Origin: Tribonema minus
Taxonomy: Eukaryota > Sar > Xanthophyceae > Tribonematales > Tribonemataceae
DNA: 64,000 nt
NCBI GenBank assembly: GCA_017506865.1
Contig: JAFCMP010000551.1
Location: 540,100 to 604,099, forward strand
Reading direction: 5' to 3'
The notes under the pieces are model-generated. The model had not been told where the DNA came from. It saw nothing but the letters and a program-made list of their open reading frames with translations, and searched no databases. A program made the position numbers and the translations under genes. Numbering within the stretch: position 1 is the stretch's first letter; every line of letters begins with the position of its first letter. This document shows, one piece after another, positions 1 through 64,000 of this stretch.

Positions 1-256
1 GCCTGCAGAATTGGCTGAGCGTTGCTGCCACTCCGTTGAGCATTGCTGCTAAGTATACCCCTCCCTGCAGCTCTAATCCGCTGAGCGATGCCTGCAACTT
101 GACTGAACGTTGCTGCCTGCAGCTCTGCTGTGAGCTGAGCACTGCTGCTTTTGGATACCTCTATTCAGCTGAGCGGTGCCTACAACTTTGCTGAGCGTTG
201 CTGCGTGCAGCTCGCCTCTGACATACCTGTAGCTCCGCTCCGTTGAGCGTTGCTCC
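1..256. repeat. Degenerate short tandem repeat (GCTGAGCGTTGCTGC-like)
   Basis: A motif close to GCTGAGCGTTGCTGC recurs about every 30-50 bases (near 12, 80, 110, 135, 168, 192 and 240), with variable CTGCAGCTC spacers. It is imperfect and begins at or before the window edge. Open frames exist through it on the minus strand, but they follow the repeat and are not evidence of a gene. Confidence 0.6.
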
Positions 257-444
257 AATGGCATCGCGCGCGTCGTGAAACTGCCGCCAGATGACGCTCA
301 CCGGCTCCTTCTTCTTCAGCAGCGCTAGGTTTGTGATCTCGCTGAACATTTAGCGGCTTGCTTCATACATCAGGCACCGTCATTTAACAGCCGTGAGCAC
401 TGGATATCACAGTTGAGAGGAGCTCGATGGATTGTATGCAGTCA

Positions 445-513
445 GGTTAAGGTTAGGTTTAGGGTTATCCCTAACCCTACCCTAACTCTAACCAACCCCC
501 CCCCTAACCCTAA
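445..513. repeat. Interstitial telomere-like tract, head-to-head
   Basis: GGTTAGG/TTAGGG units are followed directly by CCCTAACCCTACCCTAACTCTAACC and CCCTAACCCTAAA units, so G-rich and C-rich telomere-type repeats face each other across about position 467. The repeats are degenerate. They suggest a TTAGGG-type telomere in this genome and an old fusion, break repair or telomerase-capture event. Confidence 0.6.
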
Positions 514-1117
514 ATGAGGGTTGCTTCGGAAGAAAAGAAGAGGTGAGACAGCTGTCCGCTGCAATGGTGCGATTCGCAGTGCGCCATCATCAAAGAAAGA
601 CGTGACTGTCGCGTGAGCATGCGCATGCAGTAACTTCAACAGAGTGAAATTGCAAGCAGGACTCGTCACAGGGCTTTCTGGATGACGAGCGGAGGTGAAC
701 AGAGAAGCCAGGACTGCTACAGCGAGAGCTTTTACTTGGAAGTACAACTGTGAGCACTGCATCTGACGTCACATGCACAGTCTGAGACATCTATCGTTTC
801 AAATGGCAAGAACCTGCACTTCAGCTGTCAGGGTACGAATGCAAGAGCACACACCGTGCAGGCAGCTGCGACACGGACGGTGGATGTGCTGCTCTAGAGG
901 GTATACAGTCGTGGAGGAAGTAAAACACACACGAGTAGCAAAACCCGGAACTGTGTACAACCCCAAAAACGCTTTGCGTGCCCGCACCGCAGCCTCAAGA
1001 GTGCTTAGCCAAGCTTGTTGAGATCCTACATTGAGTGAAGTAGCAAATACATATGTGACGTTCACACTTTGCACGGCGATTGATCGGGCCTTGGGGTGTA
1101 GGCTGAGGTCTAAAATA
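514..1117. other. No recognisable gene
   Basis: The stretch between the two telomere-like tracts has only short open frames on both strands (82-124 aa), none with a recognisable domain. No repeat or terminal inverted repeat was seen. Confidence 0.4.
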
Positions 1118-1146
1118 CCTAACCCTAGCCCTAACCCTAACCCTAC
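1118..1146. repeat. Interstitial telomere-like tract (CCCTAA)n
   Basis: Four adjoining CCCTAA-type units, one reading CCCTAG, lie in a single orientation. This is the second telomere-like tract within 700 bases. Confidence 0.6.
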
Positions 1147-2603
1147 AAGGCGCATTTGTAGTTTCAGCTTCAAGTATAGCTAGGTGAAGTCAATACTTCG
1201 GAGTACGTGTTTTGTGTCACACAGGCCATGAGTGAACGCATCCAGAGCACTGAGGTAACCAATTGCATTCGAGATCATGCTGAAAGCTCCTGGGGGTAAC
1301 CTTTATGAAGCAGGCAGGATCGTGTCTGAGCGTGTCAACGCTAACCAAGCCCTAGCTAAGCTGTGTGCTCACTGAATCAGGGTGCGAGCAAGGCCCAGCC
1401 AAGACATGAGTGCATTGAACAACCTGTATCCACTACACTGCATGCGAATGCCGGTCATTAAGCTATACCAATAACCCAACCTCAAGACCTAAGAATAGGG
1501 TTCACAACAACCCTCTCTGCCTGCAAGATTGCATAATGAGAGCGTAGAGCTAGCCTGCAATGACCTGTGTCCCTGATGCAAACACCCTAACCCAACTGCA
1601 CAACCCTAATTCATGTAGTCTACCTGTTGATGATGCAAGCTGCCTCCTGCGCCTCCATCAGCGCAAGTCAATAGCGCGTGCCGCAGCAAACACTCTTGCA
1701 GTTGCCTCCCTTGTCACCGTGGTACACCGTGCATCTCACTGGAAGGGGGCAACGCGACGTGCAGTTGACGTCAGAGCCGCACATGACGAAGCACACAAGG
1801 TTGAAGTGAAGGTATGCAAAGTCTGTGCTACGATAAATTTTTGCTGCAATCATGCCATTTGTAGACTACATAAGCCGAACAGTGAGAATACTGGAGGAAA
1901 CCCTCGCTGCTGAGGATGAGGTCAAGGGCTAGAGACGAGAAACCGTAACCCGCACCAGCATCATCAGCGCACTAGTGTTGATATGTTGTTGGGTGAAGGA
2001 CGCCTCGCAAGACATCTGGTATCATGCCCTACAGGGCTGATGAATTCGGTAGCTATAAATCAACCATACTTTCAAGCTCATCAACTTCTGCAGCGCAATA
2101 TAATCACCTCAAGAATCACCTCAAGCGCAAAATTTAAGTGTGGCAATTGACGTGTGTCATATGTTTACACTTCGCGTACTGCATGTACCTCATCAGAGTC
2201 GGCCAGCAAGTGTTCAGCCACCCCAACCACGGCTACTGAACACGAACGTATCACTCATGCCAACTTTAACTCTCAGGCCAGTCCTGGTGTCATGAGCTCA
2301 TGTCATCCATTGCTTCATTTGTATGGCGGCTTCATTGATGCATCACTTGTAAAGTAGCACTGCAAACTGGTGTGACTGACACACATTGGCAGATGTATGA
2401 ATATGAATACATTCCTACACTGGGTGCGCAAAATTCATCAAGAACGCAAGCATGATCGCAGCCGCCGGTAGCTGCCGGCACTGCAAGGCGCAGCCTGCGC
2501 CATAAAAGCCCCCTGTGTAGACATCACACCATAACTTCAAGTTAAAGTTGTGTGCTACATACACCTCGAAGTGCACACGTCCTCAACAAAGAACTGATGC
2601 TGA
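1147..2603. other. No recognisable gene
   Basis: Only short frames are present; the longest, 1560-1913 (+), gives 117 aa with no known motif. Small CCCTAA-like scraps occur near 1490-1610. I see no terminal repeats and nothing to annotate as a gene. Confidence 0.4.
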
Positions 2604-3075
2604 TTATACTCGAAGCACTGCGCAGCAAAGTTCACAATTGAAGTACATCTCATCTTGAGCACTGAGGCAGAACTCGCTCTTCTGCCGCAGAGCGACATCT
2701 GGAAGTACATGTGCACTCGACGAAAGTATTCGGTACTGATACCTGAAGCACTGTGCCCACAGATTCACGGTTGAAGTGCGCCCCACCTGAGCGCTGAGGC
2801 AGAACTCGCTCTTGCCGCTGAGCCCCGGGTTGCGGCGAGCTGTTTAGGGTTCAATCTGCTTAAAGTTTCGCAGTAAAAGTATGCCTCACCTGAGCGCTGA
2901 GGCAGAACTCATTCGTTTCGCAGACTAGGCCTCGAAGTGCACGCCCCGAAGTGCTGATTCTCATGCTTGAAGCGCTCCGCAGCAGAGCTCGCAATTGAAC
3001 TACGCCTGACCTGAGCGCTGAGGCAGAACACGCTCTTGCCGCTGAGCTCCTGCGCCACAGCGAGCTGCTCAATGA
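2604..3075 (-). repeat. Diverged ~110-bp tandem repeat
   Basis: The phrase GAGCGCTGAGGCAGAACTCG and close variants recurs four times (near 2657, 2790, 2891 and 3016). Each copy is preceded by a diverged TTGAAGT-type lead and followed by CTCTTGCCGCTGAGC or similar. Read on the minus strand, each unit contains the peptide FCLSAQ. It may be a diverged exonic repeat or a satellite, and the frame breaks between units argue against an intact gene. Confidence 0.55.
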
Positions 3076-3385
3076 CGGGGCCGCACACGAACATCTCCCA
3101 CTCCTTCTTATTGTTGAACACGATGCCGCCGACCTGACGCCAGGGGGGGGGCAGGGGCGTCACACATGAAGTTAGCCATGAAGTTACTCACGCGAACGTC
3201 TCCCTTTGATGTTGAACACGATGCCGCTGACCTTGCAGGGGTGTCACACATGGAGTTAGTCACGAAGTTAGTCATGTGAGCTGCGTATTCATCACAAACA
3301 TCTCCCACTCCGTCCTGATGTTGACCACAATGCCGCCGACCTGACGCCAGCCAGGGGCAGGGGCGTCACCCAAGGTGGTAACAAC
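3076..3385. repeat. Three-unit tandem repeat, ~95-115 bp
   Basis: Three diverged copies share CATCTCCCACTCC, GTTGAACACGATGCCGC, GACCTGACGCCAG and GGGGCGTCAC blocks. They directly follow the previous repeat array and differ in sequence from it. No gene is assigned. Confidence 0.5.
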
Positions 3386-3440
3386 AGCAATTCCACTAGC
3401 CCTTTCTCGCACACCCATCCCGAGGTAGCACCATCGCGTG

Positions 3441-4613
3441 CTAGCCACTTGTATGACCAGCTGCCGTCCTCTTCTGCTTACGGTGTACTAGTAGCAACTG
3501 GCACAGCTTCTGGTCAGGGTCCAGTTCTTGTAGCTGTGCGGGGTCGAGGAGGGCATGAACTCCCTCAACTTCAAGTCGGGTAGGTCTAGGGTGGTAGGGC
3601 TTCATGTTCTCCACATGCGTGTCTGTCTCGCGTATGCGCGTGCCCATGAGTTGGCACTGAAAAGACACAGCCCAGGATCACCATTGTGAGCGACTAGTAG
3701 CTTCCAGGGGCCAGTGTAATGTGCTACAATGGCACTTGCACGGCCGCGCGACGGTGGCTCCTTGATCCACACAAAATCACCGACTTGAAGGTGCAGAGTG
3801 CGTGACATCTGGTCATTGCGAGTCTGGATGCGGTCAGCGCGGCGCTGCAACGCCTCGCCAATAACTTATTCCGCCATTCTGAGGTTCTCTTGCAGATGCT
3901 GCACTTCCGCATGCAGGTCTTGTGAGTTTCCATCCTCAGAAGTGAAAGCATCGAGGGGGAAGCGCGCCTCACGGCCAAAAACGCAGAAGAATGGGGTCAG
4001 ACCCGTGAGCGCAAATTGCACAGCGTCAAGGTTTCATGCCAGCGTGCCTGGTAGTGAGAACACAGTCTAGCGAGCGCCCTCTTGATGCGCCCATTCAGGT
4101 TGTCAACAACGCCGTTAGATTGAGGATGGCATATGCGCTGGTTTCAATCTTGTGGGCTGCACAGAAACGACATAGGCTGTTAATGAGCGAACTCATGAAT
4201 TCAGCCGCCTGGTCGGACACCAGCTCTTCTACTAGCGCGCCGCACTCAAGAAGCACTTGCGCTAGTAGAGGAGCGGCCTCAGCTGCCGTTCGCGTCTTCA
4301 CAGGAAAGATCCAGCAGTATCCAAGCAGGTGTCGGTGCCCTTCTAGGGAAAGGACGCCGGGTTCCGTGTAGTCGATGTGCAGGCGTTGCCACATGCGCAG
4401 GGGTGGCATCAAGGCTTGTTTAAACTCACAGTTTTCGCCAATTTGGCACAAACAGAGCCAAAACCAGGAACCAGCCAAGGGCCACTGAGAAGGGAAGCGA
4501 GTGCCACGTGTCAGTTCACCATAAGGTAGCACGACCACAGACCAGTCTCTCGCTGACACGAGCAGCAGTGGTAGTTGACAGGCGACATTTGGGCATTGCA
4601 AGTCTGCTGCCAC
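3441..4613 (-). pseudogene. Ty3/Gypsy integrase core and GPY-type C-terminus (broken)
   Basis: Minus-strand frames carry the end of a Ty3/Gypsy pol. From 4613 inward they show a DDE integrase core: RLHIDYTEP (first Asp), VEELVSDQAAEF (second Asp), then, after a frame change near 4130, HPQSNGVVDNLNGRIKRAL, where the expected Glu of the third catalytic position reads Asp. Further down, 3602-3850 reads VGDFVWIKEPP and HYTGPWKLLVAHNGD, the GPY/F module that follows the core in Gypsy integrases, and 3441-3668 gives HVENMKPYHPRP before a stop. At least two frame changes make it a pseudogene. It may be the distal part of the element whose H2C2 finger lies at 9.7-10.4 kb, but that link is inferred only from strand and order. 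Confidence 0.75.
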
Positions 4614-5039
4614 ATCAAAAAGTCAGCCTGCGGAAGAGTGAAGTAGTGTCGCGCACCAGTACCTGACCGTAGCTTCGGCACTATTCAGGCCCCCGGCACT
4701 AGGCGGTGCGCCCCCCTTTGTGTGGTGCGAATGCTGCCTCAACTGTCAGCCGTGGGCCAGTAGGCTGGCTGCGCTTGTGGTGACGTGCTATCGCAGCAGC
4801 GCCGTGCAGCAGCGCCGCTGACATGATTTAATTCAATTTCACGTGCACTCTGGTGCCGCATATTTGCTGGTCATATCAGACCTCTCTGTATACGCCTTGT
4901 AGCTGATGCAATGCGGGATGTACACGCGTGCCTGCCTTATGCGCGGCGTTGTCGCTACATCATTCGTTTTGTTGCTCAGCGTACACATGTATGCCCGCTA
5001 GTGTGCGGGGCGTTGGTGCACTGATACAGCACCCGTTTG
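4614..5039. other. Gypsy-flanking sequence, no separate gene
   Basis: The minus strand may still be diverged pol sequence upstream of the integrase core, but no motif can be named. Nothing else was seen. Confidence 0.3.
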
Positions 5040-5190
5040 TTACTGTGGCGTGTACTGCGTTATGAATATTGTATATCAATAACATATATAAAAAATACAA
5101 TATACTTCTAAGTATATGTATATACATATATACATATGTGCATTTCATGCATACCTTACAAATTATATTTATTTTGAACTTCATGCACAT
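5040..5190. repeat. AT-rich tract with TATA/CATA simple repeats
   Basis: The tract is dominated by TATATA, ATACATATATACATATG and AAAAAATACAATATAC, sharply more AT-rich than its flanks. A similar tract at 6165-6235 lies at the far side of the tandem duplication. Confidence 0.6.
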
Positions 5191-5234
5191 GTTATATAGT
5201 GTGCTCGGGAACCCCTTGACGTTCGTGTGCTAGC

Positions 5235-5870
5235 GGGTGCTGCCACGGCGTGGCCGTCGCATGTGATCCGTAACAGTCAGTCACAGTATAGCGGTTGCTC
5301 GACGCGTGTGTTCCCTCATATATCGTGCACATTTTAGTCGTAGAGACAGCAGCTGGTTTCGCCCGTTGGCGCGCCGTCTCATACCGGGGCAGCGCCTGGA
5401 CGTTTGGGAACCATCGGCGCATGTCTTCTCACATACCAAGCGCAGTTGCGGTCGTAGGGCAGCGCTGTAGTGTCACACTATCACACTGTGTACCCCGTAT
5501 ATGTGCAGTCATGCTCATTGGGGCAGCAGATTTAATGACCCACTCACAGTGTGCTAATGGGTACTGCCACGGCGTGCTCATTGCATGTAATCCATAACAG
5601 TCAGTCACAGTGTAGTGATTGCTCGACGCGTGTGTCCCTCACATACCGTGCACGTTTAGGTCGTAGAGGCAGCAGTTGGTTTCGCTCGTTGGCGCGCCTC
5701 TCATATTGGGGCAGCGCCTGGACGTTTGGGAACCATCGGCGCATGTCCTCTCACATACCAACTGCAGTTGCGGTTGTAGGGCAGCGATGCAGTGTTATAC
5801 TATCACTGTGTGACACTGTGTACCCATATTCGCGCAGTCATGCTCATTGGGGCAGTATATGACATGCTCA
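5235..5870. repeat. Tandem duplication, period ~324 bp
   Basis: Two copies start at about 5235 and 5559. Shared landmarks are TGCCACGGCGTG (5241 and 5565), AGTCAGTCACAGT, GCTCGACGCGTGTG, GGGCAGCGCCTGGACGTTTG and TCATGCTCATTGGGGCAG. Parts of a third, much shorter copy may occur at 5920-5960. Copies differ by scattered substitutions and small gaps, so this is not a recent event. It lies just upstream of the DIRS-type element and could belong to its terminal region, though that is unproven. Confidence 0.75.
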
Positions 5871-6164
5871 GAGAATGACATAATCACTGCAGTCAAATTA
5901 AAACTTTCATGAGTCATTTAAGTAGTGCACGCTCATTGCACATGTCCCCTCATATGCCAGGCACGCTGTGGTGTTGGAGGCAGTGGCCAAATTGGATGCA
6001 ATGTATGTACTGGCTCCTGGCATGGTGTCCACTCTTGTCCCGAGTGGTACCCTGTCAGTTGGGTACCGAGTGCAGTATACAGTAGTAGGGGCAGCAATGT
6101 ACAGTCGCACCAACAGTGGCCACAGAATAGTGGTAGCTCATTGTGTGTGTCCCCTCGACGAGCA

Positions 6165-6235
6165 CTTATGCTCCAATATATACAGTATATAATATATTAT
6201 GCATATATATATATACACTTGAACTTTGAAAGTGT
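6165..6235. repeat. AT-rich simple repeat
   Basis: ATATATACAGTATATAATATATTATGC is followed by a (TA)n run. It resembles the 5040-5190 tract. Confidence 0.55.
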
Positions 6236-6475
6236 ATCTTAACAATGTACGTGGGCACTACATACTGGAATTTCCGAAGTCAAGGTGGCCTCTAGGTCGG
6301 CGTCTATAGCTACAGTGCGCGCGCTTAGTGACTTATTAATAGGGTTGCTCAGCTTATTAAATTAGCCGTCCAGAGTCACCCGATCCGCATCATCCGAGCA
6401 GCCTTTCTGAGACCACGGTGTGCATCATGCTGACTCGCAGAGCACTCTGTCGGCCTTCCGGCTGTTCTGCAACGG

Positions 6476-8596
6476 GTGACGGCCCTGCGGGCGGCTTCCG
6501 TCTCGGCGGACACACCGGCGCGCAGGCTGCACGGGCTTGCCGCCGCGTACGGTTCTCGTTTACGTACGTGTGGCGGCGACATGCGGCAGGTGGTGTGCGC
6601 GCTGGGGGGCGAGTTTGCTGCACCGCATTTAAATGCGACACGCATTCGCCGTGCTTTGGAGGCAGTGTCGTTCCCTGCCAGGAAGCTGGCGCTGCTGTGC
6701 GACGTTGCCACGACTGGCATTCGCCCCCCCGTTAGCGGCTGCAGTGCTCATCAGTATGACGGCGCCCGCTGGCGACTCTGTGGGCGTCGACACGCTGCCC
6801 ACGATGAACTACAGTTACTGCGCATGCTGGCTGAGGAGGAAGTAGCGGGGCACTGCAGTGTACTGCACGCCGACGTTGCGCGATCCCTTCTGCCGCAGCT
6901 GGTAGTGTCGCCGGTGTACTTGATCAGCAAACCGGAATCTGGCAAATTTCGGCGCATCATCGACCTCACGTACTGCGCGGGGTCGAGCGACTCCATCAAC
7001 AGTGCTACCGACATGGCGGCGGGTCCCGCTTGCGAGTTCGGTCACGCCTTCGAGCAGTTTTTGAGCAGAGGTGGGTGCACTGCGCCTGGGCCACCCGGAC
7101 CGCCACATCTACATCCGCGCGGACGACGTAAAGGCCACCTTTCGGCAGATGAAAACTGACCTTGCGTCCGCTGCGCTGTTCTGCTACCGCCTTGCGGGGC
7201 TAGTGGTCGTGGACCTGCGTGGGCGCTTCGGTTGGCGGCTCACGCCGGGGTTCTTCGATGTCTTTGCACAAGCTATTCAGTGGCAGATGCGGGCGGCGGG
7301 GCCTGGCACTCCCACGTCGGTGGCGTCTCGAGCCATTGCCGCAGCCCATATCCACATCAGCCGACCACCGTCCACTGCCCACATAGCCGCCATTCCCCCC
7401 GACCCACTTGCACAACCGCTCGTCCTCAGCGAGGGGGCGCGGTACAACGTGCACTACCACGTTGACGACGGTGTTCAAGCAGACGTGCGAGAGGACGTAT
7501 TGCTGCACAGGGCGGCAGTGCTCACAGATGCACACTTTGCACTATTTGGCGCGCACGAGCCTCACCTACGGCCGTGCCCGATCAGCCTAGCCAAGATGGG
7601 CAACTGGTCCACCACAGCAGTCATTCTCGGGATTCAGGTCGACACTGCTACCATGGAGCTTTCGCTACCGGCAGACAAGCGGCGGAAGCTCACGGGGTTG
7701 CTGTTCACCAGCTTCCCGCCATCTAGAATGACCGCAACGGTGCACAACGTGCAAGTTCTGGTCGGCTCGCTGCGGTTCCTGGCGTTGGTAGTGCGGCTGG
7801 GAAAGTACTTCTTGTCTCGGCTGCAAGAGGCGTGCGGATACACAGCCGGGGCCCCGCCGAAATCGATGCTCACGCTGGTCGACGGCTTCCACGATGACTT
7901 GCGCTGGTGGCGCTGGCTGGTGCACCAGACCGAGCTCATGGCGGTGTCCCTGGCCATGCCATTGTGGATGCATGTTAAACGGACGCCAAGCCGGCAGCTA
8001 CTGTCCGACACATCTAAGTGGGGTTGGGGGGCTACTGCGCAGAGCTCAGCGTCTTCTGGCGGCTACCGCTGGCGGATGATCTGCGAGGCCGTTTTAATGG
8101 CAGCAGCGGCAAGGCCATCTTCATCAACGAGTTGGAGCTTGCCGGTATGGTGCTCAACGCGTGGATGGTCCTGGTGCTCGCGCGCGGCGCTGTGGCGGGC
8201 GAGAGCGTGCTGCTCCTCGGCGACAATGTCACAGCCGGCTCGCGCATACACCGCGCGGGGACGGCCCGCCGGGGACCAGCTGGCGCGCTAGTACGGGTGC
8301 TGGCGGTGCTGGAAATCCAGACTGCGGTCAGCTTCCACGCGCGCCATGTGCCCGGCGTCGACAACGGCATTGCTGATCTCCTGTCCCGCGCGTCCTTTGA
8401 TCCGCATCGCTCCTCCCTTGTACCGTCCGCATGGTCACAGCTGCACGTTCCGCCGCCGGTTGCCGGCAATATTTTCGCGATGCTGCGCGGCGACTGCGGC
8501 TTGGAGCGCTGGCTCCAGACACCATCGCTCAATATGCCAGCGCATGGCGGAGCTGGCAGGCCTGGCGCACGGCTACCGGGCAGCCACTCTTCTTAG
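6476..8596 (+). pseudogene. DIRS reverse transcriptase-RNase H ORF (two frame changes)
   Basis: This is the reverse transcriptase with RNase H of the DIRS element. The first frame (6476 to ~7070) gives VSPVYLISKPESGKFRRIID, the fingers start. After a frame change near 7071 come IRADDVKATFRQMKTD (motif A Asp), GWRLTPGFFDVFAQAIQW (motif B) and YHVDDGV (motif C). A second change falls at the G6 run near 8027. RNase H then follows with GWGGYCAEL, FINELELAGM, LLLGDNVTAG and HARHVPGVDNGIADLLSR, which contain the usual acidic and His positions. The two breaks make this a pseudogene unless they are sequencing errors; the second, in a homopolymer, is a likely artefact site. The RNase H end overlaps the recombinase frame by about 166 bases. 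Confidence 0.8.
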
Positions 8597-9516
8597 CCGG
8601 CACCGACACTGCGGCGGACGCGCTCGATCTGGCGGACTACGTGGCGCACTCCTACCTCGTGGACGACGTCACTGCGGGTACCATCGAAAACCGCCTCTCG
8701 GCAATTAGGTGGCATCACCTGCACACTGCGAGCGTCATACTCGCTCCGCACCCGCTGTGTACAGCCACGCAGTACTCCGTGGCAAAGCTGTGCGGTGCCC
8801 CCAAACCGCGCGAGGGTCTGTTCCTGCCCGCTATAATGGCGGGACGTGCAGCAGCAGCGGCGGCAGGCGGCGTCACGTTAGCGGTCTGGCGCGGCGTTGC
8901 CCTGGCCTTCTTCCTCCTCCTGCGTGCGTCAGAGATATGGGCCTACCACAGCGATGGTCTAGTGCACCCCGACTTCTGCGTGCAGGCGGGAGATGTACAC
9001 TTTCGACGGCAGGGGCGGCCGCTCCCTGCTGCCGCCGGTCACACGGCCGACGAAGCCCGTTTCATCATCCGCGGCAGCAAAACCGATCAACTACGAGTTG
9101 GCAGTACGGCGGTGCTGACAGCAGCCGGGGGTGGCTTGGCGGATCCGGTTCGCATATTTGCGGACGTGGTCGCTGCTCTTCCTGCGGCGGCGACGGCGCA
9201 GCACCCCCTCATGTCGGTTGCCACCCGCGCAGGGGGCATTGGTGCTCTCAAACGCAGGGAGGCGGAGCTGCTGATACGCTCGCTCGCAATGCGCCAAGGA
9301 CTGGATCCACGGCAGTACGGTACCCACTCCATGCGCGTCGGGGGCGCCACGACACTGGCCCACGCTGGTGTGCCGGGCCGCCTGATACAGGCAGCCGGCA
9401 GGTGGCGCTCGGACGCGTTTCAAGACTATATCCGACACAACCTCGCCGACTCTAAGCGCATATCATGTGCCTTGGCTGGCGAAGGTCCCCAGCGGGTGTT
9501 AGGCCCCATGGCCTGA
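8431..9516 (+). CDS. DIRS tyrosine recombinase
   Basis: A 361-aa uninterrupted frame in +1, overlapping the RNase H frame. It encodes the site-specific recombinase that integrates the circular DIRS cDNA. The N-terminal part (residues ~25-110) resembles a SAM-like core-binding domain (IAQYASAWRSWQAWR). The catalytic domain has Arg165 in LLLRASEIW, Lys217 in RGSKTDQ, His299 and Arg302 in THSMRVGG, Trp325 in AGRWRSD at the second His/Trp position, and nucleophile Tyr333 in FQDYIRH. All expected residues are present, so the protein could be active even though the upstream RT is broken. The true start is uncertain because the frame is open upstream of this ATG and DIRS recombinases often overlap RT. 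Confidence 0.85.
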   Translation: MVTAARSAAGCRQYFRDAARRLRLGALAPDTIAQYASAWRSWQAWRTATGQPLFLAGTDTAADALDLADYVAHSYLVDDVTAGTIENRLSAIRWHHLHTASVILAPHPLCTATQYSVAKLCGAPKPREGLFLPAIMAGRAAAAAAGGVTLAVWRGVALAFFLLLRASEIWAYHSDGLVHPDFCVQAGDVHFRRQGRPLPAAAGHTADEARFIIRGSKTDQLRVGSTAVLTAAGGGLADPVRIFADVVAALPAAATAQHPLMSVATRAGGIGALKRREAELLIRSLAMRQGLDPRQYGTHSMRVGGATTLAHAGVPGRLIQAAGRWRSDAFQDYIRHNLADSKRISCALAGEGPQRVLGPMA

Positions 9517-9704
9517 GATTGTCTCTCTTGTAGATGAGGGGCGTAGTTTAGGTGCTTGTGGGGGTCTTTTGTGCCTCTGGCCCAGGGGTTTCTCCCCTGA
9601 GCCTCTTTGTCTGTGGGGGCGTTTGTGCGGCGACCCATTGCGCAGTTGCTGCCATGCGTTCCCCGTGAGGATCGTGTTCCCCCCACCGCACATGCCATGT
9701 GATT

Positions 9705-10429
9705 TCAGCTGCCCTGTTCTCTTGTGTGCTCAACATCCAAGATGGCATGATGTCCCATAATGCATGCATGTACGCACAGCATTAACCTTGTGCGCCAAAA
9801 ATCGCATCCTGTCGACCAGCCCAGTAGGCTAGTTCTGGCAGTAACTTGTGGTTTGGTTTGCTGGCAGGGCACGTACGAGCGTACATTGTCTCGGACGTCT
9901 GCGCCCAAACCTCTCCAGTACATGTGCTCTAGCACCTTGACGTGCGTAGCTGCAGTTGAGGGGTGTTGTGCACTGCCGTCGTCGTGACAAAGGCGAAGTC
10001 GAGTGGCTTCAAAGCGTCGGGGACTACCCACTGGGTAATCCGGGAGCCCTTCTTGGAGCGACTAGTCATAAAATGCACAAGCAAGCCATCAGGTTCAGCT
10101 GTGAAAAACTCTTCATTTTGACTCGCAAATCTGGCAATATTCGGGTCAAGGGTCTGGTCGTGTGCTTCTAGGTAGCGTTTCACAGACGAGCAGAAGTGGT
10201 CAGTTGATTTCTTGACACCGCGCAGAGTGCCAGCCAGCGGAAGCAACATGTCCTCCTCACCTTCGTGTTGCACGTCATCTTGACCAGGCATGATTGCAGA
10301 GCACCAGAGGCAGAAGAGAGTTCCACCTTGTGTGGATGCAAAGGAAGTGAGGTATTCACAGGATGCACACGACACAAGGTGGTGGTATTGCTTCCCTACA
10401 GCACGGGGCACTAGAACTTGCCAGAACAC
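9705..10429 (-). pseudogene. Gypsy pol fragment with H2C2 integrase finger
   Basis: Two overlapping minus-strand frames carry part of a Ty3/Gypsy polyprotein. The recognisable piece is the integrase N-terminal zinc finger at about 9990-9850: HDDGSAQH, THVKVLEHMYWRGLGADV and VRSYVPCQQTK. The family pattern is H-H-C-C; here the first Cys of the last pair reads Tyr, so the finger is damaged. The upstream part (10429 inward) is open for 166 aa and contains no domain I can name; RNase H would be expected somewhere before it but is not visible. It may belong with the integrase core at 3.4-4.6 kb, with the DIRS element between them. Confidence 0.65.
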
Positions 10430-10485
10430 GCAAGAACAGGTAACCTAGGAAACTTCTGCAGAATACAATGACCCTTCCACAGTCA

Positions 10486-10745
10486 GGACGAGTACGAGTA
10501 ACGAGTACTCGAGTACTACTCCCCGAAAAATTGAAATTTTAAACGAGTACTCGAGTACTACTCCTCGAAAAATTGAATTTTTGAAACGAGTACTCGAGTA
10601 CTACTCCCCCAGAGAATGAAAATTTATCCGAGTATACGAGTACTTACTCGAGTACTTGGCGAGTACTCTAGTACTTGACGAGTACCAGGAGTACTCAACG
10701 AGTACAAGAGTACTAAACGAGTTACTTGGAGTACTAAACGAGTAC
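10486..10745. repeat. CGAGTAC/GAGTACTCG palindromic repeat cluster
   Basis: More than fifteen copies of GAGTAC or its complement GTACTC occur, many as the palindrome CGAGTACTCG. Three longer units of ~55 bp each contain GAGTACTCGAGTACTACTCC followed by a GAAAAATTGAA-like or GAATGAAAATTT-like tail. Such subterminal motif arrays are common near the ends of DNA transposons, and this one adjoins the inverted duplication below. Confidence 0.65.
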
Positions 10746-10800
10746 TTCCTCTGTCCCAGTTTGTTAGACAGTTCACTTTGAAAGGCAGTTTTGAGGGCAA
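10741..10800 (+). repeat. Inverted repeat, left arm
   Basis: The segment around CTCTGTCCCAGTTTGTTAGA and CAGTTCACTTTGAA matches, in reverse complement, the segment at 12020-12080, with weaker similarity running inward through AAGATGGCA. Both arms translate to LPLSQF(V/I)RQFTL outward to inward, so coding sequence may lie in the arms. The pair may bound a ~1.5-kb DNA element. Confidence 0.55.
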
Positions 10801-10812
10801 AGATGGCAGCAA

Positions 10813-11990
10813 ATACTCAAGATGCCCTAATGGAAAGAGATCAGCACTGCTGAATTAAGGTTAAGAAGATGTCGGGAGATATACCATGACCCCATGTTGG
10901 TAAACTACGTGCGCACGCGATGGGACCTCAAATATGCCTCATTTTCGTGCACGAATGCACAATAGCAGCCGGGTTTCACGGCAGTATACCCACTTATTGC
11001 TGGTTGTGCACCTGTTGTGGTGCAGTTGGTGTTTGTTATCCCCTTTGCGCTCCCAAAGGTGGTTTTAGACAACCAGACACACCATATCGGGCGCTTTTAT
11101 ATGGTCTGCCAGTTGCAGTTGCTTGAGACCTCCTGTGTGTGTGCGCAGCCTGGAGCATGTAATGCACACCAAATCACGACAGTACTGTGGATTTGCGTGT
11201 TGCATTCGATGCGAGGTTGCTCACTGCCACCCATTATAACCTGGCAACACGGAGTGTAGTCATATTGACCATTTACACAGCAAAGCGCCACTTCATGTTG
11301 AAGTGCACGCTGCAGTACTGTCGTCATCGCTACAGCTCTGACCCTGCTGGGGGTGCACACAACACCCTGTGGAGCATGTGCTGGTCAGAAAGCATGGCCT
11401 TTGTGCATCTGACCAAATGACTGCGAGTATTGAGCTTGGCTTAGGGATACAAGGTGCTGCAGTCGACGTAGACCGCGTGAGCCAAAACACGGCAGATTTA
11501 GCGCTGTTCACAGACACACCCGACACCGCCTCCAGCGTGGTGCCAGCGATGGTTGGAGTCTTGCCAGCCTTGCAGCTGCATATGAACGTGCAGCACAGCT
11601 CACCAGCACCGCCAGCTTGGCAGACAGCGCGCGCATCCTCTGTATTCTGGCACAGATCCTGGGAACCACATCGTGCTCGTTGCCACCGCTGATCACGCAC
11701 CACGAGGTAGCCAATCGCCAGTGCGCTTCACAAACGCTAGCTGTACTGCTACAACGCATTTCCACTTAAGGGTGCCATCGCTCTTATGGCCCATAGCGCA
11801 TGTGGCGCTGCATGTCGTCTGTGTTCAAACTCGCGCAAGCTCAAACTTGCAGTTTTGCCGGTTTTTCCCGCGAGCCGAAACCCTAACCCTCGTAGTGGGA
11901 ATGTGACAACATTTCAAGAAGTGGACCGTTTTCAGAATTAATTAGTGCATGTGAAAGGCCTTGGGGTTCTCTTCCATTTATATAACAGGT
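10813..11990. other. Interior between inverted-repeat arms, no recognisable gene
   Basis: Frames up to 136 aa occur on the minus strand (11293-11703), with no known domain. A CCCTAACCCT scrap lies near 11880. No transposase motif was found. Confidence 0.35.
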
Positions 11991-11999
11991 CATTGTGCC

Positions 12000-12080
12000 A
12001 GTGTTGCCATCTTCACTCTCAATATCGCAATTCAAAGTGAACTGTCTAATAAACTGGGACAGAGGAAGTACTAAAATTGC
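12000..12080 (-). repeat. Inverted repeat, right arm
   Basis: This is the reverse-complement partner of 10741-10800. GTGAACTGTCTAATAAACTG and GGGACAGAGGAAGTACT pair with the left arm, differing by a few bases. It is followed by GACGAGTACTT, an echo of the CGAGTAC motif of the left side. Confidence 0.55.
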
Positions 12081-12287
12081 GACGAGTACTTCACAGCAAA
12101 CAGTCATAAAGTACATAGAAGTTGTTGTTACAATCATGTATGACTTCATACACAAGCCCTCACAAAATCCATGCGTGCAATGCCATGATATCTGCGCTGC
12201 CATATGTCCTCCACACGTGCGCCTGATCAGCGAAAGAATGCAAGATCATGGACAGCATCTGTGTTTGAGGAAATAAACATGATGTAC

Positions 12288-15200
12288 TTTTTATTAATTC
12301 TCGCTCAGGGCGCGAAAAAGCCCAGATGATTGGCATCTAGCTGTAAGGAATCTACATGTCGTATGACAGTCTGAAAGTGTCGCAACGACAACCACTCAAA
12401 CGCCGCCGCCGCCAAATGGCATCTCGGGGTCCTCCCCTACGTCCTCCTCCATGTGCCCCCCCCCCCTGGATTCTGCCATGTGTGTCATGACACGGCCAGA
12501 GTACGCCATGTGGAGCGCTGCCGACAGTGCCGAGCGTAAGCGCGCCAGGGCGATGCCCTTGAGAGCTTTAGGGCGCGCTCCTCCGGGCACTGACATCCTG
12601 CTGGCATACTCCGTCGCCACAGCCTCCAGCAGCTTCCGCCCCTGCTCCCCGATGCTGCCAAATGACCCTATTGCCAATGTGGCAAGTTTGTAGCAATTCT
12701 GATCATAATGACCAGAATAGTGGGTAGTTTTGGCGGCCTCTTGGTCGCGGCAGCATCGCTCGGGGTCTGCTGCAGTCTTCGCCGCCCGCGACGCCACCTG
12801 TGCCTCGAAGCAGGTAACGTCCACCATGAGCGGTAGGTGGCGTGTCGGGTCGTCGTAGCCGGTCACCGGGAAGGCGTCGGCAGGCAGCACGATGTCCATC
12901 CTGCGACTCCCCGGCGGCCCGGCGGACCCCAGAAACGGCGTGTAGTCCTCGTCCACCAGTCCCGTTTTGAGGTATTGCCGCAGGAGGCGCTGCGTGGCCC
13001 TCTTGACGCTATTGTGGACAATGGTGTCGTGCGCCTTGACGCGTGGCGCTTGACACAGCCGTGCATGCAGGGTGCCGCCCGGCGACTTCCCGCACAGCTT
13101 GCAGCCTGCCGTCTGCTCCTCTACTCCGATGGCGCGTTTGACGGCCAGCTGCCAGGATAGGCCATCGAACGAAGCCGTTGTGGAGTACATGGGCTCGTTG
13201 AGGAATGCCATGCCGATCGAGTGCATGTGGCGCTGCGACCGGAATCGAGCAAGTGCTTGCGTGCGTTGCGTGCCCTGCGGCAGCTGTTGCAGGTCCGCCT
13301 CCACCTTATCTGCAAGCTCGGTAGCGACGGCATCTGCAAGCGCACTCTGATTGGGGCGCTTCAGGCTACACTGCAACTGCAGAGCACTGGCGTCAAGTAC
13401 GCAAGCAGCATCCGCACCAGTGCCACCACCTGCTGTCGGCCGCAGCGGCGGCTGCTGCGTAGGTGGTTGCTGCTGCAGTGGCGTTAGCGCTGGTGGCAGT
13501 ATATGTTCCAGCTTGTCACCTGTTGCTGCACGTAGAGATGTGGCAGCTGTGGCGATCGTCTGCATGAGGGGCAGGCGCGCCACCTCTGCTGCTGCTGCGC
13601 CTTGTAGCATTGCTGGTGTGGAACGCGCAGCGCCTGAATTGACGGCTGCCGCTGCTGCGTGCGCTGGTGCTGCAGCTGTGCCGCCTGCCGTTGCTGCTGC
13701 TGCCAGTGGTGTTGCTGCTGCCGCAGGTGTTGGTGCAGCACCTGCCGCATTGGCCGCTGCCACCGCCATTGCCGCTGTCGCAGCCGGCACGGTTGCGGCG
13801 CCGCCTGCCGACGCTGCTCCTGTTGCAGGTGCTGCAGCAGCCCTTAGGCTAGTAGGGCCTGTAGCAGCTGTATTGCCTATGCCCGCAGCCGCTGCTGTTG
13901 ATGCTGCAGTTAGTGATGCCGCCGAGGCCACTTGAGGTGCAACATGTGCTGCCGCTGCTGCAGCAGCCTCTGATGCTGGAGCAGCTGCTGCTGCCGCCGC
14001 TGCTGCTGCCGCCGGAGTAGTTGCGCCGTGCGCCGCCGCTGCTGCTGCTGCCGCTGGTGCCGCCTGTGCTGCCGCCGCGGCCCCTGATCCAGCGGCAGCT
14101 GCGTCGTGTGTTGCCGGAATGGCTGCGCCATAAGCGCGGCCAGCCGCTGATGCAGTTGCCGCTGCCGGGGCGGTCGCGCCTCCACTGGCAACCGCCGCTG
14201 CCGCTGTAACAGTTGCCGCTGCTGATGCTGCTGGTGCTGGTGCTGCTGCCGCTGCTGCCGGTGCCGCTTGTGTTGCCGCATCCTCAGCAGCGTTGTCTGC
14301 AGCCGCTTGAGGAGCCGCCTGCTGCAGCACCCCCGCCCATCCAGAGAGTGCTGGTTGCAGCGCTTGCAACGTGCCCGCCACATACGCAGCATCAGCGATG
14401 TCGCAGGCGCTGGTAATGCCAAGGCCGCCATGCCGTGTTGGGAGTCGCGCTTGCTGTAAGGCTGGGCCGTGCGCTGCCAGATGGAAGTGGGCCCCACTTT
14501 GCTCAAACTGGCGCCAGGTCTGGCCTGGTGGCTGCAGGCCCATTGAGTGCTCAAGCACCCACTGCGTGACCCGATCCCACTCCTTGGCGGCTGGCGCTGT
14601 CTGCGTAGTGGGAATGGTGCGCAGGCAGTACGTCATGCGAGGCACCACGCAGTAGCGCAGTAACCTGAACATAGCCCTCGGAGATGTCAGGCGCGCGCAT
14701 CGCTCTGCAAATCGAGCCCCTGCCCCGCCTGCACCCGCTTCCCTGCGCAGCCATGCGTCCACAAAGCTGCTGTGGCCCACCGGCACCCCCAGCAACACAG
14801 CTCCACGGTTCTGATTTTCATCCGTATCCCCCACTAGCTGAACGCCCAGCTGCTGCAGCAGTTGCCGCTCGTGGTCTGTCACCACATGCCCCCTGCCAGG
14901 CAGCGCGCGTGACTTGGTGAGGTTTAGCTCCAGCCCCACCTCCGCAAAGTGTTGTTTGAGCTGCGCCACCGCCTGTATGTCATCCTGAGTCAGCGTGCAA
15001 GCGCCTGTTCGGACGTTGGCATCGTCCATGTAGGCGCCCATCCGCCTCCGCGCGCGCTGCGCAGCCGCCGCCTCATTGAACCGTTTCAAGCACTGAGCAA
15101 TGGCGCCGCAGAAGAGCATCGGTGCCGCGGGGTCCCCCTGCTTAAACCCGCGCTGAGACATGATGATGCGCGTGGAGCCGTCAACGTGCTGGAACAGCAG

Positions 15201-17410
15201 GCGTGGCCGAGTGCGAACGTATGTGCCGATGAAGTAGTCGAGGAAGTCCGGCAGCTGTGCTGCTACCCATTCCGCTGCCGCCAGGACGAACACCATGTTG
15301 AAGGCATTCTTGAGGTCCAGCATGAACTGCCAGTGACCGAGCTCATACGCGAGTTTGCCGGCCATGGCCGCTTTCTCCGCTCCTGCTGAGACGGCTACCC
15401 CATACTGCCCGTCTGGCTCAAGGAGCTCCGCCAGGAAGTCTTTGCGGTCTGCCACGTACACCGAAGTGCATAGTCGCTGCAGCACCTCGCCGCAAACGAT
15501 GGGCCGCTGCTTAGCTGTACCATCTTCCTGTTGTTCTGCAAGTGGCGTCAGGCGCCCCGCGCCATGCAACTGCCAGAAGGCATCCGGCAGCCGCGCAGCC
15601 TCCCGCATAACGGTCTGAAGCCACCGTGTGAGGACAGCAGCAAACTCATGCCGTCCCCAGCTTGTGCGTAGCGCATCCTGCAGGTGGCTGTAGCGCAGCC
15701 CCGATGGGCCTGCTCCACTGTAAGGGCTTGCTCGCTGGATGAGCTTGGCAACCGTCTCTGGCTCAATTCCCTCCCCCTGTAACAGGCTGAGTTCTGCTGG
15801 CATGTCGGCTGCTTTCGCCACAAGCTGATCAACCATGCCGGATAGCTCATGGAGTTGTTCCCCTGGCGCAGCGGGGGGGTGTTTGGACTGCATGGCGGCA
15901 AAGCAGTCATCATCAGGTATCGCCACCGTTTTGGGCTGAAGGAAACGCGCTGCCTGCTGTAGCCCCCCCCGTGTGCCCATGCACTGTAGGACGTAGGCGT
16001 TGATCGCTGCCTCCGTTTGCTGGCGCGCGCGCCAGCGCCGGTGCGCACGCGCGTGTGCGAGGAGCGCTGGCACCAACCGGTCAAGCTCACCGCGTGCCAA
16101 CATTCTGATTCTGTCGGAGCGAGTGATGCCAGGTGCGCCATCGGTGGAGGTGATGAGTGATGGCATGAGGTGGTGTAGAATCGTGGATCTTTGCAGTCGC
16201 TGCACCCGCCCTGCGGAATCTGGCTCCCGCGCCGCATTGACGAACATCGTCATTGTGTGTGCCAACAGATGTGTTGCTGCGTTCTCCAGTGCAGCTCCCA
16301 CATAGCGACGATTGCGTGGTCTAGCAAGGCTTCTAGTTGTCGCGAACTGCAGCTTGCACAGCTCATCGAGGCTGATGCTGTCAAGCACTGCTGCGACTGC
16401 GGGGGTTGAGATGGTCCACGTGAAAAGCCCACCTGCCCCACCTGCTGCGCCTGCAGGGCCTGGCGCTGCCGCTGCTGTCGCCGCACCTGCCGCTCTGGGG
16501 CCCCCTCCGCCGCCGCCGCGGCCGCCACGACCACAGCCTCGTCCGCCGCTGTCGCTGCTGCGACCGCTGCCACGGCCACCGCGGCCGTTTTGAGTTCGCG
16601 CGCCACTGCCGCTGTTGCTAGCACCGCCGCTGCGGCTGCTGGCATCACTGCTGCGGCCGTTGCCAGCGCCGCTGTCCTTAGTACCGGCTGCACTGCCGCC
16701 GCCGGCACCGCTGCTGCTGCCGCCTCCGGTTCTGCTGCCGCTAGTCGCTCTGCTACTGCTGATGTCTGCATCATTGCTGCCGCTGCGAACGCGTCCTCCA
16801 TTGCCACGTCCGCGCCCTCCACTGCGACCCCGACCCCCTCGTGTAGCACTGCTGCCCCCACGTTCCGGCCTCTTCGAGCTGCCGGAGGAGCTGCTGCCAC
16901 CAGCCTGAGCAGCAGGTGCCTGCTGCGCGTGCGCTGGTCCCTTTGCGTAGGGGTTGCCGATGGGTGTGCACGCCGGTTGCTGCTGTGGCAGCGACGTGGT
17001 AGCTGTTGCCGTCGATGCATCAGGTGCTAGCGGTGCTGCTGATGCTGTTGTTGACAATGTTGCCGCCACTGCAGCGGGTGAAGTGATAGGCCTGCATTTG
17101 CGGCAGTGCTTGCCCGCGCTGGCATCGCTGCTGTCCACTCTGAATGTCTTGTTGGCATGAAACAGGTTTTTGCACAAGGCACACTCGGTGTAGATGGTTT
17201 GCAAGTGCGACGTGCTGAGGTCGGAGCGCTCCAGGAACGTTGTTGCTGTCCCACTGTGGTGTTTGCGCTGGTGCTTCGCCGCGATGTGGGCGTTTAACCT
17301 CTGCTGTAACGAGAGCAGCGACATGCCCTTCTTCACCACGAGGTCGCATAAGTTGCACTTGTACTCCGGGTCCGCACTGCCTCCACCTCCAGCTTCGTCG
17401 TCTAGCATCA
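12288..17410 (-). mobile_element. R2-like (RLE-type) non-LTR retrotransposon, copy 1
   Basis: The element spans from a T-rich 3' end on the plus strand (TTTTTATTAATTC at 12288, an A-tail when read on the coding strand) to about 17410, where Gypsy RT sequence begins abruptly. The 3' UTR of ~110 bases is conserved in copy 2 (51574-51690). The 5' junction falls within a few bases of the ORF start codon, so the copy is either nearly complete or 5'-truncated. No target-site duplication was found, because the 3' flank (to 12287) is not the continuation of the Gypsy sequence at 17411; a rearrangement or second insertion must separate them. Confidence 0.8.
12396..17408 (-). CDS. Non-LTR polyprotein: zinc fingers, RT, Ala-rich domain, restriction-like endonuclease
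   Basis: A single open frame of 1670 aa. Residues 18-46 form a C2H2 finger (Cys18, Cys21, His41, His46), and Cys76/79/102/105 a zinc-ribbon-like site. Residues ~110-320 are Gly/Ser/Arg-rich. The RT lies at ~630-900, with FMLDLKNAFN (motif A, about residue 700), QRGFKQGDPAAP (motif B) and AYMDDANV (motif C, about residue 793), then LLGVPVGHSS. Residues ~1025-1335 are almost pure alanine with Thr, Pro and Gly. The C-terminus has a CKLCGK...H...C knuckle near 1437, then RRMDIVL and LPLMVDVTCFEAQ, the Asp pair of a PD-(D/E)XK restriction-like endonuclease. This order is that of early-branching, RLE-encoding non-LTR elements (R2/NeSL/Utopia group), which nick DNA and prime reverse transcription there. 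The exact clade is not decided. The long alanine domain between RT and endonuclease is unusual. All catalytic residues I can see are intact. Confidence 0.88.
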   Translation of the reverse strand: MLDDEAGGGGSADPEYKCNLCDLVVKKGMSLLSLQQRLNAHIAAKHQRKHHSGTATTFLERSDLSTSHLQTIYTECALCKNLFHANKTFRVDSSDASAGKHCRKCRPITSPAAVAATLSTTASAAPLAPDASTATATTSLPQQQPACTPIGNPYAKGPAHAQQAPAAQAGGSSSSGSSKRPERGGSSATRGGRGRSGGRGRGNGGRVRSGSNDADISSSRATSGSRTGGGSSSGAGGGSAAGTKDSGAGNGRSSDASSRSGGASNSGSGARTQNGRGGRGSGRSSDSGGRGCGRGGRGGGGGGPRAAGAATAAAAPGPAGAAGGAGGLFTWTISTPAVAAVLDSISLDELCKLQFATTRSLARPRNRRYVGAALENAATHLLAHTMTMFVNAAREPDSAGRVQRLQRSTILHHLMPSLITSTDGAPGITRSDRIRMLARGELDRLVPALLAHARAHRRWRARQQTEAAINAYVLQCMGTRGGLQQAARFLQPKTVAIPDDDCFAAMQSKHPPAAPGEQLHELSGMVDQLVAKAADMPAELSLLQGEGIEPETVAKLIQRASPYSGAGPSGLRYSHLQDALRTSWGRHEFAAVLTRWLQTVMREAARLPDAFWQLHGAGRLTPLAEQQEDGTAKQRPIVCGEVLQRLCTSVYVADRKDFLAELLEPDGQYGVAVSAGAEKAAMAGKLAYELGHWQFMLDLKNAFNMVFVLAAAEWVAAQLPDFLDYFIGTYVRTRPRLLFQHVDGSTRIIMSQRGFKQGDPAAPMLFCGAIAQCLKRFNEAAAAQRARRRMGAYMDDANVRTGACTLTQDDIQAVAQLKQHFAEVGLELNLTKSRALPGRGHVVTDHERQLLQQLGVQLVGDTDENQNRGAVLLGVPVGHSSFVDAWLRREAGAGGAGARFAERCARLTSPRAMFRLLRYCVVPRMTYCLRTIPTTQTAPAAKEWDRVTQWVLEHSMGLQPPGQTWRQFEQSGAHFHLAAHGPALQQARLPTRHGGLGITSACDIADAAYVAGTLQALQPALSGWAGVLQQAAPQAAADNAAEDAATQAAPAAAAAAPAPAASAAATVTAAAAVASGGATAPAAATASAAGRAYGAAIPATHDAAAAGSGAAAAAQAAPAAAAAAAAHGATTPAAAAAAAAAAAPASEAAAAAAAHVAPQVASAASLTAASTAAAAGIGNTAATGPTSLRAAAAPATGAASAGGAATVPAATAAMAVAAANAAGAAPTPAAAATPLAAAATAGGTAAAPAHAAAAAVNSGAARSTPAMLQGAAAAEVARLPLMQTIATAATSLRAATGDKLEHILPPALTPLQQQPPTQQPPLRPTAGGGTGADAACVLDASALQLQCSLKRPNQSALADAVATELADKVEADLQQLPQGTQRTQALARFRSQRHMHSIGMAFLNEPMYSTTASFDGLSWQLAVKRAIGVEEQTAGCKLCGKSPGGTLHARLCQAPRVKAHDTIVHNSVKRATQRLLRQYLKTGLVDEDYTPFLGSAGPPGSRRMDIVLPADAFPVTGYDDPTRHLPLMVDVTCFEAQVASRAAKTAADPERCCRDQEAAKTTHYSGHYDQNCYKLATLAIGSFGSIGEQGRKLLEAVATEYASRMSVPGGARPKALKGIALARLRSALSAALHMAYSGRVMTHMAESRGGGHMEEDVGEDPEMPFGGGGV

Positions 17411-17713
17411 GAGGTTGCTGCGAATGACTTTATTCAAGGGTCTGTAGTCAGCACAGAAGCGAACTTTGTCTTTCTGCATCACCAACACAGGATTACTGGC
17501 CCAGGGGCCGCTGGCAGGCCTAAACTGACCGCGTTTACGCTCATTTTCAACGGCCTCAAAAGATGATTTTAGCCTCTTGTTCGGCCCACCTGCGTGCTTT
17601 GACGGCAATTGGCGCTGCATCGCCGGTCCGATTTCAACGTCAAAGCGGTCCGTCACCTTGGGGTTCTTGGGGTCTTGCGCGAAGGCGCCGCGCCGGCGGC
17701 GGAGCACTTCCAT
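17408..17713 (-). pseudogene. Gypsy-1 reverse transcriptase, N-terminal part
   Basis: The 101-aa frame contains the pre-RT motif FAQDPKNPKVTDRFDVEIG and the RT fingers (ASNPVLVMQKDKVRFCADY, then RPLNKVIRSNL), then stops at the boundary with the non-LTR element. The palm with the catalytic YxDD is absent here. The same pre-RT motif (FAKDPKHPTVANLAEFEID) occurs in the plus-strand Gypsy remnant at 38.9 kb, so the two are related. The upstream frame 17653-17844 carries the spacer between protease and RT. Confidence 0.8.
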
Positions 17714-17937
17714 AGCGCGCTCGTAGTAGGTGACGCCGTGTTGATCGCGTTAAGAACGTCAAGCACCTTGCCGTCTTTGCTCAGCACTTCATGCAACTCT
17801 TCATCTGTGCATGTGCCCAGGGGGGCATTATGCTCCTCTGCCACCTTGCGTCTGAACGCAGCTCTTTCTGCTTCAGCTTGCGTGACAGGGTCTGGCTCAG
17901 ATGTTTTGTGCTCTGACGCGCAAGAGGAGTCTGGCTG
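17714..17937 (-). pseudogene. Gypsy-1 protease-RT spacer
   Basis: The frame EELHEVLSKDGKVLDVLNAIN and neighbouring sequence link the protease and RT regions on the minus strand. Frame breaks occur on both sides. No catalytic domain is expected here. Confidence 0.45.
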
Positions 17938-18920
17938 TCATGCAGGTCTAGACCTGATCACGGCAGGCGTGTCTTGGCCTAGATGTTTCAACGCTATTCT
18001 TGTCAGGTTTGCAGTAAGTTCTAATTTGCCAACGTCCATGTTGCAGATCATGTCAGGCGTCTCAATGACACCTACGATCGCGCCTTCTGGTATGAACACT
18101 GGCATGGTAGAAGTATTCTCGGCTAGCAGCCCAAGCGGCTTGTGCGGTGACGCAAAGTTCACCGTATCCATGAGCACAGTGCCTTGAGCAGCCAGCCTGT
18201 TCACCGTCACAGACGCCTGTGGCGCATCGGCAGTGAGCAGCACTTCAGCAGGTCCAGAGCACTGTACTGGCGGCTGTGACACAACTTCAATGGTTCTAAC
18301 GGTGTCAGCGTTGATTACTTGATCATGGTTGTGTGTAGAAGGTATGTGCGCGCTTGCAAAGTGGGTTTCTGGGATGTTTGCACCTTAGCAGCGCCCACTT
18401 TGATTGAGTTTGCCGCGGGGGGGTCTAGAGTCCCCAATCTTGTGTGCTCGCGTATAGGCACAACAGGTCCAGCAGAGCCAGCGGGATGGAAGCGCATCCC
18501 GTGCTCATATGTGATTGATGAGCCAAACTTGCCAAAGAAGCTAGACCCTAGGATGGTCTCATAGGGCAAGTCCACCACGTAGAAAGCATGTGTGCAAATG
18601 GTGTCTTTGAAGCACACCTGGGCGTGCACAACACCAGTAATCAGCACTGATTTCTTGGCGTCAGGTAGTTCAACACTGGTAAAGTGGCCATCAGAGAGCG
18701 GGCAAATTGAACCGTGTGGCAGCTGATGCGCACGCTCAGTGTTGATGAATTCGGCCTCGGCGCCGTTGTCCATCAGCGCGCCAAGTACCAGCTCTTGTAT
18801 GCCATCACCGACTTGTGTGCGCACTGGCATGCGCACAAAGCTGTTTGTCTTGGGTTTGCCAATCACACGCGCTCTCTGCAAGGTTTTAGGCGGTTTGTGA
18901 CGTGCTTGCCATCTGGGCAT
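17938..18920 (-). pseudogene. Gypsy-1 aspartic protease region
   Basis: Two minus-strand frames (18315-18920 and 17938-18282), one after the other. The first has a retropepsin-like core: ELVLGALMDNGAEAEFINTE, where the catalytic D-T/S-G reads D-N-G at residue 51, and later LPYETILGSSFFGKFG, matching the second-half ILG-Asp/Ser-x-F motif of Gypsy proteases. In Gypsy elements this enzyme processes the Gag-Pol polyprotein. A frame break separates it from the downstream frame, which continues PPVQCSGPAEVLLTADAP and probably forms the linker towards RT. The Asn in the active site and the frame breaks suggest an inactive copy. Confidence 0.7.
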
Positions 18921-19200
18921 GGCTCTAAACGCGTCAGCATGGCTTTAAACGCGTCAGACCAGGTTGCTGAGCATCATATTGCTGACATCAGAGTCGATGT
19001 CTGCTCACGGCGTCAGGTGATACTTCAACAAGACCGGTGTTCGACGTCTTGCAGGGGTCAGAAGCAGCAGGCTCTTCTTCATCCTCGCCGTACACCCAAG
19101 GGTTTTGAAGTTGGCATGTCACTTCCACAAGTTAGCGTGGCAAGCAACATGCGCCCTGCATTGCGTGTGAACTGGTAGAAGCTTCTCATGCAAGCACTAG

Positions 19201-20258
19201 CTAGGCGCAGCACTGCAGGTTGTTCAAGGCTAGACCACCAGGAGGGGGAGAGGTGTGGTCATGCACCACCACTTCACCCGGTGCAAGCTCGGTGGTATCT
19301 TTAGGACTAGGCCATTCTGTAGGCAGGGATGCAACTGCATGCAAAGCGAGCATGGTTGCAGCTACACAGTTGGGTTGCACTATGTTTGCAACCCAGCGTT
19401 TCTTCTGGGTAAGCGTTCCTTCAGGGTAAGGTTCGCCATAGCCAAGCGAGGACATGACTTGATCAGGGCTCAACACAAGAGCTTTGCTGGCTGGTCCTGC
19501 ATCTTTATCGCGTGGCTGGTAAGATGAGGAAGGGCCTCGCCCGGGCTGGCGAGTGATGGGACTAGGGAGCGGCATGTCAGCGGATAGCACGCCTGGCGTC
19601 GCGGGCTGCCTAGGGTCCCAGTAAAACGTGTCATGGGAGCAGCCAAGATGCTCGCGAACAGTGCAAGGCTTGCTGGTGCGGAAGCGCTCATTGAGAATTG
19701 CATTCAAGCGTGCAAAGCGCTGAGGCAGTCGAGAAGTGTTCGGAGCCGACACAGTGTAATCGCGCTCGCGTGAAGGTGCACCATATACGTCTGTGCCACG
19801 AAACTGCACCTCATAGGTGGAATACCCCCTTGTTCCCATAATGCGGCAAAAGTCGCGCCACGAGTTGGATAGGAGCATCCTAGGCATGTTCTCGTTCACT
19901 ATCAAGGCTGGCAGGCAATCGGCGGCGATCTGCGCTACATATACGAGTGCACGCGCTGCATCGCCCTCAATCCCCTTCCCAGCTGGGGAAAATTCAACAC
20001 GCGAAGATGTGTTCCGTCTGGCTGGAGCTCCTTGAGCCGCTTGCGGACCTTAGGGCTAGCTACGTCTGCGCAAATGACTTCCGTGCCTGGGAAGAGCTTC
20101 ATGTACTGCTCACACGTAGTCTTGCAACTATCCACCGCAAGTACTACCTGCACGTCTGCATGTGCTGCACGTGCAAACTCCTGCAAACCCCTATGCACCC
20201 CCCCTATGCCGCAACACAACTCTGCTATCCGCAGTTGCTTCCTGCCTGACGACGTCAC
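19201..20258 (-). pseudogene. Gypsy-1 cytosine-C5 DNA methyltransferase domain
   Basis: Two adjacent minus-strand frames form a C5-cytosine methyltransferase. From 20258 inward: LRIAELCCGIGGVHRGLQ (motif I, SAM binding), VVLAVDSCKTTCEQYMKLFP (motif II), EVICADVAS (motif III). After a frame change near 19990 comes SSRVEFSPAGKGIEGDAA where motif IV (PPCxxFS) should be; the catalytic Cys position reads Arg. Then follow IVNENMPRML (motif VI, ENM for ENV), GAPSRERDY (motif VIII), LVLSPDQVMSSLGY (motif IX) and ANIVQPNCVAATML (motif X). Active enzymes of this family transfer methyl from SAM to cytosine C5. This copy should be inactive. It lies between gag and protease in the same orientation, so it is most simply part of the retrotransposon polyprotein. 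A host gene fragment is less likely given the co-linear flanking domains. Confidence 0.85.
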
Positions 20259-20957
20259 GCCGGCATCGGCACCTCCTTAGGCTGCGGATGTGGCACGGGC
20301 AAAGTGGCGGGAGAGATGTAGCCAAGGTTAGAATCTGGAGCTTTGGTCTTACTTCTAGACGCGGTGTCTGGGTCGAGAGTGACATCTTGTGCTGCAAGTG
20401 ATGCACAACCAGGCGTGTCACCAGTGTCTGGAGCAGTTGCGTGTGTATCAAAGTCAGGCATGCACGCTTCTGATTCACTATGCGCGTACAAGACCGAGGC
20501 TAGCATGCAAATGCCAACTCCATTTGTCTTGTCAAGCACGCATGTGACCGGTGCGCTGGCCTTCAACGGCCACTGGCTGCGCAACTGGTACTTCAAACAT
20601 GTCCTGCGTGGAGCTAGTGAGATGTTTGACTAGCCCAAGTGGCTCTGGCGCGTCAACATCCATGGGTACACTAGGCAAGACATGAGAAGTAGTCGCAGGT
20701 GACTCACTCGTCCGGTTGCGCTTCTGGGCGCGGAGCTCGTCACATCTGGCTTCAAGCTGGTCATCGGGGCCGCTTCTCCTTCTTGAGCTTCTCGATGCAC
20801 TGGTTGTACCAAGGGACGCACTGCACCTGGTGCTCGTGCAGCTGGCCGTCGCTGAGGAAATGTTTGTGGCAGCCCCAGCACTCGCCGCTGCGCAGCTTCT
20901 GGGGCTTGCCGGCTGGCTTGTCAGGCTGCTTCTGGGGTTTCTCTTGGCGGCAGACAT
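20259..20957 (-). pseudogene. Gypsy-1 gag C-terminal region with C2H2/C2HC-like finger
   Basis: Minus-strand frames join gag to the methyltransferase. At about 20880-20790 one frame reads SGECWGCHKHFLSDGQL then HEHQVQC, a compact Cys/His finger (C-x2-C-x9-H-x2-H with a trailing Cys) instead of the usual retroviral CCHC knuckle. It is followed by a Lys-rich stretch and then by acidic, Pro-rich linker (DVTLDPDTASRSKTK). At least two frame changes occur. The finger probably binds nucleic acid, by analogy with gag. Confidence 0.55.
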
Positions 20958-21900
20958 TGCGGCAGACTTGGCAGCGCCGCCAGCCGAGCTGGCGTCGCTG
21001 GATCTAGTTATGGTAATAGTGCCGCCGGTGATGCCGGCGAGGGCGTAGCTGGCAAGTTTGCAGCCGACTTGAGGTTGTACTTGAAGACTGTGAGCTCCTC
21101 GCGGCGCAGCGCCTTGTAGTAATCGGCGGCGCGCTTGGGGTCGAGGACGCTGACTGCGCAGACGGTTGGCGCGGGGGCGTAGGAGCTGCCGTAGTTGCCG
21201 GTGTGGCTGGCCGCTGATGTTGCAGTAGCTGGGTGAAGCTGGGCGCGCTTGCGCGAAGGGGTAGGCGCCCGCGCTCGGGGGGTATGGCTACTAAGCGCTG
21301 GGGCGCACTGGCAGCTGCTGAGCGCTGGGGGCAACTGTTCAGTGCTGGGGGGCAGCTGCTGGGCGCCAAAGAGCTCGGGGCGCGCGCGCTGGGCAGCGTC
21401 GGCAAAGAGTGCCGGCGCTGTTTCGGTGAAAAAGGGCTTGGACGCCTCGGTGAGCTTCGTCGCAAGCGGCGGAGGCCATCGCCAGGTTGCGCTCGATGTC
21501 TGCGTCAATGTCGCTCGCGGCGCTCTCAATGCCCTTGCGGTTCACTGGGAGGGTCGGGTTGCTAGGTGCGACGACGGGAATTATATTAGAGAAGCTCGTG
21601 GGGTTGAAGGAAGTAACAGGGGCGTGGCTCATAATAGCGCGCGTGCTCTCCGCAGCACGGCGCACAGCCACGTCGTCAACGCCCGGGAGGCGTTCCGGAG
21701 TTCCCTGACAATGATGTCAAGCTGCACAGGCCCAGCACTGGGCGCCGGCACAGCCACAGCGGACGTTGCATCCGGCAGGTTTCCCAGCATCACGGGGGTA
21801 CCAGCAGCGGCGGCAGTTACAGCAGGCGGGGCGGTTGGCGTCACGGTCCTAGCAGTCGGGGGGGCGAGACGACCGAGGCGACCGCGGCCGACGTACTGAC
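20958..21900 (-). pseudogene. Gypsy-1 gag-like region (frameshifted)
   Basis: Three successive minus-strand frames (21629-21844, 21339-21671, 21008-21529) share composition and read on from one another: VQLDIIVRELRNASRA, then FNPTSFSNIIPVVAPSNP and SAASDIDADIERNLAMASAA, then KPFFTETAPALFADAAQ and ADYYKALRREELTVFKYNLK. Position upstream of the finger, methyltransferase and protease indicates Gag, the structural protein of the virus-like particle. No domain is strong enough on its own. No long terminal repeat was found beyond it. Confidence 0.5.
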
Positions 21901-24019
21901 CTGTTCAGCTGGAGGTGCTGACACAGGCTGCGCAGAGTGGGGCTGCACCTGGGTACCCGCACTACTGCTCCCACTTTCACCGCTGGCTCCCGTAGCTCCA
22001 GTACTTCCCCTTAGGCCGCTTCGCCGGCCGCAGGTTGCCCGGCATTACCAGCGTGGTTTGCAGCGTCTCCCTGAAGCACGTGAACAGGGCAGCAACTCGC
22101 CACAGCGCGCACTTTGTGGCAAGCGGGCAAACGCTCAAAACATGCGCGTTGATGGCGTGCTGGAGCACATGAGATTTTCGCTCTAGGCAGCGTGGTCTGC
22201 TCAAAGGTTATGCAGTTCTGCTCAAAGGTCATCCCCCTTCCACTTACAAAGTGCTGGAGGATCCACATGGTCTGGTCTAGACAGTGTATAACAACTCCAC
22301 ATTGTTTGAACTCAATACCTCGGGGTGATCAGTCCCGCAGCATTTGAGTTTCACGCTGTGTGCGATTTTGTGCCAGGAATCGAGTGCACTTCAGCCGGTG
22401 GTGCTCACACCGACTCATTGAAAACCGCTGTTTGCATAGTCGCACGTCTATGCTCACGGAATTCTACAAGCAGCTGCAGCATCTTGGTGTTTTATGCTCG
22501 GCGACTGTTGTGTTTCAAGGGAGCGCGAGTCTAGGTTTTCGTTGCTAACTATGTCGTCGTGTGCAGGGAATCACGACTTGCCATGACATAATAGCAACTG
22601 ATGGATCCTGACGCATCATGTTATACCTCAGCATCCCTATGGCTTCCTCGGTGCTGCCATCGCGACAACGTATTCGCGGCCGCTTCACTTCGGAATACCC
22701 TTCGTGCCTTGCTGCACGGTTGCGGAGAGACTAGTAGACGAGTTCTGGCCAGGTCTAGTGCTAACGCTGTCGATAGCAAGTTGGAGCTGAGCCATCTGAT
22801 ACAGCAAAACGGCCTGGCTTCCATGCTGCCAAAGGCAGATAGGCTGTAGTGCTGCTGACGAGACCAAGTTGCAGCCAACTTGCTGGACAAACATTAGCAA
22901 AGCAAGAGAAATGAGACACACCTCTGTGGACATGAACTGAAGGCCACTCGAATGGCTCAGCTCCAGAAAGGCTTGCTGTCTCCCAGCAGGATGTCTCTCT
23001 TGCTCAGGGCCAGAACCAAGGTGACCAAAAAGAGCATTGTCCTCAGGCTGGCTAGGACTTGAAGTCGAAGAACGGTCCCAAGAATGGTCCTGTTCTAGAA
23101 CGACTCTCCTAGTGCTCTGTGCTGAAAACAGAAACAGAGAGCTTGCATCACAAATGCTAGAAAACCATGCCGCCGATACGTAAACATACCTCACAAAGCA
23201 GAACCGGCCTCTGCACACCCAGGGCCTCGCCTAGCAGCAACGCCACAGAGGCCTAATCGCAGACAAAGCAACTTGATTTACAGCCCTCTGCTGCTTCTGG
23301 CGGCCGGTCAGAACAGCCAGGCCTTGCGACCCGGTCATGAAGCAACCAAGAATAGCTTCTATCGCCACAGCGCAAGTGAGCTTGCTGCCCTGGCCCTCTT
23401 TGATCCCTGGCCCTCTTTGATCCTTCAACACTAGGAAAAATTCTCCAAGAGTACCTTGCAACCGACTGCAAGCGCTGGACTTGCGCTGCGATGGTGTCCT
23501 GCCAGCAATGGCTTTGCAGCCAGACACCCCCCCCCCTCATGATGGCAGCCGCCATCTCCTGTCCGCAACCGCGTGCGCCCAAAAAGGCCAATAAGAATAA
23601 CAAAAATCATTATTGATTACCCCCACTGTTGCAGAACGAGTGACTATTTGGAATCCGCGAGCGCATGATGCTGTCTGCATGCATGTGTCGGAATGACTAG
23701 TGTGCAGCTAGAGCTCCATGCGAGGATGCCAAGCCAACGTAGCAAGGCACAAAGGAGGAAGAGAGACTCCGGCTGTAGCACCGTGTAAGAAGAAGTGAAT
23801 TGATATAGATGGGGCAAGCGAAGCATGCCCTGAGAAGGAAACGTGCTCTGGAGAGCAACATGTAAAAATCGGGAAAATATGGAGAGACCTGGAATTGTCT
23901 CGGGAAAATACTGTGACCCTGCTCAGTAACAGTAGCCAGTCAGACCCTGCATAGTGCAACTAACAGCTGCAGACCTAGGATAGCATGCTATTCTGACAGC
24001 ATGATGCCAGGACAGCTTC
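21901..24019. other. No recognisable gene; possible 5' part of Gypsy-1
   Basis: Short frames only; 22685-23218 (-) gives 177 aa with no known motif. A direct 16-bp duplication, GGCCCTCTTTGATCCC/T, lies at 23391-23424. The expected 5' LTR of Gypsy-1 would be here, but I found no matching partner. Confidence 0.3.
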
Positions 24020-24664
24020 ATGCTCGGTTGCGAAGGCACTCTCCCATGTGCGCGCTGCAATTGCCACCGCTTGCTACGCACAACAGCGGTGTATCGGATA
24101 CAAAAGCCGTGTCGCCCTCTTGAAGCGGCGGCGTACTACGGAGTACAGCAGCACGCCCGCTCTGATACTTGCAAATTGAGTGGGATGTGCTCATTGAGCC
24201 CACAGTTGGCTGCAAAGTCACTCGCAATCAATGTGCACACCATCAATGATCTCCTTGCCTACTCAAAAGCGGCGCCAATGCAGACACATAGTTATGTGCT
24301 TAACCTTTGTCGGCAGCTCACAGCGGCGACATATGGCGGCGACAGCAATGTGCCGCCACCTGCCAATTTCTGTGCGGCTTATCATATTACGGCATATCAG
24401 TGGTCGTTGATGCATCTAATGATACGCATGCGTGTGAACACCCAGTTCGTCATTTGCTGCGAAGTCGCTCTCGCCTTTGCACGCCACAAACCTTATTTGT
24501 CGCTTCATCGGGATGCTCGACAAGTGCTCGCTCAACCATGTCATATGTATAGCGCATGGAACGACCTCGTCATGGGCTGTGAGCTCACTTGGGCATTTGC
24601 TTGCCGTAAGCCCTACCTGTTGCTACGGGAGGGTTGCAGACAAGTGCTTGAAGTTAGTAACTGA
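24020..24664 (+). other. Open frame of 214 aa, unrecognised
   Basis: The frame contains two diverged internal repeats: FVICCEVALAFARHKPYLSL then RDARQVLA, and LVMGCELTWAFACRKPYLLL then REGCRQVLE. No known domain, signal peptide or membrane segment was seen. The repeat explains the open frame as well as a gene would, so it is reported only as a candidate. Confidence 0.2.
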
Positions 24665-25127
24665 TGTGCGTACACACCTATATACGGATCACATGTAGCA
24701 TGCGAATTGCAGCAGAGCAGCCTCACCAAATACGCACCTCACATATGCAGCTGTGTGTGTGTGGGGGGGGGATGCGGTCATCAAGTGTAGGGCTGGCATC
24801 GTCTTGCGTAAATGCATTGTGGAGCTGAGCTCATAGCTGGCACGTGCGCTTGCTGACCGAATATTTGCGTATATACGTGGTGCACTGATGGCAGGGAGGG
24901 ATGCGCCCTGTGTCGGCGCCTCTGTGTGCAATGCCGCCCCAAGTGAGCCTAAGTGAGCCTGAGGCGGCACCCTACACATTGATGCTCGGTTCCTATCAGT
25001 GGCCTGTCGGGGCTGATCCGACTATAAATATATATGCAAGCGTATATTTCAGAAAACACTTGAGAAGCCTGCACGCCCGTTTGATCAAGAGTGGAGAGCC
25101 TCGACTACTCCTGGATGATCTTCTCAC
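24665..25127. other. No recognisable gene
   Basis: Short frames only and a G8 run near 24760. Nothing was identified. Confidence 0.3.
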
Positions 25128-25706
25128 ATGGTGATGGAACAATCTCCGGTTCTGAAGTCTGCTGTCTGCCCACCCTCCTCCACCCACAACAGCCTCGCCG
25201 ATGCAAATGCACAGCCAAATCACCCCCTCACAGCGGCGGCATTCAACGTCGCCGCCAACGCGCCAACCGAGCACACACACCCTGCCCCCCCCTACCAGCC
25301 TTCCTGGGCCTGCCGAGCCCCCGAAGCCTTACCCCCCGCCCCCCCGTGGAAACACGGGAGAGCCCCCGCGACCATCACCCACTGGTCTTTGTCGGACGGC
25401 TTCGCCTCTGGCGCGGTGGCGTTCTCCAACGGTGCTGAAATTCTCCTGTGCCTGAGCTTCTACAACAAAGAGGTCATCTGCACGGTGGAGGCGCTGCTGG
25501 AAGGGGGATCCCACGGCCCCCATGAGGGGGAAACGGGGGGGAAAAGAGAGGGGGGCCAGCGGCCTTCCTGGCGCAGGTGCACCGCCCCGCCGCCTTCGTC
25601 GCATAACACCACACCGACTTGGGGGAATGCTGAGGCTGCATTGCTTTGTGGGGATGGGGAGGGGTGGGGGCTCTGGCCGACTTCCAGCACCCGCTGCGCT
25701 TTATGA
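25128..25706 (+). other. Open frame of 192 aa, Pro/Gly/Ala-rich, unrecognised
   Basis: The frame is Pro-rich at the N-terminus, then reads THWSLSDGFASGAVAFSNGA and EVICTVEALLEGGSHGP. There is no domain I can name. The overlapping frames on both strands are also open because of the G/C-rich composition, so coding status is doubtful. Confidence 0.2.
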
Positions 25707-25862
25707 TGCGGTGGTGCAACGCGCTGTCAATTAGCCTGAGGCTGCTGCGGCCGGAGCGGCTTCCATGGGGGGGAGGGGGGCGAGGGCTTGTGCCCACGCA
25801 ACGTGGTGTCACACGGTGCTGCCCAGATGGAACGGCGGGTGTCACGCCTGCGGACACGGTGT

Positions 25863-26255
25863 TCATTCTGCTGCCAACGCTGGCGGTGCCACAGTGTGGA
25901 CGCGTATGCTGCAGGACCCCGGCATGTCGGTCGAGCCTGTCAGTGAGGTCTCTCTCTCTGGTAGGCACCGACGGCTACACGCATGGCGGTGGCACTGGTG
26001 GCGGCAGAGGAGGTGCGATGAGCATGCTGCCGCTGCACAGGGTGTGCTGCACAGGGCTGCTGCGGCTGAGCGGGAGGGCGCTACAGGCACCAGCAGGAGG
26101 CGCCGCGGCGCAGGATGACCCTGGAGGATGATTGAGCCGTCAGCGGCGCGCACACGGGGGATGCGCTGCTCGCGCATGTTCAGCACGCAGATGGCGCAGA
26201 TAGGGCGGCGCTGGAGCAGCTGCTGACGCGCAGCAGCAGCGGCGTCAAAAGACAC
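25863..26255 (-). other. Open frame of 130 aa with a Cys pair, unrecognised
   Basis: The frame begins with AAARQQLLQRRPICAICVLNM, then REQRIPRVRAADGSIIL, and becomes Cys/His-rich without a regular finger spacing. The sequence upstream to 26466 (-) reads on with similar texture. It could be a diverged exon; no function is proposed. Confidence 0.2.
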
Positions 26256-26466
26256 GGTAGCCGTGTGCTCAAGCCAGAGGTGGCGAGCTGCTCGCGGAGG
26301 TCAGCACACGCAGCGCAGATGGATGTTTGCTCGGGGGCATATTATTAAGTCTTAGAGCAGCTATTGGCACATGCCAGTGACGGCCGCATGGAGCGCTCAA
26401 TGAACGCAGTGTGCTCGTACCGGAGGCAACATGCTTCTGGCAAAGGTAGGCGTGCTCGGCATGCAC

Positions 26467-28189
26467 AGCAGCGCATGGGGGGCGTTAAAGCCGCTGCAGC
26501 TGGCGTGCAGCACGTCCGAGTGGGCGGCAGTAAACGAGTTTAGCGTCGTCACGGTGGCAGAGCGGCCACTTTGGCTGCCACATAGCTGCTAGGCCACCTC
26601 AGGGTGGCTTAACAGCGTTGCAACGAACAGCAGCCGCAGCACACTTATGCCTGTCGGGGCATGATGCGCCTACTACGCAGCCAGCTACGTGCGCTCATGG
26701 GGCCTCATACATGCTTAGCACTTAGGTGGCTGCTTGAGGTGAAGGCTTTGCCACGTGCCCCAGTATCCAGAATCAGCATCTGCCAGTGGTCACCTTACCT
26801 GCAGAAGTAAGACGTGTTGAGAGCCATTGTGCCATGATTGATGATGGCTCCGCCGCTGTCTGCATTGCACGGCCACAGGCGCCCCTGAGCTTCCAAAGTC
26901 AGCTTAGGTTTCTCATGCAAGATCACAACTTGAACAGTCGTGCTGCAGCCCTTACCTGCTGTTTTTTTGTTGTTAAAGTAAATAAATAAAATGATTGCCA
27001 TCCTGCCATTGGAGTAGATGGCTCCACCGTAATGTGCAACGACAATGTCGGCAGGAGACACGGTGGCCCTAGACTCAGCGACATGTCATCGAGTAACAGA
27101 TAGTACCACACAGTGTCAGTCTGGTAGCAGTAGTACTACTTAGTCTATTAGTCTACTAGTAGTTTGTTGACAACATCTCAACAAGGTTCACATTTTCAAA
27201 AATGCAAAAGTTTACCAAACTGAATAAACAACATCATTAGTAAACAGTATTAACATGTAGTGACATCATTAAGCTGCTGCAGCAGCAACTCCAAATTGAA
27301 GCACAGCACACTTGTGAGTTCGTGTGTGTATCTGAGCATCGAGAACCTGATGATCGCTTTTGAATTTGCCGGTATTAATGAACACGTTCATGAACGCTGG
27401 CTACTAAAAACAGTTTTGAAAGCGAGCAGTGCAGAAAAGAGGATGATGAGACAGAAGCAATGGTGAGGCTAGCTCAGAGAGTAGGCGCGCACAGCAAGTG
27501 GAAGGAGCAGCCACGCAATGCAGCTCGCGGAGAATGGTCTGTGGCAGCAAACAACAGAGTAGTGCCTGCAGCTCGCGAACGGTCTGTGGCAGCGAACAAC
27601 AAGGTGGTGCCTGCCTGAGCCTGAGCAAGGCACAGTGCCGAGGTGGTGCAGAAAATAGCCCTTGAAGTTGCTTCACAGTGAGCACTGCAGTGCCACGTGC
27701 GGCAGCAAGTGCTGGTGTTGACTACGGCAATTAGAAATGCTGCAATGCCGGGACAAGCACCAATACTGGAGCCGCAATGATGCACGTACAGCTTGTGAGT
27801 GTTCAAGTTCAGCAGCTGCTGAGCATGACTAGGCCCAGCTCCCTTGTGAGTGTCCAAGTTCAACAGCTTTTGAGCATGACTAGGCCCAACTACCTAAATG
27901 TGTCTGCCAGCGTAAGTTGCAGTGCAGCTGTCGAGCAAGCTTCGCACCCAGGTTGATGATGTTTGCATGCGCGGCATGTGGCTGGCTGATTTCCGCTCAG
28001 TACGCTCGAGCCGCCGGTAGCGGTTTCCTGGGATGTTGATAGGGCGTGGGCTACCTGGAAACGTGTGATCAGCATGTCCTATGCAAACGTTCGATGGCAA
28101 GAATACATCGGGTACAAAGGTTTGGATTTCAGCGGCTGTTGCGACGACATGGGCACGGACAGGGTAATGCTACTCATCTAGCAGGATAA
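26467..28189. other. No recognisable gene
   Basis: Only short frames were found. There is a short near-repeat at 27520-27610 (GCAGCTCGCG...GGTCTGTGGCAGC) and another at 27795-27890 (AGCATGACTAGGCCCA). Neither marks a named element. Confidence 0.3.
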
Positions 28190-28450
28190 GCACAATCCTG
28201 GTGATTGAGGTGACATGCCGATATGCAGCAAACTGCGGTTGGTTGACTGGGTGACCCATGAGCAATGAATTCTCATGGCTGGTAATTGCCAACTGTTCGC
28301 AACAGCAACTGGCTGGCTGGCTTAGACTGAAGATATAATCAGCATACAATCCTTGAGGCTTGCACAGCTGCATGGTGTCAAACCGGGCAGTGACCATCAA
28401 GAAAGTTGCAGCTGACAGCTTGCAGCTGATTGATTGACTTGGCAACCTAT
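28190..28450 (-). repeat. Diverged inverted copy of the 45-kb ~181-bp repeat
   Basis: TGAGGTGACATGCCGATATG, GCAGCAAACTG, TTGCCAACTGTTCGCAA and GAGGCTTGCACAGCTG match the reverse complement of the tandem array at 45040-45665. About one and a half units are present. Confidence 0.55.
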
Positions 28451-30366
28451 CAGCAACGAACTTTCTCTGGATGGTGTATGCGCTTGATACGACATAAATG
28501 TGGTAACAACAAGCATGTGTGCTGAACTCCTGCTTTCCATGCATGCCAACACTCATGCAAGTGCTAAGCATGTTCAGTCACTGAAATGTGTTGAGCCACT
28601 TTGATGAGTGCCGTGTATCACCACGGTAGGAACATTGAGCAATCCTGGTGTTATGATTTACAGTAGGAAAGGTCAAAACTTTCTAAAGTTTTTCTTCAGA
28701 AGCACTTACTCTTGATTTTCTTAGGTTAACAGTTGCTCTTGGAACTTCGATCCGCTGCCCCCCCATAGATATAGTAATCGCAAAGCCCGTTTTATCGTGT
28801 GCTCCGCACATTGCTATAGTTAGTTATGTGGTATTGTTGCTCGACCATTCGTTAGTTATTCGTTGGTTATACGCTATTTGATGAATATTCGTTATTTTAT
28901 CGTTGCTGTTGTATTCTACCAGGGACGCCTACCATCCTGGGAGCGTTCGAGAGGAGCTCTTTCCCCTCTCGGACTTAGCAAACATCTCAGTCGCGTTGTT
29001 ACAAGTTGCTACAGCTCTAAAGCAGTTGCTACAACGCCGTGCTTTGCCTAAGTCATACTTTGAAGTGACAGAAAATCACGCGTGCAGGCTAGCACACCAC
29101 ACCGCACCAATGCATAGCGCAGAGGCAAACAGAGGCAGCCACAAGGTGACCCACACACACTCGTGGTGTTACCGGAAAGAAAGCTTTTGAAGGAAGCTGA
29201 AGGAAGTAATATTACTATCAGCAGCAAACCTGCGCGTGCCAGCTGAGAGTTGCTGACTCGAGTCACCTAAACCCAATGATCTGGAGTTGATTTCGAACAG
29301 CTCGCAAACAAAACTGCACTTCAACTACAACGTTAAGTGCAAACCTCACCAGTGCATCTGACCCTAATTGTGCACCAGCGCCATATTGCAACAGAAGTCG
29401 AAGTACCCAGGAGACCCTTGCTAGCACACACACAGTCGAAGCTTGTTGGTGAACTTCAACCGGGACTTGCACTCTGGGAACAGTGGGGGAGTGCATTGTC
29501 AAGCTGAGGGGCTGAGAGTGGGCGGCCGACTAGTATGCAAGCAAGCACCTGCCAGTGAGTGTGCAAGCAAGCACTCAACGTGTGCCCACGCGTGCAAGCA
29601 AACACTCGGCTTTTGTGCCCACATGCAAGTCTTCGTGCTATTTGGCCATGCTTTTGTGCAGGCATGACTATGGCATTATGATAGCAGAACTCGTGCAAGG
29701 GTCTGGCAGCGGTGGCGATACCTGCTTGACACACCAGCGCCTCTCATACATGCCGCCATCGTCGTCACACGGTGCAGCACTGGCAATTTGAGAGCTCGTG
29801 TAAACGAGCTGCAGAGCATTTACACAAAAATGCGAAACAACAACTTTGCGTCGAGCGCTCATTAGTGCTTCGTTATATAACGAACGTAAATGGCAGCGGC
29901 GCACACACTCATCTGTGTGCGCAGTTGCCGCTGCGGGGTCCTAGGCTAGTAGACACGCTGGCACAAACGGCAAGATGTGTTGGCAACTGCGCCATGTGCG
30001 CTGTGTCTGTCCTGCGTCGGTATGTCGTGCATGAGCGAGCGAAGTAGCACAGCCAACGCTGTGGACCGACAGCAGCCCGCGGCTCTGCTCGTTGAGCGTG
30101 CGCTTGCGGCGCGGCTCGCTAACGCCCGCGACTCATCAGCGCGCGACGGAGGAATGGCGCCCAGGCTGCAGCTCGATGGTGCTGGCTGCAACTTGTTGAA
30201 CCCGTGCCTTCTTTCGTGCTCTCTTTGCCGGCAGGTGAGCCCCAAACGGCCCCTGTTGCCTCATCCATGCACGCGTTGGCATATACATAAAGAGTACGTA
30301 GAGTTAATTTTTTGAAAAATAACCAAACACTTCTTCCATTTCCTCCCTCCCATTTACTGTGCGCCT
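28451..30366. other. No recognisable gene
   Basis: Short frames only. A GCAAGCAAGCAC motif recurs three to four times at 29538-29605, and GTTATTCGTTGGTTAT-like sequence lies at 28850-28900. Neither was tied to an element. Confidence 0.3.
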
Positions 30367-30455
30367 GTGGCCTGCCGCAGGTGCAGCCTCTTCATTGCAT
30401 AAGTATGCTGTGGCCTGCCGCAGGTGCAGCCTCTTCATTGCGTCAGTATGCCACA
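30367..30455. repeat. Two-copy tandem repeat, ~49 bp
   Basis: TGTGGCCTGCCGCAGGTGCA, followed by GCCTCTTCATTGC and an (A/G)T(A/C)AGTATG tail, appears twice in succession. The two copies are almost identical. Confidence 0.7.
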
Positions 30456-30767
30456 CGTAGCCGTTTGCAAGGCATCTGTGTACAGTACGAACGGCAAGTT
30501 GAAGTCAGGGTGTGATACCAACGTTCAGCACATGATCGTACACCATTGCATATGTGCCTAGGGCGGAGCCCAGGGTGTTGTGCATTAGACGGGTGAAATG
30601 CGCAGGCATGCAAGCTCACCAGTCCGAATGGTGCAACTGTGTACTGCTACGATCCGCCATCAGGTGTGCGAAACGCTGTCTTTGCTTTGGTAGCCTGCAG
30701 CCATGTCAACTGACGACATGTAGCTTGCGCCCTTCATCTGATGTATCATGTCATCAACATTTAAATA

Positions 30768-30862
30768 AGAATTCCCAATCCTCTGCTATCTCTCTTGGTC
30801 ACCGCATGCAGCCTTCGGAAGTCCACACAGAAGCGAATCTCGTCACCCTGTCTGCCTGACTA
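30768..30862 (-). pseudogene. Gypsy RT fragment
   Basis: The minus strand reads GDEIRFCVDFRRLHAVTKRD and then SRGLG, the fingers/palm junction of a Gypsy RT. It is closest by eye to the plus-strand copy at about 39.07 kb (DKIR, then VTKRD-equivalent, then RGIGNMGDT in a shifted frame). Only about 30 codons are identifiable. Confidence 0.65.
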
Positions 30863-31369
30863 GTAGCAAGGGCTTAGACTGTCGGCAGGATGCGAGCAAG
30901 GTGGTGCAGAGAAGCAGAAGCTTGAGATGAGAGTGTGTGTGCGATGTGGGGGGAAAACAAACCATCCCCACGGGGAACGCCTGGCACAACCCGCACTGGG
31001 TTGTCGCACAAAACGCCCCACAGAAAAGAACGAGCCCCCAGAGTGGGTGAAGAAGAAGGAACCCCCCGCAAAAGCAACCGGAGCCTCTGAGCTGACCAGA
31101 AAATAAGGAAGGGGGGGGTTGGGTGGTGTGGGAGGTCCGTGTCGTGTCCGGAGTGACGCAGAACGGCGGCTGCGATGTCCCAGTGCCTGCGTCGCACGTG
31201 GCACTGCGACCGCACGAGCGCACAACTTGTTGAACTTGAACCAAGACACGTAGTCACCATATGGCCCGCACGGAGTGCAATGTCCGTTACAGGCAGGGAG
31301 AAATGCGCACTGATGGCAATCATCTCTGCCACAGTAGAAAAGGGCATGGCAGGAACTTCAAACTCAAGT
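30863..31369. other. Open minus-strand frames, unrecognised
   Basis: The minus-strand frame 30874-31347 (157 aa) is open but has no known domain. It lies just upstream of the RT fragment on the same strand, so it may be diverged Gypsy pol. Confidence 0.25.
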
Positions 31370-31945
31370 GACCAGGTTTAACTTGAAGTTGAGCCCAGTG
31401 GGCAAGGACACCGGAAGTGAGCGGGGCACGGTGTGGTGGTTATGAACTGTTGATTGCCAACGTGCCTAAGGTCAGCATGATGGCGCAATACAGAGCCGCT
31501 GCAGAGATCATGCGCGGGTATTGCAGATCCAGTCACTGCCTGCATCGTTGAGGCATGCTGCAACTGAGATCATGACAATGTGACCAAGGTGCACTCACAG
31601 GTGAGTCCGGTCAGTGGTTCAGAATAAGGGTAGACATAAGCGGAGCATGGTGCGGTCAGTACTAATTGCTGATTGCCAGTGGGCCTAAGGTCAGCATGGT
31701 GCAATACAAAGCCGCTGCACAAATGTCATGTGCGGGGATTGCAGATCCAGTCACTGCCTGCGTGTTGAGGCATGGTACGACTGAGATAATGACAATGTGA
31801 CCAGGTTGCACTCGAAGTTGAGTCCGGTCAGTAAATAAGGGTAGACAGAAGCGGAGCATGGTGCGGTGGGTGCTGACTGCTAATTGCCAGTAGGCCCAAG
31901 GTCAGCATGGTGTAGTACAAAGCCGCTGCTCAGATCTCAAGTGCA
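31370..31945. repeat. Three-unit tandem repeat, 212-217 bp
   Basis: Units begin at GACCAGG/GACCAAGG: 31370, 31582 and 31799, the last truncated. Shared blocks are GCGGAGCATGGTGCGGT, AAGGTCAGCATG, GCCGCTGC and TGCAGATCCAGTCACTGCCTG, the last only in units 1 and 2. The period fits a satellite-like array. Confidence 0.75.
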
Positions 31946-33101
31946 CGTACTGGATGGTGCGACATAGCGCAGTGGAAAGGCGATAAATAGCTGAATGCAG
32001 AACCGGTGTGTAAAACCACCAAAAATTGAAATCTGATTTATGTTGGTGGGGGGGGGGGGGGGGGGGGCACTGAGCGGTACGGTGCAGGCTGACGTACCGC
32101 AGGAAACGGATTATAGTACCCCTCCCCTTGCGTAAGACGCCCCCCCTGTATAAGACCCCCCCGGTCTTGTTGTTTTGTGCTTGTCGTTGCTAAGACAGGG
32201 GCCACTTTGTGTAAGACCCCCCCTTCTTGTAAGTTGATGCAGAAGAAGAGAGACCAGACTAAATGGAGTGTTACTCCCCCTTGACTCCCTTCTCGATCAG
32301 CCAGATTCAAGTTTGAACTGCAATTTTTTGTTGAAGTTCGTGGCAACGGTCACGCACCTGCTAAGTGGCGCCTGTGCCGATACTTGCATGCGCTCCCAGC
32401 GCAGCAGCTCTGAGTAACGCACACCTATGGCATATGTTGTGCTGTGCGCTTGCTGCGGACAGCCTATTGTGGCTCAGCCAGGCTAGGTAGCAACCTGAAT
32501 CTAAGTACGTTCGGTGAGCTGAATGCCCGCGATTGTGCTGCACGATGCTGGAGATATACGTGAAAACCAGAATGCTGGTGTTCTCGCCATCACGCTTGCT
32601 TGATCGACCACCAGCTGAGGCTATCGCTGGCTGCCCCAGAGTGCAAATTGAGTAGATGAATTTGCCGAAGACGGGGGGTCTTGTCGTCGTACAGGTACCG
32701 AGATGTGTTGCATCGACAAGACCTGGGCGCGCACGAAAACCCACCCGCCCACCCTATTGTTTTGTTAGTACATGCGCAATTTTTGAGCGCGTGTTACACA
32801 AGCGCTGGGGGGGGGAGACAAATTGCGCAGTGCCATCATGTCGGTGACGCATACAAACTTTCAAGGAGATGCTGCGCAGCACCATCATGTTGGGGGCGCA
32901 TACAAAGGAGCGCAGTTGACAGGTCTACGACAATACCGTATTTGCGGCGTCTTTGCTCACACAGATACGTACTTAAATACATATATACGCCCCCGTACTT
33001 AAGTACGCCAGAGTTAAGCAACCCTACGCAAATGTGTCTCATCTGATGATGGGAGCCTGTTAAGCCAGAGCCCATTCTGCCTGAGTACACAAGCCATGAA
33101 C
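31946..33101. other. No recognisable gene; G20 run and GTAAGACCCCCC motifs
   Basis: A run of 20 G lies at 32048-32067. Between 32130 and 32225 AAGAC followed by six or seven C occurs four times, once with GC inserted. A short repeat, CGCAG(T/C)(G/A)CCATCATGT...GGCGCATACAAA, appears twice at 32826-32907. No gene was recognised. Confidence 0.4.
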
Positions 33102-33660
33102 TCAGCCTAGCTGGGTTGGAATTACCAAGAACACTAGCATATTAACCAGAGCCATGCATAGTGATTCCTCCAGACACCTCAAGCGGCTCAGCACTACGTT
33201 CAAATGCCTCATGTATTCCTCAAAAGTCTTGTTGAAAACCAGAATATCGTCCACATACACTAATGCATACACCCACAACGCATCATGCCCCATGGCCAAC
33301 TGCATCAGACGCTGAAAAGTAGATGGCATATTCATGCGCCCCATGGGCCAACCTTCCATTGGTAGCACCCTCAATTGGTCTGAATTGCTGTTAGTGGCCT
33401 AGATTCTCTATCAAGTTCAACATGCCAAGATCCAGCTACCGCGTCCATAGAGCTGAACCACTCAGCGCCACTCAACGCTGAATGCACCTCATCAATGCGT
33501 GGCAGTGGAAAACCATTCTTGCCACTGCCCTTCTCTTTGACTGCCTGATCAACCGCCCCTCAAGTCTTGCACTACTCGCAACCCCTCATCCGGCTTTGGT
33601 ATTATCATCAAAGGGGGGTTCCAAGGCGAATTTGACGGTTCAATTACACCTTTTCAAAAT
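33102..33660 (-). pseudogene. Gypsy-2 reverse transcriptase (frameshifted)
   Basis: From 33660 inward, minus-strand frames read SNSPWNPPLMIIPKPDEGLR then VVQDLR (fingers), and after frame changes GWPMGRMNMPSTFQRLMQLA (motif B) and VYALVYVDDILVFNKT (motif C with the two Asp), then EEYMRHLNVVLSRLR. The palm motif C is intact, but the frame is broken between fingers and palm near 33400-33550. In Ty3/Gypsy elements this enzyme copies the element RNA into cDNA. The sequence ends near 33102, with no RNase H or integrase visible downstream, so the 3' half of the element is missing. Confidence 0.8.
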
Positions 33661-34053
33661 AAAGAATCTATCTCCTTCCACTGACAGCTTCAGCAAACTG
33701 CGCGTAATGCCTGCTTCATATTGGTGTACCTCCTTGTTCCACACCTGCTCATTCAACAAGCGTAGATGCCCCACTTTAACACCCGGTTTCAGCTTACCGG
33801 TACGCTTCTCGATAGTGATGTTTATAGTGCTGGTTTGACTACCTTCCTCCACCAACACTCGCTGGCGCCGCACTGCCCAGTGCCCCTTTGGGTCTACTAC
33901 CCCTTCTAGCACATAGTCGCCTGGCGGCACCCACCCTGTGCACATCACCAACACTGCGAATCCTGCTGATAAAGGTTCAGTTATTAGGTATTGTTTGGCA
34001 ATGCGTGCTGTAGCTTGCTTCTGCGCCGATGCGCCTTGTTCAGCAACCAGCAC
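33640..34053 (-). pseudogene. Gypsy-2 linker between methyltransferase and RT
   Basis: A 137-aa minus-strand frame: AKQYLITEPLSAGFAVLVMC, VPPGDYVLEGVVDPKGHWAV, TINITIEKRTGKLKPGVKVG. It resembles the beta-rich post-protease segment of Gypsy pol, with GKLKPGVKVGHLRLL leading into RT, but no protease active-site D-S/T-G is visible. It lies directly between the methyltransferase and RT, with a few bases on either side, in keeping with one former polyprotein. Confidence 0.55.
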
Positions 34054-34062
34054 AATGTCGTC

Positions 34063-35492
34063 CTACCCTGGAAAATCAGCATTGGCTGTAGCGGCTACGT
34101 CTGGGTCGTCTGACATGTGATTGTTGCCCAAGCGCTCATCAAGCTCATCCATGGCTTTGTTGTATGCTTCCAACATTGTCGTCTTACCTGGCGTGCGCGC
34201 CCTGCCGCTGTGATGGCCTTCAGCGTCTTCACCGCTGGTAACGTCGTTGCCCGTGTCTTCACCGCTGTCCGCGTCGGTGCTTCTTGCCGTGGTGCTGGTG
34301 CTTGAAGTTGCAGTTGAGGTAGAGGCCGGCTGTGGTCCTGGCTCGCGGTTGTTTTTGCCGGCGCTCTTGACCGTGCCCTGCATATGCCGTAGCTTGCGCA
34401 AAAATGGCGTGCTGGGCAGAGAGGAGGCACTCAGTACAGGCCCCACGAGAGTGCCGCCCTGTGGGTGTTCCTCAGGCAGTGCATACGGGCCAAGGGTCTG
34501 CACAAAAATGCCATCCTCAATGAGACGCGACGCCGCAGGGTGCAGGCGATGCTGCGCGTCAAATAACACAGGCTCAGTGCGCAAGATGCGCACGATAAAT
34601 GACATGACTGGAGCCAGCACAATCTGGCCACACCCTTTTGCCAGGGCAGTCTGACTGACCCCCGGCGGCACCTTGATCCACCACAGGCCATTGGCTCGCA
34701 TCAGGTCAGCCTGCGAGGGGACATACCGCTGTGAGAGCGAGAACTCAATGTCACCTCGACGCATTTGGTCGTCTGCAGGCTGGCGAAACACATGGAAGTG
34801 GCGTGAAACTAAAGTGGGAGCACTGCGCTTGGCGTCGTGTGTCCAGCGAGCTGTGGCATTGCGGGGCGGCAGCACATACATAGGGCACATAGGGCTAGAC
34901 ACGCCCCACATTTCACCAGGGTTAATCTGCACTCTCTCCTGCTTGTGGCCGCCATACTTGGCCTTCTCAATCCTGCCTGCCACTCTACGCAAGGCGTCCA
35001 CAACAATATAGTATCCCCTGGTGATGAGAAACAACACGCGGTTGCGCAGGTTAGGGAACCCTAGGTCTGCACCCGAGAGGTCAAATGAAAACACATGGTA
35101 TCCTGCCTGGCGCGCATGCTCAATCGCCAACTCTTCACTGATTGTCTCGCTGATCTCTGGCACATTTTCAATCATCAGGCATTTTACACCTCGCTGAATG
35201 GCCTTGTTCACCAACTCTGGGGTTACTTCTGCATAAGTCTGATCTCCCCGGCTGGCTTAAAGCGCTGTCTGCTGGCGCCTTCACAACGGGTGCTGGCAGT
35301 TGCAAGGTCAGGGTCTATCTCCATCATCCTGTCCCACACCTCATCAGATGTGTAGTCTGCCACCAGCAAGGGCACGTTAAGGTGAGATGCGCGGAAGGTG
35401 GCAGCATATGTATCATCTATCTCCACTGCCAATGCCACCCGCGCCCCTCCCATAATTGCACCTTTCACGGAGCTGCCAATGCTAGCCCCCAA
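34063..35492 (-). pseudogene. Gypsy-2 cytosine-C5 DNA methyltransferase domain (second type)
   Basis: Two minus-strand frames, 35223-35492 and 34063-35214, separated by a break of a few bases, together give a full C5-methyltransferase. Motif I: ASIGSSVKGAIMGGARVALA; motif II: VEIDDTYAATFRASHLNVPL; motif III: LVADYTSDEVWDRM; motif IV: ATASTRCEGASRQRF, keeping a Cys but with Arg in place of the preceding Pro. After the break come CLMIENVPEISE (motif VI ENV), LGFPNLRNRVLFLI (motif VIII), then a target-recognition-like region, YVPSQADLMRANGLWW (motif IX) and GCGQIVLAPVMSFI (motif X). A Ser/Thr/Glu-rich tail (~residues 290-383 of the second frame) follows. The sequence differs strongly from the methyltransferase at 19.2-20.3 kb. 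It lies immediately upstream of Gypsy RT on the same strand, so I read it as part of that retrotransposon. The single break makes this copy a pseudogene unless spliced or recoded. Confidence 0.87.
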
Positions 35493-36124
35493 GTGCCTAC
35501 CACTGTGAGGCTTGACACGGTCATGTGCTTAACGTTTGGGTACTCACCGCGCTCTACTGGTTAAATTGCTGCCCACCGGTCTGGGTGGCAATCTTGCACT
35601 GCTCAAGTTGACCCCCCCGCTTTGTCGTAGCACCCTGAGCGCCTATCTGCATCAGCAAGTGCCACGTCAACTTCAACTGTCTCATCCCAAGACTGCATTG
35701 TCGTCTGCTGAATCGTCACCTGACATCACTGTCCAGTCCGTCTCCTCCACATACTTGTCAGCCAGCTCTCCGTCCTCTAAGGCACTGTCAATCGACTCTG
35801 AGCTGACTGACATTAAGTCACTTGACTCACCGTTGTGCCAGCGCCTGTGCTGCATGTCTACTTCCCATCCCGCTTTAAGCAGATCATCCACACTGATTAC
35901 CCTGTCATCATGCACATGTGAAGGTCAATAGGTGGTTGCATTCGCTGCGTGCCCTTGCTCCACACAAATTTTGGGCCAGGCTCACCGTTCTCCGCACGCT
36001 CCTCCAAAAGCTCCGCGGGCAGCGACCCATACTCAAACTTCAACACCGAGCCCATGCTAAATATGTGTTTAACATGAGTATCCTCACTTCTGTGAAATGG
36101 TACTACAACTAGATAACTACACAC
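35493..36124 (-). pseudogene. Gypsy-2 region upstream of methyltransferase
   Basis: Frames 35897-36124 (GSVLKFEYGSLPAELLEERA, KFVWSKGTQRMQPPIDLHM) and 35682-35915 (SVDDLLKAGWEVDMQHRRW, then acidic Ser/Glu/Asp-rich) lie just upstream of the methyltransferase on the same strand. They may be gag or an extra N-terminal domain of the polyprotein. No known domain was recognised, and no LTR was found beyond. Confidence 0.4.
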
Positions 36125-36690
36125 CTCAGCACTCCTGAGACCTCAGTTCCACATGCCCGTGTACTATGTGCAAGCGCATATGAAATGGAAGCAATGCCAG
36201 CAGCCAAGGCAGTGGAAAGAAGTCCAGTCAGGAGTTCATGGTGTCAGGTGTTTTATTAAGCACAAAAAGCATTTGCACTGCAAGCCCTACACTACTGCTC
36301 CACACTACAGGATGAACAGCAATGTGATAATATCGAGGGCGTTGTGCGCTGTGCCGTAGACTACAGACGCTTCAAGCATTTGCCAGAATACATGCTACCA
36401 CATGGTGCGTTAGCCACGCATCTGATTGTTGACAGCGCTGCTGTCATTGACTCGACCGCTATGTACATGAATACACCTGCAGTCATCTGCTGATGCTTTG
36501 AGTGCACTTCAAGTAGAAGTCGCTCATGACGCCACCACACGCGCCGACAGTTTTTCAGGCCCCAATGCCATGTTTGATGCCGATGACTGCATGCGCAGCC
36601 CTGTGTATAGACACTCAGAGAACTCCTCATGGGACCCTCCTGCGCATTCATTTGAGACTGAACATTGGGACTGCCCCATGTCACATACGG
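36125..36690. other. No recognisable gene
   Basis: Only short frames occur between the Gypsy-2 remnant and the MITE. Nothing was identified. Confidence 0.3.
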
Positions 36691-36692
36691 TA

Positions 36693-37213
36693 CCGTCATG
36701 TGCCTATTTAGGCCGACCGCACCAACATCAAGTATCGTCGAAAAAAGCACTCGGACACTGAATCAGGATCACGCGAAAAAAGCAACAGGCCTCATTAGGA
36801 CAGAGCATCAGCAACACCCCAAATGAGCACACAATGACCATCCATGCGCGATGCGTCCATCTGAAGCAGTTTCTGACATTCAACTTCCAGGTGAAGTTGG
36901 TTTGCGAAAACGAGAAACGGTGGGTCGTGAACGGGGAAGGCCATCAGTGTGCGGCTGCAAATAGTCTGTGCACCAGTATCAGGACACTCGTGAGCATGGC
37001 AGTCGCCATCTGCTTGCCTGTTATGGCGTTCCGCTTCATTTAGTTGACCACGCGAGCACTCAATTGGGCCAGGTAACATTAAGGTCGACACGCGAATTGT
37101 GCCACCAGGCCTAATTGGGAATGCCCAAAAAAATGCCCAGGCACAATTAGGATCGCTGCCCGGAACGCTCCAAATGTTGGTCCGGTCGGCCTAAGTAGGC
37201 AGGCACATGACGG
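36693..37213. mobile_element. TA-flanked MITE, 521 bp
   Basis: Terminal inverted repeats of about 38-42 bp: CCGTCATGTGCCTATTTAGG then CCGACCGCACCAACAT at the left, and the complement of CCGTCATGTGCCTGCCTACT then TAGGCCGACCGGACCAACAT at the right. TA flanks both ends (36691-36692, 37214-37215). TIR sequence plus TA target duplication fits a non-autonomous Tc1/mariner-type element. No transposase is inside. Internal AGGCCTCATTAGGAC / GGCCTAATTGGG echoes hint at subterminal repeats. Confidence 0.75.
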
Positions 37214-37222
37214 TATAATAAT

Positions 37223-38510
37223 ATGTATGGTTTGCCACATTTGCTGAACTCTGATCATGAGTCCGCAGCAGGTGATGATGATGTGCCAGATCTCATAGTT
37301 GAGTCAGACAGCGGCTCCGACTCTGACTTTGGTGACTCTCGTGACCTAGATACTGACGGCATTTGCCAGCCTCAGGCTGCTCCACTGGAGCAGGCACGCC
37401 AACTCCAACTAGGGTTAAGCTGCCCCAGAGTCAGTGCCATGGCCGCTGTACTGAGAAAGCAAAAAGCAGTGCAGCGCGCGCGCAGCCTGCGCCTGCCTGT
37501 TGACCTCACAATAAAAAAACTGCATCCACATGCACGCACATAGTATGCCTAGTGAGCCTCGATGCTCATCGCAGGAATGTGCTGCACAGACTACATTGCC
37601 AGCGATTGCATTGCCAGCGATTGCACGCATATCCGCTCCTCCGAGTCACAGCGAGCTGGGGCATGCCTGCAACTGTGTGGTGCAACCTACAGGAAAGCCT
37701 AACAACAGCGCTTCGGTAACTTAAATTGCACGTACCCAGAAGCATGGCCAGAGCGCGATAATGGAAGTTGATCACAGCCAGGGGCGCCTCAGCTTCAACA
37801 ATGCCAGCTGCGCAGGCAACACGCCATTGTGTCAAGCGCGGTATGCTCGCTTGAGAAGGAGGACCACACGGTCACTGAACCCGCTGACGACTTCACGCTA
37901 GTCAAGGTACAGGGTGTTCCATTCCACTCTTCGGTTTGAAGACTACCTTGTACAGCACTAGATTTATGCTGTGAAGCTTGAGATCCCCGCCATTGTTGGT
38001 GGTGACTTTTTCGGGATGTCCACTCAACATCGATTATCCAGAAATGACTTATGTCTTGACAGAGTTGCCAAGGGCCCTGTGCTGCGCATGCGAGAACTCG
38101 CTCACGCTGAACGCCGCCACAGGGTCAGCCCAGTACAGACCAGACAGACATTGCTACTCGGCGAACCCAGTGGTCCGCCACTGGCGCTCCGCGCAGTAAG
38201 TATTATATCACTCAGAGTATGCCATTGCCCCCCACTTCAGCAATCGATGTTGAAGTCGCCGCTTTCCCCCTCATCCTGGGGGTACAGCCTTGTAAATCTA
38301 TGATTCACCCTTTTGACACTCAGACACTGCTCGCCCTAGGCGATGGTCACAGCAGTGTCAATATAGATGAAAGCATAGTGATCGCTAGGCCCCCGCTGTA
38401 CTATGCAAGTACGCCTGCTGGACCACTCGCACCTGCCCGTTGTGGTACCCAGAAGCACCTTGTTGGGTGAGCTGACACCTGTTGATAAGAAAATCATCAT
38501 GAACTCAATG
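37223..38510 (+). pseudogene. Gypsy-3 gag/protease region (degenerate)
   Basis: The plus-strand frame 37223-37543 (106 aa) is acidic (SDSGSDSDFGDSRDLDTDG) and then basic. From 37971 comes LEIPAIVGGDFFGMSTQHRL, which resembles the ILG-D-F end of a Gypsy protease fold; the active-site half is not visible. Frames change several times up to 38.5 kb. Co-linear RT and RNase H follow, so this is the 5' half of the same remnant. I see no methyltransferase here. Confidence 0.5.
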
Positions 38511-39478
38511 ACGCTATGGAGCCGTTGCTGATGGACAAGCTGTTGGAAGCTAGTTCTGAGCTGAACCCTGACCCAGTCTTCAGATTGGCGTCGCTGCACG
38601 CGCTTCATACCTTGCGGACTGAGGCTGCCGCAGCCAACTCCGCTAGAAGTGAAGATAAGAACGCCTGCCCCGTGGCATCAGCCACTGCCAGTGCTCGAGA
38701 GTCGGTGTCAACTACCGGATCACTTGAGAAGCGTGCACGGAAGAAGAACTCCGAGATATGCTACCAAAGACCGGCGAGCTGTACGGTATTGCAAAGGATG
38801 GTCGCACCTACGCCGATCACCTTGTGGATGTGATACGGAGCACTCCACTGTTTTTGCCAAGGACCCTAAGCACCCCACTGTTGCTAACCTGGCGGAGTTC
38901 GAAATTGACACTGGTGATGCCATGCACATTGCTGAAAGGCAAGAAGGTGAGCACAGAAGGCAGCAGAGTACATCATTGAGATCATATCTACGTTATGGGA
39001 GTGCGTCACCAAGTCCAGCCCTCCTCGGACCCTTGGGCATGCAACCCCGTCCTAGCCAGGCAGCGTGACAAGATTCGCGCTTCTGTGTAGACTTTTGAAG
39101 GCTGAACACGGTCACCAAGCGCGACTGCCGAGGCATTGGCAACATGGGTGATACTTGAGGTATGATGCACAAAACGAAGGGAGCCACATATCTTCAATGG
39201 ACATGGCTGGCGCCTATCATCAAATGCCAATCAGATAATTTGACAAGACACCGCATTTCAGAACAGCTGATGCTAGTCTGTGGCAGTACACCGTGGCACC
39301 ATTTAGACTGGTGAACTTGCCTGCACAGGTCACCAGACTGATGCATGAAGTACTGTGTGAAAAGACATTGAGCAGTCACACATGGGTATACATTGGCGTG
39401 TCTTGATATATGATCACACAGTTGAGAAATACATTGCCCACGTTTGTGAAGTGCTGAGGCGCATCAAGAATGGTGGTA

Positions 39479-40038
39479 TTGTGGCAGCGGTGCATGCAGA
39501 GGTGCAAGTGCAACAGCACATGTGTAGCGGTTGATGAGACGCACAATTCTGCATGCATTTGTTGAATTTGTAATTTCAACTTCAATTTGAGGTGGATGTT
39601 CACTTGAAGTTGAAGTAGGGGCTGCTCCGCATGTTGGTTTAGGGTTAGCGTCATGCGCTGAGCAATGCTGCGCTGCTTGCAACTGCTAATAATCACTGGG
39701 CACCTTGAACAAGCTGGAAGCTTACCTCTCATGGATCTGGTCATTATATATATGGCCCTCGCCCTGGAAGTGAGTAGTTTGTAGACACATCACGGCCGCT
39801 AGGCCACATCTGGTGACCGGAGTGCTCGAGCCATCACCTTCGCCTTTTGGAGACAGCGAACAGAGAGCTCTGGACTGCTGTACCGGCAAGTGCCGCGAGC
39901 GGACCATCTCCCTGTCAACTTAGAGCGGGCTGCCTTCAGCGCCAGCCCTGTCTCCGTCTCTTAGTTTTGGCATGTACCCCTTAATGCGTGCGGCTCATAA
40001 CGCAGTAGCGAGCCACATGGACGGGGTGCAGGCCACAG
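39479..40038. mobile_element. TA-flanked insert of 560 bp in Gypsy-3 RT
   Basis: The insert interrupts the RT frame exactly between TA dinucleotides (39477-39478 and 40039-40040). Short terminal inverted repeats TTGTGGC / GCCACAG are visible. If the insert and one TA are mentally removed, the RT frame continues without a break (RIKNGG then MSVARHKCLL), a strong sign of a precise insertion. Related sequence lies at 51296-51573 plus 63699-63752, where the same repeat received the non-LTR element, and a deletion derivative at 43188-43255. A TTTAGGGTTAGCG telomere-like scrap is inside. Confidence 0.7.
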
Positions 40039-40060
40039 TATGAGTGTGGCCAGGCACAAG

Positions 40061-40268
40061 TGCCTCCTCTTCAAGAATGATATCAAGTTCTTGAGACACA
40101 TTGTGGGGGACGATGGCCGATGCCCAGACCTGAGAAGTTGAATGATGGACATGAGCAATCCCAGTGCCTCCTCTTCAAGAACAAGATCAAGTTCTTGAGA
40201 CACATTGTACGGGCCGATGGCCTATGCCCAGACCTGAGAAGTTGAATGATGCACATGTGTGCAATCCC
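40061..40268 (+). repeat. 104-bp tandem duplication inside Gypsy-3 RT
   Basis: TGCCTCCTCTTCAAGAA begins both 40061 and 40165, and CCAGACCTGAGAAGTTGAAT ends both copies. The duplicated peptide is KCLLFKN(D/K)IKFLRHIV. The copies differ at several bases. Neither copy-number artefact nor recent event can be excluded. Confidence 0.75.
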
Positions 40269-40700
40269 ACCAAATGGGAAGGCTGACAAGAAACTGGTAC
40301 AGACAGTGCTGGGCTGCTTCAACTACTATCGCCGGTTTGTGCGCGACTTTGCAGCACTTGCCGAACCGTTGGTTGAATGCACCAAGATGAATGCAGACAT
40401 GGTTTGGGATGCGCGCAGACAAAAGCATATGATGACCTGAAAAGCAGCCATGTGCTCTGCAGAGCTAATAGCCCACCTAGACTTCAACTTGCCGTTTGTA
40501 CTATACACTGATGTGTCACAAACCGCGTGCAGTGGCAGGAATGAAGGTGCACCGGGTCCCACACCGGGACGCCGGCGCACTGTGGAAGGAGAGGAGGTGA
40601 AGGAGGTGATCGTGGAAGGAGGTGGTTGTGGGTTACTTTTCAAAATTTAACTCCGAACAAGATGCAAAGCTAAGAGCCACTGCTCTGAGGTGCCTAGCAG

Positions 40701-42224
40701 GTGTCTCCACAGATCCACGCACTGCATCATGCGCCGAGCAGCAGCGGCAGCCACAGCACAACATGGCTCAGTGGCAATGGCAGCACCTCTGCGCCGCACA
40801 ACTCAGCTGGCACTGGCAATGGCGATCCAGCATTGCTCAACGGCGGTGATGGCGTTGCTGAGCAGTGCAGCGCATCGTGCAACAACATCTGCGAAACAGC
40901 AGCGCTCAGCAGTGATGGCAGTACATCTGTGCCGCGCAGCTTGGAAGGCAGCGATGTTGACCTCGCACCAGCGCCCTGCGACGTGATGCCTGCAGGCACC
41001 ACGCACTCTGTCTGCAGTGAGGATATTTGTGCTGCCTTGGCAGTCAGCGCGGAAATTTGCTCTGTGCTCTCAAATCCAAAAGGCGACAGTGGCGCAAGCA
41101 CTGTGACACGAAGTGTCCATTGTAACGGTGTCGGTGGCGGCTCTGCCGGGATCAGCATCGATACGGCGAGCCCAGTCGAAACAGCGGCGTCGGATCCCAA
41201 CAGCAGCAGACCTGATGAGGAGGACAGCCCTGCAGTGCTCGACAGCAGTAGCGAAACCCATGCAGCGCCTACGGCACTGAGCGTTGTCAACCTCATATGC
41301 CTCAGCAACAATGGTGATGCTGGGACGCAGCAGGCTGCAGCTGGAAGTGGCCACGAAATGGCAACTGGCGACCACGGCTCTGGCACCGCACTCACTGCTG
41401 CAACGGAGCCATCGGCAGCTGGTGCGCCTCCACGTACTTCAGTCGCAAAGGCGCCCTCTGCTCGCAACAGTGGTGCCAGACACCCTAGCAGGCAGTTTAT
41501 TCATTGTGGGATGCTCTGACATTTGGTGGCCCGCTGCTGGAAGCTGCATGCCCAGTTGAGACGCAATTTGTCACCTATACAGGCGGTGTCAACAGCAATA
41601 GCGTCCCGAGAGCAGTCTTCAGCGGCTCAGACTCCCATGAAGCGTCGCGGTGGTGACAACACACACCTTCATGCTGGTGCGCGTCTACTTGCTACAGCTG
41701 GCTCGAATAGTTCAGCAGGTGCCAGCACTCATACAGCCAGCAAGGAGGAGCGTGCTTTGCGCAAGCATGTTGCACAGCTCAAACAGGATGCTGCTGTCTT
41801 GCGCGAACACTTGGCGGGATTGGAGAGCCGGGAGAAGGAGTCCGCTGTTCCTGCAGATGCGCATGCGGCGTCCTGCTGCAGTGGGCAGCAGTCAGCAGCC
41901 TTCCGCGCTGCGCTTCAAGCGATTGTGAAGCTGTGCCAGCAGCTGCTGACAGGTGCCGCAGATTCAACGTCAAAAGTGGCTTTGCTCACCAGTGCGCTCG
42001 CGGACGGGTGCAGTGGGAGCAACAGCACAGTGTGTGGTGAAGACAAATGCACCATCAACTCTGAGCACTGCAGCAGAGGTGCGCGCACGGCTGTTCGGGA
42101 CAGCGGCCATGCACTGGAGGCAAGTCGTCGATCAAGGCAAGCGTCGCGGCGTCTGCGCGGAGAAAAGCGGCTCCTCCTTGTCGCCGTGCTGCAGCTGGCG
42201 TCAGCATGGCTCAGCAAACGGTAG
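40701..42224 (+). other. Ser/Ala-rich reading frame with coiled coil, one in-frame stop
   Basis: Two open frames in the same register (40701-41519 and 41523-42224) are separated by a single TGA at 41517-41519, giving about 507 codons. The first half is Ser/Gly/Thr/Asn-rich (SSGSHSTTWLSGNGS). The second contains a predicted coiled-coil segment, KEERALRKHVAQLKQDAAVL then REHLAGLESREKE, and ends basic. The stretch has no homology I recognise. It follows the Gypsy RNase H break directly, so it could be a separate inserted element's first ORF, an exon of a host gene, or chance. The stop suggests decay or a wrongly called frame. Confidence 0.3.
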
Positions 42225-43021
42225 CTGGGCAGGCGTCTTCGAGGAAACCCGCAGCTGCTGCTGGTTCCTTGCATGCAGATGACATGATTCCTGCAGCTGT
42301 CGCACCATCTTTGACAGCAAAGCACACAGGCGCCATGGCTGCAGACAACGCGACAGTAACGGCTCGCCGTGACACTTCACATGGCGCTGCAGTAATGCAG
42401 CCTCAGTCACAGCTAAGGGCCGTGCGGACGACTCAGCAGGTGGCTCGGTCTCAGCCTAAACATGGAGTTGTCAGTGCACCGCTTGCAAGACGCAGTGCGC
42501 CCGTGGGTGCTGCATTGGCGCCAGCGGCAGCGGTGCTTGGCGCGCAACAGGATACCGGCGTATGCAATCATCCCATTATGGGCATATCGGCACGCAGCAA
42601 TGATGGAGGCGTGGCTGTGCTCCGCAGCACCAGCGATGATGCTTCAAACTGCACGGCGCAGAGCCGCAAATCAAGCAGGCCTGCTGTACGTTGTGACTCC
42701 AGAGGCACAGCAGTGGTGAAGTCTTCCGCCGTGGCATCTGGTGCTGGGCGCAGCAGGGTTACACTGCCACAACGCTCAGCAGCACGGGAGATACCGCCAC
42801 TTCGCCTTCTGCGGAGATCAAAGCGCTGGCAGTTGGCACAACGGCGCTCTTCTATATCCGCCATGCCACTACGCTGCCGAGGGCAGACAGTGCCTATACT
42901 GCAGTGTGCTGCGACGATGTCACTACCACTTGCAGCCCCCTGGATGTTGTCGTGCTGGCACAGCTACATGAGCACAGAACGGCGCCTCCCAAAGCCTCCG
43001 TGGACGCAGGTGGACGCTTAA
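42206..43021 (+). other. Ala/Ser-rich open frame of 271 aa, unrecognised
   Basis: The frame overlaps the end of the previous one by a few codons in another register. It has Ala/Ser/Arg-rich sequence (AAVLGAQQDTGVCNHPIMGI; SRVTLPQRSAAREIPPLRLL), with no known domain. It may continue the same unknown unit through a frameshift. Coding status is uncertain. Confidence 0.25.
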
Positions 43022-43187
43022 GAGCTGGGGGGGGGGACCAGCTTGGCCACAGCGGAGCAGCACGGCAGTGCCGGGATGTTAGGTACTGTCCGTCCAGGCC
43101 CCAGCAGCACTCTGCCCCATGTTTGGACAGGACGGGTACATGTTGGCAGCATCCAGCGTCTCAGGCTGGATCCTGGGGGGGGGTATG

Positions 43188-43255
43188 TGGCATGTACCCC
43201 TTAATGCGTGCGACTCGTAGCGCAGTAGCGAGCCACATGGACGGGGTGCAGCCTG
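43188..43255. repeat. Copy of the 3' part of the TA-flanked repeat
   Basis: GGCATGTACCCCTTAATGCG, AGCGAGCCACATGGACGGGG and the sequence between are almost identical to 39969-40031. Just before it, GGGGGGGTATGTGGC matches the left edge of the copy at 51288-51302, so this looks like an internally deleted member of that family. Confidence 0.6.
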
Positions 43256-45039
43256 AGACCACAAGTCTTGCCCCCCTTCCTTTTAGCGCGCTGGCTGTGT
43301 GCATGTACAGCCCAGCCCGTATAGGGGGGGGGGGAGGTCAGCGGCGCGCAGGCGTAGCCACGGCGCGCGCAGCGGACATGCGGCGGCGGTATCAATAGTG
43401 CAGGCTTAGGCGCTGTGCTGTTGGTGATCCACGCGCTCAGGCGGTCATGGCGGACGGTGGATGTGCGTCAGGGATAGAGCACAACACGGCGGGGAGCTTG
43501 AGGTCGCCACGCAGCAGGACCTGCTCTGAAGCGCGGGAGCACGGCGACAGTGCTCAGTAACTGGAGAGGCGTGCTGCTTGCGCTGCGGCAAAGGGTGTGT
43601 TTCGGGTTAGCTAGTAGCAGCTACATACAGGCGGCGCAGGGGCATGTACGGAGGAGCTCTGGCGATTAGGAATTAAGGGCCCCGGGTTGAGTCGATACCA
43701 AGTGTGTAATGGCGGAGCTCGTATATGTAGCCGTAGTGGCGGCCTTATGGCAACCTTTCAGAGCGCTGATGTGCTAGAGCTGGAGAGTGGAGCCCATCTG
43801 ATGCTGCAGCACTGCTGGCATGCCCTCTGTTGTCACCCTCGAGCAGGTCATTTTGCTTGCCTATGCACATTATGCCGCAATCAGTTCCGTATTGATACAA
43901 TTGTATGCGGCAAGGGTACTTCAGACTAGGCACTTAAGGCCGAGCAAGCGGATGATAGCAGCATTTGGTGTGGTCTCAAGAAAAGGAGACTCGCAGCGCG
44001 ATAGTTCTTGCACCGCTCAGCGATGGGGGATGGGGGTATGTTTTGCCGTCACTGGGCAGTCTGTGACTATCCTTGCGTGGGTTACGTAGCTCTGTGTGCG
44101 TGCGGCCTTGCACAATTGCTGCTGCATGTGGTGCCTGCAGTGCTCTCGCGCAGTGATGTTTGCCAGCGAGCCATAGAGCGTTGTGGCCTTGGGCCCAAGA
44201 AGTGTGCTGTCAAGTCATGACAGCGATCCAAGCAAGCTCCGTGGCTGAACAAGAAGAAGTCTTCATTCCATGATGTTGGGTGTTCAGTGATTATTAATAA
44301 TAGCCCTGCGGGCTGGGGGAAAGTCCTAGGGACGCGTGCAGATAGAGTGCACCATGGTGCTACAAAAAGCAACAGGAGCATTGTATTTGCTCACAAGCTG
44401 TGGATTTTTGATGACAGGGTTGTTGTATTGCCAACATGTTGGAAAGCTGGTCATGCAGACAGGCACAGTGTTGTCAGTGCACAGCAGCAGACTCTGAGGA
44501 AGCAGGGGCACAGGAGGTGGCACATGTGAGAACGTGTGCAATGAAATAAGTAGAAGTAATAGTTTACAATTTCCCAAAAGCTGGTTGCAAAACAACACGG
44601 GTGCATAACTTTCCCTTAAACTTGAGAGACTTCAGGCACAAATTTCAGCCACGCTGAGCTGCAGGTAAGCAGCCATTTCGTGCAGTTAAAGGGCTGCGCG
44701 AATGTGATGACTGCTCCACCGCCTGGGGTTATCAAAGGCATAACCACACCAGAAGCTGCTTTGTTGCACACTGCAGATGTGTTTGTTGAGAAGCAGGGCA
44801 AAGCAGGAGTTCAGCACACAATGTAACATTGTATGTCATGGTTGTTGATACCACATAATGTAGCTTCAAACGCATACACTGTCCAGGGGAATGCACTTAC
44901 TCCACGCAGGTTTTATGGCAGTATCAGAAGTGTGCTATCACGTCCTGCTGTGCCAGCTTGGTCTGCGCCTCAGCTGCTCTCATACCACATGATGCTGTTG
45001 ACTCCAGTGCGTTGTTGGTATCACCTGGCCTCTTGAAGA
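43256..45039. other. No recognisable gene
   Basis: Short frames only (up to 99 aa), plus a G10 run near 43325-43335. Nothing could be assigned. Confidence 0.3.
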
Positions 45040-45665
45040 ATGCATAACCATGGCACCTGCTGCCAGATGGCAGCCCAATGCTCACGACGCGCCAAGTCAA
45101 CCGAGCACAACTTGCTGCGTGCTCACTGCCCAGTGTGACAGCATGCGCAGGCAGCTCCGCAAGCCTCGCATGTTGCATATGTCTTCAGCTGCAGTCAGCC
45201 CAAGGCAGTCACCATCGAAACAGGTGGCAACTTGAAGGACCGGCCATGGCAGTTCAATGCTCATGAGTCGCCAATTCAATCGACCGCAACCTGATGCGTG
45301 CTCACTGCATACACGGCCCAGTATGACAGCATGCGCTGGCAGCTCTGCAAGCCTCGCATGTTGCACATGTCTTCAGCTGCAGCCAGCCCAGGCCAGTTGC
45401 CGTTGCAAACAGTTGGCAAGTACCAGCCATGAAACTTCATGACTGATGGGTCGCCAACACTATCGATCGTAGTCTTTTGCGTGCTCACTGCCCTGTTTGA
45501 CAGCATACAGCTCTGCAAGCCTCAGGCTTCTATGTTGAATCGAGGCTCCAGCTTCAGTCAGCCAGGCCAGTGGCCTTTGCGAACAGTTGGCAAGCACCAC
45601 CTATGGAGGTTCATTGCCGACGGGTCGCCAAATCAACCGAGCACAATTTGCTGCATACCGGCATG
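45040..45665 (+). repeat. Tandem repeat, period ~181 bp, three to four units
   Basis: Units begin near 45108, 45289 and 45470, with a partial unit before. Common blocks are GCGTGCTCACTGC, GACAGCAT(G), CTC(T/C)GCAAGCCTC, TCTTCAGCTGCAG(C/T)CAGCC, AGTTGGCAAG and GGGTCGCCAA. Diverged inverted units occur at 28190-28450. Confidence 0.75.
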
Positions 45666-45878
45666 TCACCTCAATCACCAGTGCCGTGCTCCTCCTGCTC
45701 GTCGAGTAGCTTAACTTCAACTGTTGTCAAACTGCAAATTCAACTTGAAGTTCAACTCCAACTTCAGCTGTTGCCACAGTGCTCAACATGCATTTTTGCA
45801 CACTTCTGCCTACCGCTGCCACAGCGTTTTGCACACATATTCAGGCAGTTGTTCTGCACAGGCATGCGCAATAGAGGT

Positions 45879-45913
45879 GTGCGCCCAGGTGGTCATTGAC
45901 CACCTGGGCGCAC
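45879..45913. repeat. Perfect 17-bp-arm palindrome
   Basis: GTGCGCCCAGGTGGTCA, one T, then its exact reverse complement. It ends at the base before the Harbinger left TIR. A hairpin this clean could be a separate insertion scar, a terminator-like or protein-binding structure, or a palindromic target. Confidence 0.8.
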
Positions 45914-46069
45914 AGAGGGTTTCCGAGTACTCTATTTCTGCTTCAGAGAACGGCACAACAAAAGCGAGCGTACGAGGAACCGAAAGGTTGTTTCTAGAGC
46001 TCTTCAAACCTAGAGAGGCCTGGCGGTCTAACTGTCATTCACAAAGTGTGATCAGCAAGCGTAGCAGCC

Positions 46070-47254
46070 ATGGCGCGCCTAAACCGGGCGAAGGTGAAGA
46101 CGAAGTGGAGGCGGCAGTGCCTTACTCGTGGGCTGCTGGCCCTCACCACGGCGCTTGTCTGTGAGCCCACGAGGGAGTCAGGTTCAGAGGACAATGCTCC
46201 TGAAGCCGCTCTAGTATTCGCCATGCTGGCCGTATGGCAGCGTCGCACACAGCACTACGTGGAGGACAGCAAGCCAAGCCGCGGCAAGCCATTCAACTTC
46301 CTTTCGCCTGAGATGGGAGACCTTGACTTCAAGGAGTTCTTTCGCTTCCACAAGCGAGACTTTCTGCGCTTGGCTTCTGCTCTCGAGATACCTGGCACCT
46401 TCAAGCTTCCTAAGGGCGGCAGCAAGTCAGGACTGCGGTGCTTCGCTTACATGCTCTGGAGGCTGGTGTACCCAACAACATTGCTCCATGACGAGCTCCA
46501 GTGGGGAGAGGGGCGGGGAACGCTTTGCGAGATGTTTCAGGTGGCCATCACGTTTCTCTAGGAGAGGTGGGCTCATGATTTGGTGCTTGAGTTGCGTGTA
46601 GAAGCTGTCAGGCCCAAATGCAAGATGTTTGCGCAGGCCATCAGTGACAAAGGGTCACCATTAGACAGGTGTTGGGGGTTCATAGACGGTACCATCAGGA
46701 GAACTTGTAGGCCTGTTGCTGGACAGCGCGAGGCATACAATGGTTGGAAGCGTACACATGGCTTGAAGTACCAGTCAGTTGAGACTCCTGATGGCATTTT
46801 ACGTCAGGTCTGGGGCCCCATCCTCTGTCGTCGCAACGACAACTACCTTTTGCAACAGTCCAAGTTGTTGCCTCAGAGTCTGCTGATGCAGCATTTCACC
46901 TCAGCAAATGGTTTGCCGTACTACCTGTACGGTTACCCTGCATACCCCCTATTCCCCTGGCTGTTGCGCCCGTACAATGGCAATCTTGCAGCTTGGCAGG
47001 CAGAGTTCAACAAAAAAATGAGCAGGGTGCGGGAGACAGTAGAGTGGGTATTTGGAAAAATTGTGGCCAACTGGGCCTTCCTCAATTTTGTCCCGCAGCA
47101 GAAGATCTTCGGATCTGCAGCTGGTCTTGGGAGGACGTATGCTGTGGCTGCGCTTCTGACTAACTGCCACACGTGCATGTACAGATCTGAGACTATTGCC
47201 TACTTCAATTGCCCCCCCCCAACACTGGAGGAGCACCTAGCAGGGCAGGGCTGA
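46070..47254 (+). pseudogene. Harbinger transposase (in-frame stop, lost catalytic Asp)
   Basis: A single reading register of about 394 codons with one TAG at 46559-46561. The N-terminal part has LDFKEFFRFHKRDFLRLASA and LRCFAYMLWRLVYPTTLLHD, the helical region of PIF/Harbinger transposases. The DDE_4-type domain follows: CWGFIDGTIRRTCRP (first Asp), YNGWKRTHGLKYQSVETPDG, WGPILCRRNDNYLL, LYGYPAYPLFPWLL where the family has G-D-x-x-Y-P, so the second catalytic Asp reads Tyr, and FNKKMSRVRETVEWVFGKI (Glu). The enzyme would cut and paste the element together with its Myb-like partner. The stop and the Asp-to-Tyr change indicate an inactive copy. Little other damage is visible, so decay is recent. 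Confidence 0.88.
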
Positions 47255-47733
47255 CGGGACTTTTGCAATTTGAAAGTTGTCAAAGCTGGAACTTCAAGTT
47301 TGAACAAGAAAAATCAGCAACAAGGTTTTCTCTTGACTGCAAGCCATACCTATTGTCTTGTGTTTTCGCGCGCGCTGTGCGGTGTCATGCTCTCTGTGAT
47401 AGCGATTGATGCACGTTCGCTAGCTGTAACAGTGTGCAGCAGTACCACATCAGCATGATAGCTACAGCATGACTGCATGACGCAACAATGTCAAGCTATA
47501 CAAGCTACATCAGTGTGCCGATGCGGGAGCGTTGCAGCTTAGCCAAACACATGTTCAGTGGCAGGCACTGCCCGTACTAAGACGCATGAACATGGCAATC
47601 TAGCATTTGCAGTGTGCCAAAGTTCCTCACACTACGCATGCATTGTGGCACAACAATTTGCTTGTGTTTTTGAAAAAGCCACCATGCATGATGCATCACA
47701 CCACAAAAGAAATTGCCACATGGCTTCTATTTC
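47255..47733. other. Harbinger interior, 3' of transposase
   Basis: Non-coding sequence between the transposase stop and the hAT MITE. No motif was recognised. Confidence 0.4.
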
Positions 47734-47741
47734 TTAAGCAG

Positions 47742-48329
47742 TAGAGTTCCGAGCCGGTCCCACAAACCGTCTTTATTGCAGACGGCTTAGCCCGCCGTCC
47801 GTCTGAGCCGTCTAGACGGGCCTGTACCGTCTTCGGCCGTCTTTTCCGTCTTAGACGGCCGTCTTTTCCGTCTAAGACGGAAAAGACGGCCTAAGACGGA
47901 AAAGACGGTAAAGACGGCCTAAGACGGAAAAGACGGTCGAAGGCGGCCTTGCCACGCCGTCTCACCTATTTCATTTTGACCGTGAACCAACTGATCACTC
48001 GTGTAGGGGCAACACAGCTTTCGTGGGTACCTACACAGCAAAGCACAGCACTCCTGCACGCGATAACGGTAAAACGACCACACACTTGCACTTCGAACTT
48101 GAAGTGAACTAGACGAAAAAGTGAAATATGCAAGCAGCGCGTAGTAGCGGTGCATCAGCACTCTTGCCTTGGCATCGTACGTGAGCCACATGCCTGCTGG
48201 AGTGTTATAAAAGCCATAAAAGCTGTTTTGAAAAAAGACGGAAAAGACGGTGTGTTGACATTCCGCCTTTTCGTCTTCTCCGTCTAGACGAGCCGGAACC
48301 GTCTTAGCCGGTTCCGGCTCGGAACTCTA
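47742..48329. mobile_element. hAT-type MITE, 588 bp, with AAGACGG array
   Basis: Perfect 16-bp TIRs TAGAGTTCCGAGCCGG at both ends, and an exact 8-bp target duplication TTAAGCAG at 47734-47741 and 48330-48337. An 8-bp duplication with TAGNG-starting ends is the hAT signature. Near both ends, CCGTCTT/AAGACGG motifs are densely repeated in both orientations (about twenty copies), like the subterminal transposase-binding repeats of hAT elements. No transposase is encoded; the autonomous partner must be elsewhere. Confidence 0.92.
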
Positions 48330-48337
48330 TTAAGCAG

Positions 48338-48771
48338 ACTACTAGACGTAGAAGGTGCGCATGCATCATGCTGTTGATGAGTGTGGGTGCTGGCAAACAT
48401 GCACGTGTACCAGACTAGTACTATTAACAGCATTCAAGAAGGCATCACCAGACAAGCAACCATGCATGCACGCAACGCCAAAACGTGCATGCATTCAACG
48501 ACGAAACATTGTGGCTGCAGCAGCAGCCACAAGCCTTGAGGTGTAGTGAGCAAATGTGACTGTGCCGATTCATTTATGAAAAAAAATGAGTTGCACCTAA
48601 AAGTATCAAATCAGCCTGTGCTGAGCCTACACCCCGCGGCGGCACTCAGCCTGCCACCCCACCCAACATCAAGCCCAACTGCCTGCTACCGTTCAACGCC
48701 ATCTGAACAGCAACATTCAGCGCGCGCCTGGAACCTGTTCACCGGCGATGATCAACCCAAATTGAAGTTTG
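48338..48771. other. Harbinger interior, 3' of the Myb-like gene
   Basis: Non-coding sequence; nothing recognised apart from short frames. Confidence 0.4.
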
Positions 48772-50049
48772 CTACTTCTTAAGAGCCTCAGTCAGAGCCG
48801 TCATAAAGGACATCATCATCTGCTGCTGCTGCTGGTTCGCTGTGTTCATGGCAATGATCATGTTCTGCGTTGCCTGCCTGTTAGCTTCGTTTTCCTTCGC
48901 GGCAGCCTCACGAGCATGCCTTGCATCTTCAAGCTGAAGTCTCTCAGACTGCATCTCTCTCTTAAAGGCTAACTCAGCTTCGTGCACCTGCTTCTCGTAC
49001 TCGAGCCGCTCTTCGTCGCGCTTGGCCTGCGCTTCGCGAGCCACCTCCGCTGCCAAGGCTTGCTGTTCCCGCCCCTCCATGATCAGCTTCGCCATGGCCT
49101 TGGTCTCCCCCAGCAGCGCCGCCTCGCCCGCGTCGTCATGGTACCGCACCTTGGTGCGAGGAGGCTTGCAGGCAGAGCGAGAGCTGCTCACCCGGCTGCC
49201 GCTGCTGGCGACGCGCGCCACCTCCTCACCCTCCGCCGCATCGCTGTCCTCGTCATTGGGAAGGTACTGCACCCGAGAACGAGGAGGAGGCTTGCTGGCA
49301 GAGCGAGAGCTGCTCGCCCCGCTGCCGCTGCCGGCGGCGCGCGCCACTCCACCGCCCTCCCCGTCCTCGCTGTTGTCGTCACTGCTGCTGCTGCGTCCGT
49401 CGTCACTGTTGTCGCTGGCGCCGCTGTTGATGGACACCGGGTCCTGCTTTCTGGCGATGCGGCCGGTCAGCTCCCGGATCCGGGCGATATCTTCTGGAGT
49501 CATGTTGCGCGGAACGGCAGCCTGCTTGGTCATGAGTTTCACCAGCTCCGTGTTGCTGGCCTTGAGGAACTTGGCATCCTTCCGTTCCTCCTGGGCCTGC
49601 TGCTCCAAGCTGATGACAGCGGCCGCAAGGGCGGCACGCTCAGCTACATTCTCATCGCCTGAGAGCCCCGTGCCCTTCTCGTCGGCTCGCTCCTTCCGCT
49701 CGAACTCTGCCTTCAGGTACTCCCACTTGTCGCTGACCTTCTGCTGAGTCATGCTGGTGAGGTTGGACCAATCTACAGCCTCCGTTACCATCACCCCCTC
49801 CTGGTTGCGATAGCGGCAGGAAGTGATCGCCAGCATTGTACCTAGGATTTCGGTGAAGGACGCCTTCAAGGCTACGTTGTCGCGCGTCTTCCGGGCAGCG
49901 GGATTCTTCTGCTCGTCGCCTAACTGGCGCAGCAGAATGACCATCTGCGCCTCGGTCCACTGGTTTCTGGTAGCGGCCTTGGCGTTGGCCTGGGAGGAGA
50001 ATCTAGCTACCTTCGCTGCGTGACGCACTAAACAGCGCGCCATCGCCAC
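48772..50049 (-). CDS. Harbinger Myb/SANT-like protein
   Basis: A 425-aa uninterrupted frame. Residues ~28-115 form a Myb/SANT-like (trihelix/MADF type) domain: NQWTEAQMVILLRQLGDEQK, TRDNVALKASFTEILGTMLA, MTQQKVSDKWEYLKAEFERK, with Trp residues where helix packing expects them. A Ser/Asp/Glu-rich linker with two near-identical basic patches (SRSASKPPPRSRVQYLPNDE and SRSACKPPRTKVRYHDD) follows, then a long charged coiled coil (~310-400) ending in a Gln/Met-rich stretch. In Harbinger elements such a partner binds DNA and brings the transposase into the nucleus. It converges on the transposase inside the same TIR pair. Unlike the transposase it has no break. The start was taken at the first ATG; one further in is possible. 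Confidence 0.85.
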   Translation of the reverse strand: MAMARCLVRHAAKVARFSSQANAKAATRNQWTEAQMVILLRQLGDEQKNPAARKTRDNVALKASFTEILGTMLAITSCRYRNQEGVMVTEAVDWSNLTSMTQQKVSDKWEYLKAEFERKERADEKGTGLSGDENVAERAALAAAVISLEQQAQEERKDAKFLKASNTELVKLMTKQAAVPRNMTPEDIARIRELTGRIARKQDPVSINSGASDNSDDGRSSSSDDNSEDGEGGGVARAAGSGSGASSSRSASKPPPRSRVQYLPNDEDSDAAEGEEVARVASSGSRVSSSRSACKPPRTKVRYHDDAGEAALLGETKAMAKLIMEGREQQALAAEVAREAQAKRDEERLEYEKQVHEAELAFKREMQSERLQLEDARHAREAAAKENEANRQATQNMIIAMNTANQQQQQMMMSFMTALTEALKK

Positions 50050-50280
50050 CCGCCGCGTTTCGCTGCATGGCGCCTACTCTGGTCACGCCTACAAACTAGA
50101 AAAGCTAGAAAAGCTCAAGAGTACCTCGGGTGAAAAACGAAAAGAGAAGGGCCCTTTTCTTCTCTAGGCGGCTGATTATTGACGCGGACACGAAAGGTCG
50201 GTTCGTACGCCTGGGGTGCGGCCCCCGTTTTCTAGAAAATCGTTTTCTAACGCAAAAACAGAGTACTCGGAAACCCTCTA

Positions 50281-51293
50281 ATAAAAAGACAGGAGCCAGT
50301 GACCGCTGCCGGTTGTGTGCATGGATGCAGAGCAGACATTGCCGATTTATTCGACAGACCGAGTCGCGAATCGATTTTCAACCGAGTTTTACTCGCAACT
50401 TGGGGTCCCGGACACACCGATTAAAATAGGTGATAAATCACTCGGTCTGCCTGAGATGCTACTAAAAATTACTCGGTGTGGTGTCCCAACACCAATTCTT
50501 TTCGAAGCTGCACATCATGCTGTGTGTTTGGGGCTTTCCGAAAGCCCAACGACGGCGAAACTCCCAAAAGGTCGAATCGAACCGAAGTCGGCCCCCCCGA
50601 TTTTGGGAGGGTTTGTTTGACAAAAACCATGCTGTAAAGCAGCAGAAGCTGCAGCAGATGTGCTACCAGTAGTTGTGAAAGAGCTGGAGGTCCCATCCCA
50701 CTGCCTGCAGCCACATGCTTGCTTTAAGCCTCCTTCATGAAGAGGGCACGTGGAGTTTTAGTATTCGGTGTCATCGAACGCGGCAACAATCAATGCTTTG
50801 GAGGACGAGGACAAGCCGTCGAGCATCTGACGGAAGAGAAGATGTTATTGGGGGGCTTCTGTAAGCTGGTGCAGCATGAAAGCTTGGCAAAAAGCGCGAC
50901 ATCACTCATCACATCAAGTTCGACACAACAGCCTGTGCCTCAGAAGTGCAACTTTCCTGCTTGAGGCACGACTCAAGGTCTCAAAGGCGACGATGGACAT
51001 TACATGCAACTGTAAATTTGATGGTTCAAAAAAACCAGGATTATAGAATCGGGTGTTGCCGCATTACTCGCCATTACTCGCCTAGCGAGGTGCTGGTCAT
51101 TTACTCGGGGGTCCGAGTAAAAATCGACTCGCTTCTTGGCCGACCACAATAATCATGACTCGGTCTGTTTGGCAGAGGGAGTTTACTCCGTGGCAAATCG
51201 ACTCGGATTTCACAAGTCACCCCGGCAACTCTACTCGGGGTCAAACCTCATAAATCAGCAACGTCTGATGCAGAGAGCACCATGCAGGGGGGG
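50281..51293. repeat. Region with scattered ACTCGG/CCGAGT motifs, no gene
   Basis: At least twelve ACTCGG, ACTCGC or CCGAGT motifs in both orientations are spread over 50340-51250, including TTTACTCGGGGGTCCGAGTAAA near 51100. The same core (GAGTACTCGG) is in the Harbinger TIR. The region may be a second, non-autonomous element or a longer terminal part of the first one. The longest frame (50315-50620, +) is 101 aa with no domain. Confidence 0.45.
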
Positions 51294-51295
51294 TA

Positions 51296-51573
51296 TGTGG
51301 CAGCAGTGCATGCAGAGGTGCAAGTGCGACAGCACATGTGTAGAGGTTGATGAGAAGCGCACAACTCTGCATGCATTTGTACAAGTTAAAAGTTCAACTT
51401 CAAGTTGATGTTGAAGTTCAATTTGAAGGTGAAGCAGGGGGGGGGTTGCTCTGCATGTAGGGTTAGGGTTAGCGTCATGCGCTGAGCAATGCTGCGCTGC
51501 TTGCAACTCCTAATAATCACTGGACACCTTGAATCAAGCTGGAAGCTTACCTCTCATGGATCTGGTCATTGTA
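51296..51573. repeat. Left part of dispersed TA-flanked repeat
   Basis: Matches 39479-39755 almost throughout: GTGCATGCAGAGGTGCAAGT, AGCGTCATGCGCTGAGCAAT, GCTGCGCTGCTTGCAACT and ACCTCTCATGGATCTGGTCA. Here it breaks off after GTCATTGTA, where the non-LTR copy begins. Its continuation is found at 63699, on the other side of the nest. Confidence 0.75.
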
Positions 51574-51690
51574 GTTTTTATTAATTCAATGAGTCTCGCT
51601 CAGGGCGCGAAAAAGCCCAGATGATTGGCATCTAGCTGTACGGAATGTACATGTCGTATGACAGCCTGAAAGTGTCGTAACGACAACCAC

Positions 51691-52899
51691 TCAAATGCCG
51701 CTGTCGCCAAATGGCATCTCGGGATCCTCCCCTACGTCCTCCTCCATGTGCCCCCCCCCCCTGGATTCTGCCATGTGTGTCATGATACGGCCAGAGTACG
51801 CCATGTGGAGCGCTGCCGACAGAGCCGAGCGTAAGCGCGCCAGGGCGATGCCCTTGAGAGCTTTAGGGCGCGCTCCTCCGGGCACTGACATCCTGCTGGC
51901 ATACTCCGTCGCCACAGCCTTCAACAGCTTCCGCCCCTGCTCCCCGATGCTGCCAAATGATCCTATTGCCAAAGTGGCAGGTTTGTAGCAATTCTGATCA
52001 TAATGACCAGAATAGTGGGTAGTCTTGGCGAGCTCTTGGTCGCGACAGTAACGCTGGGGGTTTGCTGCAGTCTTCTGCGCCCGCGACGCCGCCTGTGCCT
52101 CGAAGCAGGTGACGTCCACCATGAGTGGCAGTTGACGTGTCGGGTCGTCGTAGCCGGTCACCGCTGGCGGGAAGGCGTCGGCGGGCAGCACGATGTCCAT
52201 CCTGCGACTTCCCGGCGGCCCGGCGGATCCCAGAAACGGCGTGAAGTCCTCGTCCACCAGTCCCGATTTGAGGTATTGCCGCAGGATGCGCTGCGTGGCC
52301 CTCTTGACGTTATTGTGGGCGATGGTGTCGTGCGCCTTGACGCGTGCCGCTTGACACAGCCGCGCATGCAGAGTGCCGCCCGGCGCCTTCCCGCACAGCT
52401 TGCAGCCTGCCGTGTGCTCCTCTACTCCGATGGCGCGTTTGACGGTCAGCTGCCAGGATAGGCCATCGAACGATTCGTTCGAATTGCAAAAAACGGAACC
52501 TGTTTTCAAAACGGGACCCACAGGGGTGAACTCTGCAAATGGACTTCTCTCAATTGTGATGACATGGGTGTAATAGTCACGCCTAGAAATAAATAAATGG
52601 AAGAAATATTTTTTTTTGTGCTCAGGATCTTGAGATATACCATGTTGAACTTGGACTTTAACTTTAACTTCAATTGTGAAGTTTGGCTCAGTACGGAAGT
52701 TCAACTCCATATTGAAGTTTGAAAAGTGCTCAGTGCTCATCATGGTATTTTCACCAACTTCAACACTCCCTCCACCTAATAACTTCAACATCATGTTGAA
52801 ATTCAGCAGCGAACGCTGGCAGGGTTCAATCAGACTTCGCCAAAGTGGTTTGATGCTGGGTCCCGTTTTCCAATTCAGGTCCCGTTTTTCGCAATTCAA
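51691..52899 (-). pseudogene. Copy-2 endonuclease frame with MITE-derived N-terminus
   Basis: 402 codons are open on the minus strand. The last ~260 are the C-terminal knuckle and restriction-like endonuclease of the non-LTR protein: CKLCGKAPGGTLHARLC, RRMDIVLPADAF, LPLMVDVTCFEAQ, very close to copy 1. The first ~140 (52899 to ~52474) are encoded by the 430-bp MITE, which entered in a register that leaves the frame open and even provides an ATG. It is a decayed retrotransposon part, yet it could give a free-standing endonuclease-domain protein with a new N-terminus. Whether it is expressed is unknown. Confidence 0.75.
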
Positions 52900-52903
52900 T
52901 CCT
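52474..52903. mobile_element. MITE of 430 bp with 3-bp target duplication
   Basis: Comparison with copy 1 shows an insertion between CGA repeats (52471-52473 and 52904-52906). The subterminal inverted repeats match over ~40 bases with a few differences: GAATTGCAAAAAACGGAACC at the left against GAATTGCGAAAAACGGGACC from the right, followed by AAAACGGGACCCA on both sides. The interior is rich in AACTTCAA/TTGAAGTT motifs. Superfamily is unclear; a 3-bp duplication occurs in Harbinger and CACTA elements. Confidence 0.8.
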
Positions 52904-52906
52904 CGA

Positions 52907-53976
52907 AGCCGTTGTGGAGTACATTAGCTCGTTGAGGAATGCCATGCCGATCGAGTGCATGTGAAGCTGCGACCGGGATCGAGCAAGTGCCACAGTGCTT
53001 GCGTGCGTTGCGTGCCCTGCGGCAGCTGTTGGAGGTCCGCCTCCACTTTATCTGCAAGCTCGGTAGCGACGGCATCTGCAAGCGCACTCTGATTGGGGCG
53101 CTTCAGACTAGTAGTACACTGCAACTACAGAGCACTGACTCAGTCGGACGTCAAGTACGCCGTGAGCAGCATCCGCACCGGTGCCACCACCTGCTGCAGC
53201 CATGGCGGCGGTTGCTGCTGCATACGTGGCTGCTGCTGCAGTGGCATTAGCGCTGGTGGCAGCATATGTTCCAGCTTGTCACCTGTTGCTGCATGCAGGG
53301 ATGCGGCAGCTGTGGCAATCGTCCGCATGAGGGGCAGGTGCGCCACCTCTGCTGCTGCTGCGCCTTGTAGCATTGCTGGTGTGGAACGCCCAGCGCCTGC
53401 ATTGACGGCTGCCGCTGCTGCGTGCGCTGGTGCTGCAGCTGCGCCGCCTGCCTTTGCTGCTGCTGCCAGTGGTGTTGCTGCTGCCGCAGGTGTTGGTGCA
53501 GCACCTGCCACATTGGCCGCTGCCACCGCCACTGCCGCTGTCGCAGCCGGCACGGTTGCGGCGCCGCCTGCCGCCGCCGCGCTCCTGTCGCAGGTGCTGC
53601 AGCAGCCCTCAGGCTAGTAGGGCCTGGAGCAGCTGTGTTGCCTATGCCCGCAGCAGCTGCTGTTGATGCTGCAGCTAGTGATGCCGCCGAGGCCGCTTGA
53701 GGTGCAACACGTGCTGCCGCTAGCGCTGCTGCTGTCTCTGATGCTTGAGCAGCTGCTGCTGCCGCCGCTGCTGCTGCCGCCGCTGCTGCTGCCGTCGGAG
53801 TAGTTGCGCCGTACGCCGCCGCTGCTGCTGCCGCTGGTGCCGCCTGTGCTGCCGCCGCGACCCCTGATCCAGCGGCAGATGCGCCGTGTGTTGCCGGAAT
53901 GGCTGCGCCATTAGCGCGGCCTGCCGCTGATGCAGTTGCCGCTGCCGGAGCGGTCGCGCCTCCACTGGCAACCGCC
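52907..53976 (-). pseudogene. Copy-2 alanine-rich region
   Basis: Minus-strand sequence homologous to copy-1 positions ~13178-14193: the linker upstream of the endonuclease (LADAVATELADKVEADLQQL) and then the alanine-rich domain. Small insertions and deletions break the frame. It ends at GGCAACCGCC, the Mutator target site. Confidence 0.75.
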
Positions 53977-54177
53977 CGAACCCCATATTTGGGCCAGCCT
54001 GGCCCAAATATCTCGTGGGCCAGGTAGGCCACGTCATCCGCTGAGAACTGCGCTGCTGCCGCACCCCGAAGAGACACTCATTGTGCCCCAGCAAAGCGCC
54101 CCTGGTGGCGTACGACAGCTACTACACTAGCTGTTGCACCAGCAGAGCGTTGGCGGATGGGGCGAAGCCTACAGAGC
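53977..54177. repeat. MULE left terminal inverted repeat
   Basis: It begins CGAACCCCATATTTGGGCC, with an inner palindrome ATATTTGGGCC-AGCCT-GGCCCAAATAT. It pairs with 62926-63112 through AGGTAGGCCACGTCATCCGC and GGCGTACGACAGCTACTACA. Confidence 0.92.
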
Positions 54178-56817
54178 ACGTTGGAGTCATCAGGTGATGC
54201 CTGGCAGTCGCTGCAGCTCTCCAGTTGCGTATCCTTCCCGTGCATCATGGCATTGCCTTGCATGTCGGTCTGTATCGCCTGTGCGAGCCTGGAGCAAGTC
54301 TTGTTAATCACAGTTGCCTCAGACGCAAGTAAGATGCAGGGCGCCAGTTTTCGCTGGCAGCCGAGGAGTCGAGGGCAGCACGGGAGTTTCAGCAACTTCA
54401 ATCGTTGGTCTTTCGCGTTTCTACTGATGTTGTTTCTGCCTTTAGCGTGTCTTCTTGCTACATGACCATGAGGTTTTAACTTATATTAACACTCGTTTTT
54501 CTTACATCATCGAAAATGTATGGGCTTTGGGTGGCTTGGGGCCTCTAATTCCTTAATGGCGACTGCTGCAGGACGCTTCCATAAGCATCATGATGGCGCT
54601 TATCCTGCGTGTGATGTGATTCATTGAGCATCTTGTTGGCAGTTGAAGGTGAAGCACTCAGCATTGTATACTGGTGCAGAAACTAGTTCGGGCTTACTAC
54701 CAAGAAACCGCCAAAATACTTTGCTACTGCCCCCCCTGCTAGTTTGATGTGCCTCAAGTATCTAGACGTTGAACAATTTCCTCGTGCCATGCAGTGTTAG
54801 ATTACGACTGCCTGGAAAAATCAGTGGTGTCCTTTGCCCACGCCTGAACGCATGGCGCCTTCATGTCTGAAGCCATCTGAATACCAACCCCTGACAGCGC
54901 CGGTGCCTCTATGCACGCATGCATGCGGCGATGCACCTGCCAACGACGCATGGCAGCCGCATTTTCAGCGCGCTGTGCGAGAGGGACGACAGGGACGTGC
55001 GCGACAACAGCAGCAGCTCAGCCGTGCTCTCAACGCTTAATGTGGCGGCGCTTTCAGGCGCGCATGAGTCGGCAGCAGCGACACCACGTTCATGGTCTCA
55101 GCGCCAGCAGTGGCGGCGGTGCGCGCACGCGATGGGAGTGTGCATAACAGCCGTTGCGGTTCAGCCGCGTGCACAGCATAATGCCTTTTATGGCACTTGT
55201 ATCGCATGGCGGTACCGGCGATACGTGCTTAGAAGGCAGCGGCGCCAGTGCAGCAAGCGCGGTGCGTCGCTCCAGCTCCTCCACGCACTCGCCGAGCAGC
55301 GCCATGCCTGAAAGGCGTCGGCGTCGGCGGCGTGCGGCGCGCTGCCGCCGCCGCCGCGCGCGAGCGCGTGCCAACGCCGCAGCATGCGCCACAGCTGCGG
55401 CGTGGCGTCGAGGCCCGGCGGGCGCAGTGCCGTGCAGCGCGGCGACCTTGCGCGCGATGGCGGCGCTCGTGCGCGGCTCGCGCATCTGCGCCGGCGTCAG
55501 CGTCTGCGCCTCCAGGAACTCCTGGCGTCGAGCAGGCGGGCCGGGGGGGCGGGTGCTCTCGACGGCAGCAGAAGAGGCGGGGGCGCATACGCCTAAGGAG
55601 CAGCAGCGCCTGGCACGGCACAAGGTGCTGCTCACTTGATGTAATCAAGCGCGGACGGGCGTGGCAATGGCACGCAGCCGCCAGACACTTCAGCAGCAGG
55701 TGTTCCAAAGCTGCGCAACACTAGCGCAGCTGTTGTGACTCCCACCAGCGATCTGGCTGTGTGCAGCACATAGCAATGTGCATGAGGGGCATGCTGCAGC
55801 AGGTTTTGTCCGACAGGTGCATCATGAGCAGCTTGGCTCATGATGCACCCTCAGCTGCGTCAGTTGCAGATGGAAGCGCGTAGCATGCTGGACGCTTTCA
55901 ACAATTGTGAGCATGCCTTGGTAAATGGTGGCACGTCAGCTGTGGCTGTGGCGACGTTTAATAAATGTTCGAGGCTTTACTACCAACACCTACGCTATAC
56001 TATGAAGTATAGTTGTCCAACATGTTTCGTCATCCACGTGTGACTCTGTCTTGTAGGCTCTTTTGACTGTTGACGCTTGATGCATGATCATGATGCTTAC
56101 ACATGAGGTTTCTTGTGCATGATCATACCTTCCCTGTTGATGCTTGATGCATCATGCTTACACATTAGATTTCTTGTGCATGCTGCACACCTTCCTGTTG
56201 GTTGCTTCATTTGAAACTCGAAAGGTTGGCGATATATATATGTATCACGCAAACATCATGAACTTGTGTGTTTCGCTTTGCAATGTACATGAATCAATGC
56301 AAATGGCCAACTCGGGTGCTGGTACACGGGTGTGTGTGCTCCCATCGCACATTGGGCAAGCATCAAATTGAATGATCGCACATTGCTGCCCGTTTGATTG
56401 TGGCTGCTGGATTATTGAGCATACATGTGGTCTTGTTGCGCCAGCATCCATCCACACAACCTTACCCTAAATCTTGACACAATCATCACCTGTGCTTTGG
56501 CGTGCAATGTCCCAAACAGCTGACGTGAACCACTTCATGCTACATGCATGTATACGAATGCCTCAGAGGGTCTCCAATGAGAGTGTAAAATGTGTGCACG
56601 CACACATTTGCAGAGCGAGCTCATATTCCTATCACATGCATCACATGCACACCCATGCATCTGATGGAAAAAGCCGAGCGCAGCATTGACAAAGCTGTCT
56701 GCAAGACAGTTCAGATCATGCATGATCATCTTAAGGGCAAAAACACAATCTTGCAAGAAAGATGAATGCATCAGAGATGGAATGCCAATGCAAGGAATAT
56801 ATTGCACATGCAAGCGT
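54178..56817. other. MULE interior between TIR and transposase 3' end; no assigned gene
   Basis: About 2.6 kb separate the TIR from the transposase stop. The longest frames are 55090-55635 (-, 181 aa, Arg/Ala-rich: AAALARARARRRRQRAARRR) and its plus-strand counterparts, all open because of CGC/GCG-rich sequence. No known domain is visible. The part could be captured host DNA (as in Pack-MULEs), a second element gene, or non-coding sequence. An AT-richer stretch with GTTGATGCTTGATGCAT echoes lies at 56068-56165. Confidence 0.35.
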
Positions 56818-59800
56818 TTAGGTTTTCTTCTTCTTACTGGGGCCAGCTGTGCTGCTCCGTGCCCGTTTCCCCAATACTTTCTGTGTACGCCTCTGCCTGA
56901 TGAGTGGGTCATGGACATTGCCTGCTACTCTATCACGTGCTACTTGGCTAAGGTACTTCATCAGTTCCACCGCCTCCTGAGGTGGCAATGACTTAACATC
57001 CGCAATGAGATTCTTGGCAAGTCCCCAGATTTGGGCATGCGCTATGTCAACGCTCAGCTGCTGAGGCTCATCCACCCCCATTGCATCCCAGTCATCGCAT
57101 GCTGCAGCCCCCACACCAGATGCGGCAGCTGCAAATTGCCTTGCAGCAAGCGCCACCACTTTTGCTAGTACTATCTCTTTACCTTCACCAGTGAGAATGC
57201 AGGCTGCCGCCTTCACACGGGAGGGGTGGAGCCACCTCGAGTGCGTGTTGCGGAAGATACACTCTGCAGCTGAGCGCTGCACGCGTGAGCATTGTGCGAC
57301 AGTCGCCGTGGTCAGCACTGGGCTTGCCGCAGTCGCTGATGCTGCCGCCGCCGCCGTCGCTGGTGCTGTCGGCGGCGCCGCTGTCGCCGGCGCTGCGTCC
57401 ATGCTGTGCACAAGCGGCGCTGCTGCCGCTGCTGCCGCTGCCGCTGTCGCCGGCGCTGCCGCCGCTGCTGTCGCCGGCGCTGCGTCCAAGCTGCGCACAA
57501 GCGGCGCTGCTGCCGCTGCCGCTGTCGCCGGCGCTGCCGCCGCTGCTGCTGCCGCCGCTGTCGCCGGCGCTGCGTCCAAGCTGCGCACAAGCGGCGCTGC
57601 TGCCGCTGCTGCCGCTGCCGCTGTCGCCGGCGCTGCCGCCGCTGCTGCCGCCGCCGCTGTCGCCGGCACTGCGTACATGCTGCGCACAAGCGGCGCTGCC
57701 GCCGCTACTGCCAGCGCTGCTGTCGCCGGCGCCGCGTCTATGGTGCGCCCAATGGCAGGCGGCGCCGTAGCAGCTCGCACCACTGATGCCGCCAGCGCCG
57801 GCGTCGAAGTCCGTCGCGAGCACACAGTCAAGATGTTTGTGCTGGGGCTTGCTTTGCGTGCACTGCTGAGCACCAGCTTTGCGTCCGCCGCCATGAGCCC
57901 TTGAAGCCTGCGCCATTCCATTGCGGTGACAGAGTCACCTACATGAATGCGCCGGCTCTCCTCCGCTGGCAGCAGAGCCCCTGTTGATTTGTTGCGAGTG
58001 AAGCTGAGCACTGTGACCGTGTTGTCCGTGAAGCCGAGCTCAACTCCAAGACTCTCTCCCACCATCATGCGCAGTGATACATCATGCGTAGTGTACGCTT
58101 GAAGTTGAGTAGCACCGCCTGTGGCTGCCGCTGCGCTGGATGCTGCTGTTCTGCTGCCGCTGCTGCTGCTGCTGCGCTGCCGCTCCTCCGCGCCGCTGCT
58201 GCATTGCTCATCTTCCTCGCCGCCGCTGCTGCCATCGTCCGCGCCGCCGCTGCGCTGCCCCTCCTCCTCACCACTTCCGTTGCCCCCTTCACCAGGCAAA
58301 ACTGTCACTCGCGGCAAGCACGCGAGGACATGGCGGCACAGCATGCCTGTCCGCATAGTCTCCAGGCAAGTGCACAGCGCAGCTCCTGAGGCAGTTATCA
58401 CCACAGAATGGCACGAGCGGCCAAGAGTGGAAGCTACAGAAAACCATTCCTGTGCGCCAAACGCTGTGTAGTTGTCTGCGATGGCTTGCAGCATGCTGAT
58501 GCTTGCTCTGTGATGATCATTCTCGTCCAGTGCTGCATCGGGCTCAGCCTCCACGGCCCACTCTGCAAGCAAAGAGCACATGCCATCATGCTTAGTCAGT
58601 GTGAAGTGGAACACAGTAACCCGTTGTGCTTGCTCCACTTTCACCACTTGGTGCGCGATAGTCGTCACTTAGTGTCTATTGAGCAGCAAGGATGCTGCTG
58701 TTGCCTGCCAGTAACAATAGTTTTAAACGACAGTGTCAGAAGTACGGCCAATGTAAATGTGATGATATCAGAGATGACCACACATGTAACACATGCCTAA
58801 ACTAGTTGCTAAGCTGGTCGCTGACACCAACAAATTGTGTTGTGCAGCCTTTCGTTTGACCACACACAAAAAGCATAGCAATCTAATTGAGCACTGATGT
58901 GGTGATGATCACTGGGGTCGATATATGCGCTCAAGCCGCTCTGGACACGTTGCTCCTTGTATGCAATGAGGTTGCGAGACTGCCACTATTGAAGTGAAAA
59001 ACTTTCTAGCTAGCCTAATGACCCGAACCGTTGATGTTGAAGTTAGGAGTTCATGTTACCTACTTGAACAGAAACTCAATTGGCACTTTTTGAAGCAAAA
59101 ACAAGCTGCTGAACATCAATTCTTGGTAATTGTACAACTCCTGTTTGCATGTACCTGAGGTGTCGCAGTGATCCTGCCTTGCCAGCTCAACATGATAGCG
59201 CGCAGCAGCTCCAACTTCCTGAACGAGACACGTGAAGCAGTGCAGCGTCCCGTCCTGCTGAGCGACGTCCAGAAGCGGCTGATAGATGTTGCGAAGCGCT
59301 GCATCCACGCCTTTGAGCGCTACGCCATATGCCCGATTTGTGGCCTTGTTGTAGAGCTGGTCTTCGGCGCTGTATCTGCTGGTGATGCGGTCAATGGTGG
59401 TCTTAAGGACGCAGAGGGTGCTGAGCTTGTGAAGCTCAGATTTGATCTTGGCGAAATATCCCTCACACCGCTGGGTAGAGTTGATCCCCAAGGTGAGGAC
59501 GCCGATGCGGAAGTAGAATGCCCACCGCTGCCGTATGGGGTAGATGGTCGTGTTCAGGTACTTGACAACATCGGCATCGGCTTTGCCAGCACTCGCAAGT
59601 GCACGGTGAAGTGCGGTCCAGGCGCGCTCAAAGCAAACCTCCGTGGGTGCCCTGGATGCTCGATGCAGACACTTCTTGAAGACCTGCCAATGGCATCGAG
59701 GTGTAAGTGAACTTCAAGTTGATGAACACTGCAGCATTGAAGCTGTATCAGCCAGTGCGGCAGATGCAAAGATAAGGCCTGCATGGGTGCATACAATACT

Positions 59801-62641
59801 ATTTTGTACATTATCGTGGCACAGCAGCAAAGGACAATCATGATGGTGGCGCCACACGCACATTCATTTTGTGACATGTTATTTGACCGATGATGTTGCG
59901 CTGGCAATATCGCAACATGCGTGTTACTTGAATGGCCATTGCCATATTGGGTTCTGTGAATTGCTGCTGCAGCGGTCTGCTTGGTGTGGACCGAACATGC
60001 ATGAGTGAATGAGCCTCCATAGCATTGCAATGTGTCCATGATGGCTTTCTGCTTTGCAGCACGCTCCAACCCAATGCTGTTGATGGTACTACCGCTGGCA
60101 GCAATTTAGAGCCGTGGATGTCAGGTTCATTCACGCTATATCATTTAAAACATTTGAGTATGATATTTTACATACAGATAGCATGCGCGCAATTTGCAAA
60201 AAATTTCTCTACGCCACGTTCACCAAGGTCAAATACCTCAATGCGCGCATCACCATTCCGGATTGGCAACTTCAGAGTAAACATTTGCCATACATTTGAG
60301 TATGTTAATTTTACATACAGATAGCATGAGCGTAGTTTTCAACGTGTTTCCCTACGTCACGTTCACCAAGGTGAAACACTTCAATGCGTGCATCACTTCC
60401 GGATCGGCAACTTCACCTTCAATTTGAACATTTGCCATACGTCACACGGTTTTCAGCAGTATGTAGAAGAATAACCCCTCCCACGCAGTCAAAGACGGGG
60501 AAAATGAATATTATGAGCCCATGTTGCAATGCCTACGTGAACTTAAAATCATGCCCCAGCTATGCAGTAATGCAACATCAAGTCAAGCGGGCAAGCAAAA
60601 TTTGCACTTGCCTGCCATGTTGAATCGCCCAGCTTCCCCTTGAGCTTCTCCTTCACATTCTTGACGAAGTGCCACTCGCAGATGAGGTGCACTGTTCCTG
60701 GCCAGGAAAGCCCCATGGCAGCTTCCGCAGCAAAATCCCTGCAATGGAGGTGAAAAGCAGATGTTGCATGCGCATGTGAGACGGCTGTGCGCAAGGCGGG
60801 CTACTGGGCACACTGACAATGATATCATTGACATCCCCACCATAATTCGCACACCTGTCTGTGAAGCACACACGAGGGTGCTTGCCGTCCACCATTTTCA
60901 CGTAGTGGTCAAAGAACCACATGAATGCCTCTGTGTCCTCCTTGTCCAAGACTGCCTGGCAGAAGAGTCGTGTCCTGAACACCAAGAGCGCCGCAGTGAG
61001 TCGCAGTGAGAAAATGAATGCATCGCTCAGCAACATGCAGTCAATTGTTAAGAACAGTGAAAAAGCAGTGTAGTCCATCAGCATTTGGCAGCTATACAGT
61101 ATCGCTGACTGCCATGTCAATCACTGCAGTTTGGTGACGGCATGCATTCAGCATTATTACATACTGCTCACTTGCTCTCGCCGTTCACTCCAACGATCAC
61201 GCTCAGTGGCAGGCCATACTTGGTGGTGCCAAAAGTGCAGTCCTGCACAGGCGGCACAAAAGCATAGAAGTTGAGCGGAACATGATGTGTTGTCATTTCG
61301 TCATACAGCGATAATTTCCTATGAGCCGTTGATGACCACCTCCATCATGGTGTGCGAATGTAGCTGAGCCAAATCATTTGGGCAAATATGAGTTTCAGTA
61401 TGCACACTGTGACCGCATTGGTGCTGGGTTTTCCAGAGGCAGCTGCTGATCAAGTAGTAAGCGATGACAATGACACGGTGACACCAGTCAATTGCAGCGC
61501 ACTGGCAATTACATACAGTACATCGTCAAAATATTCAGACCATGGGGTGGCAAGAGGGACAAAGTATACTGCCTTAAGACTAGGTACGTCATGATGCTGC
61601 ATGAGTTGAGTGCAGCAGCCAATGAAGCATCACCGGTGCAGTAACAGCAGCATACCTGTTGGACTACATCTAGGCCAAAGTCCTTAGCGGCTCGACCTGC
61701 TCCTGAGTAGCCCAAAAAGCGAGCCTGAACGTGCAGTCCTCCTGAAGGTCGTATGATGCGTATCCTCCGTTGGCCTTCACCTCGCAGAGCGCTGCGATGA
61801 ACTCTTTGCTATCACCCTTGGTGAATGCAATGCGTGCTCTGACGTCAGCTTTTGTGTTGTTCAGCAGGGCGAGAGCTGATTGATCAAAAACCGCTGTGAA
61901 GTCACCGCCGAAATGATGAAGTCACGACAGTCTGCTGAAGCACCTTGCCACTCATAGTTGGTGCGGCACTCCAGTTCCTGACGTTCTGGATGATGTCATC
62001 TGTGAGGTCTTCCCTGGTGATGATGCGACCTGTATTACCAGGTGGCGCCACCGGTTCAGTCATGGCACTCAGCGCGTGATTGTGGCCCTCGTGGAATGAT
62101 GTGAGTTGGGAAATTGCCCATGGTGGCTCGTGGCTGGCATTCTGGCATGAGTTCTCATCTGGTGCTATGTGCTGCTCCTTTGACACTGACTGTTGTCTGA
62201 GCTTTACAAGCCACTTGCACTCGCACTTGATGCATGTGCTTGCGACTGCACGACGCTGCGCTTCTGGGTGCGTCTCTGAGCGCTTGCGAGGTGGTTTGTC
62301 AGCACAATGGCAGATAATCCAGAACAGAGGAGGGCTGCGTTGTTTGCTCTTGCAGTATACCTTGAAGCCAGCACTGGCAGCATACGTCTGCACCGCATCG
62401 ATGGCATGCTGCCGGGTTGCAAACAGCCTGCTGTTGAGGTCAGCACAGACCTGAAAATGGCGAGGCAGAAAACAGCAAAGCTATCAGGCAGGGATGCTGT
62501 ACAGATCAAGGCAAGTATTGCATTACAGACAGGTATATACACTCCTTAACAGAGGAACCAGACACGTACCTCAGCGTCTGTCACGTTGTGGACCGCAGCA
62601 GTCTGTAACGAAGGCGCTGACAGCTCCTGGAGCTGTTCCAT
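56818..62641 (-). CDS. MULE transposase gene (FAR1-type, DDE, SWIM), spliced
   Basis: Exon 1 starts MEQLQELSAPSLQTAAVHNV at 62641; it ends at a GTACGT donor (62569), and exon 2 resumes at 62450 in phase. Exon 2 (to ~61.9 kb) holds a FAR1/WRKY-GCM1-like DNA-binding domain: HAIDAVQTYAASAGFKVYCK, Cys pairs, FHEGHNHAL. FRLAFWATQEQ follows at ~61.7 kb, and then the catalytic parts: QDCTFGTTKYGLPLSVIVGV (Asp 61240-61242; donor after GESK), RVCFTDR (Asp 60857-60859), PGTVHLICEWHFVKNVKEKL, INSTQRCEGYFAKIK (Glu 59462-59464). The last exon (58668-56818) has the SWIM finger LCTCLETMRTGMLCRHVLAC, a Pro-Ala repeat region (~57.3-57.8 kb) and ends KKKKT. All three catalytic residues and the SWIM Cys/His are present, so it may be functional if splicing is as inferred. 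Several internal junctions, notably around 61.9 kb, remain unresolved. Confidence 0.88.
57330..57780 (-). repeat. In-frame minisatellite in MULE transposase (LVRSxDAAPATA-Ala)
   Basis: Five to six tandem units of about 50-100 bases encode PLVRSLDAAPATAAAA with variable alanine length. The units use TGCTGCCGCTG(C/T) blocks. All six frames are nearly open through this part, which explains several spurious long frames on the plus strand. Confidence 0.75.
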
Positions 62642-62925
62642 CTCAGGATCTGTGGCGCCACAACAGGAACTGAATTCAGCAAAAGCGAATACGTTTTGTG
62701 CTCACGCAGGATTCAAGCGCATACTTATAAATGTACGTAACCTGATGCGTTGCTTGGTGCTGTGTGCTCCACTCAATGGTGCACAAGCAACTCGTCCAAC
62801 GTGAACACACAGACAAGCAGTAGTGCGGCAACGACAGTTGGCGCAGTGAGAGGTGCATTTCGCGTGACGCCGCACCTGGAGAGCTGTGGCGGTCGCCAAG
62901 GCCTCAAAAGTTGTCAGTGTATCAA

Positions 62926-63112
62926 GCTCTGCAAGCCTCGCCCCATCCGCCAACGCTCTGCTGGTGTAGTAGCTGTCGTACGCCACCAGGGCGCTTTGCT
63001 GGGCACAATGAGTGTCTCTTCGGGTGCGACAGCAGCGCAGTTCTCAGCGGATGACGTGGCCTACCTGGCCACACGATATATTTGGGCCAGGCTGGCCCAA
63101 ATATGGGCTTCG
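62926..63112. repeat. MULE right terminal inverted repeat
   Basis: The complement of the left arm. It ends GGCCCAAATATGGGCTTCG directly before the second GGCAACCGCC. The transposase start codon lies about 285 bases inside this arm, so the promoter is probably within or near it. Confidence 0.92.
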
Positions 63113-63689
63113 GGCAACCGCCGCTGCCGCTGTGACAGTTGCCGCTGCTGGCGCTGCTGGTGCTGGTGGTGCTGCTGCCGCTGCAGCTGCCGCCGCTTGT
63201 GTTGCCGCATCCTCAGCAGCGTTGTCTGCAGCAGCTTGAGGAGCCGCCTGCTGCAGCACCCCCGCAGATCCATCCAGAGAGTGCTGGTTGCAGCAGCGCT
63301 TGCAACGTGCCCGCCACATACGCAGCATCAGCGATGTCGCAGGCGCTGGTAATGCCAAGGCCGCCATGCCGTGTTGGGAGTCGCGCTTGCTGTAAGGCTG
63401 GGCCGTGTGCTGCCAGATGGAAGTGGGCCCCACTTTGCGCAAACTGGCGCCAGGTCTGGCCTGGTGGCTGCAGGCCCATTGAGTGTTCAAGCACCCACTG
63501 CGTGCCGATCCCTCCTTGGCGGCTGGCGCTGTCTGTGTAGTGGGAATGATGCGCAGGCAGTACGTCATGTGGGGCACCACGCAGTAGCGCAGTAACCTGA
63601 ACATAGCCCTCGGAGGCATTCTTGGGTCCAGCATGAACTGTCAGTGACCAAGCTCATACGCGAGTTTGCCAGCCATGGCCGCTTTCATT
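63113..63689 (-). pseudogene. Copy-2 non-LTR fragment (RT C-terminal part, internal deletion)
   Basis: The minus strand continues non-LTR copy 2 beyond the MULE: alanine-rich start, then RLPTRHGGLGITSACDIADA and GLQPPGQTWRQFAQSGAHFH, RMTYCLR-equivalent HMTYCLRIIPTTQTAPAAKE, RAMFRLLRYCVVP. At about 63616 the sequence jumps to the region just upstream of RT motif A (copy-1 ~15303), so the RT catalytic core is deleted. It ends at the 9-bp target duplication. Confidence 0.8.
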
Positions 63690-63698
63690 GTCATTGTA

Positions 63699-63752
63699 CA
63701 TAAGCCCCCTCCCTGGAAATGCGTAGTTTGTAGACACATCACGGCCGCAAGG
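63699..63752. repeat. Right part of dispersed TA-flanked repeat
   Basis: CCCTGGAAATGCGTAGTTTG then TAGACACATCACGGCCGC and AAGGCCAC match 39763-39814 closely. Together with 51296-51573 it restores the repeat that is uninterrupted at 39.48-40.04 kb. Confidence 0.7.
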
Positions 63753-64000
63753 CCACCACTGCGCACCAGCACACAAGGCTCTGCGACAACAATGTTCAGC
63801 AGCAGCAGTGCTCTGTTCTGGACAGGCAGCACTCGTTTTCAACAGCCACTGTGTCCTGAAGTGCAATGGACCGGCTCACCAACACAACGCACATGGCTGC
63901 AAGGCTCACACAAGGAGGGCGCTCTTGCCCCAATAGTGGCGTTGATGACGCCTTTGTGCCGTTGATCCAGGGATCTGCAGCAAGCATATGACAAGGTCCC
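63753..64000. other. No recognisable gene
   Basis: The sequence departs from the dispersed repeat here and runs to the window edge with no motif. Confidence 0.3.

Follow-up and report, generated by a model that had tools for sequence, protein, structure and literature searches.

The methyltransferase element and its surroundings

The stretch of Tribonema minus DNA analysed here, hereafter the window, comprises 64,000 nucleotides, and its positions 19201-20258 (minus strand) are the C5-cytosine methyltransferase (MTase) section of a decayed Ty3/Gypsy element. The polyprotein of a relative on contig C23 (L009) aligned in order along the window minus strand, from gag through the MTase (20249-19069), the protease and the start of the reverse transcriptase (RT) to the integrase, which bore out the claim of an earlier note that C5-MTase motifs on this strand are co-linear with gag, protease and RT. 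At the 5' end, a remnant of the long terminal repeat (LTR) was located at 22797..23002 (minus strand), with 71.9% identity over 221 columns to the LTR of the C23 element in a blastn comparison. The gag-like region (20562..22097, minus strand) was recovered by tblastn with the L009 polyprotein in six pieces of 50-59% identity, and it contained a Cys/His finger at about 20830-20900 (minus strand; GECWGCHKHF...HEHQVQC). The gag-like region described in the earlier note was therefore upheld as a region, but Pfam named no gag domain in it or in the frames of its relatives, and the finger, judged by eye, was unlike the retroviral CCHC knuckle.

The MTase itself was split across two frames by a frameshift. 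The N-terminal part, with motif I (ELCCGIGG), occupied 20013..20258 (minus strand) and was 78-91% identical to L009 and L002, and the remainder (19228..20013, minus strand) lay in another frame, contained motif IV (TSSR), motif VI (ENM), motif VIII (RER) and the distal part, and showed 90% amino acid identity to a copy on C9. The Pfam search proposed earlier revealed RVT_1 in a LINE ORF (see below) and PF00145 in both MTase halves below its cut-off of 22 bits: the frame at 19935-20276 matched profile positions 2-59 (E 5e-4, 20 bits, slightly below the cut-off), and the frame at 19201-20049 matched positions 73-182 (E 0.081, 12.8 bits). The match was not due to chance, because the 282-residue piece of this MTase had open-frame relatives at 60-90% identity, whose long frames passed the PF00145 cut-off. 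The motif list given previously (I-III, VI, VIII, IX and X) was right in recognizing an MTase and required correction in two respects, as motif IV was also present and the motifs were distributed over two frames. In motif IV, the catalytic Cys read Arg (TSSR instead of TSSC). A 20-bp deletion of this motif was considered and rejected, since frame 2 read TSSRVEFSPAG, which is a Cys-to-Arg change beside the frameshift.

Downstream of the MTase, a protease-like domain (LMDNGAEAEF; 18327..19001, minus strand) showed 71% identity to L009 residues 1323-1541, and it was followed by a linker and the start of the Gypsy RT (17420..18324, minus strand; 68-71% to residues 1543-1849). The RT was broken by a LINE-type ORF of 1677 residues (12396..17429, minus strand), a single stop-free frame with an RVT_1 match of E 1.9e-10, and L009 residues 1850-2435, which comprise most of the RT and RNase H, had no minus-strand match in the window between 17420 and 10210. 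Two integrase pieces of the same Gypsy element, parted by a 5.4-kb insert, were found further downstream: the N-terminal (H2C2) region at 9834..10210 (minus strand; 76-81% to residues 2436-2561) and the core with the C-terminal part at 3567..4433 (minus strand; 71-87% to residues 2559-2859). With its frameshift, the Cys-to-Arg change, a LINE in the RT and another insert in the integrase, the window copy is dead, and it is itself unable to methylate because the catalytic Cys and the reading frame are lost. Its nearest copy, on C9, showed 91% DNA identity and 90% identity in the 282-residue protein piece.

Several further features were observed in the window. The 1677-residue LINE ORF was uninterrupted, had the same orientation as the Gypsy element around it and is possibly young. 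The insert that divides the integrase (6434-9516, plus strand) contained ORFs that, by eye, resembled a DIRS-type RT and a tyrosine recombinase. Short direct repeats of the AACGAGTACTCGAGTACT type were present at 10500-10644, and a pair of 71-nt inverted repeats, 1.2 kb apart, was found at 10741-10811 and 12002-12072. A second MTase remnant at 34063-35444 (minus strand), with an ORF of 397 residues containing IENV, was most similar to group H of the relatives described below (24% over 239 residues, E 4e-14), and Gypsy RT pieces lay downstream of it at 33347-33180 and 30850-30438. The remnant belongs to a lineage unrelated to the element at 19201-20258, so that two MTase-Gypsy lineages lie within one window. 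A further Gypsy RT was observed at 38734-40705 (plus strand; main pieces 36-46% identical to the A1 RT), and the plus strand next to it showed no MTase match.

Relatives, domain orders and mobility

The T. minus genome (158.18 Mb, 554 contigs) was searched with the 282-residue MTase piece, which gave at least 139 matches (138 candidates scored); the first 58 or so were 60-90% identical, most of the others had about 31-32% identity, and frames of 3,104-3,501 residues were common among them. A search with PF00145 gave 123 matches, that is, all candidates scored. When all queries, including four further ones, were pooled and clustered at 2.5 kb, at least 300 MTase-matching places were obtained, a lower bound in which fragments are counted and at least four places are not tied to such elements: C223 has two of them, C181 has another, and a host DNMT2-like exon lies on C523. 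The intact relatives sought in the earlier note were found: in some relatives, one open frame of 2,700-3,500 residues encompassed the MTase, RT and integrase, and PF00145 scored 43-77 bits in the relatives' frames (cut-off 22). In particular, the frames of A1 (L009), A2 (L011), B (L013) and C (L015) scored 55, 60, 61 and 44 bits for PF00145, 111, 110, 94 and 103 for RVT_1, 78, 80, 78 and 78 for RNase H, 62, 66, 59 and 68 for Integrase_H2C2, and 29 (below its cut-off), 28, 21 and 38.7 for rve (cut-off 32.6), respectively; the rve match was below the cut-off in most frames of the relatives. A real lineage of MTase-bearing elements is thus evident from younger relatives with unbroken frames in the same genome.

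In the relatives, Pol was arranged as in Ty3/Gypsy, with the RT first, followed by RNase H and then by the integrase (H2C2, rve). The single frames of A1, A2, B and C ran in the order MTase - protease-like - RT - RNase H - integrase, where the protease of C was placed by similarity. In D (L053) and E (L054), the protease region preceded the MTase: D had WDTGAS upstream of the MTase, and E had a sub-threshold protease match at residues 591-682, the MTase at 853-1172 and the RT at 1572. The MTase ORF of F (L055), G (L056) and H (L057) lay upstream of the RT, as a separate ORF in the copies fetched, and a motif search found no protease position in these three groups. Additionally, group X (C545 and others) had the MTase and RT within a listed frame of 3129 residues. 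The comparison of these arrangements points to two polyprotein orders among MTase-Gypsy elements, gag-MTase-PR-RT and gag-PR-MTase-RT. The former, which had been proposed previously for the window, was recovered in single open frames of relatives and, in two elements, between LTRs with 4-bp duplications. The Pfam protease matches were all sub-threshold: they scored 13.5-22.2 bits in the A1 and B frames and 19.2 bits in that of E, and the C1 frame had none. We also observed that the active-site string of the protease region was DNGA, DCGA or DPGA in A, B and C (L009, L013 and L015) and DNGA in the window copy; the usual form in aspartic proteases is DT/SG.

In the A1 element on C23, the two LTRs (385 bp) shared 99.7% identity, and in the B element on C537 those (413 bp) were 100% identical. 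Target duplications of 4 bp flanked both elements (TGTA in A1 and TTGC in B, with the LTR ends set at TG...CA by eye), and both contained a purine tract before the 3' LTR and a tRNA-like primer site (TGG...) after the 5' LTR. For the C element on C157, the stretches searched yielded no LTR pair. The near-identical LTRs and 4-bp target duplications of two copies indicate that the MTase and Pol move as one unit.

Comparison of the A1 RT with the genome at E <= 1e-30 gave at least 129 matches (127 of 553 candidates scored), and the matches listed represented 127 RT loci after two split ones were merged. An MTase was present 0.5-6 kb upstream on the same strand at 116 of these 127 listed loci. The pairing was found at 44 of the 45 RT loci listed in group A (RT >= 82%, the window's own group), at all 22 loci listed in the 55% group, and at 44 of 60 in the 56-61% group, where queries with B and X added six and left 10 without. 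Two RT loci of the 56-61% group had an MTase at 9.4 and 10 kb, and nine RT loci among the matches listed had none within 12 kb, namely eight in the 56-61% group and one, on C257, in group A. The C257 locus (about 694273-697346, L059) was an A1 copy with an identical RT, in which an internal deletion of approximately 3 kb, running from gag residue 262 towards the RT, removed the MTase; an RT frame of 1829 residues was listed there. MTase-free relatives may exist among the other eight loci. Copies of the family without an MTase, which the earlier note had named as the evidence to look for against co-linearity, were accordingly represented in group A by this internal deletion. These results showed that the MTase belongs to the mobile unit and that almost every related RT locus scored has retained it.

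Relationships, selection and methylation footprint

By RT identity, the elements fell into lineages I (A, B, C and G; 53-88% identical within), II (D, E and F; 65-84%) and III (H), with 25-34% identity between lineages, and from this comparison we consider that three Gypsy lineages carry MTases. In the MTase tree, lineages I and III formed one group (SH-aLRT 99) and lineage II another (99), whereas the union of all three had a support of only 19 in a comparison with the host DNMT2 exon, two stand-alone enzymes and 20 proteins from the database. In this phylogeny, of the kind suggested previously, a single origin of the element MTases is, at a support of 19, neither demonstrated nor rejected. 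A grouping of the lineage I and II MTases without III was rejected on a quick tree (p-AU 0.005). The RT and MTase trees agreed roughly within lineages, with weak inner branches in the RT tree (41 and 38).

When compared with the PDB, the lineage-I profile matched DNMT2 best (60.5 bits), followed by HhaI (57.7) and DNMT1 (33.2), and the lineage-II profile matched DNMT2 (48.4) and DNMT1 (44.5). The lineage-I match to DNMT2 spanned only profile positions 5-178 of 339 and so was not a whole-domain match; it is the catalytic half of the MTase that resembles DNMT2/HhaI. No DNMT3 or DRM names occurred among the 52 PDB sequences matched by the lineage-I profile at E <= 10, and no DNMT3 occurred in the lineage-II matches listed to E 0.01; DRM2 chains were present in the library and were recovered with a control query. 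In the protein database, lineage I had one close match, P0001 (81%, a metagenome contig), and the next were at 22-33%; lineage II matched P0030-P0034 (42-68%, environmental records) and a T. minus piece, P0039. The P0001 and P0030-P0034 matches indicate that relatives exist beyond the T. minus genome, and outside the element family the MTases were at best 22-33% identical to database proteins. P0039, an NCBI hypothetical protein of T. minus, was located at C540 (100% over residues 13-262 and 99% over 258-483). On the strength of this match, an origin from a green alga, considered at first from composition, was rejected in favour of a xanthophyte, within the Stramenopiles. The DNMT2-like exon of the host (C523), which scored 131.6 bits against human DNMT2, was clearly distinct from the element MTases and was not grouped with them in the weakly resolved tree. 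Among 3491 candidates, no relatives of the group-B MTase were found in long proteins elsewhere at E <= 1e-3. A viral origin was rejected for lineage I, whose profile found 0 relatives among 25 stretches, and for lineage II, with 79 relatives at 22-36% and none close, in a non-exhaustive search by one or two short patterns. Intronless HhaI-like MTases of 370-380 residues were also observed on C223 and C181 (L027, L028 and L029); L027 and L028 were 49% identical, L028 and L029 were nearly identical on different contigs, and all three are perhaps on another mobile or viral carrier.

The MTase dN/dS (Nei-Gojobori) was 0.07-0.33 in 12 pairs from elements, with several dS values above 1 that are rough; 14 pairs had been run, and one same-locus duplicate and one stand-alone-gene pair were dropped. 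Values above 0.3 were confined to the A2 pair (dS 0.008) and the H pair. The MTase and RT values were 0.176 vs 0.059 for C1-C2 and 0.237 vs 0.100 for D-E, and they were equal for B; in the A1-A2 comparison, the RT was saturated. Among 36 aligned relatives (duplicate places and L004, L005, L007, L021, L022 and L038 omitted), the catalytic Cys of motif IV and the RxR of motif VIII were present in every sequence, and motif VI was ENV or ENL in 35 of 36, the exception being L003 with ETV. The element MTases are thus shown to evolve under purifying selection with their catalytic residues kept. Motif IV was PPC in most relatives, SSC or SAC in A1, APC in A2, TPC in X and PHC in one B copy; with SSC in the window's group A1 and TPC in X, some lineages may have a weak or inactive enzyme.

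The CpG observed/expected ratio was 0.83-1.02 in seven element stretches, compared with 0.69-0.91 in eight 8-kb parts of the window. Heavy CpG depletion of the elements was rejected, and a strong sign of heavy CpG methylation is absent, since the ratio was no lower in them than in the window. Among the cytosines of the window copy, polarised C-to-T changes affected 20 of 268 at CpG (7.5%), 4.5% at CHG and 22 of 716 at CHH (3.1%); the corresponding CpG, CHG and CHH values were 6.5, 2.0 and 2.6% in L002 and 4.4, 3.6 and 2.9% in L003. In these few copies, the mild CpG bias would be compatible with methylation by the host or by the element.

Possible function and comparison with known systems

According to the available portion of PMC5890265, retrotransposons with their own cytosine MTases, of Dnmt3 or orphan LINE type, occur in dinoflagellates and one charophyte, which agrees with the statement of the earlier note that such elements are already known. 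The precedent is KnitGypsy-Dnmt3 of Klebsormidium nitens, described there as a Dnmt3-type MTase in a Gypsy Pol frame with DIRS-like repeats and Ka/Ks < 0.2. The T. minus elements share with it, as far as it is described in that portion, an intronless, multicopy C5-MTase within the Gypsy Pol frame under purifying selection; they are set apart from that description by the lack of a DNMT3 match, ordinary terminal LTRs (in two elements) and two domain orders, and they also differ in their several lineages and stramenopile host. The same portion reports numerous retrotransposon-borne MTases in Symbiodinium (SymbioDIRS-Dnmt3 and SymbioLINE-Dnmt, the LINE-borne ones of an orphan non-Dnmt3 type). T. 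minus is similar in the large numbers of such enzymes, but in contrast to those DIRS and LINE backbones its elements have a Gypsy backbone that includes an rve-type integrase and RNase H; the frames contained Integrase_H2C2 and rve, not a tyrosine recombinase or LINE endonuclease ORF. In yeast, two SymbioDIRS-Dnmt3 domains methylated CG de novo, and KnitGypsy-Dnmt3, the only Gypsy-borne enzyme in that test, gave no methylation, a result judged inconclusive by its authors (PMC5890265, available portion). The element MTases, with a domain of approximately 340 residues, are like DNMT2/TRDMT1 and the bacterial HhaI-type enzymes, which were the best profile matches of their catalytic half, but unlike these they are fused in Gag-Pol, and the host DNMT2 is a separate gene.

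Gypsy elements with C-terminal chromatin readers (chromo, Tudor) are known from Ectocarpus, and a Tudor-bearing Gypsy from T. minus (PMC12477816, available portion). These are likewise stramenopile Gypsy elements with an epigenetic domain, but the domain is a reader at the C-terminus and not a methyltransferase, and no mention of a C5-MTase Gypsy was found in the part of PMC12477816 that was available. Adenine- and cytosine-MTase Gypsy/DIRS retrotransposons are stated to occur in Stramenopiles among others, without being itemised (PMC6338049, available portion). A xanthophyte C5-MTase Gypsy was not described in the available portions of PMC5890265, PMC6338049, PMC12344493, PMC9998398, PMC10538959 and PMC12477816, with Repbase and the subscription literature outside the search. 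The lineage is apparently undescribed, as had been suggested, in a restricted sense: the host group (xanthophyte/stramenopile), the enzyme type, the domain orders and the scale are new, whereas a retrotransposon-borne DNMT, even a Gypsy-borne one, is known.

We regard it as nearly certain that the MTase lies within the Gag-Pol of a Ty3/Gypsy element, and we consider the enzyme to be probably catalytically active in most lineages. The function is inferred from the element anatomy and the DIRS/Gypsy precedent. The MTase would be produced as part of Gag-Pol, carried inside the virus-like particle, freed or not by the element's own protease, and would methylate cytosines of the newly made cDNA or the fresh insertion. 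A new copy would thereby arrive in the genome already marked, and the mark could act as a disguise as methylated host DNA or as fast silencing that is cheap for the host. That the element's own DNA is the main target seems plausible, at slightly less than even chances, and we consider the chances evenly divided for the account as a whole, in which the window holds a fossil LTR Ty3/Gypsy element whose Gag-Pol MTase, between gag and protease, methylated its own cDNA or new insertion.

A different substrate is a rival reading that we consider unlikely. The MTase might methylate RNA, with the packaged genomic RNA, the tRNA primer or the RNA half of the hybrid as targets, as the nearest solved relatives of its catalytic half are the tRNA-methylating DNMT2 proteins (60.5 bits in lineage I and 48.4 in lineage II) and the authors who described SymbioLINE suggested RNA as a possible substrate (PMC5890265, available portion). 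Against this, HhaI, a DNA enzyme, scored nearly as high as DNMT2 (57.7 vs 60.5 bits), the DNMT2 match ended at about residue 180, ahead of the target-recognition part, and the host's own DNMT2-like exon was distinct from the element MTases. Somewhat less probable still is that the fold was retained because it binds nucleic acid or serves the structure of Gag-Pol, with catalysis dispensable. The departures from PPC in motif IV (SSC in A1, APC in A2, TPC in X and PHC in one B copy) and the weaker constraint on the MTase than on the RT in two of three measurable comparisons would fit such a role, whereas the invariance of the catalytic Cys and RxR in all 36 aligned relatives, across all three lineages, argues for catalysis.

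An action in trans, in which the MTase would mark the chromatin of the host, rival elements or DNA viruses, is in our view improbable. The high copy number in the T. minus genome and the anti-viral role proposed for such domains (PMC6338049, available portion) would favour it, but no sequence feature points outward, and Pfam found no chromatin-reader domain in the frames scanned. The broken frames of the window and the two other elements inserted there might suggest instead that the MTase lies between gag and RT by chance, as a pseudogene of the host, an independent insertion or a chimera of the assembly. We give this hardly any credence, because many copies on different contigs have the MTase and RT in one frame, and in both elements tested the LTRs and target duplications enclose the two domains; the separate host pseudogene raised in the earlier note is contradicted by these shared LTRs and frames.

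Returning to an enzyme that acts on the element's own DNA, host maintenance could perpetuate element-set marks, given that DNMT5, HELLS and a putative CDCA7 are reported for T. minus (PMC10538959, available portion). A further reading, which we hold to be rather unlikely, is that different Gypsy lineages of one alga acquired orphan C5-MTases on two or more occasions, at positions upstream and downstream of the protease, and that the enzyme was no passenger but turned into an obligatory component of replication, working inside the particle on an intermediate of reverse transcription (cDNA, hybrid or tRNA primer). If this is true, element MTases would far outnumber the host's own DNMTs in the T. 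minus genome. A stramenopile genome is now available with a large, diverse and partly young population of non-Dnmt3 MTase elements in two polyprotein positions, in which it can be tested whether retrotransposons benefit from self-methylation and whether DNA or RNA is the substrate. Additionally, automatic annotation can count element enzymes among the DNMTs of a genome, and P0039, the hypothetical protein of T. minus, is a piece of such an enzyme.
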